Assembly (NCBI GenBank): GCA_030426765.1 | Contig: JAUHXV010000001.1 | Span: 124,001 to 188,000 of the forward strand | Direction: 5' to 3' | Origin: Bacteroidia bacterium | Lineage (GTDB): Bacteria > Bacteroidota > Bacteroidia > Chitinophagales > Saprospiraceae | Length of the DNA: 64,000 nucleotides | Shown here: one piece after another, positions 1 to 64,000 of the stretch | How the letters are laid out: each line of letters opens with the position of its first letter | How positions within the stretch are numbered: position 1 is the first letter of the stretch | Notes under the pieces: model-generated | The model's database searches: none | Seen by the model: only the letters and a program-made list of their open reading frames with translations | What the model was told of the DNA's origin: nothing | Program-made: the position numbers and the translations under genes

Positions 1-1257
1 GTGGATTCTATCGTACAGCAATCCTCAACGGGACATGCTACCAATATCATCGGTGGACTGGCTGTCGGTATGGAAAGTACGTTTCTTCCAATCCTGGTGT
101 TAGCCGGAGGTATCTGGGGAAGTTATTATTTCGCCGGTCTGTATGGTGTGGCTATCGCGGCTGCCGGAATGATGGCGACCACCGCGATGCAGTTGGCGAT
201 CGATGCCTTCGGACCGATTGCCGATAATGCCGGCGGTATCGCTGAGATGAGCGAACTGCCTGCTGACGTGCGCGAGAAAACAGATATCCTGGATGCTGTG
301 GGTAATACGACTGCTGCTGCCGGAAAAGGATTTGCCATCGCTTCTGCAGCCTTAACCGCCCTGGCGCTTTTTGCCGCCTTTGTGGGTGTTGCGGGGATTG
401 ATGGAATCGATATTTATAAAGCTGAAGTATTGGCGTCTCTGTTTGTCGGAGGTATGATCCCATTCTTGTTTTCTTCTTTAGCCATCCGCGCTGTTGGCGA
501 AGCGGCCATGTCAATGGTGGAAGAAGTCAGACGACAATTCAAATCCATTCCCGGAATTATGGAAGGCACGGGAAAACCTGAATACGATAAATGTGTGGAA
601 ATCTCCACCGATGCATCGATCAAGAAAATGATGTTGCCCGGAGCCATTACGATCATTTCTCCTGTTCTGATTGGATTTCTGGTAGGACCGGAAGCCCTCG
701 GCGGATTTCTCGCCGGCGCAACAGTTAGTGGTGTTTTGATGGGTATTTTTCAAAACAATGCCGGTGGTGCCTGGGACAATGCAAAAAAGAGTTTTGAAAA
801 AGGAACCGAGATCAATGGTGAAATGCATTACAAAGGCAGCGACGCGCACAAAGCGTCTGTCACCGGTGATACGGTAGGTGATCCGTTTAAAGATACTTCC
901 GGACCATCCATGAATATCCTGATCAAACTGATGTCTATCGTTTCCCTGGTTATCGCTCCGACGCTCGCACAGATGTACGGCACTGGAGGGCATGATCAGA
1001 TGATGGGCAATGTAATGGAGACCGAAATGATGATCGAAAACACGGATGACGCCGTGTCTGCGGTAGAAACAAGCAAGGAGTTTACCGCCTTCATCGGAGC
1101 ACTGGAAGAAGACGGTTTGTATACCGAAGCGACTAAAAAGATTTCCGTGGTCAACGATCAGATTGTGATTGATGGTACAACGCTGGATACTGAAGTAGCG
1201 GCCAAATATCTCAGTCACCTGAAGGGTGAAACGAACATCGAACTGGAGTTTAAATAG
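1..1257 (+). CDS. hppA: Membrane-bound pyrophosphatase, C-terminal part (5' end outside window)
   Basis: Integral membrane ion pump that couples pyrophosphate hydrolysis to export of Na+ and/or H+. The visible 418 residues are the C-terminal half of a family that usually runs to about 700-800 aa. The frame is open to the first base, and family members continue upstream of [17 protein letters not shown], so the leading GTG is an internal Val, not a start. Visible family signatures are [16 protein letters not shown] (about residues 68-83) and the following [10 protein letters not shown] (101-110), plus many hydrophobic helices and the late [12 protein letters not shown] block. In K+-independent members the position after GNTT is Lys; here it is Ala, the pattern known from K+-dependent enzymes. 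Na+ or H+ specificity cannot be decided from this half. The C-terminal tail after about residue 330 (acidic, variable) is weakly conserved. Confidence 0.95.
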
Positions 1258-1304
1258 ACAATAGCATCTGAACATTTTCGTTTAAGATGCGTTTCTAGAG
1301 TCCC

Positions 1305-1694
1305 ATGAGAAAATCTGTTACCCTGCTTATCACAGGCGTGCTATGCCTTTTATTTACCTTTTCTGCTTCCGCGCAGGAAAAGGGCATTGCCAGCTATTAT
1401 CACGATTCACTGGAAGGACTACAAATGGCCAACGGCGATTATTATGATCCCGCGCAGTTGACATGCGCTCACCTGTCGCTGCCTTTTGGCACGGTCGTCA
1501 AAATCGCCAGTGTCGACAATCCCGATCAATCCGTCATGGCCATCGTCACAGACAGAGGCCCATTTGTGGATGGACGTATCGTAGATCTTTCCAGAAGTGC
1601 TGCGGAGGAACTCGGCATCATAGAGGATGGAATCACGGAAGTAGTGGTCGCGGTGGTCAAGGTCGGCGACAACAAATACAATCCAAAAGACTAA
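1305..1694 (+). CDS. RlpA-like double-psi beta-barrel secreted protein
   Basis: Short secreted protein (129 aa) with an N-terminal signal peptide (MRKSVTLLITGVLCLLFTF, predicted cleavage near SASAQ) followed by one RlpA-like double-psi beta-barrel domain. The motifs GIASYYHDSLEGLQMANGD, LPFGTVVKI and VTDRGPFVDGRIVDLSRSAAEELG are typical of the RlpA/expansin-like fold. RlpA of Pseudomonas is a septal lytic transglycosylase; this protein lacks a SPOR domain and has no lipobox, so it is the minimal single-domain form common in Bacteroidota. A peptidoglycan-related role in the periplasm is inferred. It lies 47 bp after the pyrophosphatase gene and is convergent with the E2 gene. Confidence 0.85.
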   Translation: MRKSVTLLITGVLCLLFTFSASAQEKGIASYYHDSLEGLQMANGDYYDPAQLTCAHLSLPFGTVVKIASVDNPDQSVMAIVTDRGPFVDGRIVDLSRSAAEELGIIEDGITEVVVAVVKVGDNKYNPKD

Positions 1695-1700
1695 GGCGGA

Positions 1701-2924
1701 TTAAATACCGAGCATAAGCTTGGTTGGATCTTCGAGGAGTTCCTTCACGCGCACCAGGAAAGTGACACTGGTACTCCCATCGATGACCCTGTGGTCGTAT
1801 GACATCGCCAGATACATCATCGGCCGAATCTCCACTTTACCATCGATCGCAACAGGTCGCTCCTGGATATTGTGCATGCCCAGGATGGCCGACTGAGGCT
1901 CATTGATGATTGGTGTGCTGAGCATCGAACCAAAAATGCCGCCGTTGGTGATGGTAAACGTCCCTCCGGACATCTCTTCCAGTGTGAGTTTTCCGGCACG
2001 CGCTTTATCGGCGAGCTCCTTGATCTTCAATTCGATTTCATCAAAACGCAGTGACTCCACATTATGGATCGGAGGTACTACCAGACCGGTAGGGGTTGAT
2101 ATCGCGATCGAGATATCCACATAGTCATGGTAGATCAAATCATCACCATCGACATGCGCATTGACATCTGGTTTTTCTAAAAGTGCTTGTGTACACGCTT
2201 TCGCAAAAATGGACATAAAGCCCAGCTTGATGCCGTATTTCGCGACAAACTCATCCTGGTATTTTTTACGAAGTTCCAGGATGCCACTCATGTCCACTTC
2301 ATTGAATGTGGTGAGCATGGCGGTGTTGTTTTTGGCGGAAACCAATCGACGAGCAATGGTCCGGCGCATTCTGGACATCTTCTCCCGACGCTCGACACGG
2401 CTGAATAAAGGCTGAGGAGCTGAAGGTGAAACAGGCGTTGGAGGTGCAGGTTCCTTACTCGCCGGGGCAGGTTTGTTTTCTGCGGCTTTCAGGGCATCTT
2501 CTTTCGTGATGCGCCCTTCTTTACCTGTTCCTTTGACAGACTCCGGATCAATGTCCTGTTCTCTCAGAATCTTTCCCGCTGCCGGGGAAGGATAAGGTTT
2601 GGAAGCTTCTGAAGGCGGAGGAGCAGGAGTAGCTGGTCCTGGCGTTTCTTTTGGCTTTTCAGGTGCTGGTTCATCAGCAACGGTGACACTGGTATCAATT
2701 TTAGCGACCAGTGCACCGATCTCAAGATCATCTTCCTCTTTAGCGACGTGGATCAACTTACCTGATGCTTCCGCGGGAAACTCCAGTGTCGCCTTATCTG
2801 ACTCGAACTCACAAATGGGTTCATCCAGTTTCACCATACTGCCATCGGGTTTCAGCCACTGAGATAATGTCACCTCATTGATGGACTCACCGATCACCGG
2901 AACTTTCATTTCTACAACACTCAT
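1701..2924 (-). CDS. odhB: Dihydrolipoyllysine succinyltransferase, E2 of 2-oxoglutarate dehydrogenase
   Basis: E2 core of the 2-oxoglutarate dehydrogenase complex; transfers the succinyl group from lipoyl-lysine to CoA in the TCA cycle, in the cytoplasm. 407 aa, normal length. Order of domains: lipoyl domain at residues 1-78 with the lipoylated Lys44 in [10 protein letters not shown]; a Pro/Ala-rich linker; an E3-binding peripheral subunit domain around 108-148 ([28 protein letters not shown]); the catalytic acyltransferase domain to the end with the HRVIDG motif (His378, Asp382). The E1 gene is not adjacent in the window. It starts at ATG 2924; a TAATTTTG box on the minus strand lies just upstream, overlapping the 3' end of aspS. 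Confidence 0.95.
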
Positions 2925-2947
2925 TTGCCAGTATTTGCTTTATGGGT

Positions 2948-2955
2948 CAAAATTA
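2948..2955 (-). promoter_or_regulatory. Candidate -7 element for odhB
   Basis: Minus-strand TAATTTTG matches the Bacteroidota -7 consensus TAnnTTTG. It overlaps the last codon region of aspS and lies 24 bp before the odhB start, so odhB probably has its own promoter although aspS runs in the same direction. No clear -33 TTTG was identified. Confidence 0.45.
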
Positions 2956-4728
2956 GGGTTTTTCTTCTCGCAGATCGAGTTTTAAGGACAACTCCTTTAA
3001 TTGTGTTTCGTCTACGTGTGAAGGAGCGTCAATCATCACATCGCGACCCATGTTATTTTTTGGAAAAGCAATAAAGTCGCGTATCGAGGTTTCGCCTTTC
3101 ATCATTGCGCACAAACGGTCAAAACCTAGCGCAATACCGCCATGCGGAGGCGCTCCATATTCAAAGGCTCCGAGTAAAAAGCCAAACTGCTCTTCCGCTT
3201 CTTCAGGCGTAAATCCAAGCAGCTTGAAATTTCTCTCCTGGAGCGCACGATCGTGAATTCGAATGGATCCTCCGCCAATTTCCACGCCGTTGATCACAAG
3301 GTCATATGCGTCGGCGCGTAAGCTCTTCATTGTTTCGTGGTCACCATCCAGCATGCGTTCGATGTCGCTCGTCTTTGGAGAGGTAAACGGATGATGCATT
3401 GCATGAAAACGTCCCGCTTCTTCATCCCATTCCAGCAGCGCGAAGTCAACCACCCAAAGTGGTTTGTATACTTTCGGGTCTCTCAGTTCCAGACGGTTGC
3501 CCATTTCCAGGCGAAGCTCATTTAGCTGCTTACGCACTTTATCTGTTTCGCCAGATAGGATCAGCAACATGTCATTAGGTTTCGCGCCTGCTTTTTCTCC
3601 CCATTCTTTCAACTGCTCATCGGTGTAAAATTTTCCAACCGAACTCTTCACAGAACCATCTGCGAGGAATTTTACATTAACCATTCCTTTTGCACCGATC
3701 TGTGGACGCTTGACCCATTCCACCAGGTCATTGAGTTGTTTGTTGGAATACGCGTCAGCCTGTCCAGGCACACAAACGCCAATGATCAATTCAGCGTCAT
3801 CAAATACCTGGAAACCTTTGTTTTTGGCGAGATCATTGAACTCGACAAATTCCATTCCAAAACGAATATCCGGTTTGTCCGATCCATACCGCTGCATGGC
3901 TTCGTCATACGACATCCTTGGAAACGTACCGAGGTCAATATCGAGAATGGACTTGAAGAGATGCTGTGTCAGCCCTTCAAACGTTTGCAGCACATCTTCG
4001 CGCGTCACATACGACATCTCGCAGTCTATCTGTGTGAATTCTGGTTGCCTGTCGGCGCGCAGATCCTCGTCACGGAAACACTTGACGATCTGAAAATAGC
4101 GATCCATTCCGGACACCATCAGCAACTGCTTGAAGGTCTGCGGGGATTGCGGTAATGCATAAAACTGTCCGGGATTAATCCGACTCGGCACGATAAAATC
4201 CCTGGCGCCTTCGGGAGTACTTTTGATCAGGTTGGGCGTCTCAACTTCAATAAAATTTGCGGCAGCGAGAAACTTTCTTGTTTCAAGCGCCACTCTACTT
4301 CTGAAGATGATCTTTTCCTGTACTGGATTGCGGCGTATGTCGAGGTATCGGTATTTCATTCGAAGCTCTTCGCCCCCATCTGTTTCGTCTTCGATGGTGA
4401 ACGGCGGAACTTTTGAGGCATTGAGTGTTTTCAGCGAGGTCACAACCACTTCCACATCACCTGTCGGGCGATTTGGATTCTTGCTGGAGCGCTCCCGAAC
4501 GAGACCGGTAGCCTGGATCACAAATTCTCTCCCCAGCTTGCGGGCGCGCTGGCACAGATCGGCATCGTCTTCCATATTGAATACAAGCTGCGTGATACCA
4601 TACCGGTCCCGAAGATCGATAAACGTCATACCACCCAGATCCCGGGAAGCCTGCACCCATCCGCTGAGGGTGACTTCCATCCCGGCATTACCAAGTCTCA
4701 ATTCACCACAAGTATTCGTTCTGTACAT
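2953..4728 (-). CDS. aspS: Aspartate--tRNA ligase
   Basis: Class II aminoacyl-tRNA synthetase that charges tRNA-Asp with aspartate. 591 aa, the usual bacterial length including the inserted GAD domain. The N-terminal OB-fold anticodon-binding domain spans about residues 1-110 ([21 protein letters not shown]). Class II motif 1 is around [20 protein letters not shown]; motif 2 contains [19 protein letters not shown]; the [11 protein letters not shown] stretch is the aspartate-recognition region; motif 3 is [14 protein letters not shown] near the C terminus. Start ATG 4728 is supported by a minus-strand TACATTTG box at 4754-4761. Confidence 0.97.
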
Positions 4729-4753
4729 ATGCGTTGCTGTTTGCTTTGGGGTG

Positions 4754-4761
4754 CAAATGTA
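4754..4761 (-). promoter_or_regulatory. Candidate -7 element for aspS
   Basis: Minus-strand TACATTTG, an exact TAnnTTTG match, followed by GCACC, 25 bp upstream of the aspS ATG. Such boxes precede housekeeping genes across Bacteroidota. Confidence 0.5.
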
Positions 4762-4843
4762 AGGGGAAAAGAAGAGAGCAAAGAGCGCAGAGCAAAGAGC
4801 ATTTAGAATTTTTCAAATGGTCAAATGAAATATTGACTTCTTT

Positions 4844-4899
4844 CCATCACCCCATCACCCCATCACCCCATCACCTCATCACCTCATCACCTTATCACC
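4844..4899. repeat. 8-bp microsatellite, seven copies of CCATCACC
   Basis: Seven head-to-tail 8-bp units: four exact CCATCACC, two TCATCACC and one TTATCACC. It lies in the 210-bp intergenic region between divergent aspS and the glycosyltransferase gene, ending 27 bp upstream of the candidate -7 box of the latter, so copy-number change could alter upstream promoter spacing. Decay of the last units suggests the array expands from its left end. Confidence 0.9.
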
Positions 4900-4925
4900 C
4901 TTTAACCTTTCACCTGCGCAAGTAG

Positions 4926-4933
4926 TACATTTG
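4926..4933 (+). promoter_or_regulatory. Candidate -7 element for the glycosyltransferase
   Basis: TACATTTG matches TAnnTTTG and ends 7 bp before the ATG at 4941, so the transcript would be leaderless or nearly so. TTTA at 4901-4904 is a partial -33 candidate with 21-bp spacing. Confidence 0.5.
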
Positions 4934-4940
4934 AACCTTC

Positions 4941-6020
4941 ATGGTGATTCTGGAACTCATCTGGTGGATTTCACTGCTTGTACTGACAGGCTATCATCTG
5001 TTTGTGTTTCTCATGAAAAAAAGAGACCCAAGCATTCCGAACGAGCAGGCGCTTCCGGGCGTCAGCATTGTTGTGGCGGTGAAAAACGGATGCCGATCAC
5101 TGCTTAAGCACCTGAATGCCTTAACTTCTCAGGACTACCCATTGTTTGAAATCATCATTGTCGATGATCACAGTGATGAAGATCAAAGAGAACAGTTGGC
5201 TGTGGGTGTGTGGGGTAATGCAAAAGTCCGGTTGATCACATCCGACAGGGAGCCGGGAAAAAAGCATGCACTGACCTTAGGCATTTCGGAAGCCATTCAT
5301 CCTTTGATCCTATGTACGGATGCTGATGGCTTTCCGAATGGAAGTGAATGGATACGGGAGATGGTATTGGCTTCAAACAGATACAAAATGGTGATGGGAT
5401 ATTCTCCTTATGACAAAAGAAGTGGTTTGCTTAATCTGCTGATCCGGTTTGAAACCATCATGACCGGGATCCAATATCTCTCCTGGGCGATGAGCGGAAA
5501 ACCCTATATGGGTGTCGGGAGGAATCTGCTATACGAAAAGAAGTTTTTCCAGAAAGTCAATCCTTACGCCGGGGACAAGCTACCCTATGGGGATGACGAT
5601 CTGTGGGTGCAGCAGGCATCAAAACGTGCCAAGCTAAATGTGTGCTTTAACGAAAAGGCGCATGTGATATCCAAACCAGCGACAACCTGGAGGCAATGGG
5701 TGCGACAGAAGCACAGGCACCTTTCTGCCGGTCATCAGTATGATCGGGGAGCGTGGTGGCAACCTGCGGGATATGGACTTGCTTTGATGACGCACTGGTT
5801 TTTATTGATTCCACTTTTGACAACCGGAGAGGCTATATGGGTGTTGTGCGGATTTGTAGTCGGGCTGTTGCTGCGATGGTTTACGCACATCCGATGGACG
5901 AATAAACTCGGAGACCGCGATACGAATTATTGGTTTCCCATACTGGAGTTGTGCTACGCGGTTTATCTTGCAGGCATGGGATGCATCACAACGTTGGTGA
6001 AAAAGAAAGCATGGAGCTGA
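4941..6020 (+). CDS. Family 2 glycosyltransferase, membrane anchored
   Basis: Processive-type GT2 (GT-A fold) enzyme of 359 aa; substrate unknown. One N-terminal membrane helix (about residues 2-22) precedes the catalytic domain: SIVVAVKNG and IIIVDDHSDEDQREQ (nucleotide binding), CTDADGFP (DxD-type motif) and GDDDLWV (acceptor-side acid). The stretch RQWVRQKHRHLSAG resembles the Q/RxxRW region of cellulose- and hyaluronan-synthase-like enzymes. Two or three C-terminal membrane helices follow. A role in cell-envelope or exopolysaccharide synthesis is inferred. It overlaps rsmG by 10 bp, so both are probably translated from one transcript. Confidence 0.85.
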   Translation: MVILELIWWISLLVLTGYHLFVFLMKKRDPSIPNEQALPGVSIVVAVKNGCRSLLKHLNALTSQDYPLFEIIIVDDHSDEDQREQLAVGVWGNAKVRLITSDREPGKKHALTLGISEAIHPLILCTDADGFPNGSEWIREMVLASNRYKMVMGYSPYDKRSGLLNLLIRFETIMTGIQYLSWAMSGKPYMGVGRNLLYEKKFFQKVNPYAGDKLPYGDDDLWVQQASKRAKLNVCFNEKAHVISKPATTWRQWVRQKHRHLSAGHQYDRGAWWQPAGYGLALMTHWFLLIPLLTTGEAIWVLCGFVVGLLLRWFTHIRWTNKLGDRDTNYWFPILELCYAVYLAGMGCITTLVKKKAWS

Positions 6021-6622
6021 TCAAACAATATTTTCCGGATCTCACAGCGGAGCAGACAGGGCAACTGGAAGCACTTGGCCCGCTCTATAAAGAGTGGAAT
6101 GAAAAGATCAATGTCATCAGTCGTAAGGATATTGAGCACTTGTACAAACATCATGTACTACACTCACTTGCGCTGGCTAAATATCTGGATCTGGCGGACG
6201 GGAGTACTGTGCTTGATGCTGGAACAGGTGGTGGCTTTCCGGGCATTCCTTTGGCGATTTTATTTCCAAATGTGCAATTCACCTTAGTGGACGCTACAGC
6301 GAAAAAAATCCTCGTAGTGAATGAAGTTGCCAAAACGATTGGGTTGAAAAATGTCACCGGGATACATGCCCGAATGGAATCGCATAAAGGGGCCTATGAT
6401 CTCGTCACGAGCCGTGCTGTGACAACTCTCACGCAGATGATCGCCTGGACTAAACACCTCAATCCCGGAGGACACTGGATCATTTTTAAAGGGGGCGTCG
6501 CGGCTGACTTTCGCAAAGAACTGCCTCCTCAATTCAAGGTGACGGCAGTGCCTGTGAGGGACTATTTTCAGGACGACTATTTCAAAGACAAGTTTTTGGT
6601 GGACATTTCTCGCAAGAAATGA
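6011..6622 (+). CDS. rsmG: 16S rRNA (guanine527-N7)-methyltransferase
   Basis: SAM-dependent methyltransferase that makes m7G527 in the 530 loop of 16S rRNA. I chose ATG 6011 (MELIKQYFPDLTAEQ, 203 aa) over the longer open frame from 5930, because the longer N terminus is a shadow of the glycosyltransferase gene and 203 aa is the usual family length. Family motifs seen: YKEWNEKINVISRKD near the N terminus, the SAM-binding loop VLDAGTGGGFPGIPLAI, and TSRAVTTLTQMIAW. The start lies inside the last codons of the glycosyltransferase gene (10-bp overlap). Confidence 0.93.
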   Translation: MELIKQYFPDLTAEQTGQLEALGPLYKEWNEKINVISRKDIEHLYKHHVLHSLALAKYLDLADGSTVLDAGTGGGFPGIPLAILFPNVQFTLVDATAKKILVVNEVAKTIGLKNVTGIHARMESHKGAYDLVTSRAVTTLTQMIAWTKHLNPGGHWIIFKGGVAADFRKELPPQFKVTAVPVRDYFQDDYFKDKFLVDISRKK

Positions 6623-6680
6623 GTATATTTCTAAGGCAAATCAGGTGTATCCCCACCGGTTTTGATATAGAATTTGAGCC

Positions 6681-8753
6681 ATGAACAAGCCACTATTTAT
6701 ACTATGGTGTATGCTGCTATGCCTGGTGAATCCTGATTCACCTTTCGCTCAGGGTGTGCTTGAATTTACTGACTGTAAAGTTGGACCATACAGGCTTTGT
6801 GCACAATCCCCGGGTGTCCGCCTACCGGACAACAATCAACTTTATTTAGGGGAAAACCATCCGGAGGCCAGTAGAGGAAGCGTGCATGTCACGCAGTCAA
6901 AAACAGTCCACTCAGATTGTAGTGGCTCTTTAAGCTATGTAGTGGAATTGCTTCAATTTAATTTGGCTCCTTCCATCACTATAAAACCCACCACGCTTGT
7001 CAACACAGACTCAGAGGGCATGGCGCTTCTTTCGTTTGATACAGAAGAAGCAATGGATGAAATCATTATGCAAAATGGCATTCCGTATACAACCGGATGT
7101 GATCGATTTCATAAAGTCCGATGGATCGTTCGGGATACATGTGGAAACGAAACAATTTGTGAAGAGCTTATCGAGGTGTTTGATTGTGTTGAGCCTATGG
7201 TAGAATCCGATCCGGAGGAAGTGTTTACGATTACAATTCCAATTGGTTTGCAGTATACAGTTGTTGCAAAAAATTTCGTGGACTCAATTTTAGATGATCA
7301 GTCCTTGAAGGGTGATTTTCTCTATAGTTTACGCAAGGATAAATATCTGCCTAAAGCCACTTACGACTGTTGTGAAGTGCCTGCATACGGAGTTGTGGTG
7401 CCTTACTCAGTTTGGATTGCAGAAAAGGGTATTGACCAAAATTGTGATGGAGTAATTGAATGGAGTGAAAGGGGAGTTCATGAGAAGGTTTTCAATGTTG
7501 TATACCAAGATAACAGTGGTTCATGTGATTGCTTTGAAAGCACGCTCATTGCAGGCACCGTGTATGATCAATTTGGAGAAGGAATCGAGAATGTCATTAT
7601 AAAGTTAAAAAGTGATAATGCTGTTTTTCATAATTACGTGACATCTTCAAATGGCAGTTTTAATTATTTATTCACTTGGGAAAACTATGATGTTGCAATA
7701 ACTCCGGAAAAATATGATAACCACAGAAATGGTGTTTCAATTTTAGATGTCATTAAGTTGCAAAAATATTTATTAGGCGAAGACACACTTAACACTTTTG
7801 AGCTAATTGCTGCTGATGCAGACAACTCTGAACACATTAGCTTCTTTGATGTATTTGAATTAAAGAAGCTGGTTCTTGGCCTATATACTGAGCTTCCGTT
7901 CAATACATCCTGGCGATTTGTTCCTAAGGATTATATCTTTTCGGACCCCAAAAATCCATGGGTTTTTCCTGAAGAGATAGAAGTTACTACTGATGTGTCA
8001 CAGTTGAACAATGATTTTATTGGAATAAAAATCGGCGACCTCAACGGTACGGCCCAACCCAACCTGACCTCCCTGATAGTGAGAGAAGCGCCTAAACAAT
8101 TACACTTCCAGGTTGAAAGCCAATATTTTGGTCATGGAGAAATAATTGACGTTCCGGTTCGCTCGAACTCTGACGTATATTTACTTGGTGCACAGTTTAC
8201 CCTGGAGACAGACGGCATGGAAATACTCGACATTCTTCCGGGTGTACTGAATATTTCCGAGCAGGACTTTGCTTTGTTTGGAGATAAAATGACACTCGCC
8301 TGGATGGATATGAATGGCATTGAAACAGCATCTGATGAGACCCTGTTTACCCTGCGGCTGCGTGCGAAAAGCGACGGCACATTGAGTCGTTCCATGCGGA
8401 TTACTTCTGCTATCACTCCCGCCGAAATCTACACCCTCGACGAACAAACTTTCGAGCCAACACTCTCATTTGATACACCTGAAGTCGATCGCTTTCAAGC
8501 CGAGGTGACATGCGCACCTAATCCTTGGGCAGACCACACCACCATCTCCTTAACGCTCAAGGAATCCTCCGATGTGCACCTTGATATTTATACCATCAAT
8601 GGACTCCTTGTAAAAACAATGTCCGAAAGATTTCCTCCCGGCTCCGCAAGTATTATGATCCGACAAAGCGATCTCGAAAACGAAGGCGTCTATCTCTATC
8701 GCCTCACCACCTCCGAGTTTGACATCACCCAAAAGATGATTCTCAACAAATAA
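6681..8753 (+). CDS. Secreted dockerin/cohesin-like protein with T9SS sorting domain (690 aa)
   Basis: Signal peptide about 1-24 (cleavage near PFAQ). Residues about 45-270 match the C-terminal third of the 2095-aa protein downstream (shared RLPDNNQ..LGE, WIVRDTCGNET and a WSERG block). A dockerin-like block follows at 346-405: HRNGVSILDVIKLQKYLLG and a canonical second loop in ADADNSEHISFFDVFELKK, then TSWRFV and KIGDLNG near 451. A cohesin-like beta-sandwich lies about 475-595. The T9SS domain is 610-690 (CAPNPWADHTTISL to KMILNK). No HYR array: this is the shortest family member. The middle (about 7200-8000) is clearly AT-richer than the 3' part, suggesting a mosaic gene. The signal peptide and sorting domain imply export by T9SS to the cell surface; function unknown. 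Confidence 0.85.
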   Translation: MNKPLFILWCMLLCLVNPDSPFAQGVLEFTDCKVGPYRLCAQSPGVRLPDNNQLYLGENHPEASRGSVHVTQSKTVHSDCSGSLSYVVELLQFNLAPSITIKPTTLVNTDSEGMALLSFDTEEAMDEIIMQNGIPYTTGCDRFHKVRWIVRDTCGNETICEELIEVFDCVEPMVESDPEEVFTITIPIGLQYTVVAKNFVDSILDDQSLKGDFLYSLRKDKYLPKATYDCCEVPAYGVVVPYSVWIAEKGIDQNCDGVIEWSERGVHEKVFNVVYQDNSGSCDCFESTLIAGTVYDQFGEGIENVIIKLKSDNAVFHNYVTSSNGSFNYLFTWENYDVAITPEKYDNHRNGVSILDVIKLQKYLLGEDTLNTFELIAADADNSEHISFFDVFELKKLVLGLYTELPFNTSWRFVPKDYIFSDPKNPWVFPEEIEVTTDVSQLNNDFIGIKIGDLNGTAQPNLTSLIVREAPKQLHFQVESQYFGHGEIIDVPVRSNSDVYLLGAQFTLETDGMEILDILPGVLNISEQDFALFGDKMTLAWMDMNGIETASDETLFTLRLRAKSDGTLSRSMRITSAITPAEIYTLDEQTFEPTLSFDTPEVDRFQAEVTCAPNPWADHTTISLTLKESSDVHLDIYTINGLLVKTMSERFPPGSASIMIRQSDLENEGVYLYRLTTSEFDITQKMILNK

Positions 8754-8801
8754 TTACAGGTTTTTCGCAACAACTTTGTCAAAAAGCCATTTTTCTTAAG
8801 A

Positions 8802-8920
8802 CTCACTACTCACTACTCACTGCTCACTACTCACTACTCACTACTCACTACTCACTACTCACTACTCACTACTCACTACTCACTACTCACCACTCACCAC
8901 TCACTACTCACCACTCACTC
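8802..8920. repeat. 7-bp microsatellite, 17 copies of CTCACTA
   Basis: Seventeen head-to-tail 7-bp units, mostly CTCACTA with CTCACTG, CTCACCA and CTCACTC variants clustered toward the right end. It fills the space between two convergent genes and runs into the last two codons of the AsmA-like gene, whose stop codon (complement of TCA at 8915-8917) is part of the repeat. Confidence 0.95.
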
Positions 8921-11131
8921 ATACTCCGGAATATCCTCCCACTCATTCGGTTCGAGCCAGTACACGTCGTAGCCAAACGTATTGACGAGTTCATCGCGAA
9001 GTGATTCTTTGATTTTGGCGGACTGTTCGAACCCGGCAATCACGGCTTTTTTATATTGCTGATATTGGACGTTTTGTGTAGTGCCGCTCAAGGCAAAATA
9101 CATATTGATCCAGCCACTTTTTTGCGCTTTCACGATGGCTTGACGATCGTTGTTTTTCTTTAGTTTGTTGGCGGCCACTTGTCCGGCATTGACCTTTAAA
9201 AAGTAGATGATCTTGTCGTCGAAGCCATGCTCTCCGCTGATGCTCAGGTTGAGCGCGCTGGATTGAATAAACATCACCGGCAGGAAGACCTTGCCCTTCT
9301 CAATAAGCATATAATTTCGGAGCTGGCTAAAGCGAATGTCCTGCAGGTCTTCGAGGTGCACAAATTTTCCGAAATCCTCCAGTGTCTGCATATCGCGAAG
9401 ACGTCCGTCTTGTATTTCAATTGCACTTTTAATATGCACTTGTTTTGATAAAAGATTCCATTTTTTATCAAAAGGTATAACCGTTTCAGCCCAGAGATTT
9501 GTTTTTCCGCTCAGGTTTTTATCGGTGATAAACGTTTGATCAAAATTTGAAAAAGAAGCGAGTAGTTCGCGTATTTCTATTTTGGAAAATGTCCACAAGG
9601 CATTTACCGTGGGGTTCTTATCCAGACCCGAAACAGATCCTTTTGTGGCGACTGTGCCATCGCAGAGATTTCCGGAAAAGACAAACTCGAACTTCTTCCC
9701 TGTTTCAGTCATAGAAAATTCCAGCTCAGAAGTGTTGACTTTGTTCCAGAGAAATTGATCCACGGAAAAACGCATCTCCTTATCTGCGAGACGCAGAGTT
9801 CCGTGATGAACGCGAATATCGTTGTCCTGAAAAACAACATGCAGGTCTCGGACTCCAATTTGCTTTACTTCCTGGCTAAAAAGCGTGTTTATAAATTGAT
9901 CCGTGTTTTGGATTTGTCGGAGTTGTAAGTCATCAATTTGAAAAGTTCCCGTTTTAAATGACACTCCGGGTGCATTTACAGCATTCAACAGCGAAGCAGA
10001 AAGTGTTCCGTCCAGATAAAAGTCAATCGCTTTGCTTTTCATATTGTCCATGTCGACGCGCGTTGTAAAGGTTCCTTTTTTCCTCAGTGTGGCATGTAAT
10101 CCCTGAGGAAGGTTGCGTCCATTTGCACCATCCGCATACGTAAGTTCGAGCTCGAGGCCTGAAAGTTTTTCACCGGTTCCTGGGAGTACAGCCGAACCAT
10201 TTTCAAGATCGATTGATACATCTGTTTTCCATTGACTCGTCGCGTTGATTGGACCGGCGATAGTTCCTTCACCTGCGGTGATACCTTTTATTGAATATGC
10301 CTCAATCTGTTTGGCTATTTGCTCCGGCATCCATTGTTGCATCAGTTCCGGTATCCCTTTTTTCCATTGAAATGAAATGTCCAGCGCATCGGATTGGATG
10401 TTTCCATCTATCGTCAGTTGAATGGCTTCATGATTGATGGTGATATTTTCAAAAAACTGTTGCCCGCTATTAAGGTCATACACGTATCGTCCATCAATCG
10501 TGGAGATCAGGGGCGCCGGTATCGATTTGTTGGAAAGAGAAAGGAGCGCTATGGAGCTTTCGAGATGAATGTCTGACTCCAGCTTTCCTTCAGCAAAGCT
10601 CCCTTTAAAGAGACCTTTTTCGATATAGGTGTGAAGTTGTGTTTTCTCACCATCGTCATATTGAAGTTGTACGTCTTCAAGAAGCAGCTGGCGGACTCTG
10701 GTGTTAAACGCTTCCGCACCTTCGTCTGTATGTTCTTTTTTCTTCTTTATGTCGTACGACCATTTTCCATTGTGCTGTGTGATGGAGAGGACACCATGCC
10801 GAACGACCAGTTGATTGATGACGATTTCATTTTTAAGCAATGGGAGCAAGCCGATGACCAGATCGACATCACTGTGTTGTATAAAGCGAGACTCTCCTGA
10901 CCCGACACTCAGGTCGTAGATCTGAATGGACATGAGTGGAAAGTGACTCAACCAGTTCATGTCTGCAGTGGTGTATTGCAGCGAATCGACCAGCTCGTGT
11001 TGAACGGCATCAAGTACTTTTTTGACGATCAGATCACTCTTCCAGCGCAAAATGATCAGCATAGAGATGCAGATCAGCAGCAGAAGGATGATCAGCCCTT
11101 TGAGGGCAAAAAGAATGCGATGCTTGTTCAT
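8915..11131 (-). CDS. AsmA-like inner-membrane/periplasmic protein
   Basis: 738 aa from ATG 11131 (MNKHRILFALKG). This start puts one hydrophobic anchor (ALKGLIILLLLICISMLIIL) at the N terminus; an upstream in-frame start at 11161 would add ten residues before it. The rest is periplasmic and beta-rich, with the opening typical of AsmA-family proteins (SLQYTTADMNWLSHFPLMSIQIYDLSVG; VIGLLPLLKNEIVINQLVV) and a C-terminal part with the AsmA2-type pattern (LNLSISGEHGFDDKIIYFLKVNAG). AsmA/TamB/YhdP relatives form bridge-like grooves that help lipid transport between membranes; that role is inferred here by family. It is divergent from the TauE gene and convergent with the 690-aa gene. Confidence 0.8.
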   Translation of the reverse strand: MNKHRILFALKGLIILLLLICISMLIILRWKSDLIVKKVLDAVQHELVDSLQYTTADMNWLSHFPLMSIQIYDLSVGSGESRFIQHSDVDLVIGLLPLLKNEIVINQLVVRHGVLSITQHNGKWSYDIKKKKEHTDEGAEAFNTRVRQLLLEDVQLQYDDGEKTQLHTYIEKGLFKGSFAEGKLESDIHLESSIALLSLSNKSIPAPLISTIDGRYVYDLNSGQQFFENITINHEAIQLTIDGNIQSDALDISFQWKKGIPELMQQWMPEQIAKQIEAYSIKGITAGEGTIAGPINATSQWKTDVSIDLENGSAVLPGTGEKLSGLELELTYADGANGRNLPQGLHATLRKKGTFTTRVDMDNMKSKAIDFYLDGTLSASLLNAVNAPGVSFKTGTFQIDDLQLRQIQNTDQFINTLFSQEVKQIGVRDLHVVFQDNDIRVHHGTLRLADKEMRFSVDQFLWNKVNTSELEFSMTETGKKFEFVFSGNLCDGTVATKGSVSGLDKNPTVNALWTFSKIEIRELLASFSNFDQTFITDKNLSGKTNLWAETVIPFDKKWNLLSKQVHIKSAIEIQDGRLRDMQTLEDFGKFVHLEDLQDIRFSQLRNYMLIEKGKVFLPVMFIQSSALNLSISGEHGFDDKIIYFLKVNAGQVAANKLKKNNDRQAIVKAQKSGWINMYFALSGTTQNVQYQQYKKAVIAGFEQSAKIKESLRDELVNTFGYDVYWLEPNEWEDIPEYE

Positions 11132-11341
11132 GTGGTCAGGTACGCCAATACACCTCGGCATGCCTCCATGATTTCGAGGGCATGTGCCGATGATTTTTAA
11201 TTCCGATCGTCAGTAGTGGTGATCTAAGCGATAGGTTAACGTAAAGGGATGTGTGGCTAAAACGCAATAGTTGGGAGGCTTATTTTAAAAGGCGTGGCTC
11301 AGGGCAGCCGACTGAAAACAAATAACGACCTTGCGCTGTCT

Positions 11342-12097
11342 ATGAGGGAAATGGCAGCAGGCTTATCCCCGGATCAATGGGCGCTGGCCCTACTGGCGAC
11401 CTTTCTGCTGGGTGTGGCGAAAGGGGGCATTAAAGGGTTTGGGGCGATCATCACCACCTTACTGGCGATCGTTTTTGGAAGCAAAGCATCCACCGGTATC
11501 TTAATGCCGTTGCTGATTGTGGGGGATGTTTTTGCGGTGGTGTACTACAATCGCCATGCGCACTGGCCGTATTTAAGAAAACTTATGCCCTGGATCATCG
11601 TGGGTGTGCTGATCGGCGTGTGGTATGGAAAAGATTTGCCGGAGAGTCAGTTTAAACAGGGGATGGCGCTAATCATCTTTCTGAGTGTGATCCTGATGTG
11701 GATAGCGGATCGCAGAAAATCGTATACGATTCCGGATAATAAGTTTTTTGCCTCAGTCATGGGTAGTCTGGCCGGTTTTGCGACTATGGTTGGAAATCTG
11801 GCGGGACCTTTTTCAGAGCTTTACTTTCTGGCCTTAAAAACGCCGAAAGCGGTATTTATTGGTACTTCAGCATGGCTCTTTTTTCTCACCAATATATTTA
11901 AACTGCCTTTCCACATCTGGACCTGGAAAACGATCAATCCGGAGTCTCTGAAAACCGATCTTTTTCTGCTTCCGGCGCTGGTGATCGGACTGTTTGCAGG
12001 CGTTTCGCTCGTGAACGCCGTAAAAGAGAGCCATTTTCGTTACCTGATTATGATTTTGACCGGTTTGGGGGCGATTTTCATCTTTTTCAGGAATTAG
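11342..12097 (+). CDS. TauE/SafE (TSUP) family membrane permease
   Basis: Multi-helix permease of the sulfite exporter TauE/SafE family, about 251 aa from ATG 11342. A GTG at 11294 in the same frame would add 16 polar residues and seems less likely. Family features: an opening helix with GVAKGGIKGFGAIITTLLAI, the mirrored second half starting near SVMGSLAGFATMVGNLAGP, and about eight hydrophobic segments. TSUP proteins move sulfite, sulfoacetate or other organosulfur anions, or thiosulfate; substrate cannot be assigned from sequence. No sulfur-metabolism gene is adjacent. Confidence 0.85.
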   Translation: MREMAAGLSPDQWALALLATFLLGVAKGGIKGFGAIITTLLAIVFGSKASTGILMPLLIVGDVFAVVYYNRHAHWPYLRKLMPWIIVGVLIGVWYGKDLPESQFKQGMALIIFLSVILMWIADRRKSYTIPDNKFFASVMGSLAGFATMVGNLAGPFSELYFLALKTPKAVFIGTSAWLFFLTNIFKLPFHIWTWKTINPESLKTDLFLLPALVIGLFAGVSLVNAVKESHFRYLIMILTGLGAIFIFFRN

Positions 12098-12197
12098 TTC
12101 AATAAATATTAAATTTTTTTTGCTCCTGTTGCCAATCTCAATTTAATCGGGAGCACTCCTTATGTTTCCAATAAATATCTATTTGGCAATTTTTTAC

Positions 12198-12220
12198 AAA
12201 TTATAGTTTATCATAATATG
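12198..12220 (+). promoter_or_regulatory. Shared 23-bp upstream element, copy 1
   Basis: AT-rich element identical at 22 of 23 positions to 25366-25388. The core is TTTATCATAATATG (12207-12220). It lies about 310 bp upstream of the 12528 ATG; a regulator-binding site is inferred. Confidence 0.5.
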
Positions 12221-12239
12221 ATGAACTATCCGAAAAACT

Positions 12240-12254
12240 TGGCACAGCTCTTGT
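12240..12254 (+). promoter_or_regulatory. Sigma-54-like -24/-12 sequence
   Basis: TGGCAC, five bases, then TTGT: the -24 element is exact and the spacing correct, but the -12 element has T where sigma-54 promoters need C (TTGC). It could be a weak or degenerate RpoN promoter for the 12528/13057 pair, or chance. Confidence 0.25.
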
Positions 12255-12527
12255 TTATTAAAGGGAGTATAATGGGCTTAGGGTATTTCTAAGTACCATA
12301 TGTTGTATTAGTTTTGAGGTGTTAAAACCGACTGTAATTGTATCGCACGAGCGATATGATTGAGTCTCAACCTGAAGAATGACCTTGTTTCAAGGTATCT
12401 GTGTATGTCTCCTTTTCTTAGGAATGACAATAGGTACTTTGTCTGTTTGTTTGAATGAGTTGGGATAACAGTCTAAAGGAAAATTTAGAAAAGTATTTAA
12501 TCTCATTTTAAACAAACAAAGTTTCTC

Positions 12528-13001
12528 ATGAAAAAAGCATTTTCAATTATTAAGGGAGTGGCTTCGAAAGGAGCGGGTTTACTTCCTTTTGTACTTGCTT
12601 TTGTATTTGTTGCTGCGATGACAACGGATATGAATGCACAGTCCTCGGTGACGCACCAGACCGCTGGTAATCCTGGTTCACCGGCTTCCTGGAAGAATCT
12701 CTATGATGAGCCAACCGGGTTATTTGTTTCATCCGAGACTGCGAAAGCACGTCTGATGGATGAGATGAAAGAATTAAAAGAGACGATGTCGCAGTATGCT
12801 GAAGGCACAGGACCCTATGAGACTGCTGCCCGTCGGTATTTCTACTATGCGCTGATCCATGAAAACCTGGAAGCAGGCAAGACTGTACAGAGCTCAATTT
12901 CAGATGCCCTGGCTTCGATGAACAATGCGGTATCCACGGCATTGGATCCGGAGGATGCTCAGGCGGAGAAGAATGCAGCGATCAGTTTGTTGCGTCCATA
13001 A
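12528..13001 (+). CDS. Small secreted protein upstream of the 2095-aa gene
   Basis: 157 aa, not recognised as a named family. The N terminus is a signal peptide (basic MKKAFSIIKGVASKG, then a hydrophobic LLPFVLAFVFVAAM, cleavage near MNAQ). The mature part of about 118 aa is mostly helical and acidic, with a conserved-looking ARRYFYYALIHENLEAGKTVQSS segment and no Cys. It ends 55 bp before the ATG of the 2095-aa giant and reads in the same direction, so co-transcription is likely. A helper, chaperone or partner of the giant is possible but unsupported by any domain. Confidence 0.7.
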   Translation: MKKAFSIIKGVASKGAGLLPFVLAFVFVAAMTTDMNAQSSVTHQTAGNPGSPASWKNLYDEPTGLFVSSETAKARLMDEMKELKETMSQYAEGTGPYETAARRYFYYALIHENLEAGKTVQSSISDALASMNNAVSTALDPEDAQAEKNAAISLLRP

Positions 13002-13056
13002 ACGAACTTGTTTGAAACGACTTATGATAAATTACTTTATTAAATCAACCAATCTC

Positions 13057-16000
13057 ATGAAAAGAATAACATTTACTTCTTATGTACTGGTGTTACTGGG
13101 AGTATTGACCGTTGGGAGTCTGTATGGACAGACCAATGTCAATATGCCTTATAATACTGGTGCTACGACGCAGACGATCAGCCCTCCGGGGACTTGTTCG
13201 TTCAATTTTTATGATAATGGAGGACCAGCGGGTAACTATTCCAGTAACTCGAGTTATGTGACTTCCATTATCACCTTTGCGCCCTCGAACCCGGCGACGC
13301 ACAGAATACGTGCGACGTTTAGTTCGTACACATCAGAGAACTCCTTCGATGCCTTGTTTATCTACAATGGTAACGTAGCGGAGACTCCGAACCTGACGAA
13401 CCCTGGTTTTCCAGGTGTTCTGCCCAACCAGTTTAACTCTGGTAACCCGCAGAACTTCAACTTCCGTGCAGGAGGGTACCGTGCCAATGCAACACCTGGT
13501 ACGATAAACTCTACGGCCGCGTCAGGCGCGCTGACCTTCCAGTTTGAGTCAGACCTGAGTGTGACACAGGCGGGATGGGTATGTAGCATTACGCAGGTAC
13601 CTCAGGTATCTTGTACAATGACAGCACCTGCAGACCTGGTGGTGAGTACCGGTCAGTTTAACTGTCTGGCCGATGGTACATCACCGCTTCCAACGTTTAG
13701 CCCAGGCGGTTGCGAGTCAGCCTTTGTACTGCAGTATTCCGTAGATGGCAACACGCCAGTGGTTGTGCCACAGCCGCTTCCGGCGAATATTGCGATTCAG
13801 GGACTGACATCAGGTGACCACCAGATTGAGTGGCAACTGATTGATCCATGCGGAAACGTACTGGTAGCAAGTGCTACACAGAACGTCGAGGTACAGGACC
13901 TGGTTCCACCGGTAATTACCTGTCCACAGGACATCAATATTACCCTGGCTCCTGGCGAGTGTGATGCGATCGTAGGGTATACCGTAGGGGTGACTGACAA
14001 CTGTCCGTTTTTCGTACAGGGACCAGCGTACCAATATCCGGTGTCCTTTTCTGCTCACGGAGGTGGAACAGCCTTCTCACTGTCCGGTAACACACTCCCT
14101 GGAGGTGTATATTTTGATGTAGAGAACGTAGGTGCTGAGCCACTGAGTGTCACCGGTTTTGGTGTACGTTTTGGTAACCCGGCCTTTGGTGTGGTTAACG
14201 CGCCACAGACGATGCAGGTATATGTGACCAATGGTTCAACCTTTGCGGGTGTAGAAACCAATGCAGGCGCATGGCAGAATATCGGCCCGGCAGTAGCGAA
14301 CCCGATTCCACCTTACTTTGCCACCGGCACTGGTGATCTGGCTCAGTTGGATATCACACAAGACATCCTGATTGCTCCGGGAGCATCAAAAGGATTCCAT
14401 ATCTGGGGTCAGACGGCATGTCCGATCTTCAACTACTTTAATACAACACAACCAGTAACCAACGGACCATTTATGGTCACAGGCGGACCTGTATCTTTTG
14501 GCTTGCTGTCCAACCTGTTTCAGGCTGGCGCATCTTCAATGCCAAATATCCAGATCAACTCAGCGATCACATCCGATCCTACGCCCACGCAGTATGCAGG
14601 ACTTCCATCCGGCTCAGTGTTTGAATTAGGAACGACAACCAACTGTTTTGAAGTAGCGGACGTAGCAGGCAATACCTCTACATGCTGCTTTGATGTAACG
14701 ATCAATGAGTATCCAACACCAACTACTACATTGGCATGTAATGACAATGTACAGGTGTCCGTGAATGAGAACTGCGAAGGCCTCATCACTACAGATATGA
14801 TCCTTGAAGGAGGACCATACGGATGTTATGACAACTATATCGTAGCGGTAGAAGGCTATGGAGAAGGCTTTGGAAGTGTCACAATCGATGGTGATGCCAT
14901 TGGTCAGACTCTTCAGGTAACCGTTACAGATCCTACTACGGGCAACAGCTGCTGGGGTACAATATCAGTAGAAGACAAGATCGATCCAACGATCGAGTGT
15001 CGCGACGTAGTGATTATGTGCGGCGCACAGCTTCCGGACAACCCAGCCCCACCGGTGGTAGGGTATCAGAACCTGATCATCACAGGTCTTAACGATCTGC
15101 TGGATGGTAATATGTTTGAGTATGAGTTTGACTATACATACCTGCCAAGTACCCCTGTACTGGACGTGGATGTATTAGTAAGACTGGATGGTCACGATTG
15201 GCTTCCGGATGTAAACATCGATGTAGAGTCACCTGATGGAACAGTTATCCAGGTGTTTGACGTAGGCGGATGTTTTGGACAGGATTGGCCGATCTGGTGT
15301 ATCTGGGATGATGATGGTTTGGTGACCAACGCATGTGCTGATATCAATGCAGGCGGTACCGGACGATTCCAGCCACTGATCCAGGGAGGATTTTCAATGC
15401 CCGCCTTGTTTGGCTTCAACGGACTGGATGCCAGTGGTATCTGGAAAGTAAGATTTACCGATGCTGTATTGGGTAATGATGGTATTATCCGAGAAGTAGG
15501 ACTCTTTATCAACGTAAACCTTCCACAGGTAGATCCTGCGGATAATTGCGGTGAAGTAGAAGTCACGTATACGGATACCGAATCAGGCGATCCATGTGAC
15601 GGTCTGATCGTAACGCGTAACTGGGTAGTAACAGATGGCAGCGGTAACACCGCGGAGTGTGATCAGAACATCACCGTAGAGCCACTGGTACTGGATTCAA
15701 TCGTATGTCCACCTGCATATGTAGGTTCATGCGGAGATGATCTGCATCCGGACAATACCGGCTGGCCAACCGTTAACGGTAATGAGATTACAGATGAAGA
15801 CAATGTATGTAACATCTTTGTCGGATACTGGGATAAAGAATTGAATGACTGCGGAAACGGAGTGAAGATCGTACGTACGTGGACAGTTTTAGACTGGTGT
15901 ACACAAACCACCTTAGAGTGTGTACAGGTGATCAAAGCTACGGATGACGAAGCTCCACTGATTACATGTCCGGATGATCTGGAAGTAGGCACTGACTTCT

Positions 16001-19000
16001 GGTATTGCTATGCCAACGTGAGTGTACCTAAGCCAGAGGTAGAAGATGTGTGCGGATCAGCATACACGCTGAGCCTGTCTTCATCTGCCGGTGTTGTAGT
16101 GAACTTTGGCAACAACTATGTGATCAACGGTCTTCCTGTTGGTGTACATACTGTGACCTGGACCGCTACCGACGAGTGTGGTAACAGCAGTTCCTGCTCA
16201 TTCAACATTGAAGTAGTAGACGATGTAGTACCGGTTGCAAACTGTGACTCACATACTACAGTATCGCTGACCAATGATGGTCCTTACGGAGTGACATTAG
16301 TACCAGCTCATGTATTTGATGATGGTTCGTATGACAACTGTGGACCGGTAACGTTCCGCGTACGTCGTATGGATAGCTGTATTGATTTTGACTGGACGAC
16401 CGAAGGCGCATGTATCGATGATACACCAGGCGGTATTCCACCGGTCAACAGCCGTGACCGCGGAACCGTACACCGTCCATGTGTGCCATTTGCATGCTGC
16501 GACGTAGGTGCAGGACCAATCATGGTAGAACTTGAAGTAGAAGACTTAGCCGGAAACCGCAACTACTGTATGGTAGAGGTAACAGTACAGGATAAGATTT
16601 CTCCATTCATCGAGTGTCCGCCAAACGATATCATCGTAAGCTGTGACTTCTGGTTCCATGTAGAAGAAGGTACTTTTGTTGATGCTGATGGCAACAACAA
16701 CGGAAACCTGGATGAAGATCCACTGAGCCCAGTATTTGGTAACATGTACGATGCATTCAAATACAATGATGATGAGAGTGTACGTCAGGATGTGATCATC
16801 AACGATCCTGATGGATTAGGCTCTAACTACTACTGGGGTATTGAAGGCTGGGCTGATGACAACTGTGAGGTGAACCTGAGCGTACGTGTACGTGTGGTTG
16901 ACGATTGCAGTGGTGATGACCTGCCGGGTAGTGCACCAGATGGCGCTGTGAAGTATATCGAGCGTCGTTTCAGTGCTTCTGATGGTAATGTAGGTGTAGC
17001 GCCAGGCACATGTACTCAGCGTATCTGGGTAGTGGACTTCGAGCCATTCTACATTACAGATATCAACTGTAACAACCAGAACCCACAGGACGGAGTGATC
17101 TGGCCATGTGATGTATTACTGACAACATGCCCTGAAGATCTGGGTGATACAGGCGAGCCTGTAGTATTTGATGATGCGTGCAGCCTGATTGGTGTAACGT
17201 ATGATGATACCCGTTTTGACTTTGTCGACGGAGCATGCTTCAAGATTCTGCGTAAGTGGTCCGTGATTGACTGGTGTCAGTACAACTCACAGACAGGCGC
17301 AGGCTTGTGGATGTATACACAGGTGATCAAAGTACACGACGAAGAAGGTCCTGAGTTTGTAGAGCCATGTGAGACAGAAGTACTGTGTGTAGAAGATGAA
17401 GGTGTAAGTCTTCCGGATAACAACCAGGCGTTCCTGGGCGAAGAGGATCCATTATCCTCCAGCTGTTCAGTACACCTGAATCTGGAAAGAGTGGTACACG
17501 AGACCTGCAGCGATATCGTACAGTATGATGTTAAGATCTATCCATACAATGGAACGGATTATATCCTGTTCCCAACCAGAACCGTAGCGGTAGATTCTAA
17601 CAACGATGCTACGTTGAGCTTTGACACACGTCAGCACAGCAGCCTGGATATCCGTCGTAACGGTATTCCATACAACAGCCAGTTCTGCGGCGACTACCAC
17701 AGAATCCTGTGGAGCGTAGAAGATGGTTGCGGTAACTGGAGCCACTGTGAGTACCTGTTCCGTTTGGAAGACTGCAAGCAGCCATCACCAGTATGTATCA
17801 ACGGTCTGAGCACTGTTGTGATGCCGGTAGGCGGCGAGGTAACAATCTGGGCTAAGGACTTCAATGCATCGAGCTTTGATGATTGTACACCAGCAGCTGA
17901 GTTGCTGTATAGCTTTGACGGTGATGTATACACGCCAAGCTTTACCTACACATGTGATAATGTACCAGCGTTTGGTGTTGAGTTGAGCACACAGATCTGG
18001 GTTGCAGACGGCGGCACAGATGATAACTGTAATGGTATCATCAGCTGGGCTGAGCGCAACAAAGACTTCTGCACAACGACTATCGTGATTACGGACAATG
18101 CAGGAGTATGCGACACTACTGGTGGCAGCATCCTTGCAGGAGAAGTCCTGACCGAAGATGTACAGTCTGTAGAGTTGGTAGGTGTAAGCCTGACCGCTCC
18201 TGGACATGTATTCCCGACGTATGTAACGACCACTAACGGTCAATACAACTTTAACAACCTGATCCTGCCAATGGACTTCTCAGTCAATGCAGAGCGTAAT
18301 GATAATCACAGAAACGGTGTAAGTACACTTGACCTTGTGAAGATTCAGAAGCACCTGCTGGGTATTGAGGCGATTAGCAGCCCATACGATCTGATTGCCG
18401 CTGATGCGAACAATTCAGAGGGTGTGAGTGCGATCGACCTGATTGAGTTGCGTAAGTTGATCCTGGGTATCTACACAGAGCTTCCAGCGAATCAGAGCTG
18501 GAGATTTGTGGACAAAGACTTCCAGTTTGCAGACGTAACGAATCCATGGCCGTTTGAAGAGTCAATCAACATGTCAGGCCTGAGTGGCAATGAGATGGAT
18601 AAAGACTTTGTAGCGATCAAGGTAGGAGACGTGAATAACACCGTACAGGCGAATGCGCTTCAGATCCTTCCAAAGAATGGAAACGGAGTGGTACGTCTGA
18701 CAGCAGAAGACAGATCAATCGAGCAGGGTGAGGCAGTAAGCGTAGAGATACGTTCCTCTGACTTTGCCAGCATCGAAGGATATCAGTTTACGATGGAAGC
18801 CAACGGTCTCGAGTTCAGAGGCGTAGAAGGTGGTCTGGTAGACATGAAGGATGAGAACATGGGCGTCTTTGGCAGCACGCTGACAGCGAGTTGGCACAAA
18901 GTAGGTGGCGTAAGCGCTACTTCAAGTGACGTACTGTTCACGCTTCACTTCGAAGCAGGTGTAGCGGGTCAGTTGAGTGAAATGCTGACGCTGAACTCTA

Positions 19001-19344
19001 AGATGACAGAGGCAGAAGCTTACAACACATCCTCAGATATCAAAGATCTGAAGTTGAACTTCCGTACTTCAGAAGAAGGTGCAGCGTTTGCTCTGTATCA
19101 GAACGAACCTAACCCATTCGAAGAAGCTACGTTGATCGGCTTTGATCTTCCGATAGCAACCGATGTCACATTGAGCATCTTTGACATTACCGGAAAAGTA
19201 TTGTTTACTCAGGAGCAGGCAGCTGTGAAGGGTTACAACACGATCCAGGTAAGTAGCAAGGATATTCCAAGCACAGGAGTTCTGTACTACCGCTTGGATG
19301 CCGATGAGTACACAGCGACTAAGAAGATGATCATCATCCACTAA
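13057..19344 (+). CDS. Giant secreted CUB/HYR/dockerin/cohesin-like protein with T9SS sorting domain (2095 aa)
   Basis: Start ATG 13057 (MKRITFTSYVLVLLGVLTVG, cleavage near LYGQ); in-frame starts upstream precede the signal peptide and overlap the previous gene. Order of domains: CUB-like about 46-184; an HYR domain carrying an inserted beta-rich domain about 318-512; proprotein-convertase P-like domain 672-823 (ASGIWKVRFTDAVLGNDG); Cys-rich HYR and RTWTVLDWC modules to about 1440; a block shared with the 690-aa protein (1441-1600); dockerin-like block about 1745-1812 (NGVSTLDLVKIQKHLLG; ADANNSEGVSAIDLIELRK), SWRFV and KVGDVNNT; cohesin-like domain about 1885-2005; T9SS domain 2012-2095 (YQNEPNPFEEATLIGF to KKMIIIH). 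Codons look strongly biased (GTA Val, CGT Arg, AAC Asn) relative to the neighbouring giants, suggesting high expression. Probably a cell-surface structural protein or adhesin. Confidence 0.88.
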   Translation: MKRITFTSYVLVLLGVLTVGSLYGQTNVNMPYNTGATTQTISPPGTCSFNFYDNGGPAGNYSSNSSYVTSIITFAPSNPATHRIRATFSSYTSENSFDALFIYNGNVAETPNLTNPGFPGVLPNQFNSGNPQNFNFRAGGYRANATPGTINSTAASGALTFQFESDLSVTQAGWVCSITQVPQVSCTMTAPADLVVSTGQFNCLADGTSPLPTFSPGGCESAFVLQYSVDGNTPVVVPQPLPANIAIQGLTSGDHQIEWQLIDPCGNVLVASATQNVEVQDLVPPVITCPQDINITLAPGECDAIVGYTVGVTDNCPFFVQGPAYQYPVSFSAHGGGTAFSLSGNTLPGGVYFDVENVGAEPLSVTGFGVRFGNPAFGVVNAPQTMQVYVTNGSTFAGVETNAGAWQNIGPAVANPIPPYFATGTGDLAQLDITQDILIAPGASKGFHIWGQTACPIFNYFNTTQPVTNGPFMVTGGPVSFGLLSNLFQAGASSMPNIQINSAITSDPTPTQYAGLPSGSVFELGTTTNCFEVADVAGNTSTCCFDVTINEYPTPTTTLACNDNVQVSVNENCEGLITTDMILEGGPYGCYDNYIVAVEGYGEGFGSVTIDGDAIGQTLQVTVTDPTTGNSCWGTISVEDKIDPTIECRDVVIMCGAQLPDNPAPPVVGYQNLIITGLNDLLDGNMFEYEFDYTYLPSTPVLDVDVLVRLDGHDWLPDVNIDVESPDGTVIQVFDVGGCFGQDWPIWCIWDDDGLVTNACADINAGGTGRFQPLIQGGFSMPALFGFNGLDASGIWKVRFTDAVLGNDGIIREVGLFINVNLPQVDPADNCGEVEVTYTDTESGDPCDGLIVTRNWVVTDGSGNTAECDQNITVEPLVLDSIVCPPAYVGSCGDDLHPDNTGWPTVNGNEITDEDNVCNIFVGYWDKELNDCGNGVKIVRTWTVLDWCTQTTLECVQVIKATDDEAPLITCPDDLEVGTDFWYCYANVSVPKPEVEDVCGSAYTLSLSSSAGVVVNFGNNYVINGLPVGVHTVTWTATDECGNSSSCSFNIEVVDDVVPVANCDSHTTVSLTNDGPYGVTLVPAHVFDDGSYDNCGPVTFRVRRMDSCIDFDWTTEGACIDDTPGGIPPVNSRDRGTVHRPCVPFACCDVGAGPIMVELEVEDLAGNRNYCMVEVTVQDKISPFIECPPNDIIVSCDFWFHVEEGTFVDADGNNNGNLDEDPLSPVFGNMYDAFKYNDDESVRQDVIINDPDGLGSNYYWGIEGWADDNCEVNLSVRVRVVDDCSGDDLPGSAPDGAVKYIERRFSASDGNVGVAPGTCTQRIWVVDFEPFYITDINCNNQNPQDGVIWPCDVLLTTCPEDLGDTGEPVVFDDACSLIGVTYDDTRFDFVDGACFKILRKWSVIDWCQYNSQTGAGLWMYTQVIKVHDEEGPEFVEPCETEVLCVEDEGVSLPDNNQAFLGEEDPLSSSCSVHLNLERVVHETCSDIVQYDVKIYPYNGTDYILFPTRTVAVDSNNDATLSFDTRQHSSLDIRRNGIPYNSQFCGDYHRILWSVEDGCGNWSHCEYLFRLEDCKQPSPVCINGLSTVVMPVGGEVTIWAKDFNASSFDDCTPAAELLYSFDGDVYTPSFTYTCDNVPAFGVELSTQIWVADGGTDDNCNGIISWAERNKDFCTTTIVITDNAGVCDTTGGSILAGEVLTEDVQSVELVGVSLTAPGHVFPTYVTTTNGQYNFNNLILPMDFSVNAERNDNHRNGVSTLDLVKIQKHLLGIEAISSPYDLIAADANNSEGVSAIDLIELRKLILGIYTELPANQSWRFVDKDFQFADVTNPWPFEESINMSGLSGNEMDKDFVAIKVGDVNNTVQANALQILPKNGNGVVRLTAEDRSIEQGEAVSVEIRSSDFASIEGYQFTMEANGLEFRGVEGGLVDMKDENMGVFGSTLTASWHKVGGVSATSSDVLFTLHFEAGVAGQLSEMLTLNSKMTEAEAYNTSSDIKDLKLNFRTSEEGAAFALYQNEPNPFEEATLIGFDLPIATDVTLSIFDITGKVLFTQEQAAVKGYNTIQVSSKDIPSTGVLYYRLDADEYTATKKMIIIH

Positions 19345-19393
19345 TCGCAAATAATAATCACACGGGTTATAGAATATAATCCGGTTATGAGAT

Positions 19394-19428
19394 GGCCCTG
19401 TAGCAAATGCTGCAGGGCCTTCTTGTTT
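19394..19428 (+). terminator. Intrinsic terminator of the 2095-aa gene
   Basis: Eleven-bp stem (19394-19404 with 19409-19419, one G-T pair), loop AAAT, followed by TTCTTGTTT. It lies 50 bp after the stop codon. Confidence 0.8.
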
Positions 19429-19477
19429 ACAGGAAGTAGTATATTCAGGGACTTTTTATCACCATCCTGCCTATTAC

Positions 19478-20836
19478 ATGAATACCAGATCCCGTAAATT
19501 TTCCGCGTGGTTGAATACACCTATGGATCCGAGGATGCTCGGGTTGTACCGTATCGGATACGGACTGTTTATGGTGTACACGATGCTAAATTACTTCAGG
19601 ATTGAACTGGTGAAAAAGATGTTCGTGGAGCCTCAACTGAACTTTAGTTATGACTTTTTATACTGGATAAAACCATTGCCTGAACCTGCGATGAATGTAA
19701 TTCTGGGCATATTGGTGATCCTGGCAATATGTATCAGTCTTGGATTGTATTTTAAATGGGCATGTAGATTTTTTGCTGTTGGATATGCCTACATATTCCT
19801 GATAGACAAGAGTATTTATAATAATCACATCTACCTGTTTATCCTGCTCGCCATCCTGTTGAGTCTTACGGATGCCGATAATACGCTCTCCTTGAAAAGG
19901 ATAAAAGATAAGCATGCCCTGATTCCGAGATGGCAGACGCTGATCCTACAACTCCAGATTGTGATTGTATACTTCTATGGGGGAATAGCAAAGCTGACAA
20001 AGGATTGGCTCATGGACTGTCAACCGGTACGAACAGTGGTTGATCAGTTTCCGAATGAAGGTTTGTGGTCAATATTATTCAAAAATGATATCGTCATGTA
20101 CGTTATCAACTACGGTGGTATCCTGATAGACCTGGGTGCCCCCTTTTTTCTGTGGTATAAGCCTGTTAGACGTTGGGCGATAATTGCATTCATTGCATTT
20201 AACGCGTTAAACACCAGGATTTTTTCTGATATTGGTATATTCCCTTACGTCATGTTGGTCAGTTTGTTCCTTTTTTATGAAGTCAGTGAACTTCCCTGGT
20301 TACATAGACTATTGAGTCGTCTGGCACCCGATACATCAAGGCCAAAGACAGCAAAAATGAAATTAAAGATCAAACTGAGCGGAATGAAGATGTATGGGTT
20401 ATATGCCTATTTCATTTTCCAGCTTTTGTTCCCATTTAGAGGACACTTTTTACCCAATGATCTGGATTATACCACAATTGGAAATCGGTTTTCATGGCGC
20501 ATGAAGGTGGATACCAGAAAAGTAATCCGGGTAGAATACTCGATCGCTTCACCGGATTTTGCTTCTCATGTCCCTGTGGAGATTCAAACGTTTATCAATG
20601 ATATGCAGATCAAAAATCTCACTATGGATCCACGGTCAGTCCTGGACTTTGGTAAATTTATACACGAAGAGGCGATAAAGTACGATACCAGAAATCCTGC
20701 AGTATACGCCAACATAGAAGTAGCGTATAATGGTCGCTCACCTCAGTTATTTGTAGATCCGAAAGTAGATTTATCAAACCAAACGTATAGTCCTTTCAAA
20801 GCATTGGAATGGGTAGTTCCGATTGGTTCGAAGTAG
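19478..20836 (+). CDS. Vitamin-K-dependent gamma-carboxylase-like (HTTM) membrane protein
   Basis: 452 aa with several membrane helices in the first 300 residues, then a soluble C-terminal part. It matches the HTTM / vitamin-K gamma-glutamyl carboxylase family: MDPRMLGLYRIGYGL, YNNHIYLFILLAILLSLTD (His117) and VYFYGGIAKLTKDW (Lys172). By family alignment from memory, these residues fall at the positions of human GGCX His160 and the base Lys218, so the catalytic centre looks intact. The human enzyme gamma-carboxylates Glu residues; known bacterial homologues are mostly of unknown activity. It lies between the 2095-aa giant and two lipoprotein genes on the other strand. Whether any neighbour is a substrate is unknown. 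Confidence 0.8.
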   Translation: MNTRSRKFSAWLNTPMDPRMLGLYRIGYGLFMVYTMLNYFRIELVKKMFVEPQLNFSYDFLYWIKPLPEPAMNVILGILVILAICISLGLYFKWACRFFAVGYAYIFLIDKSIYNNHIYLFILLAILLSLTDADNTLSLKRIKDKHALIPRWQTLILQLQIVIVYFYGGIAKLTKDWLMDCQPVRTVVDQFPNEGLWSILFKNDIVMYVINYGGILIDLGAPFFLWYKPVRRWAIIAFIAFNALNTRIFSDIGIFPYVMLVSLFLFYEVSELPWLHRLLSRLAPDTSRPKTAKMKLKIKLSGMKMYGLYAYFIFQLLFPFRGHFLPNDLDYTTIGNRFSWRMKVDTRKVIRVEYSIASPDFASHVPVEIQTFINDMQIKNLTMDPRSVLDFGKFIHEEAIKYDTRNPAVYANIEVAYNGRSPQLFVDPKVDLSNQTYSPFKALEWVVPIGSK

Positions 20837-20838
20837 AC

Positions 20839-21459
20839 TTAATCCTCCATGAATTTTTTCATGTAGTCAGGTAGATCTTTATACTTTTCCATTTCATTCA
20901 GGACAATTTGCCAGAGGTCTTTGTAATCCGCTTCGATTTCTTCAACACTGCGAGTAGAGGTGGAGAAAGTTTGGGCGCGAAGCCCGGCAGGCACTCCACC
21001 AGGTTCCATTTCGAGTATCCTTTCCTCACAATAGGCGATACGATTTTGTTCAAAATAGATCATGCTTTCACGTGCTACTGAGCCTTCAGGGCTATCCAAA
21101 TAGTATCGGTAACGGATATAGATTAAGTCCCCTCTGTACAAGTAGAAGACCGGCCAGCTAATCCCATTGGGGATATTGAGCTCCAAAGATATTCTGGCAA
21201 TTTGGTTGTCCAGCGTCCAGAAGTAAATCGTATCGGTAGGATCGTGGAGGGTATAAGGGATTTTACTCGCCGGACCCGCGCTGTTGATCGTCTCATGGAT
21301 TAGGGTCAACAGACTGTCTGTTTTCGCTTTTGCAAGTGTGTCGTAGATGGCAAAATTGGGTTGTTGTTCGTTTTTATGATCTTTTGAATCTGATTTTGGC
21401 CCTATGCAAGCGCCAAGAAAAATGAACAGCCCTAAACTGCATGTTAATAAGGTTCTCAT
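20839..21459 (-). CDS. Hypothetical lipoprotein
   Basis: 206 aa from ATG 21459 (a GTG one codon upstream is also in frame). Lipoprotein signal peptide MRTLLTCSLGLFIFLGAC with lipobox LGAC, followed by a charged linker. The mature domain is not recognised: mixed alpha/beta, with a Tyr-rich strand region (FYLYRGDLIYIRYRYYLDS) and an acidic helical C terminus (EEIEADYKDLWQIVLNEMEKYKD). It is convergent with the carboxylase-like gene, with 2 bp between their ends, and lies 56 bp downstream of the CRTAC1-like gene on the same strand, so the two may be co-transcribed. Confidence 0.7.
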   Translation of the reverse strand: MRTLLTCSLGLFIFLGACIGPKSDSKDHKNEQQPNFAIYDTLAKAKTDSLLTLIHETINSAGPASKIPYTLHDPTDTIYFWTLDNQIARISLELNIPNGISWPVFYLYRGDLIYIRYRYYLDSPEGSVARESMIYFEQNRIAYCEERILEMEPGGVPAGLRAQTFSTSTRSVEEIEADYKDLWQIVLNEMEKYKDLPDYMKKFMED

Positions 21460-21515
21460 CACAATGTTAATTTTCCTATTCCAATTCTATTCCGTTTTCT
21501 ACACGGGGGTGAAGA

Positions 21516-24500
21516 CTACTGTTCTTCAAACACCTGTGCCGCACTGTTGTTGTTGGACACTATTACTCTCAACTTCCCATCGGGCGCATTGAGTAATGCA
21601 ATGTCTCTGGCATCGTGCATAGCCCAGATACCTGATTCCAGATTGTTTACCCAGGTAAAACCACCCTCACCATCTCCTTTAAGGTACGTTCCGATACCGG
21701 CATCAAGTCGACCGGTTTCAACCTCCATTCTGTACTTATTCCCCACAAGGAGTAGATCAGGATGGTTGTCATCATTTAGATCGTGAACCAGAACTCCGTT
21801 TACCGGTGCTACCTGTGCCTGTGTCGGCAAGGGATGAAACACAAATTTTCCGGATTGGTTTTCCCACCAACCGGATTTTACAATTTTCGATTCCAGGATG
21901 TCAGAATCTGCCAACTGTTTAGACGTCAGGATTTCTTCTATGGAAGCTTGTGCGTAATCCTTGGAATACAAAAATTTCTTTTTCATTGCAGGGATCTGCT
22001 TGATTAAGACATCTTTTTGAACCATAGGATAAGCTTTGCCTTTTTCAAAATAGGTGATAATAGGGTCCAGGCTTCCATTCTTATCATAGTCGCTGACGTA
22101 GCATTGAATTGGATATTTAGCGGAAGGTCGGTAGTGCGTGTTCATGCCCAGATTTCCGGCCACCAGATCGTTGTCACCATCTCCATCCAGATCAGCAATG
22201 ACCACTCTGTTCCAAAAACCTTCCGAGTCAGTGAGTCCTCTTTTTGTTAAATCGTCTTTGACCATTTGACCGTTTTCGAATTGAAAAATGGTGACAGGCA
22301 TCCACTCACCGACGACAACCAATTCCATTTCATCGTCGTCATCAAGATTGCCAATTTGCAGATCCGTGACCATTCCCATTTTATCAAATGCAGGACAGAC
22401 TTCCATCGTGACATCAACAAAACGGTTTCTGTCATTCCTCAGTATATAGCTGTGTGGCGCTGACGGATATTGTCCGGGAGTCACACGACCTCCGAGAAAG
22501 AGATCAAAGTCTCCGTCATGATCGTAATCAAAAGCAACAGCTTCTGAACAAACATCTGACAGCAATGGAATGGCGCCTCTTGCGTGGATAAACTGCTCGC
22601 CGCCTTCATTGATATACAATCTGGTTTGCCACGCTGCAGGGGATACACTTTCATACCCTCCGCTGATGACCAGAAGATCAGAATCACCATCCATATCCGC
22701 ATCAAAGAATAATGCGCCATGATCTTCATAAATGGAGTCCTGCTGCCATTGCTCCGGGTTCATAATCACAAATTTCCCATCATTGGTCTGAAGAAAAACT
22801 CCGCCCGCTTTTCCAAAGGAATTCCCAATAAAGACATCTGTGAGTCCGTCCCCATTGACATCAGCTGTCGCCAGCTGGGGACCAAGATCAGACAAAGCCC
22901 AGGGAAGCATGAAGTACACATCAAAGTCAATGTAATCGTTTTCCTGATGCGTGAAATTCAATGCGGATGATACGGATACATCCTTGAATTGAGTCGAAGA
23001 ACTGCCTTTTGAATGCTGCACTGCAGAAGTCGTAGCGTCTGCATAGTCCAGCACGATACGTTGATTTGCCGGGATATTGGTAACAGTCTGTGACTTGCCA
23101 TCTGGCCATGATACGACTAATTTATCCACTTGCTTTTGATTGCCCAGCCCGAAATGAATCAGGTAATCCACGGAGGAAAAAATACCTCGCGTCGGGGTGA
23201 CCAATGCATATTGTTGATCCTCTTCATAGTAGATCCGAACGGATGTCCCGATCGCAAAAGGATTCTGCGCTGAACCTTTACATTGCACCTGAAGGTAGTG
23301 ATGCTGAGTTTTTTCGGAGGCCAGATTTTTATACACGAAAGCCTCATCGTTGATATTGTTGACGAGGTAGTCTATATCACCATCATTATCTAAATCGGCC
23401 ACTGCAGCGCCATTTGACCAGGTAGGAGGATTGGTCATCCACTTTCCGCTCTGATCTTCAAACGTAAGATCACCCTTGTTTTGATAGACGAAATCGACAA
23501 GCTTGTACTGAGGGATCATCCCCAGAAAATCATGCACATTGTCAAACTGGTTTTTGATGGCTCCTTTTTCTTTGATTTCAGCAAATGTGAAGTTGATAAA
23601 ATCCACATCAGTTACTTCGCGCTGATAACCGTTTGTCACCAGGAGATCTTTCCATCCGTCATTATCGAGATCTGCCATCAAGCCACTCCAGCTCCAGTCA
23701 GTCTGGAACACATTGGCCATACATCCCACATCGGAGAACGTGGAATTGCCGTTATTTCTTTGCAGCACATTTCGAACCACCGGTTCGAAATAATTATTGC
23801 GAATGAGGGTAGTGTATTTGTTTTGTGAATTCGTACTTAACAAGGTCTTTTTACGATACTGTGTTTGGCTCAACATGTCCACCGCAAAAAGGTCAAAATA
23901 GCCGTCATTATCAAAATCAGATAAATCTGTCCCCATGGTGTGCTGGGTGGTATGTTTGAAATATTTGCCCAACTGATCGGTAAAAGTTCCGTCCTGATTG
24001 TTGATGTAGAGAAGATCCGGTTGAATAAAATCATTCGCGACATACACATCCATCCAGCCGTCCTGGTTGAAATCCTCAATGGACAAGCTCAGGCCGTAAC
24101 CAAAATTCCAGATTCCGGCTTCCTGAGAGACATCTTTAAAACCACCCTTACCGTCAGCAGTTGGCGGGCCATCGTTTCGGTAGAGTCTGTCGGAATCGTA
24201 GATTTTAATCGGATCCAGGATAGGTTCAACGGTTTTACCATCGGCAGTGGGTCGAACATTTATACGACTGGCAAAACTGAAATCCACCGGGTAGTTGAGT
24301 AGGTACAAATCCAGGTCACCATCCCGGTCATAATCAAAGAAGTTAGCTCCCATGGAGGCGGATTTATCATCAAGTCCATACAGAGCAGCCTGCTCGGAAA
24401 AAGTTAAATCACCATTGTTGACAAACAATTGATTCCTTCGGACTTCTTCCACTACCGGGCCTGCACGACAAACGTACAGATCCATCAGCCCGTCTGAATT

Positions 24501-24950
24501 GATGTCCACAGCCGTGACAGCTACTTCAAAACCCTCATCAGAAACAACCCCTGATCCCTCTGAAATATTTTTAAATTTCATGTCGCCTTCATTCAGGTAC
24601 AACTCATTTTTCCCGGAGCTTGACACAAAGTATACATCCTGCAATCCATCATTATTAATGTCCAGGATGGCCACACCGCCCCCATTGGAGGTATTGATGT
24701 GGGTCGTGATATTCATTTCAAAAGATTCGTTAATGGTATTCTGGAATGTAATACCGGAAACGGAAGAAGGCAATAGCTCCAGAAGTGGGTCGGATGCCAC
24801 TAAGGGTGGGTCCCCGGGTATTGCTCCGTCCTGAGTGTCGGTTCCACTGTTACAGGAGATTATCAGAAAGCAGATAGAGCAAAGTGTTAGGTGGAGTATT
24901 GCTGCCTTATAGTTGAAGGTTGCGTTATTCAAATTGGAAAAACTTGTCAT
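21516..24950 (-). CDS. CRTAC1-like VCBS/FG-GAP lipoprotein with ASPIC/UnbV domain
   Basis: 1144-aa lipoprotein: signal peptide with lipobox ISC (HLTLCSICFLIISC), Ser/Thr-rich linker, then two blocks of VCBS/FG-GAP-type repeats with Ca-binding loops such as DINNDGLQDVYF, DYDRDGDLDLYL, DLDNDGDIDYLV and DADMDGDSDLLVI. Between the blocks (about residues 545-640) is an ASPIC/UnbV domain (YLIHFGLGNQKQVDKLVVSWPDGKSQ). The architecture is that of bacterial CRTAC1-like surface lipoproteins, common in Bacteroidota and often found with SusC/SusD loci, which are absent here. A beta-propeller exposed at the outer membrane is inferred; ligand unknown. It is divergent from the 25619 giant gene and shares the intergenic region with it. 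Confidence 0.88.
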   Translation of the reverse strand: MTSFSNLNNATFNYKAAILHLTLCSICFLIISCNSGTDTQDGAIPGDPPLVASDPLLELLPSSVSGITFQNTINESFEMNITTHINTSNGGGVAILDINNDGLQDVYFVSSSGKNELYLNEGDMKFKNISEGSGVVSDEGFEVAVTAVDINSDGLMDLYVCRAGPVVEEVRRNQLFVNNGDLTFSEQAALYGLDDKSASMGANFFDYDRDGDLDLYLLNYPVDFSFASRINVRPTADGKTVEPILDPIKIYDSDRLYRNDGPPTADGKGGFKDVSQEAGIWNFGYGLSLSIEDFNQDGWMDVYVANDFIQPDLLYINNQDGTFTDQLGKYFKHTTQHTMGTDLSDFDNDGYFDLFAVDMLSQTQYRKKTLLSTNSQNKYTTLIRNNYFEPVVRNVLQRNNGNSTFSDVGCMANVFQTDWSWSGLMADLDNDGWKDLLVTNGYQREVTDVDFINFTFAEIKEKGAIKNQFDNVHDFLGMIPQYKLVDFVYQNKGDLTFEDQSGKWMTNPPTWSNGAAVADLDNDGDIDYLVNNINDEAFVYKNLASEKTQHHYLQVQCKGSAQNPFAIGTSVRIYYEEDQQYALVTPTRGIFSSVDYLIHFGLGNQKQVDKLVVSWPDGKSQTVTNIPANQRIVLDYADATTSAVQHSKGSSSTQFKDVSVSSALNFTHQENDYIDFDVYFMLPWALSDLGPQLATADVNGDGLTDVFIGNSFGKAGGVFLQTNDGKFVIMNPEQWQQDSIYEDHGALFFDADMDGDSDLLVISGGYESVSPAAWQTRLYINEGGEQFIHARGAIPLLSDVCSEAVAFDYDHDGDFDLFLGGRVTPGQYPSAPHSYILRNDRNRFVDVTMEVCPAFDKMGMVTDLQIGNLDDDDEMELVVVGEWMPVTIFQFENGQMVKDDLTKRGLTDSEGFWNRVVIADLDGDGDNDLVAGNLGMNTHYRPSAKYPIQCYVSDYDKNGSLDPIITYFEKGKAYPMVQKDVLIKQIPAMKKKFLYSKDYAQASIEEILTSKQLADSDILESKIVKSGWWENQSGKFVFHPLPTQAQVAPVNGVLVHDLNDDNHPDLLLVGNKYRMEVETGRLDAGIGTYLKGDGEGGFTWVNNLESGIWAMHDARDIALLNAPDGKLRVIVSNNNSAAQVFEEQ

Positions 24951-25003
24951 TGCTAGTCGCTTTGAAGTTAAAATCAGGCGGAAGGACGCCGAAAATCAGG
25001 CTA

Positions 25004-25011
25004 CAAATTTA
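25004..25011 (-). promoter_or_regulatory. Candidate -7 element for the CRTAC1-like gene
   Basis: Minus-strand TAAATTTG (TAnnTTTG), 53 bp upstream of the ATG at 24950. It overlaps the TTTATCATAAT core shared with the 23-bp elements. Confidence 0.4.
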
Positions 25012-25301
25012 TCATAATTATATCAGTAGGCTTTGGTCTCGGCGCATCTGAGATTCCGGTCAGAATTGACATTCACAGGGAATTCACCTTCTCCAGGTGA
25101 AGCAAACTCCTCAATCCTGAATTTTCCAACTCATTAAACATGGTCTAGACATACCCTTTGGATGGCTAAACGGAGAAGGTGCGCACGGTTACGGATTTGC
25201 TATTTAGCTAAATATATGTGTAAATAGAAGATATACAGCAATATAAATATAATGATATAATATTATATGTTAATATTTTATCTGATAAATCCGCATAATT
25301 A

Positions 25302-25332
25302 TTTGGCGGTTCAAACATATTAGATATTTTTG
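25302..25332 (+). promoter_or_regulatory. Bacteroidota -33/-7 promoter of the 25619 giant
   Basis: TTTG (25302-25305), 19-bp spacer, TATTTTTG (25325-25332): a full match to TTTG-N17-23-TAnnTTTG. The -7 box sits within the spacer of the ACATATTA-N10-TAATGTGT inverted repeat. Confidence 0.6.
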
Positions 25333-25340
25333 TAATGTGT
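25315..25340 (+). promoter_or_regulatory. Palindromic operator-like site, copy 1
   Basis: ACATATTA, ten bases, TAATGTGT: one mismatch from a perfect inverted repeat. The site before the 33001 gene has the same half-sites, the same N10 spacing and the -7 box in the same register. Confidence 0.5.
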
Positions 25341-25365
25341 AATACTTTAATATGTGATATGTTTT

Positions 25366-25388
25366 AAATTATATTTTATCATAATATG
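25366..25388 (+). promoter_or_regulatory. Shared 23-bp upstream element, copy 2
   Basis: Identical at 22 of 23 positions to 12198-12220; core TTTATCATAATATG at 25375-25388. It lies just downstream of the predicted transcription start of the 25619 gene. Confidence 0.5.
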
Positions 25389-25451
25389 TAAGCATTTCAC
25401 ACGTCTGCTCCCAAAAGCAGTTACTAAGAATAACCGTCATCATCATCGATT

Positions 25452-25622
25452 ATGAATAAACCTGTATGCTCTGGTTTACATGCATATGAATGCCCTCCGG
25501 TTCCCGGAAGGCAGGATCAGTTTCTGGCCTGCCCAGAATACCAACCCTCAATCCTGATGTCAACGGAAGATCACTTTCAGTTAAGCCCTTGGTTCATACA
25601 CCCTTTAACCCGGTTCCGATGA
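25452..25622 (+). CDS. Possible 56-aa upstream ORF overlapping the giant gene's start (ATGA)
   Basis: Open frame from ATG 25452 to TGA 25620-25622; the stop overlaps the ATG of the giant (25619) as ATGA, a classic arrangement for translational coupling. The start sits in the same context as the ATG of the 33001 paralogue (CGATTATGAA preceded by the shared TGCT/AGCA leader), and the first 27 bases agree at 19 positions (MNKPVCSGL against MKKLVLSGF). The product shows no signal peptide or known domain and is rich in Pro and Cys. It could be a regulatory leader peptide, or a relic of a former N terminus now out of frame with the giant. Existence as a protein is uncertain. Confidence 0.4.
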   Translation: MNKPVCSGLHAYECPPVPGRQDQFLACPEYQPSILMSTEDHFQLSPWFIHPLTRFR

Positions 25623-28600
25623 AAAGCATTTTTACCCGCCCGGTAAGTCCTTTCGATTTCTGTATAGCCCGGCGCAGTGTGATGTGCCTGCTTCTGGTAT
25701 CCATTGGATGTTTGCCTAACGCATATTCCTCAGACTGGGAGCTACAACATGCTGAAGGCCAACTCTCAACCTGGAACTTTTACGGAGCTACTAATGAAAC
25801 TTTTCAGGATGTAAAACTTTCCACAATGTCCGCAGCTATTAGCTGCAAGCCCGTAGTCAATGTATCGCTCAATCAGGAAGGATATGCAGTAGTCACCGGT
25901 TATATGATGGTCAATGGTCCCGAGTATCTACCTGATCAGTACACCGTTGATATCATGGGCCCTTTATCGGATACGGTGACCTGCGACAATATCGGGGAGG
26001 ATCTGATGGCCGTGGTCACAGAAATACCTACTGGAAACAGTTGTATGTCCATGATCAACGTTGAGGACAAACTTCCTCCGCAGTTTTCCTGCACCTCAGA
26101 TACCTTGCCTTGCAACACAGATATCCCGTCGATTGATTTTGAAAGTTATCTCGAATCCGTAACGGACAATTGCGATCCGGAACCAGATTACTGGTATTCA
26201 TTTGTCGTTCAGGTTTTGGGGTGTAATCCGGACAGATTTACCCACCAAATATTAGTGACCTGGACTGCCACAGATCTGTATGGAAATACAGGTACATGTG
26301 TGGATACCCTATACCTACAGAGACCGCTATTAGACGATATTGACTTTCCTCAGGATGTCACGATCGCCTGTGATGAAATGATCGATACCGACCCTTCCAA
26401 TACTGGTGTCCCGACCATTGAAGGAGAACCTATTGGGTTTTCATGTCAGCTGACCACTTTCCGAGGGGATGTGGTTATTCCCATGTGTATACCCACTTAT
26501 AAAATACGCCGAACGTGGACAGTTATGGACTGGTGCACGGGATCGTCAACATCAATGGTTCAGGAGATTCTTATAGTGGACAATAATAATCCAGTCATCA
26601 CATGCCCTCCGGACATCACACTGGATACAGATTTAGGTGATTGTACCACAGATTACACGCTGCCTCTTCCGGTTATGCTTTCAGATGCATGTGCCGACAG
26701 TAGTGATATAGAAGTAGTAATTACGATTGATGCCAATCCGCCCCTGCCGGGTTTTTTCTCTCCGGGGCAAATCGTCAATTTGGGTGCGGGCACTACCGTG
26801 ATCACGATGCGCGCAACTGATCCCTGCGGCAATTCGGCAACCTGCCAGTATACGATTACCATTGAAGATGAATCACCACCCGGAATAGTGTGTCCGGACG
26901 ATATTACCCTAGACTGCGATAGCAGCACAGATCCGGCAATGACGGGGTTGGCCACCGCCACAGATGATTGTGACAGCAATCCGATCGTGACCTATACGGA
27001 TGTTACCATCACGAATGAAGGATGTATTTCCGGTTATAAAGTCACACGAACCTGGACGGCTGAAGATGCGAGTGGCAACAAATCAAGTTGCATGCAGATG
27101 ATTCTGCTCACCGATCAATCCCCGCCTACGATTATCTGTCCGGAAGATATAACGATTGCTTGTGACGAAAGTACTGATCCTGTTGACACAGGATTTGCGT
27201 CAGCAACTGATGGCTGTGATGCCATGCCGGTGATTACCTTTTCGGATGTGACGGTGTCCGGACCATGCCCACACAGGTTTACTATCCAAAGAACCTGGAC
27301 CGCTATGGATGATTGCGGACATATGGGTTCCTGTGTGCAAGTCATTTCAATTGAGGACACAACCCCTCCCTTGATTTCATGCCCGTTCGATATGACTATT
27401 GAGTGTTCCTCACCGATCCCAACAGATATGGCTTCGGCTACGGATAACTGCAGCAGTTCATTGAATATTACCTACTCGGATATAGTGTGTGCCAATCCTG
27501 TGCTGGGATTTGCCGGGCCTTATGATATCGGTTTGTGGACCACGATCATACCGGCAGAAGGTGGCAGTGTCACAGTTATGGGAGACGATGAAGTCATGTT
27601 AACCAGTCCTGATGTAACGATCGGCTGCGATGATGCTTCCGTCCAGTTTAGTATTGACATTACCAGCAGCGGACATATTGTATTTGACTGGTACTTTGAA
27701 ACGCAGGATGTGGATGGTCCCTTCTATGATCCGTTCGGATATAATCTAAATGGAACATTTTTTCAGTTGACCGATGATGCCGGAGATGATGTACAACATG
27801 GAAGGACGTCCGTCGAGGTAACTGCAGGAGACGTTTTTGCTTTCGATCAAAGAGCCACAGATTGTATTGAAGGACCGGGAGCAACTTCTGTTGTAAATTT
27901 TCTGGCCTGTACGGAGGATATGGATGATCCGTGTAATGTACTGATCATCCGAACCCATACAGCCACAGATGAATGTGCAAATGAAGCTGCTTGTATTCAG
28001 ACCATACTACTGGTGGATACGACACCACCCGATATATCCTGTCCGGATGCAGTGACCATAGAATGTACAGAAAGCACACAACCTGTGAATACAGGAATGG
28101 CTTCCGTGACGGATAATTGCGATGCTTCACCAACATTGTCCTTTAGTGATGTTATCCTTGATATACCGTTATGTGCGCAGGCCTACGTGATCAATCGTAC
28201 GTGGATTACAGAAGATGATTGTGGGAATACAAATTTTTGTGTTCAGGTCATCACTGTTGAGGATTCAACTCCTCCGGACATGTCCTGTCCACCTGATGTT
28301 ACAATTGAGTGCACGGATTCAACACTTCCCGTGAGTACAGGTAATGCTTCCGCAACGGATTTGTGCGGGGATGTACCGGTGATTGAATACACTGATGTCA
28401 CATTAGCTGGTGGATGCCCACAGGAATACAGTATCATTCGAACATGGCTCGCAGCGGATGCGTGTGGTAATACATCGACCTGTGATCAACTGATAATTGT
28501 GGAGGACAGCACACCTCCTCTCATATCCTGTCCTTCTGATATCACACTGGAATGTGATGAAAGTACGTCACCGGACAATACAGGGATAGCTTCTGCCACT

Positions 28601-31528
28601 GATAATTGCGACGTATCTCCTGTCTTCACGTTTAGTGATGCGGTGACGGATGGTGTATGCCCTCAGGCCTTTACCATCACTCGCACCTGGATAGCAGCAG
28701 ATGCCTGTGGCAATAGCAATACATGTCAGCAAATTATTTCCATCGAAGACAATTTACCTCCGGATGTAACCTGTCCGATGGATGTGACGATTTCTTGTGC
28801 TGAAAGCAGTGACCCGACAGATTTAGGGATGGCCACGGCAACTGATCTATGTGATCCAAGTCCTGATGTCACTTTTTCAGATTTAATTGTACCCGGAAAT
28901 TGTAATGGAGAAGCGACGGTATTTCGGACATGGACTGCTATGGATGCTTGTGGTAATAGTAGCACATGCGTACAACAGATTTCAATCACAGATGATACGC
29001 CTCCTGTATTTACCTCCTGTCCTGCGGATGTCACGATAGAATGTGGTGAAAGTACGTTGCCTGATGACACAGGAATCGCTACTGCAACAGACCTCTGCGA
29101 TGTGTCAGTTGAGATCACGTATTTGGATGTAATCCTTGCCGGCATGTGTCCGCAGGAATTTACGATCAATAGAGTCTGGATAGCCACGGATGATTGTGGA
29201 AATAGTACTTCCTGCCAGCAAGTAATTTCAGTAGAGGATAATACCCCACCTAATATTCTGTGCCCTGTGGATATCACAATCGCTTGCACGGAAAGTACCG
29301 AACCCGGAAATACGGGTTTGGCTTCAGCAACTGATGCCTGTGATGCAAATCCTTTAGTCACCTACAATGATGTTGTGGTGGGTGGTGGATGTCCGGGAGA
29401 AGGTGGAATCATGCGGACCTGGACAGCAACGGATGCCTGTGGCAATACGAGTACCTGTTTGCAAATCATATCTGTTGATGACGATACACCTCCAGTGATC
29501 ACAGACTGTCCGCCTGATCTGACCATTGAATGTGACGATGATACGCTTCCTGTATCAACAGGATTTGCTTCTGCTACGGATGATTGCGATTCAGCACCTG
29601 TCATTACCTACAGCGATTCTATTGCTGATGGTGACTGTCCGCAGGACTATACCATCACAAGGATATGGACGGCCATGGATGCGTGTGGCAACAGTAGTAC
29701 ATGTGCACAGATGATTTCGGTGGAGGATAATACACTTCCCGTGATTACGTTTTGTCCCCCTGATGTGACAATCAGTTGTGAAGAGAGCACCGCCCCAGGC
29801 AATACAGGTACCGCTTCTGCAACAGACAACTGTTCAGCAGATGTAACTATCACTTTTGATGATTCAATTTCAGATGGCGCATGTCCGCAGGAGATTACCC
29901 TTACGAGAGTTTGGATAGCTACTGACGATTGCGGAAATTTCTCGACATGTGTTCAGATGATTACGACTGAAGATACGTCTCCTCCTTTGATAACATGTCC
30001 GGCTCACATCACTGTAGCGTGTGATGAAAGTATACTTCCAGATAATACAGGAATGGCAGGCGCTACTGATAATTGTGATCCTGTTCCAGTTGTAACGTAT
30101 AATGATGTCACTTTAGGATCACAGTTTTGCGCAGAGCAATCCACTATCCTTCGAACCTGGACGATTACGGATGCATGTGGAAACGGAACAAATTGTATTC
30201 AGATCATTACGATCATAGATATTACGCCACCTCAGTTTACTCCATGTCCGGCGGACATTACAATAGAATGTGGTGAAGATCCATCACCTGAAAATATAGG
30301 TTTTGCAAGTGCATCCGACAATTGTGATAGTGCTCCTGTGATTACCTACAGTGACATCACTACAGAAGGGACATGTGGATCAAATTATTCGGTCACCCGC
30401 ACATGGACAGCTACGGATGCTTGCGGGAATGCAGCCACCTGTGTACAGATGATTTTTGTTGAGGACAACACGCCTCCGGTTTGCTCTGCACAGGATATTA
30501 CAATTACTGAAATTCTTGATCCGGAAACGGGTGTCATATATATAACAGCAGAGATGATTGACGATGGATCGTTTGATGCCTGTGGCGGACCGGTGACCCT
30601 TGAGGTCATTCCGGATTCACTTTTGTGTGAAGATGAGGGACCCAATGAAGTTACCCTGGTTGTGACCGACGAGTGTGGAAACAGTTCTACCTGTACTGCC
30701 ATTGTCACGATTGACTGTATTGATCCGTGCGTGAATATTATGGGATGGGTATACCTGGCTGGTGCAGCAACGGATCCCACAGGGCTACCGGATACATATA
30801 CTGTTCCGATGCGTACTGATTTAAATGACCTGCATGTTTTGCCGGGACAATCGTATTTCGATCCGTTTTTTGGTGTAAAGTATACACCACCCGGACAACC
30901 TTATTCCGGTGCACCATGGTTTTATCCCGGCATGGAGGGTGACATGTTCGATTCGGGTGGAGATCCGATGATGGGGGATGCCGGATATCCTCCAACGGTT
31001 GTGGACTGGGTACTTGTCAGCCTGAGAGAAGATTCTGCAGGTACAGACGGCCCCGTTTGTATGGCAGCAGCTTTGGTACACAACGACGGAGCCATTGAGT
31101 TTGTAGAAGAATTTGACTGTTGTAATCTGGATCTGGAAGCATCGTATTTTCTGGTGGTTGAACATCGCAACCATCTGATCGTCATGTCCGATGATTCGTT
31201 GCCGATCGATTTGAACAACAGTACGATCACCTACGATTTTAGAATTCAGCAAAGTTACCTGGATGATCCCTTCATGTTTGGGGCTTCAGCCCAGTTAGAG
31301 ATTCTTCCCGGCATATATGCGATGCTGGCAGCAAATGGAGAGCAGTCTTCATCCGATAACGCGGATACGGATATCAATATCAGTGATCGGGTAGCATGGC
31401 AGGATGATAACAGTAGTGTAGGAGAATACCGGGTGGGGGATTACAACCTCAATGGAGATACAAACTTTAATGACCGTATTACCTGGGAGTTTTTCAATGA
31501 CAACTTCACTAGCGTACCGAGAGATTGA
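25619..31528 (+). CDS. Giant secreted HYR-repeat protein lacking a T9SS sorting domain (1969 aa)
   Basis: Start ATG 25619 gives a plausible signal peptide (FTRPVSPFDFCIARRSV, then MCLLLVSIGCLPNAYSS); a longer frame from 25490 adds a non-signal N terminus. An N-terminal module (VNVSLNQEGYAVVTG... GNSCMSMINVEDKLPP) and a YKIRRTWTVMDWC module precede an array of about 13 HYR domains (about residues 420-1620), each with CP..(I/V)TI.C, NC, RTWTA.DACGN.S.C and DNTPP. The fourth HYR carries an inserted beta domain (about 626-771). The C-terminal module (1703-1969) ends in dockerin-like loops (NADTDINISDRVAWQ; GDYNLNGDTNFNDRITWEF) and stops at SVPRD. No YQNxPNPF-type T9SS domain is present, unlike the paralogues. 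The next gene, 80 bp away, encodes a cohesin-like protein that has one. Confidence 0.87.
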   Translation: MKSIFTRPVSPFDFCIARRSVMCLLLVSIGCLPNAYSSDWELQHAEGQLSTWNFYGATNETFQDVKLSTMSAAISCKPVVNVSLNQEGYAVVTGYMMVNGPEYLPDQYTVDIMGPLSDTVTCDNIGEDLMAVVTEIPTGNSCMSMINVEDKLPPQFSCTSDTLPCNTDIPSIDFESYLESVTDNCDPEPDYWYSFVVQVLGCNPDRFTHQILVTWTATDLYGNTGTCVDTLYLQRPLLDDIDFPQDVTIACDEMIDTDPSNTGVPTIEGEPIGFSCQLTTFRGDVVIPMCIPTYKIRRTWTVMDWCTGSSTSMVQEILIVDNNNPVITCPPDITLDTDLGDCTTDYTLPLPVMLSDACADSSDIEVVITIDANPPLPGFFSPGQIVNLGAGTTVITMRATDPCGNSATCQYTITIEDESPPGIVCPDDITLDCDSSTDPAMTGLATATDDCDSNPIVTYTDVTITNEGCISGYKVTRTWTAEDASGNKSSCMQMILLTDQSPPTIICPEDITIACDESTDPVDTGFASATDGCDAMPVITFSDVTVSGPCPHRFTIQRTWTAMDDCGHMGSCVQVISIEDTTPPLISCPFDMTIECSSPIPTDMASATDNCSSSLNITYSDIVCANPVLGFAGPYDIGLWTTIIPAEGGSVTVMGDDEVMLTSPDVTIGCDDASVQFSIDITSSGHIVFDWYFETQDVDGPFYDPFGYNLNGTFFQLTDDAGDDVQHGRTSVEVTAGDVFAFDQRATDCIEGPGATSVVNFLACTEDMDDPCNVLIIRTHTATDECANEAACIQTILLVDTTPPDISCPDAVTIECTESTQPVNTGMASVTDNCDASPTLSFSDVILDIPLCAQAYVINRTWITEDDCGNTNFCVQVITVEDSTPPDMSCPPDVTIECTDSTLPVSTGNASATDLCGDVPVIEYTDVTLAGGCPQEYSIIRTWLAADACGNTSTCDQLIIVEDSTPPLISCPSDITLECDESTSPDNTGIASATDNCDVSPVFTFSDAVTDGVCPQAFTITRTWIAADACGNSNTCQQIISIEDNLPPDVTCPMDVTISCAESSDPTDLGMATATDLCDPSPDVTFSDLIVPGNCNGEATVFRTWTAMDACGNSSTCVQQISITDDTPPVFTSCPADVTIECGESTLPDDTGIATATDLCDVSVEITYLDVILAGMCPQEFTINRVWIATDDCGNSTSCQQVISVEDNTPPNILCPVDITIACTESTEPGNTGLASATDACDANPLVTYNDVVVGGGCPGEGGIMRTWTATDACGNTSTCLQIISVDDDTPPVITDCPPDLTIECDDDTLPVSTGFASATDDCDSAPVITYSDSIADGDCPQDYTITRIWTAMDACGNSSTCAQMISVEDNTLPVITFCPPDVTISCEESTAPGNTGTASATDNCSADVTITFDDSISDGACPQEITLTRVWIATDDCGNFSTCVQMITTEDTSPPLITCPAHITVACDESILPDNTGMAGATDNCDPVPVVTYNDVTLGSQFCAEQSTILRTWTITDACGNGTNCIQIITIIDITPPQFTPCPADITIECGEDPSPENIGFASASDNCDSAPVITYSDITTEGTCGSNYSVTRTWTATDACGNAATCVQMIFVEDNTPPVCSAQDITITEILDPETGVIYITAEMIDDGSFDACGGPVTLEVIPDSLLCEDEGPNEVTLVVTDECGNSSTCTAIVTIDCIDPCVNIMGWVYLAGAATDPTGLPDTYTVPMRTDLNDLHVLPGQSYFDPFFGVKYTPPGQPYSGAPWFYPGMEGDMFDSGGDPMMGDAGYPPTVVDWVLVSLREDSAGTDGPVCMAAALVHNDGAIEFVEEFDCCNLDLEASYFLVVEHRNHLIVMSDDSLPIDLNNSTITYDFRIQQSYLDDPFMFGASAQLEILPGIYAMLAANGEQSSSDNADTDINISDRVAWQDDNSSVGEYRVGDYNLNGDTNFNDRITWEFFNDNFTSVPRD
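27494..27930 (+). other. Inserted domain within HYR 4 of the 1969-aa protein
   Basis: A stretch of about 145 residues beginning NPVLGFAGPYDIGLW, with VFDWYFETQDVDGP and FGYNLNGTFFQLTDD, interrupts an HYR domain between its TYSDIVC strand and its RTHTATDECAN strand. The same insertion occurs at the same place in the 2946-aa protein (39024-39468). Probably a beta-sandwich ligand-binding or structural domain; family not named. Confidence 0.65.
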
Positions 31529-31608
31529 TCATTGATCTTCGTTGATCTAACAGGATATGCCAAATAAGTGGTTGTGATAAAAGAGAATTGCATTTAAATT
31601 TTTCGAAC

Positions 31609-32616
31609 ATGAAACAAGTTGTTTGGTTCACACGCATGGTTCACGTCATGATACTTTTATGTGGAATAGCATGCACCTCTTTAGCAGGGCAGGAGAGACC
31701 CCTGGTTGAAATCCGGTTTACTAATCCGGTGTATGATGTCAACTCGCGAATGTACTCAGTCGATGCAGAGATGATGTCGCTGAATGCAGATGAGGAGTTT
31801 TTCGGGATGAACCTGCGTTTTTTTTATGACGCAACGTTCCTGCAGTTTAAAGCGATTGATCAGGTACATCAGGGGTATGGGTTTTTAGGCACGCCGCCTA
31901 AGGCCGTGGTCGGAGGAGCGACCAGCGGATCTGTTCTTTTTGATTTTGACAACAAAGCAGGTTATATCAATAGTACAGTGATTCTGACCAATGCGCTTTA
32001 TCCACTTGCCTTGCCTAAGAAGGAGTGGGTGAAGGCTTTCAGGGTCAAGTTTTTTGTTCCGCTTTCAGTGCTCGCCAGCCCAGCTTTCTGTCCCAGTATT
32101 ATCTGGGATAAGGAATTCGATCCAGCCATGGGAGGTTTTCTGCAGGGCAGTGAAGGTGTGTTGATCGCGGTCGTGGAGAAGGAAGACGAGTCAGGTGCTG
32201 AGGCGCTTGTCGCAGACACATATGGACATCCGTTCAATTGGGAATATTATGATATGCAAGGCCTTCCTCATGGGCAAATTGTATCCGAAACATGTATTCC
32301 GATCAACAATACGATCACGGAGGAACCGGATAAGTCGCCTGCTGGTGGGTATGATATTGCACAGAATACGCCCAACCCATTTTCCGGGGAAACAACGATA
32401 ACGTTTACGCTCCCTAAGATGGAGTATGCAGCGCTCATCCTGTATGATGCAGAGGGGACGATCCGGGAGACCATTGAAGGGCAGTTTAATGCCGGTGAGA
32501 ATAAGGTCCTCCTCAGAATGAAAAGCTGGATGCTGGATTCCGGAGTGATCTATTACAGGTTGCAAACAGATACATACCGATCCGGGGCGATCTCAATGGT
32601 CTGTATTAGGGCCTGA
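31609..32616 (+). CDS. Cohesin-like secreted protein with T9SS sorting domain (335 aa)
   Basis: Start ATG 31609 (MKQVVWFTRMVHVMILLCGIA, cleavage near LAGQ); a TTG seven codons upstream is unlikely. Residues about 24-165 form a beta-rich domain with a cohesin-like pattern: VEIRFTNPVYDVNSRMYSVD, FFGMNLRFFYDATFLQFKAI, SGSVLFDFDNKAGYINST, WVKAFRVKFFV. The T9SS type-A sorting domain is about 245-335 (YDIAQNTPNPFSGETTITFTL, then YYRLQTDTYRS and a final CIRA). It is 80 bp downstream of, and in line with, the 1969-aa giant that lacks such a domain. I infer that it may anchor the giant at the surface; the cohesin assignment rests on pattern, not on a search. Confidence 0.72.
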   Translation: MKQVVWFTRMVHVMILLCGIACTSLAGQERPLVEIRFTNPVYDVNSRMYSVDAEMMSLNADEEFFGMNLRFFYDATFLQFKAIDQVHQGYGFLGTPPKAVVGGATSGSVLFDFDNKAGYINSTVILTNALYPLALPKKEWVKAFRVKFFVPLSVLASPAFCPSIIWDKEFDPAMGGFLQGSEGVLIAVVEKEDESGAEALVADTYGHPFNWEYYDMQGLPHGQIVSETCIPINNTITEEPDKSPAGGYDIAQNTPNPFSGETTITFTLPKMEYAALILYDAEGTIRETIEGQFNAGENKVLLRMKSWMLDSGVIYYRLQTDTYRSGAISMVCIRA

Positions 32617-33000
32617 AAAGATTGTCTAGCTCAAAACACCATGAGAAATCATAGTGAATATGATATGCGAACGCCTGATTTTATAAAATGATAAGGCTGA
32701 ATGAGCTATCAGGAATGGATCCGTAAAGCCGGATAAAGGAGCCTTAGCTAATTTTTATACATAAATCTTATATTATCAATATCAAACATATTATAATAAA
32801 ATATTATATGAATAATAATTATTCAAAAAAAAATGTGTAAAGAAGGTGCAGTTAATACATATTACATATATTTGTAATATGTATTAAACTAATAAAGCGC
32901 ATAAATTGAATTAGAAAAATATTTAATATGTAATCCGGTCCCATCCCAAGAATTGCTCCCAAAGCAGTAACGAAGATTTAATTAACCCAAACCGTCGATT
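32617..33000 (+). other. 384-bp intergenic region before the 1338-aa gene
   Basis: No gene seen. It contains the palindrome ATTTTATAAAAT (32678-32689) nested between GCCT and AGGC, an AT-rich stretch, the 14-bp perfect inverted repeat at 32852-32887, and a leader with the TGCT/AGCA hairpin also found before 25452. Confidence 0.6.
32852..32887 (+). promoter_or_regulatory. Perfect 14-bp inverted repeat around a -7 box, copy 2
   Basis: Arms 32852-32865 and 32874-32887 are exact reverse complements separated by ATATATTT. The -7 box TATATTTG (32867-32874) lies in the centre. The inner half-sites ACATATTA and TAATATGT with N10 spacing correspond to 25315-25340. A repressor or activator dimer site is inferred. 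Confidence 0.6.
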
Positions 33001-36000
33001 ATGAAAAAACTAGTTCTATCTGGTTTTAAAGAGACCCTCTGCGCATTATCCAGCGTTCTGCTTACCCTGTTGTTGGTCTGCAGCAACCTGGTGCTTGTTC
33101 AGGGACAATGCGAAATGTCCTGCCCTCCCATGGATCCCCCCACGCCGATAAGTCTTTCGTCCGATTGTGTGGATGAACTGACCTATCAGCTAATAGGTGT
33201 AACGCCTCCGCCTCCACCTTGCCCGCCGGGTCCGATGGAAGTAGAGATCTTCGACAACGGCGTTCCATTAGGCAATATGATCACTGCCGACATGATTGGA
33301 AATACCTATATGGTGATCGTCACGCATTTGCCTTCAGGGAATACATGTATGGCCACGATCATAGTTCAGGACAAACAGGCTCCTATAGTCAATTGCCCTG
33401 AGGATGTGACACTGGAATGTACGGCCGATCTGGATGACTACAATCCGATTGCTGCCACAGATATTTCTGATTGTTCCTCAACTACCATATATATAGATGA
33501 CGCGCTGCAGTTTGCCGGCATGTGTCAGAACTCCATCATCAGCCAGTATGAGCGTACGTATATTATTGTCGACGCGTATAACAATGCGGACACGTGCTAT
33601 CAGACGATCTCTTTACAAAAAGAAGATTTGGCAGATGTTGATTTTCCCGATGATCTGGTCGGACCGGATGCTTTAAATTGTTTTCCTCCTCCGGACACCA
33701 CACCAGCCAATACGGGATATCCTTCAGTAGATGGAAACCCAATTGTAAATGGAGCTTTTTGTAACATCAGCGCTGTATACACAGACCTCGTAGGTCCTCT
33801 CTGTTCAGGTGGATATAAGATATTACGTACCTGGACGGTTTACGACTGGTGTGATAATAGTGCTTCCAGTTCAGCCGTTCAGACGATCGAAGTACTGGAC
33901 ATAACCCCTCCGGAAGTCACAGCACCGGATGACATCACCGTTTCCACCGGTGGGTCATCGTGTAGTGCCGATGTAACCATTCCTCCGGCAGTTGTTTTTG
34001 AGGATTGCTCAAATTACACGGTTGTTACGGACATAGAAGGACCCTTTAATCCCATTTTTGATAATGGTGGCACAGCAGAAGACTTGCCTGCTGGTGTTCA
34101 CCGCGTGATTTTTATTGCAACCAATGATTGCCAGTTGGAAGGCCGGGATACAATGTATATAACCGTTAAAGATCTGACGCCACCGACTCCGGTTTGCAAT
34201 CTTCACCTCGCTATCCCGGTTAATCACCTCGGTACGACAGTGGTACCCGCATCGATATTTGATGGCGGAAGTACGGACAATTGTAGCGATGTATATGTGA
34301 AGGCAAAACGCATGGATACACCGCAGGGATATACCTGTGCCAATCCGGGAAATCCGAACAACCTGTTTGATGACATCGTGCAGTTCTGCTGCGAAGACAT
34401 CCCAAACAATAATATCACCATCATTCTCAGAATTTATGATCTGCCACCGGTAGCCGGTCCGGTTAGTGATGATTATCTCAACGGACATTACAATGAGTGT
34501 ATGGTCCTGGTACAAGTGCAGGATAAACTTCCTCCGACAATTGTGTGCCCGAGCGACCTGACGATTAGTTGTCAGTTTCCATTCACAGAAGAAAACCTGG
34601 ATGTATTTGGTGAAGTGGCTTTATCAGAAGCAGCCAGAGAAGATATATGTATTGATGATCCGGGTGTTCCGGGAGACCCGGGACTACAGTGTATCGGAAG
34701 AGATGGACTGGCTACAGACAATTGTAATGTCGAGATCGAAGAGCTCGATCCGGTCATTACGATGAATGATTGCAACACAGGAACCATCGTAAGAACATTT
34801 GTCGCAACAGATGATGGAGGCCTGCAGGCTTCCTGTCAGCAAGTGATCACAATCGTCAATTTCAATCTTTTTACGGAAGGAGATATCACCTGGCCGGAAG
34901 ATTACACAGCCAACGATATATGTGATGTGTCACTGCTGGATCCTGACGAACTCGATCCTCCGTATAACATGCCTGTACTGGCGGATAAACCATGCAGTAT
35001 GGTTGCCGCGACCAGTGATGATGACGTGTATGATTTTTCAAATAATGATCAGGCATGCTTCAAGATACTGCGTCACTGGACAGTGATGGATTGGTGTCAG
35101 CTCGATGGTCAGGGAGCAGGTATCTGGACACATACGCAGGTGATCAAAGTGATGAATACGGAAGGCCCAACGATTGAACCGATTGCGGACCTTAATGAAT
35201 GCTCCCTTGAACCGGATTGCGGAGGCAAGGTGATTGATTTTAGTGCCACTGCAGGTGATGCCTGCTCAGGTCCGGGTTCATTGGAATGGAAATATTTCAT
35301 CGATGAAAACAATGACAATTCATTTGAATATACATCTCCTGTGATAGTCGGAGGAACTCTTGAGTTTTCTTACGATATGCCACTGGGCGATCACCGGATT
35401 CTCTATTCTGTGTGGGATTTATGTGGCAATGTCACGTATGAGGAGCAGCTTGTTTCTGTAACGAGTTGCGTCGGTCCTGAAGCCGTGTGTCTTTACCTGA
35501 CTACAAGTCTGATGCCAGTAGATCTTGATGGTGAACCCGGGGCAGATTGGGGTATGGTGACGATCACAGCGAATATGTTTGACGGAGGAAGTTATCACCC
35601 ATGTGGAAACGATATTTTCTTCTCTTTCAGCAGCACCTTGACGGATACCACACGTGTGTTTGAGTGCGTACCGCTTGGTGAGCAGGACATTGAGTTGTGG
35701 GTGATAGATGAAAATGGAATTGCCAGCGTTTGTGCAACGACGATTGATATTCAGGACAACCAGCATTTCTGCCCACCTCAACCCGGCAACACCGGTACGA
35801 TTTCCGGAAACATAACGGTTCCGGATCAGGGTGCGCTATCTGATGCGATGGTGTATCTGGAAGGTAGCAACCTGGCGGGTATCCCATCCGCAACCAATGG
35901 TCACTTTGTTTTCCCCGCCATGCCTTTGGGTGGAGAATATGTGGTAAGACCGGAAAGAGAAGGTGATGCCAAAAATGGTGTCTCCACATTGGACCTCATT

Positions 36001-37017
36001 AAGATCCAAAAGCACTTACTAGGCCTTGAGACATTTACAACACCCTATCAGTACATCGCGGCAGATATCAACAACAGTAAAAGTATTTCCGCGATTGACA
36101 TTATCCAGTTGAGAAAACTGATCCTTGGATTTTACAACGAATTTCCAAGCAATCAATCCTGGCGGTTTATCGACAAAGCACACATTTTCCCTGATCCGGC
36201 TGACCCATGGAAAACAGCCTGGGCGGAAACGTATTCCATTATTCCGTTCGCTGCAAGCATGAACGACGTAGACTTTGACGCTGTCAAGATCGGTGACCTG
36301 AATCACTCCGCAAATCTTAGCTCAATGGACAACGGTATGATTTCCGTTAGAGGAAGTAAGCGTTGTGAGGTGGAATACACAGTGAGTCAAACACCGGAAG
36401 AAAATATATACCGTGTAGATGTTTTCGTAAATGAAGCTCGACGGTATCAGGGTTTACAATTTTCTTTTGACTGGGACAAAACCGGCTATGAATTAGTCGA
36501 TTGGGCACCTGGTGCTAAGATCTCTGCTGATGATTTCAGGATGCCGATAAGTAAAGAGATGAATGCTTCTGTCTCAACCTATACCGTGGATGGATGGCAG
36601 GATGAGAACGTACAGCTTATCACCCTTTGGGTCAAAAAAATATCTCAATCATTTTATCCATTTGAGCTATTCCTGAATCCCGATCCAACATATCCGGTTG
36701 CCATCACGAGTGAAGGAGAGGAAGAAGTCAACCTTTCTATCAAGGCCAGATCCAAATCTGTGGTCATGATTGAAAACAGACCTAACCCGTTTGCCAGTAT
36801 GACAACACTCTACGTGGAGAGCAGCTATGACGAGCCTGCCACGATCCGAGTATTTGATATCAATGGAAAAATGGTGTATACCCGTGACGTGCAGTTGACA
36901 ACCGGCGCCAATGAATTTGTCGTGCGCAAATCAGAGTTGGGATCGGCCGGTATCATGATGTATGAAATAGAATCTAAACTTCAGTATAGTACTAACAGAA
37001 TGATAATAGTAGAATGA
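33001..37017 (+). CDS. Secreted HYR/dockerin/cohesin-like protein with T9SS sorting domain (1338 aa)
   Basis: Signal peptide within residues 1-36 (ALSSVLLTLLLVCSNLVLVQG), cleavage before QCEMSCPP. The N-terminal module with GNTCMATIIVQDKQAP parallels that of the other giants, followed by Cys-rich HYR-type domains and RTWTVYDWC / RHWTVMDWC modules. The dockerin-like block is about 985-1050 (KNGVSTLDLIKIQKHLLG; ADINNSKSISAIDIIQLRK), then SWRFI and KIGDLNHS, a cohesin-like domain about 1120-1240, and the T9SS domain 1254-1338 (ENRPNPFASMTTLYV to RMIIVE). The order is the same as in the 1498- and 2095-aa proteins, but without the CUB, P or PPC additions. Transcribed from the palindrome promoter and closed by a strong terminator. 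Confidence 0.87.
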   Translation: MKKLVLSGFKETLCALSSVLLTLLLVCSNLVLVQGQCEMSCPPMDPPTPISLSSDCVDELTYQLIGVTPPPPPCPPGPMEVEIFDNGVPLGNMITADMIGNTYMVIVTHLPSGNTCMATIIVQDKQAPIVNCPEDVTLECTADLDDYNPIAATDISDCSSTTIYIDDALQFAGMCQNSIISQYERTYIIVDAYNNADTCYQTISLQKEDLADVDFPDDLVGPDALNCFPPPDTTPANTGYPSVDGNPIVNGAFCNISAVYTDLVGPLCSGGYKILRTWTVYDWCDNSASSSAVQTIEVLDITPPEVTAPDDITVSTGGSSCSADVTIPPAVVFEDCSNYTVVTDIEGPFNPIFDNGGTAEDLPAGVHRVIFIATNDCQLEGRDTMYITVKDLTPPTPVCNLHLAIPVNHLGTTVVPASIFDGGSTDNCSDVYVKAKRMDTPQGYTCANPGNPNNLFDDIVQFCCEDIPNNNITIILRIYDLPPVAGPVSDDYLNGHYNECMVLVQVQDKLPPTIVCPSDLTISCQFPFTEENLDVFGEVALSEAAREDICIDDPGVPGDPGLQCIGRDGLATDNCNVEIEELDPVITMNDCNTGTIVRTFVATDDGGLQASCQQVITIVNFNLFTEGDITWPEDYTANDICDVSLLDPDELDPPYNMPVLADKPCSMVAATSDDDVYDFSNNDQACFKILRHWTVMDWCQLDGQGAGIWTHTQVIKVMNTEGPTIEPIADLNECSLEPDCGGKVIDFSATAGDACSGPGSLEWKYFIDENNDNSFEYTSPVIVGGTLEFSYDMPLGDHRILYSVWDLCGNVTYEEQLVSVTSCVGPEAVCLYLTTSLMPVDLDGEPGADWGMVTITANMFDGGSYHPCGNDIFFSFSSTLTDTTRVFECVPLGEQDIELWVIDENGIASVCATTIDIQDNQHFCPPQPGNTGTISGNITVPDQGALSDAMVYLEGSNLAGIPSATNGHFVFPAMPLGGEYVVRPEREGDAKNGVSTLDLIKIQKHLLGLETFTTPYQYIAADINNSKSISAIDIIQLRKLILGFYNEFPSNQSWRFIDKAHIFPDPADPWKTAWAETYSIIPFAASMNDVDFDAVKIGDLNHSANLSSMDNGMISVRGSKRCEVEYTVSQTPEENIYRVDVFVNEARRYQGLQFSFDWDKTGYELVDWAPGAKISADDFRMPISKEMNASVSTYTVDGWQDENVQLITLWVKKISQSFYPFELFLNPDPTYPVAITSEGEEEVNLSIKARSKSVVMIENRPNPFASMTTLYVESSYDEPATIRVFDINGKMVYTRDVQLTTGANEFVVRKSELGSAGIMMYEIESKLQYSTNRMIIVE

Positions 37018-37018
37018 T

Positions 37019-37052
37019 GGGTGGGGGTTGAGAGCCCCACCCTGCTTTTTTT
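37019..37052 (+). terminator. Intrinsic terminator between two giant genes
   Basis: Perfect 8-bp stem GGGTGGGG (37019-37026) with CCCCACCC (37035-37042), 8-nt loop, then TGC and seven T. It starts 2 bp after the stop of the 1338-aa gene and lies about 100 bp upstream of the next giant's start. Confidence 0.85.
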
Positions 37053-37154
37053 ATGAGAACCAAACTTTTTACCCCTGAAGCCAGATGGGAGTGTAGGCAT
37101 CTTCTGTCGGGGAAAATTATTCGCCTTGCAATAAACCATTTCAATCTTGTAAAG

Positions 37155-40100
37155 ATGGAAGCACTATCTATGTCCGTAATTAATCGATCAGAGAACACCC
37201 TCACCCGAGGCCTGATGGTCTGTATGTTAATGATAAGCGGGGTCTTTACCCTGATAGCAGGTCCACGGGACTGGATGCAGTACCAGACCTCAGGTCAACT
37301 CACTGCCTGGAACTTTTACAGCCAGGAAGCTGAGGGAACAAGTGAGACAATGGTACTGTCTCCACCGGTAGCCTTGAGTTGTATTCCGCAGGTGAATGTA
37401 TCGCTTAACCAACAAGGATTTGCAGTCATCACTCCTGCCATGCTCGTTAACGCACCGGACTATCCCCTGAATCAGTATGTGGTAGATATCATGGGCCCAC
37501 TGTCCAACACAGTGTATTGTGATAATATAGGACAGGAACTCATGGCAGTTGTCACTGAGCTTCCCACAGGGAATAGTTGTATGTCCGTATTAAATGTGGA
37601 GGATAAGTTGCCTCCCGTCTTTGACTGCGAAGCAGATGTGCTGCCCTGCAATACAGATATTCCTTCCATTGATTTTGAAGCCTACCTCGAACCGGTGGAT
37701 GATAATTGTGACGATGATCTTACGCTTTGGTATTCTTTCGTTTCACAGAATCTGCCTTGTAATCCCGACAACTATACGAAACAAGTATTGGTGACCTGGA
37801 CAGCAACCGATGATTATGGCAATAGCTCCACATGTGTGGATACCATATTTTTATTGAAACCCAGTTTAGGCCAGATAGATTTTCCACCGGACGTATCGAT
37901 CAGTTGCATTGATGCAGATACGGATCCGTCCAACACAGGGGAACCTACTTATCAGGGAGAACCCATTGACCACGCGTGTCAGTATGTTTCCTTCCATACG
38001 GATGTGATCATTCCTATGTGTAACCCGGCCTATAAAATCAGACGTACCTGGACGGTGATGGATTGGTGTACGGGATCAACGGCTACCGATGTACAGGAGA
38101 TTCTTGTGGTGGATGATAACAAACCCAATATTACATGTCCTCCGAATGTTACCTTAAGTACCGACTTTCAGGTTTGTACCACGAAATACACTATCCCGAT
38201 GCCAGTGGTGTCAGACCCCTGTGCGGATGCAGACGACATCGTGGTGACCGCAACGTTTGCCGCAAACCCGCCAATACCGGGCATATACTCACCCGGCCAA
38301 ATGGTAAACTTAAACCTTGGCACAACGCTGATTACTATGCGTGCAACAGACCCATGTGGCAACACAAGGATCTGTCAGTATAATGTAACGGTCAGAGATG
38401 ATTTGCCTCCGGTCATTGCTTGCCCGGGTGATGTCACGATTCAGTGTGCCGGGATTACGGACCCGGGAGCTACCGGGTTTCCGATCGTCATCGATGTTTG
38501 TGATGATGATCCTGTAGTGACCTATGAAGATGCCACAGTTTCCACAGATGGTTGTGCATTTGGTTATATCATTACCCGCACATGGATGGCAGAAGATGAA
38601 AGTGGTAATGTGGCGACCTGCATGCAAATGATTGAATTGAATGATGATATGCCTCCGGAAATATCTTGTCCGCAGGATGTGACCATATCCTGTGAGGATA
38701 GCACCCTGCCTGCGAATACAGGAATGGCTACAGCCAGCGACGAATGCGATCAAAATCCGGAAGTCTCATACCAGGATGTTACGCTGGAAGGTACCTGTCC
38801 GCATGAATATATTATCAACAGGACATGGACGGCAACAGATGATTGTGGTAATGCAGGCACATGTCTGCAGGTGATTTATGTCGATGATGATGTACCGCCA
38901 TTGATCACATGTCCTCCGGATATGACCATTGAGTGTACACTACCCACACCGACAGATCTTGCTACGGCAACAGATAATTGCAGTATTGATGTGACATTGA
39001 CATATTCTGATATCATGTGCATCAATCCTGTGGTGGGCTTTAATGGCCCCTACGACATCGGGCTGTGGAATACAATTATTCCAGCCGAAGGTGGAAGTGT
39101 GGATGTCATGGGAGACAATGAAGTGATGCTCACCAGTCCGGATGGTTTGCCGGAATGTGCCGGTTCATCCGTACAGTTTAGTATCACCATCACGAGTACC
39201 GGCCAGATCGTCTTTGACTGGCACTATGAAACGCAGGATGTTGATGGTCCGAGTTTTGATCCGTTTGGCTACAACCTGAATGGAACATTTTATCAGTTGT
39301 CTGATAATTTTGGAAACGATATCCAGAGCGGCACGGCAACAGTTGCGGTGACTGACGGAGATGTGTTTGCCCTGGAGCAACAATCGACAGATTGTGTACT
39401 AGGCGAAGGTGCCACTGTGGTCGTTGAATTCTTTGCTTGTATAGAACAGATGGATGAGGAGTGTACCATGCTGATCATCCGTACCCACACGGCAACGGAT
39501 GAATGTGATAACGTAGCGAGTTGCGTGCAAACTTTGTTCTTTATCGATACGCTGGCTCCTGAAATTGTATGTCCGGTTAACCTGACCATTGAGTGTACAG
39601 AGAGTACATTACCGGCAAATACCGGAAGTGCTAATGCTACGGACGATTGTGACGATACCCCGGATATCTCTTACTCAGATGTGACCATCGCTTCGCCTGA
39701 TTGTGCGCAGGAATATACCATTACCCGAACCTGGACAGCAGCCGATGCTTGCGGCAATAGCAGTACCTGTGTACAGACGATAGTGGTCGATGACAGCACA
39801 GCTCCGATTATTTCCTGCCCGGCCAATACGACAATAGAATGTACCGAAAGCACTGACCCGGGAAATACAGGTTTTGCTTCCGCTACAGACAACTGTACCC
39901 TTTCACCTGATATTGATTTTGATGATGCCACAACCCCAGGTGCTTGTCCGCAGGAGTACACGATCACCAGAACCTGGTCCGCGACAGATGCGTGTGGAAA
40001 TGTCAGTACGTGTGTGCAGACCATCACAGTAGATGATAGTACGGCACCGGTGATCACCTGTCCGGCTAATGTGACGATTGAATGCGATGAGAGTTCAGCC

Positions 40101-43100
40101 CCTGGCAATACCGGTTCTGCCACTGCCGTGGATAACTGTGATACAACACCTACTGTTGATTTTAATGATACCACATCACCCGGTGCTTGTCCGCAGGAAT
40201 ACACAATAACCAGAACCTGGACGGCGACAGATGATTGTGGAAATAGTTCGACGTGTGAGCAAATCATTTTCGTGGAAGATACCACGCCACCGACCATAAC
40301 ATTCTGTGCCGCTAATATCACCATCGAATGTGATGAAAGTACATTGCCGGCCAATACAGGTACCACCACTGCTAGCGATAATTGTGATCCATCACCTGCA
40401 GTAGAGTTTAGCGATGTGACTGCATCCGGTGCATGCCCACAAGGATATATGATTACCCGGACCTGGACAGCGACGGATGCATGCGGAAATGCAACGAACT
40501 GCATCCAGATCATTACCGTTGAAGATAGTACCCCTCCGGTGATCACGTGCCCAGCCAATGTGACCATCGAATGTGATGAGGATTCAGATCCCGGATCAAC
40601 AGGCACTGCGACTGCGGTTGACAATTGCGATGACAATCCAGTGATCACGTTTAGCGATGCGACTGTTCCCGGTGCATGTCCCGATGAGTCTACCATCAGC
40701 AGAACCTGGATAGCCACAGATGCGTGTGGCAATAGTTCGTCCTGTGTGCAGACGATCGTCGTGGACGATAGTACACCGCCGGTGATCACATGTCCGGCCA
40801 ATACAACCATTGAATGTACAGACAGTACAGATCCGGCGAATACCGGTTTTGCTACTGCATCTGATAATTGTGCAACAGCTCCGATAGTAGACTATAGTGA
40901 TGTCACTACAGCCGGTGCTTGTCCACAGGCATATATCATCACACGTACCTGGATAGCCACCGACAATTGTGGAAACACAAGCACATGTAATCAGTTGATC
41001 ACAGTGGAAGACAGTACACCGCCTGTGATCACATGTCCAGCAAATGTCACAATAGAATGTGATGAGAGTTCAGATCCTGCCAATACAGGTTTAGCTACCG
41101 CAATAGACAGTTGTGATGACGCTCCGCTTGTGACGTTTAGTGATGCGGTGACCCCTGGCGGATGTCCGCAGGAGTTTACCATATCCCGCACCTGGACAGC
41201 GACCGATGCCTGTGGGAATAGCTCGACATGCGAACAAACCATTTTCGTAGAGGACAGCACGCCACCTACCATTACGTTCTGTGCAGCTAACATCACCATC
41301 GAATGTGATGAAAGTACGTTGCCAGACAATACAGGTACTACCACGGCTACCGATAATTGTGATCCGGCACCAGACGTAGCGTTTAGTGATGCTACCGTGT
41401 CCGGACAGTGTCCGCAAGGATATGAAATCACGCGTACCTGGACAGCGACTGATGCGTGTGGAAATGCAACGAATTGCATCCAGATTATTACGGTTGAGGA
41501 TAGTACACCACCGGTGATTACCTGTCCAGCTTCTGTGACCATTGAATGTGATGAGAGTTCTGATCCTGGTAACACAGGCACAGCCACTGCCGTCGACAAT
41601 TGTGACGACGCGCCACTCATTACGTTTAACGATGCTTCGGAGCCCGGCGCTTGCCCTAATGAGTCTGTCATCAGCAGAACCTGGACAGCGACCGATGCGT
41701 GTGGCAATAGCAGCACATGCATTCAGACCATCACGGTGGATGACAGCACACCACCTGTGATCACTTGTCCGGCGAATACAACCATCGAATGTACAGACAG
41801 TGCAGATCCGGTAAATACCGGTTTTGCTTCTGCAACAGATAATTGTACCACCGCGCCGGAAGTAGATTTCAATGATGTGACGATTGCAGGTGCATGTCCG
41901 CAGGAATATACAATCGAAAGAACATGGACAGCAACAGACAACTGTGGAAATACCAGTACATGTCTCCAAACGATCACAGTGGATGATAGCACACCTCCGG
42001 TGATCACCTGTCCGGGAGATGTAACGATATCCTGTACCGAGAGTACTGATCCGGATGATACCGGATTTGCGACAGCTTCTGATAGCTGTGATGATAATCC
42101 TGAAATCACCTGGGTGGACACGCCTGTTGACGGGGATTGTGCCGGTGAGTCTTCGATTGAAAGAACCTGGACGGCCACTGATGCGTGCGGTAATGAAAGT
42201 ACATGCGTACAAAATATTTCGATCATTGATGACGCAGCTCCTGTAATTTCATGCCCCGCGGATATTACCATTTCCTGCTCAGAGAGTTCGCTGCCGGATA
42301 ATACAGGAGAGGCCACTGCTACGGATAACTGCGATGACACACCTGAAATCACTTTTTCAGATGTGACCATCGGAGGAGACTGTCCGGTCCTGCTTACTAT
42401 CACCCGAACCTGGACGGCAACGGATGATTGTGGTCAAAGCACTACCTGCGTGCAGATCATTATTGTGACGGATGAAGAGACGCCATTGATTACGTGTCCG
42501 GCAGATATCACCATCGAATGTGATGAAAGTACAGAACCCGACAATACAGGTTTTGCCACAGCTACGGATGAATGCAGTCCTCCGGTGCTTACGTTCGAAG
42601 ATGCATTTGAAGGCAGCGGATGTGCGCAGGAGTCATTTATCTTCAGAACATGGACCGCCACGGATGGTTGTGGCCATACCAGCACTTGTCTGCAGGTGAT
42701 CTCAATTGTAGATACGACACCACCTGCGATTACCTGTCCACCGGATGTAACGGTACAGTGTGATGACAGCACTTCACCGGATGATACCGGTGTGGCTACA
42801 GCTGTTGACAATTGTGATGACGAACCCATTATTACATTCTCAGATGTGACAACCGGTATAGGATGTCCGGATGGATATGAGATTACAAGAACCTGGACCG
42901 CCACTGATCGATGTGGCAATGTCAGCACTTGTGAACAAATCATTACCATTGATGACAATATCGCGCCGGTGGTATTCTGTCCGGGAGACGTTGCGATTGA
43001 ATGTCTGGATAGTACCTCACCGGATAATACAGGAGAAGCAACGGCATCAGATGTTTGTGATGATGCTCCGGATGTTGCGTTTTCTGATGTTGTGATTGGC

Positions 43101-45995
43101 AGTGCATGCCCTGAAGTATTTACGATCAATCGCACCTGGACAGCAACCGATAATTGTGGTAATTCAAGTACATGCCTCCAGGTAATTGAAGTCGAGGATA
43201 ATATTGCGCCAATTTGTGTGCCTATGGATATCACCATAGAGTTAAATGCCAATAACACATACACACTTCTGGCCGATGAAGTAGATGGTGGCTCTAGTGA
43301 TGCTTGTGGAGGTCCTGTTACTTTATCTGTTTCCCCGAATCTCTTTGATTGTAATACGCTGGGCGATAATGTAGTTGTTTTGACCGTTACAGATTGTTCA
43401 GGAAACTCTTCCTCCTGTGATGCCACAGTGACCGTGCATGAAAATGATGAACTCATCGCTTCCTGTCAGAACATTACCATATTCCTCGATGAAAATGGCA
43501 ATGCTTCGATAGATCCGGAAGATATCGATAATGGTTCCGGTGGAGGATGTGATCCCGGGGATCTGACCTTTGAGCTCGATCAGAGTGAGTTTGATTGTAC
43601 ACCACTTGGTGGAATAGAGGTGACGCTGACAGTGACAGATGAAGAGGGCAATACCGCTACCTGTACGGCTATTGTGACCGTCCAGGATACGATATCACCT
43701 GATATTACATGTCCGCCGAATGTTACGATCAACTGTAATGATAATACTGCACCTGCGAACACAGGAACAGCGACGGCTTCTGACAATTGCCCTCCTGCTA
43801 CAATTACGTTTTCGAATATTGTGAACCTGAATGATTGCGGGGTAGGGACTATTATCAGAACGTTTGTTGCGACCGACGGATCTGGAAATTCTACCAGTTG
43901 TACACAGACGATCACCGTAAATAATCTGACGCCTTTTGATGAAGATGCTATTGAATGGCCGGACGCATTTGTCGAGGTGGACATTTGTGAAAGTACACAT
44001 CCATCCAATACGGGTGTTCCGATGTTTGATCCTGAGTCACTGGCTTGTGCAAATCCTGACTCATCTTTTGTGGATGTAATTGAAATGGATGGTGATCCGG
44101 AAACGCCATGTCGCGTCATTACCCGCACCTGGACGGTGACGGATGACTGTCAGCCAAATGTCGAGTTTGAATTTGTGCAAACGATCCACGTGATTGATGA
44201 GGTACCTCCGGTATTCAGTAATATCAATGATATGGAGAAGGTTGCCAATGATAATTGTGTCGCACCTTTTACACTCATTGCTTCTGCAACAGATTGCGCG
44301 GGTGTGACGATCACAAATGACTCGGAGTATGGTGTGAATAATGGCGCAAATGCGAGTGGTGATTATCCGCTGGGTGAAACCATCGTGATCTTTACGGCGA
44401 CGGATGGTTGTGGAAACACCGCGACGATGGACGTTGTGATTACCGTGACGGAAGAAGTTTCGACTATGATGATGTGTGAGAAAGCCCTGATTTTCCTTCC
44501 ACAGGAATTGGAGATAACATTACCTGCAGATACGTTTGTGACCTACAGTATAGGAAGTTGTACAGATGGAGATGATTTTATTATCAGCTTCTCCGGAACA
44601 GATCCTTTTGATACGCTCAGGACCTATGACTGTGGAGATGTCGGTGTCAGCACCTTTAGTCTCTGGATGTGGAATCTGAGTGGATCGATGGTTGTGGATT
44701 CCTGTGAAACAGCGGACCTGGATCTGCGCGATCCATTAGATTATTGTATGGACGGGTTTGCTATGCACGGAACATTGGAAAGTGAAACGGGAGAAGATAT
44801 CAAAGACGTTGAGGTGAAAATCATGAATGCGCCTATGGTACCGGATACCTCTGATCAGACCGGTCAGTATACTATTTTTGGCCTCAACCATGGAGTAGGG
44901 TATGGGGTAGCACCATATGAAGACCGTGATCATCGTAAAGGTGTTTCCACCCTTGACCTGGTAAAGATTCAGAAGCACCTGCTGGGTAAAGAACTCCTGG
45001 ACTCTCCGTATAAGCTGATTGCTGCGGATGCTAATAAGAGCGGTAGCGTTACAGCACTCGATCTGTTGGAAATCAGAAAGGTAATCCTGGGAATCAATTC
45101 GAAGTTTCCGAACAACACATCATGGCGATTTGTGGCCCGTGAGTTTGATTTCGATGATCCGTTTAATCCATTCTCTCAGCCGTTCCCTGAATATATATGG
45201 GTAGATAGTGTCACCCAGGATATTGATGATGCGGACTTTATCGGTCTGAAGGTGGGTGATGTCAACGGTTCATTCTTTAAGTCTATAAGCCAGGGTGAGG
45301 AAATTGAGCGTCGTGCGTCCACCGACTACGAGTTGGAGATGGTGCAGGAAGTGAATGCAGAAACAGGTCTCAGGCAGTGGGTGTTGCGTGCCATGCCGGA
45401 TCAGGGAGAAATTTCCGGTATGCAGTTTTCTGTCTATGTAGGGGGAATGACACAGCGTGAGATCATTGAGATTAACTCCGAACTCTTGAGCTCGGATCAG
45501 ATCTATTATAATCCGATGACCTCTACGATTAATGTGAGTTGGTCGCTTGCTGCGGAAGTGGATATTGCAGACAGGGCTGTGCTGATTATTCCGCAATATG
45601 GAGGAAACCTTGATATTCAGACGGAGGACATTGATGGGCTGGAGCCTGAAGCGTATGCACTTGCGGATAGCGAGATTGAAATTCGGGAGGTCAACCTGTA
45701 TGTCAAAGGCGAACCAGTGGCTACGGCAGGAGAGTATCACCTCTACCAGAATATTCCGAATCCGTTTAGTGAGTCCACCAGCATCAGGTACTCATTACCG
45801 GCGGATGAAGATGTCACGCTGGTCATCCATGATGTGGCGGGTCGTCAGGTCTACAGAAAGCAGTTGCGAGGCAATGCGGGTATGAATGAAATCCGGGTTA
45901 AGAAAGATGAAATAGGTATCGCAGGTATCTATTACTATACATTGTACACATTGAATGCGAGTTTTACGCACAAAATGAGCTTCACAAACGACTAG
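37155..45995 (+). CDS. Giant secreted HYR-repeat protein with dockerin-like block and T9SS domain (about 2946 aa)
   Basis: Start is ATG 37155 or ATG 37170; both keep the signal peptide (TRGLMVCMLMISGVFTLIAG). The frame is open to 37053, but the added residues are not signal-like. The N-terminal modules parallel the 1969-aa protein throughout (WNFY, GNSCMSVLNVEDKLPP, YKIRRTWTVMDWCTG). About 20 HYR domains follow (roughly residues 410-2200), one with the inserted domain at 39024-39468, and ten arranged in a four-domain higher-order repeat. Then come further Ig-like modules, the dockerin-like block about 2588-2660 (KGVSTLDLVKIQKHLLG; ADANKSGSVTALDLLEIRK), SWRFV, KVGDVNGS, a cohesin-like domain and the T9SS domain 2858-2946 (YQNIPNPFSESTSIRY). 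It looks like the 1969-aa type joined to the C terminus of the other type. Confidence 0.86.
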   Translation: MEALSMSVINRSENTLTRGLMVCMLMISGVFTLIAGPRDWMQYQTSGQLTAWNFYSQEAEGTSETMVLSPPVALSCIPQVNVSLNQQGFAVITPAMLVNAPDYPLNQYVVDIMGPLSNTVYCDNIGQELMAVVTELPTGNSCMSVLNVEDKLPPVFDCEADVLPCNTDIPSIDFEAYLEPVDDNCDDDLTLWYSFVSQNLPCNPDNYTKQVLVTWTATDDYGNSSTCVDTIFLLKPSLGQIDFPPDVSISCIDADTDPSNTGEPTYQGEPIDHACQYVSFHTDVIIPMCNPAYKIRRTWTVMDWCTGSTATDVQEILVVDDNKPNITCPPNVTLSTDFQVCTTKYTIPMPVVSDPCADADDIVVTATFAANPPIPGIYSPGQMVNLNLGTTLITMRATDPCGNTRICQYNVTVRDDLPPVIACPGDVTIQCAGITDPGATGFPIVIDVCDDDPVVTYEDATVSTDGCAFGYIITRTWMAEDESGNVATCMQMIELNDDMPPEISCPQDVTISCEDSTLPANTGMATASDECDQNPEVSYQDVTLEGTCPHEYIINRTWTATDDCGNAGTCLQVIYVDDDVPPLITCPPDMTIECTLPTPTDLATATDNCSIDVTLTYSDIMCINPVVGFNGPYDIGLWNTIIPAEGGSVDVMGDNEVMLTSPDGLPECAGSSVQFSITITSTGQIVFDWHYETQDVDGPSFDPFGYNLNGTFYQLSDNFGNDIQSGTATVAVTDGDVFALEQQSTDCVLGEGATVVVEFFACIEQMDEECTMLIIRTHTATDECDNVASCVQTLFFIDTLAPEIVCPVNLTIECTESTLPANTGSANATDDCDDTPDISYSDVTIASPDCAQEYTITRTWTAADACGNSSTCVQTIVVDDSTAPIISCPANTTIECTESTDPGNTGFASATDNCTLSPDIDFDDATTPGACPQEYTITRTWSATDACGNVSTCVQTITVDDSTAPVITCPANVTIECDESSAPGNTGSATAVDNCDTTPTVDFNDTTSPGACPQEYTITRTWTATDDCGNSSTCEQIIFVEDTTPPTITFCAANITIECDESTLPANTGTTTASDNCDPSPAVEFSDVTASGACPQGYMITRTWTATDACGNATNCIQIITVEDSTPPVITCPANVTIECDEDSDPGSTGTATAVDNCDDNPVITFSDATVPGACPDESTISRTWIATDACGNSSSCVQTIVVDDSTPPVITCPANTTIECTDSTDPANTGFATASDNCATAPIVDYSDVTTAGACPQAYIITRTWIATDNCGNTSTCNQLITVEDSTPPVITCPANVTIECDESSDPANTGLATAIDSCDDAPLVTFSDAVTPGGCPQEFTISRTWTATDACGNSSTCEQTIFVEDSTPPTITFCAANITIECDESTLPDNTGTTTATDNCDPAPDVAFSDATVSGQCPQGYEITRTWTATDACGNATNCIQIITVEDSTPPVITCPASVTIECDESSDPGNTGTATAVDNCDDAPLITFNDASEPGACPNESVISRTWTATDACGNSSTCIQTITVDDSTPPVITCPANTTIECTDSADPVNTGFASATDNCTTAPEVDFNDVTIAGACPQEYTIERTWTATDNCGNTSTCLQTITVDDSTPPVITCPGDVTISCTESTDPDDTGFATASDSCDDNPEITWVDTPVDGDCAGESSIERTWTATDACGNESTCVQNISIIDDAAPVISCPADITISCSESSLPDNTGEATATDNCDDTPEITFSDVTIGGDCPVLLTITRTWTATDDCGQSTTCVQIIIVTDEETPLITCPADITIECDESTEPDNTGFATATDECSPPVLTFEDAFEGSGCAQESFIFRTWTATDGCGHTSTCLQVISIVDTTPPAITCPPDVTVQCDDSTSPDDTGVATAVDNCDDEPIITFSDVTTGIGCPDGYEITRTWTATDRCGNVSTCEQIITIDDNIAPVVFCPGDVAIECLDSTSPDNTGEATASDVCDDAPDVAFSDVVIGSACPEVFTINRTWTATDNCGNSSTCLQVIEVEDNIAPICVPMDITIELNANNTYTLLADEVDGGSSDACGGPVTLSVSPNLFDCNTLGDNVVVLTVTDCSGNSSSCDATVTVHENDELIASCQNITIFLDENGNASIDPEDIDNGSGGGCDPGDLTFELDQSEFDCTPLGGIEVTLTVTDEEGNTATCTAIVTVQDTISPDITCPPNVTINCNDNTAPANTGTATASDNCPPATITFSNIVNLNDCGVGTIIRTFVATDGSGNSTSCTQTITVNNLTPFDEDAIEWPDAFVEVDICESTHPSNTGVPMFDPESLACANPDSSFVDVIEMDGDPETPCRVITRTWTVTDDCQPNVEFEFVQTIHVIDEVPPVFSNINDMEKVANDNCVAPFTLIASATDCAGVTITNDSEYGVNNGANASGDYPLGETIVIFTATDGCGNTATMDVVITVTEEVSTMMMCEKALIFLPQELEITLPADTFVTYSIGSCTDGDDFIISFSGTDPFDTLRTYDCGDVGVSTFSLWMWNLSGSMVVDSCETADLDLRDPLDYCMDGFAMHGTLESETGEDIKDVEVKIMNAPMVPDTSDQTGQYTIFGLNHGVGYGVAPYEDRDHRKGVSTLDLVKIQKHLLGKELLDSPYKLIAADANKSGSVTALDLLEIRKVILGINSKFPNNTSWRFVAREFDFDDPFNPFSQPFPEYIWVDSVTQDIDDADFIGLKVGDVNGSFFKSISQGEEIERRASTDYELEMVQEVNAETGLRQWVLRAMPDQGEISGMQFSVYVGGMTQREIIEINSELLSSDQIYYNPMTSTINVSWSLAAEVDIADRAVLIIPQYGGNLDIQTEDIDGLEPEAYALADSEIEIREVNLYVKGEPVATAGEYHLYQNIPNPFSESTSIRYSLPADEDVTLVIHDVAGRQVYRKQLRGNAGMNEIRVKKDEIGIAGIYYYTLYTLNASFTHKMSFTND
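39024..39468 (+). other. Inserted domain within an HYR of the 2946-aa protein
   Basis: Counterpart of 27494-27930: NPVVGFNGPYDIGLWN, FDWHYETQDVDGP and FGYNLNGTFYQLSD. It is inserted at the same HYR position, between TYSDIMC and RTHTATDECDN. Confidence 0.65.
39570..42008 (+). repeat. Higher-order tandem repeat: four HYR domains, period 975-978 bp, 2.5 copies
   Basis: Single HYR units are about 81 codons (243 bp). Types D, C, A and B recur in fixed order: copy 1 39570-40547 (978 bp), copy 2 40548-41522 (975 bp), half copy D-C 41523-42008 (486 bp). Type B is marked by FCAANITIECDEST, type C by CPANTTIECT. Corresponding units resemble each other more than their direct neighbours, at both DNA and protein level. 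Confidence 0.85.
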
Positions 45996-46050
45996 TTTTT
46001 ATTCGATGATGGGTTGTTAATACGACCTCATGACGTTACTTTTTGGGAAA

Positions 46051-46077
46051 ACCCCCTCACTTGAGGGGGTTTTTTTA
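46051..46077 (+). terminator. Intrinsic terminator of the 2946-aa gene
   Basis: ACCCCCTC and GAGGGGGT form an 8-bp GC-rich stem with loop ACTT, followed directly by a run of T. It lies 55 bp after the stop codon. Confidence 0.9.
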
Positions 46078-46146
46078 TGCACTGATTATTAATATTTTAC
46101 GATTTGCAAAAATAAAATTATATAAAGCACAGAAAAAGAGATAAAT

Positions 46147-46172
46147 ACAAATTGCATATATCTTTAATATAA
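46147..46172 (+). promoter_or_regulatory. Decayed third copy of the promoter palindrome
   Basis: ACAAATTG-CATATATCTT-TAATATAA aligns without gaps to the 33001 site (6/8, 8/10 and 6/8 matches). The -7 box in it is broken (TATATCTT). Confidence 0.3.
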
Positions 46173-46214
46173 AAAATACCATATTTACGGTATAACAACA
46201 TATTACGACTAATC

Positions 46215-46222
46215 TATATTTG
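46215..46222 (+). promoter_or_regulatory. Candidate -7 element for the 1498-aa gene
   Basis: Exact TAnnTTTG (TATATTTG), with a half-site ACATATTA at 46198-46205. It would give a 5' leader of about 255 nt. No good -33 TTTG seen. Confidence 0.4.
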
Positions 46223-46485
46223 TACTGGCATTAGAGGTTTTTATAATCTGTTAAGTGCTGAAACTGATAATAGTACAGGTTACGATTTTTTTATATCTGA
46301 GTATAAAGGAATAATACCGGAGCCTGGCCAAAGAACCTTCCTGAACGATAATAAGCCTGGGTGGCAGGAGGATGTGCTGCATCCGACCGTCACAATGATC
46401 ACACATGCTATTTCTAAGAGCTGCGGCCTTTAGCGGTACTCTTTCAATATAGGCTAATTATTTTTTAAACTAAAACTAAGATCTC

Positions 46486-49400
46486 ATGAAGAAAACGGAC
46501 TTTTCTGTTTCTCTCAGGGATGGTGCGTGTAAACGTCTCAAACAGTATTCAAGACTTTTATCCCAATCCCTGTCAGTAAGCTTTTTACTACTGACGCTCG
46601 CGTGGCTCACACCAGCCATTGGCCAGAACTGCTCTCTTGGCTGCCACGGTGCTCAGGTTTCTCTCGGACTGGACTGTACTGCTGAAGTAACAGTCGCGAT
46701 GATCGGAGAAACCCAACAATGCCCAAACGGGCAATTTACCGTATATGTATACACCCTAGGCGGTGATACCATTCCGACCTCTCCGGTTGTCACACACGAT
46801 CAGATTGGAATGACATTGATCGCCAGTGTTCGCGACAACATTTCCGGCAATAGTTGCTGGTCCTACATTACTGTAGAAGACAAAATGGGCCCTATCATGG
46901 ATTGTGAATGCACTCCGGTAGGGCATATTGATGGTGTCCTCTCAGGTGCAGATCCGACATTTTTTAACGATGACCCATGCTGGCAGTTCGGATGTTGTGT
47001 CCCAACCGCCACTGAAAAGTATTATGATACATGGGAATTTCAGATCGCAGAAGCGGGCATGTATACCTTTACTTTCCAGGGTGCTCTGAATGATGCAATG
47101 GGTGCAGTCTATGAAGATAGCTTTAACCCGCTTGACATCTGTGCAAACCTGATCGGAGGGGATGATGATAATGGTAACTTCCTCGATCCATTTGTTGAGA
47201 TTGTACTCAACATGGTTCCTGGTAATTACGTATTTGTCACCACCACATGGGGCGCACAGGAAACGGGTGCTTATTCATGGTGGATCTCAGGCCCGGGTGA
47301 TGTATTTGAGGCTGATGAAAACTGCATTAGAAGTTGTAACGAGATCGGACCTGATTATCCGGCACCAGCTGCTTTTGACAACTGTGACGATGATCCGGAT
47401 ATCATTCTGCTGTATGAAGATACAGAGGTATTGTGCCATCCAGAGTTTACCAAAAGGCTGACCCGTATCTGGACTGCCGTGGATGAAAATGGCAACTATG
47501 CCGATTCATGTGTGCAGGTATTTTACCTGGAGCGCATCGATTTTGACGATATCGTATGGCCAATTTCCTATTCCACAGCTACGATGAATCCGTTTATCTG
47601 CAACTCCGGATTTACCGATGTAGATCCACAGGACGGAATTCCTGATGCCATTCCGGTGGCTGACGGGGGCGCCGGCGTACCAACTATTAATGGTATTCCC
47701 ATTTACCCTGATTTCATGGATTTCTGTAATGCCAGTGTTTCCGTTCAGGATGTTCCAAACGGCTCTTCTCCTTGCGTGAAGAAGATCATGCGCATCTGGA
47801 CTGTGAATGAGTGGCATTGCCAGGGTGAAGTGGATACATTGTATGCACAATTGATTGAAGTGGTCGATAACGAGGGACCAACCATTGTTTGTCCTCCTAA
47901 TTTCTCTCATTCTACTTCAGGTAATAACTGTCTGGCGAACATTTGGATTCCAAAAGCCACTCCGTTCGATAATTGCAGCGGGGTAGATTATGTAACCACA
48001 ACGTATCCTGGAGGCTTCAAATCTCAGAATGGTGAGTTTTACGCTCCACTGAGTGTAGGTACGAATGTAATCACATACACAGCGTATGATAAATGCGGGT
48101 ATTCCGGAACTTGCTCCATGGAGATTGAGATTCTGGATGAGACACCACCGGTACCTGTTTGTGATGAGCATACTATCGTTTCCCTGACCGTAGGCGGACC
48201 TTATGGTCTGACTCTGGTCAACGCATCAGTATTTGATGATGGTTCTTACGATGATTGCGGTCCTGTGACATTCAGAGCCCGTCGTATGGACTACTGTATT
48301 GAATTTGACTGGACTACCGAAGGTGGCGGGTATGACACTGATCCTGATGGAGATGTGGACAGCCGCGACCATGGAACGGTTCACCGCCCAATGGTTCCAT
48401 TTGCCTGCTGCGACGCTGGTGCCGGACCAATCATGGTTGAGTTGGAAGTAATGGACGGTTCAGGTAATGTCAACTACTGTATGGTGGAAGTTGAGGTACA
48501 GGACAAGATCAAGCCTATCATTACCTGTCCATCCGATATCACCATCAGCTGTGATTATCCTCTTGATCCTGACAATCTCAGCGCCTTTGGCAATGTAGTC
48601 AGAGATCAGCATGATGTGCAGGAGTGGTGTATTTACGATCCAACCAACCCACATGCCGATATTGACGGTTATGTATGTGGGTACGATGGGCTGGCTGTAG
48701 ACAATTGTGACGTTGAGATTACGGTAAGTGATGTGGTAGATATCAACAACTGTGGTGTGGGTACGATCACACGCTACTGGAGAGCGGAAGATGCAAATGG
48801 TTCTGACCAGTGCATCCAGCGCATCACCATTACAAACTTCGATCCACTGGACAATTTTAGCATTGACTGGCCGGACGATTACAGCAACCTGGAATGTGGA
48901 GGCGGAACAGATCCTGAAGATTTATCCTATCCATATGACAGACCTTACTTCAACGAAGATCATTGCGACCTCGTGGGTGTAACCTATGATGATGTTGTAT
49001 TCCCATTCGTGGATGGTGTTTGTTACAAAATACTGCGTACCTGGAAGATCATCGAGTGGTGCCTCTATGATGAGATCGGTGGTATTGAGCCTGGTTATAA
49101 CTATTGGGAGCATGTACAGGTACTGAAAGTACTGAGCTCAGAAGGTCCTGAATTTACCACGGATCAGCCTGACATTGTAGAGTGTAATGAACTCGATTGT
49201 AACGGCATGTATATTGAATTGATTCAATCTGCTGTCGATGGTGACGGGTGTACCCCAACCAATCAGTTGAGAAAATCATATGCAATAGACTTACATGATG
49301 ATGACATCATTGACTTTGGTCCTTTTACCGGAACCGGAGGTACTATTGATGCTTCTCGTACTCTGCCATTAGGAAATCACAGAGTGATCTACACCTTTGA

Positions 49401-50982
49401 AGATGCTTGCGGCAACCGCACAGTGAGAGAACAATATATATCACTTGCTTCCTGCAAGGCTCCTACGCCGGTGTGTCAATTCTTGTCGGCTAATCTCGGA
49501 GATGATGGTATGATCGTGATTTGGGCGACTGACTTTGATGCCAGTAGCTTCCATGAGTGTGGTAATCCTTGGGAACTGTCATTTGACCAGGAAGGATTGG
49601 TCAACAACATGTTGTTTACATGTGATGATCTTCCTGCTGAGCCATTTACGCCGATTGATGTCACCATCTATATCACAGATAATCTGGGCAACCAGGATCA
49701 CTGTACGACGACCATTGTATTGACGGACAACGATAATGCATGCGACGGACAGGGTATCATGGGTACAATCACCGGAAATATCAGCACAGAAACATCTGAT
49801 AACGTACTGGATGTGGAGGTACAACTCGAAGGTTCTCCTCTGCTGCCCATCAACACCAGCCAGTCAGGAATGTATACATTCCCATCCATGCCGGTAGGTG
49901 GCAACTATGTAGTAGCACCAGCGAAGACCAATGACTACAAGAATGGAGTCTCCACGCTTGACCTGGTGGTGATGCAGAAACACTTATTGGGTATTACCGA
50001 TTTGAGCAGCCCATACAAGATGATCGCTGCTGACGTAAACAACTCGAAATCGATCACAGCAGTGGATCTCGTGGAACTCAGAAAACTGATCCTTGGATTG
50101 TATTCTGAGTTGCCAAACAACACCAGCTGGAGATTTGTGGACAAAACATATTCCTTCCCGGATGAATACAATCCATGGATGGAAGAGTGGCCTGAAAACC
50201 ATGCCCTTGCTCCATTGTCTCAAGGTATGAATTATGCCAACTTCTACGGTGTGAAAATCGGAGACGTGAACAATACTGTGAAAGCGAATGCACAAAGTGT
50301 ATTGCCACGTGGTTCAGGCAAAGTTCTTGACCTCGTCATCAATGACCGAAAGGTCAATGCAGGTGAAATCATTGAGATCCCTGTATATGCCGATGGCGCG
50401 AATACGCTCGAAGGTATGCAGTTCAGTTTTGACATGAATGCCGGCCTCGAGCTGGTAGGTGTTCAGGCAGGACAGATGGATGTCGATGACAACAACTTCG
50501 GTTGGTTGCAGAATCACATCCTGACCTCAAGCTGGAATAAAGCTACAGGCATCCAGATAGACAGTGAAAGTCCATTGTTTACCCTGGTACTCCAGGCTAC
50601 ACAAGGTGCAACTCTGAGTCAATCAATTTCTATAGTCACTAATCCGACACCGGCTGAGGCATACTCTATTGGCAGTGATGTCATGGATCTGTCTCTGACC
50701 TTCCGCGGATCAGAAGAGCGTTACGATTTTGAATTGCTTCAGAACGAACCTAACCCGTTTGTTGATCTGACACAAATTGGTTTCGTACTGCCTGAGTCAG
50801 GTGAAGCGACACTGACCCTGTTTGATGTAACCGGAAAGCAATTGATGAACCAGACCGTTGCCGGTGTCAAAGGCCTCAACAAAGTTGAAGTCAATAAGAC
50901 ACAGATCAATGCGAATGGAATCATCTACTATCAGGTACAATTCCAGGGATATACAGCTACTAAGAAAATGTTAGTCCTCTAA
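46486..50982 (+). CDS. Secreted PPC/HYR/dockerin/cohesin-like protein with T9SS sorting domain (1498 aa)
   Basis: Signal peptide in the first 46 residues (basic N terminus, LSVSFLLLTLAWLTPAIG, cleavage before QNCSLGC). A conserved N-terminal module (ISGNSCWSYITVEDKMGP) is followed by a PPC-like beta domain about 141-282 (YDTWEFQIAEAGMYTFTFQG; FLDPFVEIVLNMVPGNYVFVT), then Cys-rich HYR and RIWTVNEW / RTWKIIEWC modules. The block around residues 560-690 closely parallels the 2095-aa protein (RARRMDYCIEFDWTTEGG; DHGTVHRPMVPFACCDAG). Dockerin-like block about 1149-1215, SWRFVDK, KIGDVNNT, cohesin-like domain about 1285-1400, T9SS domain 1416-1498 (LQNEPNPFVDLTQIGF to KKMLVL). A close relative of the 2095-aa protein. 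Confidence 0.88.
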   Translation: MKKTDFSVSLRDGACKRLKQYSRLLSQSLSVSFLLLTLAWLTPAIGQNCSLGCHGAQVSLGLDCTAEVTVAMIGETQQCPNGQFTVYVYTLGGDTIPTSPVVTHDQIGMTLIASVRDNISGNSCWSYITVEDKMGPIMDCECTPVGHIDGVLSGADPTFFNDDPCWQFGCCVPTATEKYYDTWEFQIAEAGMYTFTFQGALNDAMGAVYEDSFNPLDICANLIGGDDDNGNFLDPFVEIVLNMVPGNYVFVTTTWGAQETGAYSWWISGPGDVFEADENCIRSCNEIGPDYPAPAAFDNCDDDPDIILLYEDTEVLCHPEFTKRLTRIWTAVDENGNYADSCVQVFYLERIDFDDIVWPISYSTATMNPFICNSGFTDVDPQDGIPDAIPVADGGAGVPTINGIPIYPDFMDFCNASVSVQDVPNGSSPCVKKIMRIWTVNEWHCQGEVDTLYAQLIEVVDNEGPTIVCPPNFSHSTSGNNCLANIWIPKATPFDNCSGVDYVTTTYPGGFKSQNGEFYAPLSVGTNVITYTAYDKCGYSGTCSMEIEILDETPPVPVCDEHTIVSLTVGGPYGLTLVNASVFDDGSYDDCGPVTFRARRMDYCIEFDWTTEGGGYDTDPDGDVDSRDHGTVHRPMVPFACCDAGAGPIMVELEVMDGSGNVNYCMVEVEVQDKIKPIITCPSDITISCDYPLDPDNLSAFGNVVRDQHDVQEWCIYDPTNPHADIDGYVCGYDGLAVDNCDVEITVSDVVDINNCGVGTITRYWRAEDANGSDQCIQRITITNFDPLDNFSIDWPDDYSNLECGGGTDPEDLSYPYDRPYFNEDHCDLVGVTYDDVVFPFVDGVCYKILRTWKIIEWCLYDEIGGIEPGYNYWEHVQVLKVLSSEGPEFTTDQPDIVECNELDCNGMYIELIQSAVDGDGCTPTNQLRKSYAIDLHDDDIIDFGPFTGTGGTIDASRTLPLGNHRVIYTFEDACGNRTVREQYISLASCKAPTPVCQFLSANLGDDGMIVIWATDFDASSFHECGNPWELSFDQEGLVNNMLFTCDDLPAEPFTPIDVTIYITDNLGNQDHCTTTIVLTDNDNACDGQGIMGTITGNISTETSDNVLDVEVQLEGSPLLPINTSQSGMYTFPSMPVGGNYVVAPAKTNDYKNGVSTLDLVVMQKHLLGITDLSSPYKMIAADVNNSKSITAVDLVELRKLILGLYSELPNNTSWRFVDKTYSFPDEYNPWMEEWPENHALAPLSQGMNYANFYGVKIGDVNNTVKANAQSVLPRGSGKVLDLVINDRKVNAGEIIEIPVYADGANTLEGMQFSFDMNAGLELVGVQAGQMDVDDNNFGWLQNHILTSSWNKATGIQIDSESPLFTLVLQATQGATLSQSISIVTNPTPAEAYSIGSDVMDLSLTFRGSEERYDFELLQNEPNPFVDLTQIGFVLPESGEATLTLFDVTGKQLMNQTVAGVKGLNKVEVNKTQINANGIIYYQVQFQGYTATKKMLVL

Positions 50983-51026
50983 TGAGGAATAACATGAACA
51001 GATAAGAATTACTGTTTTTGGGATGG

Positions 51027-51063
51027 GACCCCTCTCCGCGTAAGTGGAGGGGGTTCTTTTTTT
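51027..51063 (+). terminator. Intrinsic terminator of the 1498-aa gene
   Basis: CCCCTCTCC pairs with GGAGGGGG around a GCGTAAGT loop (one wobble), followed by TTC and a run of eight or more T. Confidence 0.85.
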
Positions 51064-51119
51064 TATAAATGCCTGGCTGCATTAACAGACCAGATACGGA
51101 ATAAACAATATCAGCCGTT

Positions 51120-51127
51120 TATCTTTG
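51120..51127 (+). promoter_or_regulatory. Candidate -7 element for ruvX-def
   Basis: TATCTTTG followed by CACC, ending 7 bp before the ruvX ATG: the near-leaderless arrangement common in Bacteroidota. Confidence 0.5.
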
Positions 51128-51134
51128 CACCGAA

Positions 51135-51548
51135 ATGGGCAGAATACTGGGCATTGACTATGGCTTAAAGCGAACCGGCCTTTCTGTGACTGATCCGGAA
51201 CAGATCATTGTGCAGGGCATGGATACACAGGAAACCGCTGGTGTGTTAGAATTTATTATTTCGTACGGTGAAAAAGAATCATTAGAGGAGATTGTGGTAG
51301 GCTATCCCTTTGTGGAAGGGGTCTGGGGAGATAAAAATTTTAAAAAACAACTGGATGACTTTATTGAAAAGCTGAAGAACTCTTTTAAAGATATCCCTGT
51401 TACCCTCTATGACGAACGCAATACCTCCGTGGATGCCCGCCGGTTGATGAACCAAATTGGCCTCAAAAAACATCAGCGCAGAGATAAAGCGAGACTGGAT
51501 CGAACCAGTGCAATTTTGATTTTACAAGAATACCTAGGACATATATGA
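51135..51548 (+). CDS. ruvX: Putative pre-16S rRNA nuclease / Holliday junction resolvase YqgF
   Basis: 137 aa, RNase H-fold YqgF/RuvX family; processes the 5' end of 16S rRNA in E. coli and was first proposed as a Holliday junction resolvase. Motifs seen: ILGIDYGLKRTGLSVTD (first catalytic Asp), VVGYPFVEGVWGD and TLYDERNTSVDARR. The 3' end overlaps def as ATGA, so the two genes form an operon. Confidence 0.93.
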   Translation: MGRILGIDYGLKRTGLSVTDPEQIIVQGMDTQETAGVLEFIISYGEKESLEEIVVGYPFVEGVWGDKNFKKQLDDFIEKLKNSFKDIPVTLYDERNTSVDARRLMNQIGLKKHQRRDKARLDRTSAILILQEYLGHI

Positions 51549-52102
51549 TACTCCCGATTTTTGCTTTTGGTCAGCCCGTCTTACGCAAAGTGGCTGAAGA
51601 TATCGACCAGGATTACAACGATCTTGAAGGCCTCATAGAGAATATGTATGAAACCATGCGTAATGCCCGAGGAGTAGGCCTTGCCGCGCCTCAGATTGGG
51701 AAAAGCATACGTCTGTTTGTCGTGGATACACAACAAATGGATAAACCGGACGAGCCCGCTAAAGGCATTAAGAAAGCTTTTATCAACGCTCGTTTACTGG
51801 ATGAATCAGGTGATCCATGGGTCTACGAAGAAGGGTGTCTCAGCATCCCGGATATTCACGCGGATATTGAGCGGAAATCCACCATTCGTATCAAGTATCT
51901 TGATCAGGATTGGAAAGAGCACGACGAGACCTATGAAGGTGTCAATGCGCGCGTGATTCAACATGAATATGATCACATCGAAGGGGTCTTGTTTATCGAC
52001 CACATGCGGCCACTAAAACGGCGTATGATCAAGGGGAAACTTGAAAAGATTAAGAAGGGAGATATCGAAGTCAGCAGCCCGATGCGCTTTGTGAAAGCCT
52101 GA
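51545..52102 (+). CDS. def: Peptide deformylase
   Basis: Metalloenzyme that removes the N-formyl group from nascent proteins. 185 aa with the three family motifs: GVGLAAPQIG, EEGCLSIP (metal-ligand Cys) and QHEYDHIEG (the HExxD-type His-Glu motif). The ATG overlaps the ruvX stop codon. Ends in a normal basic C terminus. Confidence 0.97.
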   Translation: MILPIFAFGQPVLRKVAEDIDQDYNDLEGLIENMYETMRNARGVGLAAPQIGKSIRLFVVDTQQMDKPDEPAKGIKKAFINARLLDESGDPWVYEEGCLSIPDIHADIERKSTIRIKYLDQDWKEHDETYEGVNARVIQHEYDHIEGVLFIDHMRPLKRRMIKGKLEKIKKGDIEVSSPMRFVKA

Positions 52103-52116
52103 ATTCCAGCATTCCT

Positions 52117-52746
52117 TTATTTCCGGCCAAAATCTGCCGGGATTTCACCCCATTTTTTAGTATCCCATTTCAGGATGGGATTCTCCCAGGTATTGTCTTT
52201 CAGCCATTGTTCACCTCTGCGGATTAAATCAAAAAGTTCCTTGTTTCTCGAAGTGCGCTGCAGCTTTGTATTCGCTTTCTTTTTCACTATCCATGCGATG
52301 GCAGTTTTCGAGTCGGTATAAATCGGAGTGGTGAAGTGTTTCTGTTTTTTCAACAAAGCAAGGCCGTGAATGATAGCCAGAAACTCACCAATATTGTTTG
52401 TGCCGTCTTCGACCGGTCCAAATCGAAAAATTTCCACGTGATCGGCCGTCCAGACACCGCGATACTCCATGACACCCGGATTTCCGCTGCAGGCGGCATC
52501 CACACTTAAACTTTCGCGGATCATCCCCGTTTTGACTCCTGAGACAGGTTTTTGATTACCGGTTTTCTTTTTTGAAAAAACAGGCCCGTCTGCATACGCC
52601 TTTTCCGCTTCTGCTCTGGAGGTGAATGATTTATAAACGGCATTCGTGTAATTGTGCACTTGCTCCTTACACGCCTCCCAGGAGGTATAGATGCCGGGAT
52701 TATGCCCTTGCCAGACGACGTAGTATTTTTGTTTTTTTGATGGCAT
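52117..52746 (-). CDS. Viroplasmin-type ribonuclease H
   Basis: 209 aa with two domains. The N-terminal caulimovirus viroplasmin-like domain (about 1-50: YYVVWQGHNPGIYTSWEACK, YKSFTSRAEAEKAY) is thought to bind RNA/DNA hybrids. The C-terminal RNase HI domain (about 75-209) has catalytic acids in SVDAACSGNPG, NIGEFLAI, IYTDSKTAIAW and the terminal PADFGRK. It cleaves RNA in RNA-DNA hybrids. Divergent from the TatD gene with 15 bp between the start codons. Confidence 0.92.
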   Translation of the reverse strand: MPSKKQKYYVVWQGHNPGIYTSWEACKEQVHNYTNAVYKSFTSRAEAEKAYADGPVFSKKKTGNQKPVSGVKTGMIRESLSVDAACSGNPGVMEYRGVWTADHVEIFRFGPVEDGTNNIGEFLAIIHGLALLKKQKHFTTPIYTDSKTAIAWIVKKKANTKLQRTSRNKELFDLIRRGEQWLKDNTWENPILKWDTKKWGEIPADFGRK

Positions 52747-52761
52747 GAAGATGTAATAATA

Positions 52762-53550
52762 ATGGAAACATCACAATTGTTTTGGATTGATACCCATTGT
52801 CACGCGTATGTCCCTGAGTTTGACGAAGACCGGGATGAGGTTGTTACGCGCGCATTCGCAAATGGTATAGAGAAGATCATGCTCCCGAATATCGACGAGG
52901 CTTCGGTACCTGCCATGATGGAACTCGTTGCGAAGTATCCCGACCATTGTTTTCCGATGATGGGGCTCCATCCTTGTTCGGTTCGCGATGATTTCGAAAA
53001 AACTCTGACAAAAATGGAGCAGCATCTGAAGGATGGAAGGTTTGTGGGTATTGGAGAGACAGGGATTGATTTGTACTGGGATACTACCTTTAAAGAGGAG
53101 CAAATCATTTCCTTCGAAAGGCATATCGAGTGGGCAAAACAATTTGGATTGCCGATTATTATCCACTCCCGGGAGTCGCTGGATCTGACCATTGAGATCA
53201 TCACACGGCACAAAGACGAGCGACTAAACGGGATTTTCCATTGTTTTAGTGGTACACCTGATCAAGTGGAGCGAATTCGGGAGGTAGGCTTTAAAGTCGG
53301 GATCGGAGGCGTGGTGACCTTCAAAAAAGCAGGATTGGCGGAATTATTGCCACAGATTCCGCTGGAAATGATCGTGTTAGAGACAGATTCTCCCTATCTG
53401 GCCCCGGCGCCCAACCGCGGCAAACGCAATGAACCGGGCTATATTCCGATTATTGCCACTAAAGTTTCTGAGGTGCTGGGTATGCCGCTGAGTGAACTTT
53501 CCCGAATAACAACTCGGAATGCTGAGGAAGTATATGGAAAGAAGGTTTAA
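52762..53550 (+). CDS. TatD family metal-dependent hydrolase
   Basis: 262-aa TIM-barrel hydrolase of the TatD/YcfH family (3'-5' DNA exonuclease or D-aminoacyl-tRNA-type deacylase activities are known in the family). Metal-binding motifs: IDTHCHAYVPEF, GETGIDLYWD, IIIHSRES, HCFSG and LETDSPYLAP. Normal length and intact motifs. Confidence 0.93.
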   Translation: METSQLFWIDTHCHAYVPEFDEDRDEVVTRAFANGIEKIMLPNIDEASVPAMMELVAKYPDHCFPMMGLHPCSVRDDFEKTLTKMEQHLKDGRFVGIGETGIDLYWDTTFKEEQIISFERHIEWAKQFGLPIIIHSRESLDLTIEIITRHKDERLNGIFHCFSGTPDQVERIREVGFKVGIGGVVTFKKAGLAELLPQIPLEMIVLETDSPYLAPAPNRGKRNEPGYIPIIATKVSEVLGMPLSELSRITTRNAEEVYGKKV

Positions 53551-53630
53551 ATTTGCACCCGCATAGAGGCATCAGAAGTTGTTTCGCCTCGTATGAATGA
53601 GCCGAATGACGTTGTTTTTCGGTTTATGTA

Positions 53631-53718
53631 GGAGAGTTGGCCGAGTGGTCGAAGGCGCACGCCTGGAAAGTGTGTAGGCTCCAAAAGGGTCTCAAGGGTT
53701 CGAATCCCTTACTCTCCG
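53631..53718 (+). tRNA. tRNA-Ser (GGA)
   Basis: 88-nt cloverleaf with a long variable arm. The acceptor stem GGAGAGT pairs with ACTCTCC (53711-53717), with discriminator G. The anticodon stem CACGC/GTGTG encloses loop CTGGAAA with anticodon GGA at 53665-53667, reading UCC and UCU. The T arm contains GGTTCGAATCC. No encoded CCA; a T-rich tract follows. Confidence 0.97.
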
Positions 53719-53782
53719 CTTTTTTTCTTTTATCGCACAAGGGGACTGATATCCCCGATCCCTGTAGAATTTTTGTAGCCCT

Positions 53783-54220
53783 ATGATCCAGCGAATCCAG
53801 ACTTTGTGCTTACTGATAGCCGCCGCATCTTTTGCCGCCTTGTTTTTTATCCCCATGGCACTCAGTGATACGGTGACGACCCAGTTTCTGGCCGATCAGG
53901 TGTATGACGTAACCGACCATCCTGTGCTGCTAGTGCTGGCGGGCGGAGGTGCTGCAATCGCTTTGCTGGCTATCTTTTTATTTAAAAACCGTCCGCTGCA
54001 ACTCAAACTTGGCTATATCGTCATCATTTTGGCCATATTGCTTCCGGTGGCGTCCTTTCTTCTGTTTATGAATGAATCCGCATCACTGGATGCTTCTGCG
54101 GAGGTGATGGATCAAGCCGGATTATACCTTCCCGGTGTGGCTATTCTCTTCGGAATTCTGGCCAACTACTTTATCCGTAAGGATGAACGCCTGGTGCGGT
54201 CTATGGACAGACTCCGTTAA
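53783..54220 (+). CDS. DUF4293 family membrane protein
   Basis: 145 aa with four hydrophobic segments, the opening MIQRIQTLCLLIA and the closing YFIRKDERLVRSMDRLR that mark the Bacteroidota-specific DUF4293 family. Function unknown; inner-membrane location predicted. Confidence 0.85.
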   Translation: MIQRIQTLCLLIAAASFAALFFIPMALSDTVTTQFLADQVYDVTDHPVLLVLAGGGAAIALLAIFLFKNRPLQLKLGYIVIILAILLPVASFLLFMNESASLDASAEVMDQAGLYLPGVAILFGILANYFIRKDERLVRSMDRLR

Positions 54221-54281
54221 TGATACAAGATCGTCATCGATCGGCAACAGTATACGCCATAACCCGTTTATATACACGGAT

Positions 54282-56117
54282 ATGAAACTGAATCGGATCA
54301 TTCGGTGCATGTGCTTTATGGCTTTAGGGCTGCTGCCCATGGCTGGCTTTACTCAGTCAACTGCTTCCAGTGAAGAGTCAGATACTACAAAGGATAAGAA
54401 GATTTTAATTGATCATGTTGGAAAGCTGATTAAAGATGAGGAGGGTATAGAACCAATTCAATACATTTCAAACGGTCTTCAGCTGCGGATTGATAGTACT
54501 TATATCTACGCAGATTCTGCGGTCGTTTACGCACAGGACCGATTGGAGGCGTTTGGTAATGTGATTATTCAGCAAGGTGATTCGTTGAATATTTTTACTG
54601 ATACACTCTACTATACAAATGTGACAGATATTGCCCAACTGAGAGGCGAGGTGACCCTGGACCAAATATCACGACAGCTTTGGACCAGTGATCTTGATTA
54701 CAATCTTGGGGAGGGAACGGCCTCCTATTTTAATGGTGGTGTGCTGGTAGATGATTCCCTTCAGGTATCTTCCAAGCGCGGACAGTATTTTACCGATTCA
54801 GAACTGGTTTTTTTTAAAGAAAGCGTGGTGGTATTGCATCCGCGATTCAGTCTGGCGGCAGATTCCATGAAATATTCCGGCGTCGACTCCAAGGTGATTT
54901 TTACCGGGCCTACCAATATCTATACTTCCGAAGCAAAGATTTACTGCGAGTCCGGCTATTATGATTTACCCAATGAGCTCGCCGAATTCAATCAAAATGC
55001 ACAGTATTCGGGCGAAGAAAAGAAAGCTACTGCCGACACCATTCGGTACAATGCACAAATTGGCGAAGTCCGTATGCTGGGTCATGTGCAGGTCGTAGAA
55101 CAGGAGAAGCGCGTCACTGGATCGGAGCTTCGGTACATGGAAAAGACTGGTGAGACATGGATTTCCGGAGAACCGGCTCACTATTCAGATGAAACCAGAG
55201 TTGTAAATAGTCCGAAGATTTTTTACAATGAAAAGACCGACGTGGTCTCCACCGAAGGAGCGGGCCGTATTCAGGATGGCGATATGTACCTGGAAGCCGA
55301 GCACACAGATTACGATAAAGCTACCGGCAAAGGCCGGGCCTATGGCGATGCATTCTGGAATGATACAAAACAAGGTGTAGGAATTCGCGCCGATACAATT
55401 GAATCTTCTAAAGAGAAAGAATTTGTACTGGCATACAATGGAGAAGAGGGCAGGCCGATGTTGTTTATCCTGATTGAAGGGGACACCTTATATATCGCTG
55501 CTGATACACTGACGATGTTTAACGAGATCGATAGCCTCCCATCCGGTCTCGATACCGTCAAGATTATCAAAGCCTATCACGATGTTCGGTTGTTTAAATC
55601 CGATATGCAGGGGCTGGCAGACTCACTGGTTTTCAATGACCGCGACAGTTTATTTATTTTTTATGGCCGGCCGGTGTTATGGGCGGATACGACTCAATTC
55701 AGTGCGGATACGATCGCGATGTCTGTACGCAACCGAACGATCAACGATATCCGGTTGACCGAAAAGGCGATCATCATCACAGAGTTGTATCAGACCTATT
55801 ACGATCAGATAAAAGGAAAGCGCATCACCGCTGTTTTTGACAGCAGCCAGATCAAAGAGATGTGGGTGACAGGAAATGCTGAATCCATTTATTATACGCG
55901 CGATGATGACGATGCGTTTATTGGAGTCAACCAAACGATTTGTTCAAAAATGTATTTTAGCTTCCTGAACAATCAGATTGATATCATTAAATATTTTGGG
56001 GAAAACTCATCGGATATGACGCCTATGTCAAAAGCCGCGCATGGAAACATGCGATTGGAAGGTTTTGTATTGCGTACACCCGATCGACCCAATAGCATAA
56101 ATGATTTACTGGAGTGA
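54282..56117 (+). CDS. OstA-like (LptD N-terminal-like) protein
   Basis: 611 aa from ATG 54282 (MKLNRIIRCMCFMALGLLPM, signal peptide with cleavage near GFTQ); the frame is open upstream, but only as a shadow of the DUF4293 gene. Most of the protein is repeated OstA/LptA-type beta-jellyroll strands (ADSAVVYAQDRLEAFGNVIIQQGDSLNIFTDTL; LRGEVTLDQ; GHVQVVEQEKRVTG). OstA-like proteins of Bacteroidota are thought to take part in lipopolysaccharide transport across the periplasm; no LptD barrel is present. The stop overlaps the start of the next gene as GTGA. Confidence 0.82.
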   Translation: MKLNRIIRCMCFMALGLLPMAGFTQSTASSEESDTTKDKKILIDHVGKLIKDEEGIEPIQYISNGLQLRIDSTYIYADSAVVYAQDRLEAFGNVIIQQGDSLNIFTDTLYYTNVTDIAQLRGEVTLDQISRQLWTSDLDYNLGEGTASYFNGGVLVDDSLQVSSKRGQYFTDSELVFFKESVVVLHPRFSLAADSMKYSGVDSKVIFTGPTNIYTSEAKIYCESGYYDLPNELAEFNQNAQYSGEEKKATADTIRYNAQIGEVRMLGHVQVVEQEKRVTGSELRYMEKTGETWISGEPAHYSDETRVVNSPKIFYNEKTDVVSTEGAGRIQDGDMYLEAEHTDYDKATGKGRAYGDAFWNDTKQGVGIRADTIESSKEKEFVLAYNGEEGRPMLFILIEGDTLYIAADTLTMFNEIDSLPSGLDTVKIIKAYHDVRLFKSDMQGLADSLVFNDRDSLFIFYGRPVLWADTTQFSADTIAMSVRNRTINDIRLTEKAIIITELYQTYYDQIKGKRITAVFDSSQIKEMWVTGNAESIYYTRDDDDAFIGVNQTICSKMYFSFLNNQIDIIKYFGENSSDMTPMSKAAHGNMRLEGFVLRTPDRPNSINDLLE

Positions 56118-56896
56118 AGAGCATAGGTTCATATCGTTTTGCAAGTTTGATTTTATGCGGGATGGCATGTTTGGTTGCCTTGACTTCTTTGGCACAAGGG
56201 GAGGATTCGGCGCAGGCATTATACGAACGAGGTGCATACCAGGAAGCACTGGTGGCATGGAGTGAGGAGCTCGCATCTGGTAATACCTCCGCAGCCTTGT
56301 ATTTCAATCTGGGTTTGGCACATTCTGCCCTCAACCAAACGGCCCACGCCGTCATGAATTTTGAAAAGGCACTCCGAATCAAACCGGGAGATGAAAAGAT
56401 TGTAAAAGCGATTACACTCGAGAGAGAAAAAATCCTGGACGCTGCTATTCCTGTCAAGCCATTTTTCCTAAAGCAATGGTACCGTAAAGGGGTGATGGTA
56501 TTGAGACCCGGCGCCTGGGCAGCGCTTGGATTGTTTCTTTTGCTGAGCATGCTTGCGCTTATGCTTTTTCGTCTAAGAGATTCGCCAGGTAGGTGGAAAG
56601 ACCAATTAACGAAAAAAAGATTCTGGATGGCAGGGGCAGGAGTTTGCCTCATCCTGGCTTGTCTGTCCTATGCCGAATTGTACCGAACCAATGAAGCGAT
56701 CATTATGGAAGCGTGTGCTTTTCATCAGGCTCCGTCTGAAGAGAGTCCCATGATCATTGAGCTAGGTCCGGGAGAAAAAGTTGTGATTACCGATCATATC
56801 GGCGAATGGCTCAATGTGTATCTGGTCAATCAGGAAGCAGGATGGGTGCGAAATACATGTGTGGAGAGGATTCGAATAGGATCATCCGACAAGTAG
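56114..56896 (+). CDS. BatE-like TPR/SH3 membrane protein
   Basis: 260 aa starting at GTG 56114, which overlaps the OstA-like stop codon. Signal peptide or first helix at 1-27, two or three TPR-like helices (ALYERGAYQEALVAWSEELASG; ALYFNLGLAHSALNQTAHAV), two membrane helices (about 133-152 and 174-192), and a C-terminal bacterial SH3 domain (LGPGEKVVITDHIGEWLNVYLVNQEAGWVRN). The layout is that of BatE from the Bacteroidota Bat locus, but the other bat genes are not here. Translationally coupled to the OstA-like gene; role in the envelope inferred. Confidence 0.75.
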   Translation: MKSIGSYRFASLILCGMACLVALTSLAQGEDSAQALYERGAYQEALVAWSEELASGNTSAALYFNLGLAHSALNQTAHAVMNFEKALRIKPGDEKIVKAITLEREKILDAAIPVKPFFLKQWYRKGVMVLRPGAWAALGLFLLLSMLALMLFRLRDSPGRWKDQLTKKRFWMAGAGVCLILACLSYAELYRTNEAIIMEACAFHQAPSEESPMIIELGPGEKVVITDHIGEWLNVYLVNQEAGWVRNTCVERIRIGSSDK

Positions 56897-56903
56897 CACA
56901 GCT

Positions 56904-57599
56904 TTATTCCACCTCTCTGGCAATCACTGAACGAGCCAGGTCATAGGCGATCTGAAGTTGCTCATCCGGTGTGAGATAACTCGTATCAATTTCTGTGGCA
57001 TCCTCTGCCTTTCGCAAGGGTGAGTCCGATCGTGTTGAATCAATCTGGTCGCGCAGAAGAAGATTTTCTTTGACCTTTTCCTTGGAGACATCAATCCCTT
57101 TGTTTTGCAGCTCAAGCCAGCGGCGTTCGACACGTACTTCAAGCGCGGAGACTAAAAACAATTTCAGGTCAGCTTCCGGAAAAACGACGGTGCCAATGTC
57201 CCGGCCATCCATCACGATACCCTTTTCTTTTCCCATTCGACGTTGTTGCGCCACCATCGCTTTGCGGACATTGGACAAGGTAGAGACATCACTGACGATT
57301 TCATTGATACGCGGTTCTCGAATAGCAGATTCTACATTTTCGTTGTTCAGCCAGGTAACCTGTCCATCTTTTTCAAAACTGAGGTGGATATTGATGTGGT
57401 TGAGGGCCTGCTGCATTTCATCGACATCCCGGTGGTTGACTTTATGTTCGAGGACATAGAGGGAAACAGCACGATACATAGCGCCTGAATCCACATGCAG
57501 GTAGCGAAGCCTTTTGGCAAGGGATCTGGCCAGTGTGCTTTTGCCGCAGGCTGAATAGCCATCAATGGCGATGATTATTTTACGATGTCCAGTTGGCAT
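56904..57599 (-). CDS. cmk: Cytidylate kinase
   Basis: Phosphorylates CMP and dCMP with ATP. 231 aa, normal length. P-loop DGYSACGKSTLARSLAKRL, CMP-binding VDSGAMYRAVSLYVL, GRDIGTVVFPEADLKLFL and the LID-region RDQIDSTRSDSPLRKAEDA are all present. Preceded by a minus-strand TACGTTTG box (57610-57617) 11 bp from the ATG. Confidence 0.96.
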   Translation of the reverse strand: MPTGHRKIIIAIDGYSACGKSTLARSLAKRLRYLHVDSGAMYRAVSLYVLEHKVNHRDVDEMQQALNHINIHLSFEKDGQVTWLNNENVESAIREPRINEIVSDVSTLSNVRKAMVAQQRRMGKEKGIVMDGRDIGTVVFPEADLKLFLVSALEVRVERRWLELQNKGIDVSKEKVKENLLLRDQIDSTRSDSPLRKAEDATEIDTSYLTPDEQLQIAYDLARSVIAREVE

Positions 57600-57609
57600 G
57601 GTCTCCGTA

Positions 57610-57617
57610 CAAACGTA
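57610..57617 (-). promoter_or_regulatory. Candidate -7 element for cmk
   Basis: Minus-strand TACGTTTG, exact TAnnTTTG, close to the ATG at 57599. It lies downstream of a hairpin terminator on this strand, which fits a separate cmk promoter. Confidence 0.5.
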
Positions 57618-57637
57618 AATGATTTTGGGGAAAAAGG

Positions 57638-57673
57638 AAAAGCCTTACTGGTATAAATTCCGGCAAGGCTTTT
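57638..57673 (-). terminator. Hairpin terminator downstream of the DUF2795 gene
   Basis: Perfect 9-bp stem AAAAGCCTT/AAGGCTTTT with an 18-nt loop. T-rich on both sides, so it could work in either direction; on the minus strand it separates the DUF2795 gene from cmk. Confidence 0.65.
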
Positions 57674-57704
57674 CGTATTAGCGTTGACAAAATATAGAGG
57701 AAGG

Positions 57705-57926
57705 TCAATACTCATCCTCATTGAAGAGAAAGTCATCCTTGCGCGGATAGTCCGGCCAGATATCTTCGATGCTTTCAAACTGTTCTCCTTCATCCTCCAT
57801 TTCCTGAAGGTTTTCGATCACCTCCAGAGGTGCGCCGGAGCGGATGGCAAAGTCGATCAATTCATCACGCGTTGCCGGCCATGGGGCTTCTTCAAGATGG
57901 TGAGCTAGTTCAAGTGTCCAGTACAT
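57705..57926 (-). CDS. DUF2795 domain small protein
   Basis: 73 aa, very acidic C-terminal half. The N-terminal WTLELAHHLEEAPWPATRDELIDFAIRSGAP is the DUF2795 signature; EVIENLQEMEDEGEQFESIEDIWPDYP follows, as in the conserved Bacteroidota version. Cytoplasmic; function unknown. Single-gene transcription unit ended by the hairpin at 57638-57673. Confidence 0.88.
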   Translation of the reverse strand: MYWTLELAHHLEEAPWPATRDELIDFAIRSGAPLEVIENLQEMEDEGEQFESIEDIWPDYPRKDDFLFNEDEY

Positions 57927-58253
57927 GGAATTAGTGACTGTTTAATGATAAATAATACATAATGTGTTCTCCATAACGCATCGAAAGTTCGTCAGGTTCC
58001 CGAAGCGTAATTTGCTGCAAAAGTAAAAAATCTAATAAGGTGTGCAACTAATTACGCGCTTTATTTTAAGGGACACCTGATTGATATGTCCTTAAAAATC
58101 AAGACGTTAAGAAAATAGAGCGGAAATATGCGCGATTCTCCTACGGGAAATACCCAAAAACTCATCCACAGGCACGCGAAAATCGGATTTAACCTGGCGC
58201 GCCCGAATAGCTTCTGAAAAGGAATTGCTGCTGGTAAAACACCTGTTGCTGTA
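57927..58253. other. 327-bp intergenic region without a supported gene
   Basis: Only short open frames without homology are seen. One open frame continues after the queA stop on the minus strand but has no start codon. No clear terminator or repeat was found. Confidence 0.5.
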
Positions 58254-59318
58254 TCAGATGATCAGCATCGCGTCACCATAGGTATAGAATCTGTATTTGT
58301 CCTTGATGGCCTTTTTGTACGCATCCATGATCAGTTCGTAACCACCAAACGCACAAGCCATGATCAGCAGACTGGACTTAGGCATATGGAAATTCGTGAT
58401 CATCGCGTCGGGCAGACTGAACTCGTAGGGAGGGAAAATAAATTTATTGGTCCATCCCTCAGCAGGTTTGAGCAATCCCGTAGCGGATACGGCAGATTCG
58501 ATCGCGCGCATCGAAGTAGTCCCTACTGCACACACGCGATGGCCGGCTGTTTTCGAAGCGTTGACGATTTTAGTAGCATCTTCTGTAATTCGAAAATACT
58601 CTGCATCCATTTTGTGTTTGGACAGATCCTCTACGTCAATGCTGCGGAAGGTCCCGAGGCCAACATGCAGGGTGATTTCTGCAAAATTGACGCCTTTGAT
58701 TTCAAGGCGCTTCATCAGTTCACGCGTAAAGTGAAGACCGGCGGTGGGCGCCGCAACAGCACCTTCTTCTTTTGCATAGATGGTCTGATAACGCTCTTTG
58801 TCCGACTCCTCAGCTTTGCGGTTGATGTATTTCGGCAGCGGTGTCTGTCCTTGAGAGCGAAGCAGATCGCTGAACTCTTCGTCCGTACCGTCAAACAGAA
58901 ATCGGATGGTACGACCCCGTGAAGTGGTATTGTCGACGACTTCGGCAACCAGAATTTCGTTGCCTTTTTTATCCAGGAAATAGAGCTTATTGCCGACGCG
59001 AATTTTTCTCGCAGGGTCGACAAGAACATCCCAAAGACGGGCTTTCGTATTGAGTTCGCGCAACAAAAACACTTCAATTTCAGCATCTGTTTTTTCCTTC
59101 TTGCCATAGAGTCGGGCAGGAAATACTTTGGTATTGTTAAAGATCATGCTGTCGCCATCGTCAAAATATTCGAGTACGTCTCTGAAGGTCTTGTTCTCCA
59201 TTTTGCCGGTCTTGCGATCGACGACCATCAGCCTCGACTCATCCCTCTCTTTTGCGGGATATTTTGCAATTAGTTTTTCCGGAAGGTCGAAGGCGAATTG
59301 AGATAATTTGGTACGCAT
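58254..59318 (-). CDS. queA: S-adenosylmethionine:tRNA ribosyltransferase-isomerase
   Basis: Transfers and isomerises the ribosyl part of SAM to make epoxyqueuosine in tRNA. 354 aa from ATG 59318 ([21 protein letters not shown]). An upstream ATG at 59348 is rejected because it would overlap the candidate -7 box at 59346-59353. Family motifs: [60 protein letters not shown] and [18 protein letters not shown]. Confidence 0.96.
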
Positions 59319-59345
59319 AAGCAGCTTGGATAAAATTTTGGACGG

Positions 59346-59353
59346 CAAAGATA
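59346..59353 (-). promoter_or_regulatory. Candidate -7 element for queA
   Basis: Minus-strand TATCTTTG followed by CCGTCC, 28 bp from the chosen ATG. It decides against the longer queA start. Confidence 0.5.
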
Positions 59354-59498
59354 GTATTTAGGCGCAATTTCCTGATTAGGAATACTTTATTTTCTGTCAG
59401 GCCGTCCGGATATTCCCTCTTCTGACCGGTGTTTGAGATACCTGTCGTTCATAGTAAAGGCTTAATCTATTAAATAGTTCCTTTATGTAAGAAAAGTC

Positions 59499-59506
59499 TA
59501 ATTTTG
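59499..59506 (+). promoter_or_regulatory. Candidate -7 element for the MacB-like permease
   Basis: TAATTTTG ending 6 bp before ATG 59513; supports that start and a near-leaderless transcript. Confidence 0.45.
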
Positions 59507-59512
59507 ATTCAC

Positions 59513-60760
59513 ATGATTCTGAGGACTATATACGAAAGTATTATACAGGCTTTCCAGCAATTGACGGGCAACAAGCTCAGGAGTTTTCTGTCCCTGAGCG
59601 GTATTGTCATTGGGATTATCTGCATCATCTCCGTCCTTTCAGCTGTCGATTCCTTAAAAGATAATATCAGCGAAAGTTTCGAAAAGCTCGGTAATGATGT
59701 GCTGTACGTAGATAAGCAACCGTGGAATGAGGATCCGAATCAGAATTGGTGGAAATACCGACGCCGCCCGGAGCCCAGCCATGAAGATCTGCTGGCGATA
59801 AAGCGCAAAAGTAAGCTTTCGTCGAAAGCGAGCTTCTCTGTTTTCCTTCCAAGCAGGATTATTAAGTTTGGGGCAAGCCATGTCGAAGGAGCATTTATGG
59901 CCGGCGTCACGGATGATTATTTTGACATTTTCAATCTGGCTTTTGAAAAGGGGAGATTCTTCACGCCCCTGGAATCTGCGAAGGGGACTAACAGAGCTAT
60001 TATTGGTGCGGTGTTAGCGGAAGAGCTTTTTGGTTCCATTGATCCGATCGGAAAAGAGATCAATATCAAGGGTCAGGATTTCGTCGTGATCGGTGTGCTC
60101 GAAAAAGAAGGGAATTCACTGATCAATATATTTCAGTTTGACGAAGCCGTACTGATCAGCTTTAACTCCGTGAAGAAACTCATCAATGTTAAGTCCCGAT
60201 ATACCTGGGGCACATCGCTGAGTATTAAAGCCAGAGAAGGGGTGAACCTGGATGACCTGCGGGATGAAATCACAGGCATACTCAGAAGTGAACGCCGCAT
60301 CAAACCGAAAGAAGAAGAAAACTTTGCGATTAATCAACTCACTACGATTACCAACCTGATCGAACCTATTTTTGGCACATTGAATTTGGTGGGGATATTT
60401 ATCGGGGGTTTTTCCATTCTGGTGGGGATGTTTAGTGTGGCCAATATCATGTTTGTATCCGTCAAGGAACGCACCAGTATCATCGGGATTAAGAAAGCCC
60501 TGGGCGCAAAAAAGTCCACCATCTTAATGGAGTTTCTGGTCGAATCGGTGATGCTGTGTATTATCGGCGGGCTGATCGGATTGCTCAATGTCTGGGCGCT
60601 CATGGCTATAGCTTCGGCGGCTACTGACTTTCAGATGTTCCTTTCCAGGGAAAATGTGGTTATTGCCCTGATCCTGTCGCTCGTCATTGGGGTGTTATCC
60701 GGCCTGGTACCTGCTTGGCAGGCGGCCAAAATGGATCCGGTGGAGGCCATGCGAAAGTAA
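59513..60760 (+). CDS. MacB-like ABC transporter permease (FtsX fold)
   Basis: 415 aa from ATG 59513; a TTG three codons earlier overlaps the -7 box. One N-terminal helix (LSLSGIVIGIICIISVLSAV), a MacB periplasmic core domain (about 40-260: GNDVLYVDKQPWNEDPNQNWWK, GRFFTPLESAKGTNRAIIGA), then three C-terminal helices of the FtsX domain (FIGGFSILVGMFSVANIMFVSVKERTSIIGIKKALGAKKS; PAWQAAKMDPVEAMRK). MacB-type permeases export peptides, lipoproteins or drugs by mechanotransmission. No ATPase gene is adjacent in the window. Confidence 0.9.
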   Translation: MILRTIYESIIQAFQQLTGNKLRSFLSLSGIVIGIICIISVLSAVDSLKDNISESFEKLGNDVLYVDKQPWNEDPNQNWWKYRRRPEPSHEDLLAIKRKSKLSSKASFSVFLPSRIIKFGASHVEGAFMAGVTDDYFDIFNLAFEKGRFFTPLESAKGTNRAIIGAVLAEELFGSIDPIGKEINIKGQDFVVIGVLEKEGNSLINIFQFDEAVLISFNSVKKLINVKSRYTWGTSLSIKAREGVNLDDLRDEITGILRSERRIKPKEEENFAINQLTTITNLIEPIFGTLNLVGIFIGGFSILVGMFSVANIMFVSVKERTSIIGIKKALGAKKSTILMEFLVESVMLCIIGGLIGLLNVWALMAIASAATDFQMFLSRENVVIALILSLVIGVLSGLVPAWQAAKMDPVEAMRK

Positions 60761-60782
60761 TTTCCGGGAGGGCATAAAAGTG

Positions 60783-60815
60783 AAAACCCAATCAAAGAAC
60801 GAATTCCTGATTGGG
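60783..60815 (-). terminator. Intrinsic terminator of the infC-rpmI-rplT operon
   Basis: Perfect 8-bp stem CCCAATCA/TGATTGGG (60787-60794 with 60808-60815), followed on the minus strand by TTTTC. It lies 58 bp beyond the rplT stop and between convergent genes. Confidence 0.7.
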
Positions 60816-60872
60816 CTCTGACTGAAAAATATTCCGGAAGAGAGGTGAGACTCACCGGAAGTGTATCTGCTT

Positions 60873-61217
60873 TTATTTGGCTGCTTTGACGACTGCTTTA
60901 AACGCTTCCGGGTGGTTCAGGGCCAGATCGGCCAGAGTTTTCCGGTTGAGTTCGATATTCGCTTTCCCCAGTTTGTGGATGAGCGTAGAGTAGGTCGTGC
61001 CATTCATGCGGGCGGCGGCGTTGATACGGGCGATCCACAGACGGCGGAAAGAGCGTTTTTTGAGCTTGCGGTGTTCGTACGCATAGCTCATGGCTTTATC
61101 TAAAGCATTTTTGGCAACGGTGTAAACGTTTTTACGGGCGCCGAAAAAGCCTTTGGTTGCTTTTAAGATCTTCTTTCTTCTTTTTCGGGAAGCAACGGCG
61201 TTGACTGACCTTGGCAT
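60873..61217 (-). CDS. rplT: 50S ribosomal protein L20
   Basis: 114 aa, full length; binds 23S rRNA early in 50S assembly. Characteristic N-terminal [21 protein letters not shown] and [15 protein letters not shown]. Last gene of the conserved infC-rpmI-rplT operon, 75 bp after rpmI. Confidence 0.98.
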
Positions 61218-61292
61218 AATTGTTCATTTTGATCTGACAGAGGGCATTTCACCACTTTGGGCCTGGCAGACGGTTAATACATTGATTTCTAA

Positions 61293-61487
61293 TTATTTAC
61301 ACAGCATGCGCTTCACTCTGGCGGAATCAGCATCGCTCACCAAAGTAGATCCTCTCAGACGTAATTTGGTGTTCTTATCTCTGTTGCGCAGACGGTGAGA
61401 CGTATTGGCCTGAAACCGCTTTACCTTGCCGGAACCGGTAAGTTTAAAGCGCTTTTTGGCGCTGCTGTGGGTCTTCATCTTTGGCAT
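61293..61487 (-). CDS. rpmI: 50S ribosomal protein L35
   Basis: 64 aa, full length, strongly basic: [21 protein letters not shown] and NKDKNTK-like [13 protein letters not shown]. Lies between infC and rplT as in most bacteria. Confidence 0.98.
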
Positions 61488-61562
61488 TTCCTATAGATTT
61501 TTATTCAAAAGGAAGGCGAAGATAATGATAAATCCAGAATTAGGTAGATAATGTGCTGAAGA

Positions 61563-62150
61563 TTACTTTTTCTTTTTAGGCGCGATCATCACGATCATTC
61601 GCCGTCCTTCCATCTTCGGAAGGCTCTCCGCAGCACCAAATTCTTCGAGCTCTTTCAGCATTTTGAGCAGGAGTAGTTCTCCGCGCTCTTTAAAGACGAT
61701 GGTCCGACCCCGAAAGTGGACATACGCCTTGACTTTTGAGCCCTCTTCGAGGAATTTCTGGGCATGTTTGACCTTGAACTCAAAGTCGTGCTCATCGGTA
61801 TTCGGTCCGAATCGGATCTCCTTGATGACCGTTTTGGAGGTATTGGCCTTAATTTCCTTTTCCTTCTTCTTTTTGTTGTACAGAAACTTGTTGAATTCAA
61901 TGATCCGACATACCGGAGGATCTGCATTTGGAGAAATCATGACCAGGTCTTCTCCCATATCTTCTGCCCAGTTGCGGGCTACACGGGTAGGGTATACACC
62001 GGATTCAATGGTTTTTCCGGCTACTTTACTGACTTCATCGAGGTTGTCGCCGACCAACCTGATATCCGGAACGCGGATATCGCCGTTGATTTTAAATTGG
62101 TATCTGTCGTCTTGTCTTCTGGGGTAATTACTGGAAAATCGTTTCGCCAA
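61563..62150 (-). CDS. infC: Translation initiation factor IF-3
   Basis: Binds the 30S subunit and checks start-codon pairing. About 195 aa from TTG 62150. The N-terminal domain begins around FKINGDIRVPDIRLVGDN, with the linker-region NADPPVCRIIEFNKFLYNKKKKEKEI and C-terminal domain KEIRFGPNTDEHDFEFKVKHAQKFLEEGSKVKAYVHFRGR. No ATG start fits; a non-AUG start is usual for infC and underlies its autoregulation in E. coli (AUU there, TTG here). The frame is open further upstream, so the exact start is less certain. Confidence 0.95.
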   Translation of the reverse strand: MAKRFSSNYPRRQDDRYQFKINGDIRVPDIRLVGDNLDEVSKVAGKTIESGVYPTRVARNWAEDMGEDLVMISPNADPPVCRIIEFNKFLYNKKKKEKEIKANTSKTVIKEIRFGPNTDEHDFEFKVKHAQKFLEEGSKVKAYVHFRGRTIVFKERGELLLLKMLKELEEFGAAESLPKMEGRRMIVMIAPKKKK

Positions 62151-62221
62151 TGAGTATAAATGTTTAGTTAAAAATATGCATGCTGTTCGCGCCCCCTTTT
62201 TTTTCGGGGAGAACCAGCTTG

Positions 62222-62278
62222 CTCAGGAATCCACCCTATATATATAGTAATGGACAGACTTGCATTTTAGTTCCTGAG
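62222..62278. repeat. 8-bp inverted repeat flanking a TATATATA tract upstream of infC
   Basis: CTCAGGAA (62222-62229) and TTCCTGAG (62271-62278) are exact reverse complements 41 nt apart. It lies between clpC and infC and directly downstream of the TAGTTTTG box, so it would be within the infC leader. Confidence 0.45.
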
Positions 62279-62279
62279 A

Positions 62280-62287
62280 CAAAACTA
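62280..62287 (-). promoter_or_regulatory. Candidate -7 element for infC operon
   Basis: Minus-strand TAGTTTTG (TAnnTTTG), 20 bp after the clpC stop and 130 bp before the infC start; gives a long leader that includes the inverted repeat at 62222-62278. Confidence 0.4.
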
Positions 62288-62307
62288 AGATTTGATTACG
62301 GAATATC

Positions 62308-64000
62308 TCAGGTATTTTCATTTTCCATGATCAACTGACTGATAATAAGTTCCTTTTTCTCCTTGTCGAGATTGGCCTCCAGGTGGCTTCCTTCCTGGGG
62401 GTTCTTATTCAGGATAAACTCAGCCAGCGGATCTTCGATATATTTCTGGATCGCCCGGTGTAATGGCCGCGCACCAAACTGAGGGTCAAAGCCCTTTTCC
62501 GCCACGAAGTCCTTGGCATCATCACTCAGGGTCAGGGCATAGCCCATATTGCTCATGCGGGTATACAAATCCTTCAGCGTGATATCAATGATCTGATGGA
62601 TATGCTCTCGGGCCAGGCTGTTGAAGATCACTACATCATCAATCCGGTTGAGAAACTCAGGGCTAAAGGTCCGCTTCAATGCACTCTGAATGACCGATTT
62701 AGTCATGTCCTCCGCAGCATCCTGACGGGCTTTGGTCGCAAAACCAACACCTTGTCCGAAGTCTTTCAACTGGCGGACGCCAATATTGGACGTCATAATG
62801 ATCAGGGTATTTTTAAAATCGACTTTCCGGCCGAGACCGTCAGTCAGCATACCATCGTCCAGTACTTGCAACAGGATATTATACACATCCGGATGTGCTT
62901 TTTCGATTTCATCCATTAGCACGACGCTATAGGGTTTGCGTCGCACTCTTTCGGTCAGCTGTCCTCCCTCTTCATAGCCTACGTATCCGGGAGGCGCCCC
63001 GATGAGGCGGCTGACGGAAAATTTTTCCATGTATTCACTCATGTCCACACGGATCAGAGCATCTTCGGTATCAAATAAATAACGCGCCAGAGCCTTTGCC
63101 AGTTCTGTTTTCCCTACACCGGTCGGGCCGAGGAAAATGAACGAGCCAATTGGCTTGGAAGGATCTTTCAGGCCGACCCGGTTTCGCTGGATTGCCTTGG
63201 AGACTTTCACGATCGCCTCATCCTGCCCGATGATCATTTTCTTCAAATCTTCGGTCATGCCGACCAGTTTCTTGCTTTCGCTCTGAGCCACGCGATTGAC
63301 CGGAATGCCGGTCATCATCGCGATCACCTCCGCGATATCATCATCTGTGACCGGGTATTTCTTTGTCTTTGATTCTTCCTCCCAGTCTTCTTTGGCCTTT
63401 TCAAGCTTGCGCACCAGCTTGGATTCGTGATCTCTCAGGTCCGCCGCTTTTTCATATTGCTGGCTTTTGACAGCCTTATTTTTCTCTTCCTTAATCTCTT
63501 CGATCTGGGCTTCAAACTCTTCGATATGCTTAGGCACATGAATATTTTTCAGGTGTACCCGAGCCCCCACTTCATCCAGGACATCTATAGCTTTATCCGG
63601 CAGGAAGCGGTCGCTGATGTAGCGGTCACTCAATTTGACGCAGGCTTTAAGTGCCTCAGCAGAGTAAGATACGCTGTGGAAATCTTCGTACTTGCCTTTG
63701 ATATTGTGCAGGATATGTTCTGCTTCTTCTGCGGAAGGTGGTTCGACAAGCACCTTTTGGAATCGCCGATCCAGGGCACCATCTTTTTCAATGTGCTGGC
63801 GGTACTCATCCAGGGTAGAGGCACCAATACATTGTAGTTCTCCTCTGGAAAGGGCCGGCTTAAAGATATTCGAAGCATCCAGCGATCCGGTTGCTCCACC
63901 TGCACCAACAATCGTATGGATCTCGTCGATAAACAGGATGACATCACGGGACTTTTCGAGTTCGCTCATGATGGCTTTCATCCTTTCTTCAAACTGACCC
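62308..64000 (-). CDS. clpC: ClpC-like ATP-dependent protease ATPase subunit (5' end outside window)
   Basis: AAA+ unfoldase that feeds substrates to ClpP. The frame is open to the window edge ([17 protein letters not shown]), so the ATG at 63981 is internal. Present: the D1 Walker B region [15 protein letters not shown], the UVR-type middle domain ([29 protein letters not shown]), D2 Walker [17 protein letters not shown]2 Walker [14 protein letters not shown], sensor region [10 protein letters not shown], and the C-terminal D2-small domain. The UVR motif places it with ClpC rather than ClpB. The N-terminal domain and D1 Walker A lie outside. Confidence 0.95.

Follow-up and report, generated by a model that had tools for sequence, protein, structure and literature searches.

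Two giant genes in the stretch analysed here, a 64,000-nucleotide window of a Saprospiraceae genome, are preceded by the same palindrome, which raises the question of what kind of factor would read it and whether that factor serves surface-protein genes alone. By direct reading, the palindrome ACATATTA-N10-TAATRTGT is present twice in the window, as ACATATTAGATATTTTTGTAATGTGT at 25315-25340 and as ACATATTACATATATTTGTAATATGT at 32857-32882. A first-pass annotation had described both copies, each with a TAnnTTTG (-7) box starting at the third base of the N10 spacer, and had seen the repeat before the 33001 gene extend to perfect 14-bp arms; the letters agree with it on each of these points (Table 1). 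It had also listed a decayed copy before a third giant. That copy is present but poor, and a better one lies beside it. Its broader proposal, a single dimeric regulator that covers the -7 box of several surface-protein genes, is weighed below.

Each of the first two giant promoters carries three sites, at -70/71, 0 and +49 relative to the start of the main palindrome; the four flanking ones (25245, 25364, 32786, 32906) had been overlooked. These two promoters align with each other over approximately 300 bp, leader included, and, judged by this likeness, may be duplicates. Being alignable, they are partly copies and not independent instances, so the case rests on other genomes. The ATG at 25452 aligns with the ATG of the 33001 gene, yet the 2012-aa ORF starting at 25490 is in a different frame; a frameshift, a misassembly or another start codon may account for the 5' end of the latter gene. 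The 2980-aa giant may share a transcript, and hence a promoter, with the 33001 gene. A further match at 19707-19732, richer in G+C and located within an HTTM/VKGC gene, is probably due to chance.

Table 1. Palindromes, -7 boxes and associated genes in the window (positions count from the first letter of the window)
Feature	Position	Strand	Remarks
Palindrome, 2 mismatches	12196..12221	.	307 bp 5' of a 157-aa ORF, itself before a 2139-aa giant (12925-19344)
Upstream palindrome, first giant promoter	25245..25270	.	3 mismatches; 70 bp 5' of main site
Main palindrome before 2012-aa giant	25315..25340	.	0 mismatches to ACATATTA-N10-TAATRTGT
TAnnTTTG (-7) box in palindrome spacer	25325..25332	+	Register +10; direct reading
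Third palindrome, first giant promoter	25364..25389	.	3 mismatches; main site +49 bp exactly
2012-aa ORF, HYR_4C domains, target gene	25490..31528	+	
Upstream palindrome, second giant promoter	32786..32811	.	2 mismatches; 71 bp 5' of main site
Perfect 14-bp inverted repeat	32852..32887	.	Arms 32852-32865 and 32874-32887; encloses main palindrome 32857-32882
TAnnTTTG (-7) box in palindrome spacer	32867..32874	+	Register +10; direct reading
Third palindrome, second giant promoter	32906..32931	.	4 mismatches; main site +49 bp exactly
1338-aa ORF, target gene	33001..37017	+	Por_Secre_tail match weak, below cut-off
2980-aa HYR_4C/dockerin ORF	37053..45995	+	Starts 35 bp 3' of the 33001 gene
Decayed palindrome	46147..46172	.	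4 mismatches
Better palindrome near third giant	46198..46223	.	3 mismatches; 51 bp 3' of decayed copy
Third giant, 1498-aa ORF, HYR and dockerin domains	46486..50982	+	

The motif is far more abundant than its composition predicts. At ≤3 mismatches the window holds 16 strand-matches where 1.37 would be expected, a count reached in 0 of 100 shuffles, although shuffling the whole window is lenient because its intergenic stretches have only 24-33% G+C. As a stricter genome-wide control, we used the same pattern read backwards, which has equal composition. In the genome of the window (G000), the forward pattern gave 26 sites against 6 at ≤2 mismatches and 9 against 0 at ≤1 mismatch. Across 61 Saprospiraceae genomes, 313 matches at ≤1 mismatch compare with 24 for the reversed pattern, which is thus 13 times rarer. 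The matches are unevenly spread: 22 of the 61 genomes have 5-30 each (together 286 versus 12 reversed), and 20 have none on either strand at this threshold. Matches per genome fall as G+C rises (Spearman -0.45 over 30 loci, with G+C per genome measured on one locus each), and the motif-rich genomes, low in G+C on average, belong to a family whose members are related. G+C is nevertheless insufficient as the sole cause of the patchy distribution, because the low-G+C genomes G004, G016 and G037 have 0-1 matches and G024, at 53% G+C, has 7.

A further search went beyond the family collection. With the -7 box fixed in the pattern (22 defined positions), 28 contigs matched in a collection of 84,980 species, of which 23 are named Saprospiraceae, Saprospirales, Lewinellaceae or Portibacter, two 'Bacteroidetes bacterium' and three otherwise (KSB1, Lachnospiraceae, Thiomargarita); three of the 28 coincide with contigs of G038, G019 and G034 and are not independent of the family search. 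Portibacter lacus YM8-076, a cultured carrier of the motif, has one exact copy. A downstream ORF within the set limits was found on 23 of the contigs, and in 17 of these it resembles a gene already in the target set, the three coinciding contigs included. The best match is the 33001 giant of the window in two of the 17 and the 25490 giant in three.

The sites are concentrated at promoters. Among 220 sites (≤2 mismatches, 19 genomes), 102 lie between tandem genes, 101 between divergent and 2 between convergent ones, 9 are inside ORFs and 6 at the end of a stretch. In the background, 7919 of 8848 sampled positions fall in ORFs and about 10% are intergenic (470 tandem, 238 divergent, 70 convergent, 151 undetermined); these positions came from the window and the stretches around sites, with mechanical ORF calls. 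The stretches themselves were picked by pattern and not by genes, except those of a response regulator and the giants. The first-pass annotation had held that many matches unrelated to promoters would speak against it, and the scan found the opposite, with 203 of the 220 between tandem or divergent genes. Such placement, combined with conservation upstream of orthologs (clusters in up to 10 genomes, from different genera), is what is expected of an operator.

To relate the palindrome to the core promoter, we considered the 194 sites within 300 bp of the nearest gene, oriented to that gene. TAnnTTTG occurs at +5 to +45 from the site start on the sense strand of 60 sites and on the antisense strand of 16, an overlap or close adjacency as expected of the operator of a sigma-A core-promoter repressor. 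The positions of the box are discrete: +10 (7 sites), +21 (11), +26 to +28 (14) and +36 to +37 (9). Register +10 exceeds its column-shuffled mean (7 observed, 2.0 on average, p 0.001), and four of the seven sites in it precede HYR-type giants (the window twice, G038 and G034). The proposed coverage of the -7 box is therefore real in register +10, but this is one register of several. Judged from the putative boxes, the palindrome occupies the core promoter, though in more than one register, and the bound protein is probably a repressor there. Core-promoter occupancy in varying registers would favor occlusion of RNA polymerase over contact activation. Occlusion is unlikely to be universal, because the site in the promoter of an ArsR gene lies upstream of the putative -33 region and off the -7 box.

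That ArsR site is also an argument for the alternative we consider the strongest, although still improbable: an activator that replaces the -33 box at the core promoter. In many cases the palindrome stops at the -7 box and hence covers the -33 region, as such an activator would require. Against this, the register to the -7 box varies from +10 through +21 and +26-28 to +36-37, and at +10 the dyad center falls within the box itself. The -33 boxes of promoters that have the palindrome, compared with those of promoters that lack it, did not tell repression from activation. Strict sigma-54 -24/-12 pairs were found at only two of 91 sites, apparently before orthologous giants of L045 and L070. In the promoters of two orthologous HYR giants, an apparent -24/-12 pair overlaps the second palindrome (L045 ~2440-2480, L070 ~9290-9330).

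The architecture of the motif bears on the kind of protein involved. When exact half-site pairs CATATTA/TAATATG were collected from six motif-rich genomes with spacers of 0-30 allowed, 49 of 72 had spacer 10, and the remaining 23 were scattered over other spacers, each seen at most 3 times in a hand count. Similarly, exact CATATTA-N(0-30)-TAATRTG in the genome of the window gave 4 distinct sites with spacer 10 and single cases for other spacers. Two-fold symmetric half-sites at a fixed spacing are what the operator of a dimeric transcription factor is expected to show. The half-sites carry 1.1-2.0 bits per base at 8 positions, values inflated because the sites were selected by a consensus pattern, around an AT-rich center; flanks beyond ~4 bp share no sequence.

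Sites also tend to come in company. Around 180 strong sites we counted 30 second sites at ≤3 mismatches, compared with 5.8 in shuffled flanks. Among 63 unique pairs (second site at ≤4 mismatches), 11 from seven genomes are exactly 49 bp apart, compared with 2.6 per 10-bp bin in shuffled flanks, and 11 are separated by 69-74 bp; the 49-bp pairs are partly non-independent, since two are the alignable promoters of the window and two (G032, G042) precede orthologs. Both distances occur at the two giant promoters of the window (49 bp; 70/71 bp). Before orthologous giants of two congeneric species (C97 of G000 and C39 of G001), the strong site is retained together with another at a distance of 46/48 bp. 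The simplest explanation of the spacing would be cooperative binding of paired sites.

The AT-rich center and the preference of the arrays for 49 bp could also suit a nucleoid protein of architectural type, one that would mark AT-rich promoters but not act as a switch, and the very broad and functionally mixed targets fit it as well. We regard this as unlikely, and slightly more so than the activator, given half-sites that are specific even when the inflation by pattern selection is kept in mind, a spacer of 10 in most exact pairs, and the same orthologs kept as targets across genera.

The downstream genes show how far the putative regulon would reach. Among the recurrent targets, HYR-type giants form the largest cluster (21 genes, 10 genomes). 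The recurrent clusters, whose family names come from one representative each, further include a sigma-54-type response regulator (8 genomes, partly because it was searched for), Amidase_3 (6) with CcmB on its divergent side (4), rpoN (4), FtsK (4), a LysM glucosaminidase (5 genes, 4 genomes), an SLT transglycosylase (4), the ribonucleotide reductase small chain nrdB (4), alanine dehydrogenase (3), a SprB-repeat protein (3) and a C25-peptidase protein (3), which in our reading resembles the sortase PorU. Read from their N-termini, gyrB, ddl, xerD, purD, ruvA, murA and rmlB might be further targets. The recurrent targets thus include envelope, cell-division and housekeeping genes as well as peptidoglycan hydrolases.

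A regulator dedicated to giant surface-protein genes would explain why these form the largest cluster and why they follow four of the seven register-+10 sites. It is nonetheless very improbable: most of the 289 ORFs found downstream belong to other kinds of gene, among them recurrent orthologs (response regulator, Amidase_3, rpoN, FtsK, nrdB), and several giants in the genome of the window have no site. No site at ≤3 mismatches was seen there around the 2367-aa ORF, nor in the sequence retrieved 5' of the 5261-aa, 3219-aa, 968-aa and 1266-aa ORFs. The target list, with genes assigned by similarity, largely refutes a role restricted to surface genes. What stands of the original proposal is a fixed-spacer palindrome on the core promoter that recurs before giants and has the traits of an operator for a single dimeric protein; 'surface-gene regulator' is too narrow a name, because the greater part of the sites lie before genes of other kinds.

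That the leader RNA folds into a hairpin or attenuator, as an inverted repeat near start codons might suggest, is highly implausible, as sense-strand changes that keep G-U pairing (T/G, 32 sites) are hardly commoner than pair-breaking ones (C/A, 26 sites) and the sites, which lie on or before the -7 box, are for the most part located upstream of the start. A mobile repeat, or a chance product of AT-rich intergenic DNA in which an AT-rich motif might arise, is refuted by the rarity of the reversed pattern, the unshared flanks and the spacer specificity.

We conclude, with a probability of roughly three in four, that the 26-bp element serves as operator for a dimeric, sequence-specific DNA-binding protein and that this protein is a global regulator in some members of the Saprospiraceae. 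A protein dimer would bind each palindrome, palindromes 49 bp apart would be bound cooperatively, and, given the varying registers in which site and sigma-A core promoter overlap, binding would mostly block RNA polymerase. With three sites at each of the first two giant promoters of the window, these giants probably share their regulation with envelope, division and sigma-54 genes. A more specific proposal, to which we give somewhat less than even odds, is an undescribed, lineage-specific master regulator that assembles on palindromes exactly 49 bp apart and brings giant surface proteins under common control with cell wall, division, DNA-precursor, type IX export and sigma-54 genes.

The binding protein was not found among the families examined, namely the response regulator, Rrf2, Fis-type activators and an ArsR pair. 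The sigma-54-type response regulator was matched in 56 of 61 Saprospiraceae genomes and has receiver and AAA domains (loci L190-L219). As an NtrC-type binder it was rejected: none of the 30 proteins aligned has an HTH beyond the AAA lid, and the one scanned gave no HTH_8 hit. Its gene carries a site (≤3 mismatches) in 11 of 13 motif-rich and 5 of 17 motif-poor genomes; these 30 are the ones with a locus among the 56 that have the gene. By its predicted domains, the response regulator is a target that lacks a DNA-binding domain, presumably comparable to FlgR or CtcC. Rrf2/IscR is excluded by its distribution, with no Rrf2 match in 9 of 14 genomes with ≥10 palindrome matches (G019, G025, G032, G034, G038, G039, G042, G043 and G052, with 10-30 matches). 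Fis-type HTH activators are disfavored by an HTH_8 domain found in 60 of 61 genomes with a near-invariant recognition helix, the same in motif-free genomes; upstream of their own genes, the best match has 3 mismatches or worse (23 of 30 loci read).

A tandem ArsR-type gene pair is conserved across the family, and its recognition helices hardly vary (loci L340-L369). The pair is disfavored as binder, since all 61 genomes have a match at E ≤ 1e-5 and the recognition helix is the same in motif-free ones. Of 30 loci, 28 were usable, and in these the ArsR gene has a site of its own (≤3 mismatches) in 14 of 18 genomes rich in the motif and in 3 of 10 poor in it. As it often carries this weaker site, the gene may be one of the targets; that it encodes the regulator is less likely.

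A literature search, in which subscription papers were mostly beyond reach, found no paper on the palindrome and none on a Saprospiraceae transcriptional regulator. Saprospiraceae are known mostly from metagenomes. Our data point to an undescribed, broad-acting regulator behind the palindrome. A sharp, family-wide operator provides a bait for this regulator and a regulon to test, and any structure of the complex would have to account for the exact 49-bp pairing, which sets a physical constraint.

Among known systems, IscR/Rrf2 and ArsR operators (~26 bp) are similar in length and in their AT-rich center, but the distribution of Rrf2 and the constant ArsR helix described above set both apart. 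WalR and CtrA, global envelope and cell-cycle regulators, likewise have broad targets including wall hydrolases, division genes and other regulators; they bind short spaced repeats, whereas the element here is a 26-bp 8-N10-8 palindrome. The CIRCE operator of HrcA is likewise a long inverted repeat with a spacer of ~9-10 bp that overlaps and represses the core promoter, but its half-site differs and it serves a few heat-shock targets only, in contrast to the broad targets found here.

Flavobacterial alternative-sigma promoters (PMC9723704) and PorY-PorX-SigP (PMC4800418) are also reported to control type IX secretion, PorU and adhesin genes, through sigma-factor boxes, unlike the palindromic operator described here; the string 'palindrom' is absent from the main text of PMC9723704. 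From the same phylum, Bacteroidetes SOS repressors recognize CTAA-N5-TTAG and GGA-N5-TCC, and an altered spacer length abolishes binding (PMC8565304). These are likewise fixed-spacer palindromes in promoters, but with other half-sites, an N5 spacer and DNA-repair targets, unlike the Saprospiraceae palindrome.

Follow-up and report, generated by a model that had tools for sequence, protein, structure and literature searches.

The closest described counterparts of the locus analysed here are the one-cohesin anchoring scaffoldins of Clostridium thermocellum, OlpA, OlpC and SdbA, small surface-sorted proteins whose cohesin holds a dockerin-tailed client; Gram-positive cellulosomes use SLH or sortase anchors. 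In the X-module-dockerin (XDoc) dyads of types II and III, a beta module lies right before the dockerin at the C terminus of a large protein. The nearest published prediction that we found is the cellulosome-like complex of Ca. Stygibacter (Cloacimonadota), in which a predicted scaffoldin combines tandem cohesins with a conserved C-terminal domain (CTD) for surface attachment, and the secreted enzymes are dockerin-tailed (PMC8542988). Cohesins and dockerins that are not part of cellulosomes have been described in archaea and bacteria, including ANME archaea, where the modules occur outside cellulose degradation and are recognised by standard models (discussed in PMC9012536). Bacteroidetes-affiliated genomes have been stated to lack cohesins and dockerins (PMC5831590), which is the result to be expected from standard models for most genomes considered below.

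The window, a stretch of 64,000 nucleotides from a Saprospiraceae bacterium (contig JAUHXV010000001.1), contains a gene for a giant HYR protein without a CTD, followed by a gene for a small partner. We consider, with a probability of roughly 0.7, that these two genes encode a cohesin-dockerin-like surface tether for the giant. The tether would probably belong to a non-cellulosomal anchoring system coupled to type IX secretion (T9SS), and no description of this module-cohesin pair was found in the literature searched. As in the anchoring scaffoldins, a small surface-sorted protein would hold a dockerin-tailed client; however, the anchors are Gram-negative (T9SS, type B or IPTL-like), giant HYR and DUF11-type proteins take the place of cellulases as clients, one client gene adjoins one anchor gene, and there is no Pfam Cohesin sequence match. 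A cellulosomal client, an enzyme that degrades plant polysaccharides and bears a dockerin for its scaffoldin, is also not what Pfam indicates for the giant of the window, which has HYR_4C repeats and no enzyme domain. The likeness to XDoc dyads comes from domain order, whereas the beta part here has no convincing match in Pfam, NCBIfam or PDB sequences. Ca. Stygibacter, which shares cohesins with CTD anchoring, belongs to another phylum and has a multi-enzyme scaffold visible to standard domain models, whereas the tethers described here are often one-to-one and combine a giant with a divergent cohesin and module. The ANME modules likewise differ from the window cohesin in being recognised by such models. 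The features of the locus are as follows.

25619..31528, + strand: giant HYR protein without CTD, open reading frame of 1969 aa (2012 aa if the start is 25490), with HYR_4C and no T9SS sorting family
25619..25729, + strand: putative signal peptide of the giant (MKSIFTRP...CLLLVSIGCLPNAYS), likely, as read from the sequence
30959..31525, + strand: C-terminal module of about 185 aa, a beta part (DWVLVSLR..EHRNHL) and a dockerin-like tail, defined by profile A1
31328..31525, + strand: dockerin-like tail of 66 aa with two Asp/Asn loops, defined by profile A5, with PDB and Dockerin_1 matches in the family
31439..31474, + strand: second Ca2+-loop-like motif, DYNLNGDTNFND, a full fit to the dockerin loop D-x-N-x-[ND]-G-x-x-N-x-x-D
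31529..31608, + strand: intergenic gap of 80 bp, no intrinsic terminator found
31609..32616, + strand: small anchor protein of 335 aa (open reading frame and AF2 model), with signal peptide, predicted cohesin-fold domain and T9SS tail
31699..32307, + strand: predicted cohesin-fold domain, residues 31-233 (AF2 pLDDT mostly >85; VIA-align)
32368..32616, + strand: sorting domain of T9SS type A (residues 254-335), scoring weakly (TIGR04183 16.4 bits, cut-off 23)

The giant HYR protein and its C-terminal module

The open reading frame of the giant spans 25490..31528 (+), its first ATG giving 2012 aa and the ATG at 25619 giving 1969 aa; the last sense codon ends at 31525 and the stop codon at 31528. 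HYR_4C matched it in five stretches (Pfam, 1.1e-33). No T9SS domain was found in its last 242 aa at E <= 1 (Pfam, NCBIfam) or in the whole 1969-aa protein at E <= 0.1 (NCBIfam) and E <= 0.01 (Pfam), and it therefore has no type A, B or C C-terminal sorting domain that would mark it as a T9SS substrate in these databases. The genome does encode a T9SS (PorU, 1122.8 bits). Among the other HYR-type proteins of the window, 6681 and 37053 have a clear T9SS domain (TIGR04183, 32.6 and 35.2 bits), 33001 and 46486 score over the cut-off of 23 (25.3 and 24.2 bits), and 12925 lies slightly under the Pfam cut-off (25.9 against 27). With this small reservation about 12925, the profile searches agree with the first-pass annotation that the giant is the only large HYR family member in the window to lack a T9SS CTD. 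Directly after an HYR giant, the window also encodes (19478-20836, +) an HTTM protein of 452 aa whose lumenal domain is of the vitamin K-dependent gamma-carboxylase kind (PF05090, 2.3e-66; PF22777, 3e-31).

Profile A1, built from relatives of the last 189 aa of the giant, defines a module family whose position was C-terminal in all 126 distinct relatives. The ending near ..VPR is conserved in many members, VP falling within the last seven residues in 69/126. A PDB sequence search with the whole-module profile returned nothing, NCBIfam holds no model of the module, and for the beta part no convincing match emerged from Pfam, NCBIfam or PDB sequences. Dockerins have two loop-helix repeats of about 20 residues that bind Ca2+. 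In the tail, the first loop has an insert and the second fits the dockerin pattern completely; D20, D38 and D49 are invariant in the alignment of profile A5. Cellulosomal dockerins accounted for 13 of the 19 PDB matches of this profile at E <= 10, each of them marginal singly. Dockerin_1 (PF00404) did not match the window copy of the module, but it matched 3/24 modules (best 5.7e-6) and 2/43 tails (best 1.2e-7) of the family, suggesting that the tail is remotely related to dockerins. The earlier claim that the giant ends in a dockerin-like module is thus borne out at the level of the family, the tail forming a true family with Dockerin_1 matches in other members; the unit, however, is the module of about 185 aa and not the GDYNLNGDTNFNDR motif alone.

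The strictly C-terminal position, the conserved ending and the presence of the module on proteins without a CTD would also suit a new export or sorting signal read by the secretion machinery, with the cohesin-fold partner acting as an export factor or being an unrelated neighbour. The dockerin relationship of the tail argues against this, as does the predicted fold of the neighbour described next.

The small partner and its predicted cohesin fold

As the first-pass annotation had it, the small gene lies 80 bp downstream on the same strand and encodes 335 aa, in agreement with the open reading frame coordinates. Because no terminator-like site is present in the 80-bp gap, a single transcript for both genes would be consistent with the sequence. 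When the AF2 model of the small protein (residues 28-236) was compared with known structures by VIA-align, rows 1-43 consisted entirely of cohesins, a family with a nine-stranded beta-sandwich (jelly roll), and types I, II and III were represented; the best match was 6kgf (Z 12.0, rmsd 3.0, 139 residues aligned), followed by matches such as 4ums (11.6), OlpC (4dh2, 11.5), CipA (1aoh, 11.2) and OlpA (3ul4, 11.0), so that the cohesins of two anchoring scaffoldins are among those matched by the predicted fold. The rows after 43 were unrelated structures matching the C-terminal tail of the small protein. In another lineage, the partner at locus L115, 38% identical, was also predicted to have a cohesin fold (best Z 11.2). 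The cohesin-like beta domain proposed earlier therefore stands as a predicted cohesin, and not as some unrelated fold, although a profile search could not recover it: Pfam Cohesin (PF00963) gave no match at E 0.1 to the window protein and 25 relatives, and a PDB sequence search with the cohesin profile A4 gave none either. Because Pfam Cohesin is without a match, we describe the domain as a divergent cohesin, the predicted fold being the link.

The T9SS tail of the small protein scores 16.4 bits with TIGR04183 (cut-off 23), and that of the paralogue on contig C105 of the same genome scores 22.2 bits; the family profile matches the T9SS tails of PDB entries 8glk_D and 5jvk_A. The T9SS domain of this protein is a putative one: it lies at the C terminus and the genome encodes PorU, but its own score remains under the cut-off.

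The giant and its partner had been viewed as the split version of a cassette that the window paralogues carry on one chain, dockerin, cohesin and CTD. The paralogues share the window and a similar general order of parts, and Pfam gives Dockerin_1 and weak Cohesin matches in them, as a recent split of the neighbouring cassette would predict. However, profiles of the paralogue dockerin and cohesin did not match the module and the cohesin of the small protein (hhalign probability <1%, over a short stretch only), and the split pair exists as a family of its own in many genera, so we regard a recent split as highly improbable. Judged by these profiles, the one-chain cassette is a different subfamily, and 'split version' can therefore be used as a functional analogy, with no origin demonstrated.

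Module and cohesin genes across genomes

We searched 299 genomes of the order, with targeted fetching and a named survey in addition. The window genome has two more module-cohesin pairs (on C105 and C92), and 35 cases of a module gene followed by a cohesin gene were found in Saprospiraceae, Flavobacteriia, Cytophagales and Bacteroidales bins. The same arrangement occurs in Neolewinella lacunae, Flavilitoribacter nigricans, Algibacter marinivivus, Larkinella soli, Arcicella aurantiaca and many uncultured bins. A same-strand cohesin gene lay downstream of the module gene in 34/115 cases and upstream in 2/59 (Fisher p = 1.9e-5, a count that takes neighbours as independent though genomes contribute several each, at loci chosen for containing modules). 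Among the modules in the matches listed within genomes, with G151 set aside, 14 of 29 had a cohesin start within the next 450 bp, against 0.009 expected from random placement. Over the 35 pairs, the distance matrices of modules and cohesins were correlated (r = 0.69, a value reached by 0/20000 permutations), as is also expected from the shared descent of adjacent genes.

The two parts do not always travel together. Modules and cohesins are both present and unlinked in three genomes (G152, G180, G225); a genome of the genus of the window (G261) has three cohesins and no modules; cohesin genes without modules occur on contigs C147 and C86 of the window genome; and many module genes have no neighbouring cohesin gene. 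The expected conservation of the pairing thus holds for the majority of genomes in which the window module has close relatives, with the parts found apart in the three genomes named and with the module-free G261 as an exception.

These stand-alone cohesins would suit another account, in which the two genes merely encode co-transcribed surface proteins and the cohesin-fold domain binds something else, such as a glycan or another adhesin, rather than the giant. Cohesin-like folds outside cohesin-dockerin pairs, of which PMC6030884 appears to give an example, point the same way. A read-through fold of L115, with module and partner in one frame across the stop codon, predicted no interface, but with the module poorly folded (pTM 0.47; module pLDDT mostly 36-80) it speaks neither for nor against contact. 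On the other hand, gene order is conserved although the paired cohesins are often just 14-60% identical, and partners can exchange their anchor domain and retain the cohesin. Moreover, two module subtypes (45-49% identical) coexist in a single Flavilitoribacter genome, each beside its own cohesin subtype (14-20% identical), the odd module standing beside the odd cohesin as matched subtypes would. Given these observations, we judge mere co-transcription to be quite improbable, less probable than the reading of the module as a sorting signal, and retain the tether.

Several other arrangements were seen in the survey. In one Saprospiraceae clade (L084, L093, L146, L165), a module gene is followed by a gene of about 610 aa from a shared family with a conserved C terminus, which is not a cohesin. 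In G174, G087, G148 and G183 (L224, L229, L230, L234, L238), the beta part precedes another kind of tail, a two-fold repeat that mostly ends in QLP or QLPQ and has no recognisable CTD, and there was no cohesin-profile match in these four genomes. The QLP-type tail is possibly a second tethering or sorting tail. The four genomes, whose sequences were inspected among those with weak module matches and no cohesin, were considered as counter-examples to the pairing of the same module and rejected because the tail differs. Contigs at L141, L114 and L144, which are labelled Wenzhouxiangella, Thermoanaerobaculia and Hydrogenedentota, have genes of Bacteroidota type and are probably misbinned.

Anchors, chains and the proposed tether

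In adjacent partners, the cohesin begins within about 60 residues of the N terminus, directly after the signal peptide. What follows it varies while the cohesin is kept: a type A sorting domain (L115, L006), a type B domain (TIGR04131, CHU_C; L117, L174) or an IPTL-CTERM-like membrane tail that contains IPLS-W and basic residues (L119, L129, L141). The L174 cluster ends with a PorP/SprF gene. We considered that IPLS-W tails might occur where the T9SS is missing, and rejected this idea, as PorU was found in 3/4 such genomes (the fourth, L141, lies in an apparently misbinned MAG); an exosortase was present in 3/4 genomes with IPLS-W tails against 2/7 others, with no clear correlation.

Other proteins carry a cohesin at the N terminus and a module at the C terminus (L075, L078, L113, L174). 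In Arcicella, genes for proteins of 575+ aa, 2166 aa and finally 307 aa with an anchor stand in a head-to-tail line, with similar lines in Neolewinella and at L078. Tandem cohesins were also found, three in one protein on G152:C58, and three and two on G159:C48, and a Flavilitoribacter protein at L124 joins three tandem cohesins to a module of another subtype than that of its upstream neighbour. In this locus (L124 1-13004, Flavilitoribacter nigricans), a client, an anchor, the three-cohesin adaptor (whose module is of the other subtype) and the following cohesin protein are encoded consecutively. Read from their domain architectures, such clients, adaptors and anchors would together be the parts list of a scaffold system. 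The two-part tether originally proposed therefore describes a piece of a wider system that also includes chains, scaffolds of tandem cohesins and anchors of other types.

The proportions of the two parts bear again on whether the module could be an export signal. Four genomes of family f13 (G012, G077, G117, G151) each have from 36 to >85 C-terminal modules and 3-13 cohesins, an excess that a signal read by the secretion machinery would explain. In cellulosomes, however, many dockerins per few cohesins are the rule, and proteins with tandem cohesins or with both cohesin and module suit binding modules, not a cleavable signal. We therefore consider a sorting signal unlikely, and the tether remains the preferred reading.

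In the proposed mechanism, the giant gene and the small gene would act together as a surface tether: the dockerin-like module at the C terminus of the giant, probably with Ca2+ in both of its loops, would be held by the N-terminal cohesin-fold domain of the small protein, and the giant HYR adhesin would be displayed although it carries no sorting signal itself. It might join its partner in the periplasm and be exported as the partner's cargo, or leave the cell by some other route. The binding, its Ca2+ dependence, the surface display and the exit route, whether as partner-bound cargo or otherwise, are what we infer from the modules described above. The T9SS is thought to pull its substrates out CTD first, complexed with PorV (PMC10994853), and export of a CTD-less giant as bound cargo is put forward only as a proposal. 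Tentatively, and with rather more doubt than conviction, we also envisage that giants are joined head to tail, the C-terminal module of one entering the N-terminal cohesin of the next, the last being held by an anchor of T9SS or IPTL-like type; such chains might branch at tandem-cohesin proteins and form surface filaments or lattices, and CTD-less giants may leave as cargo of the anchored partner.

Since recognition of T9SS substrates depends on the C-terminal domain, large surface proteins without a CTD are missed or left unexplained. If true, a conserved cohesin-dockerin-like anchoring would explain how CTD-less giants stay on the surface, and it raises the question of whether a protein can pass through the T9SS when attached to a partner that carries the signal. 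The system offers defined module pairs, with natural subtypes in one genome, that are testable in vitro. The recurrent pairing suggests that Bacteroidota build surface assemblies with a cellulosome-like snap-together logic, which would thereby extend to the adhesin-like proteins of environmental members of the phylum.
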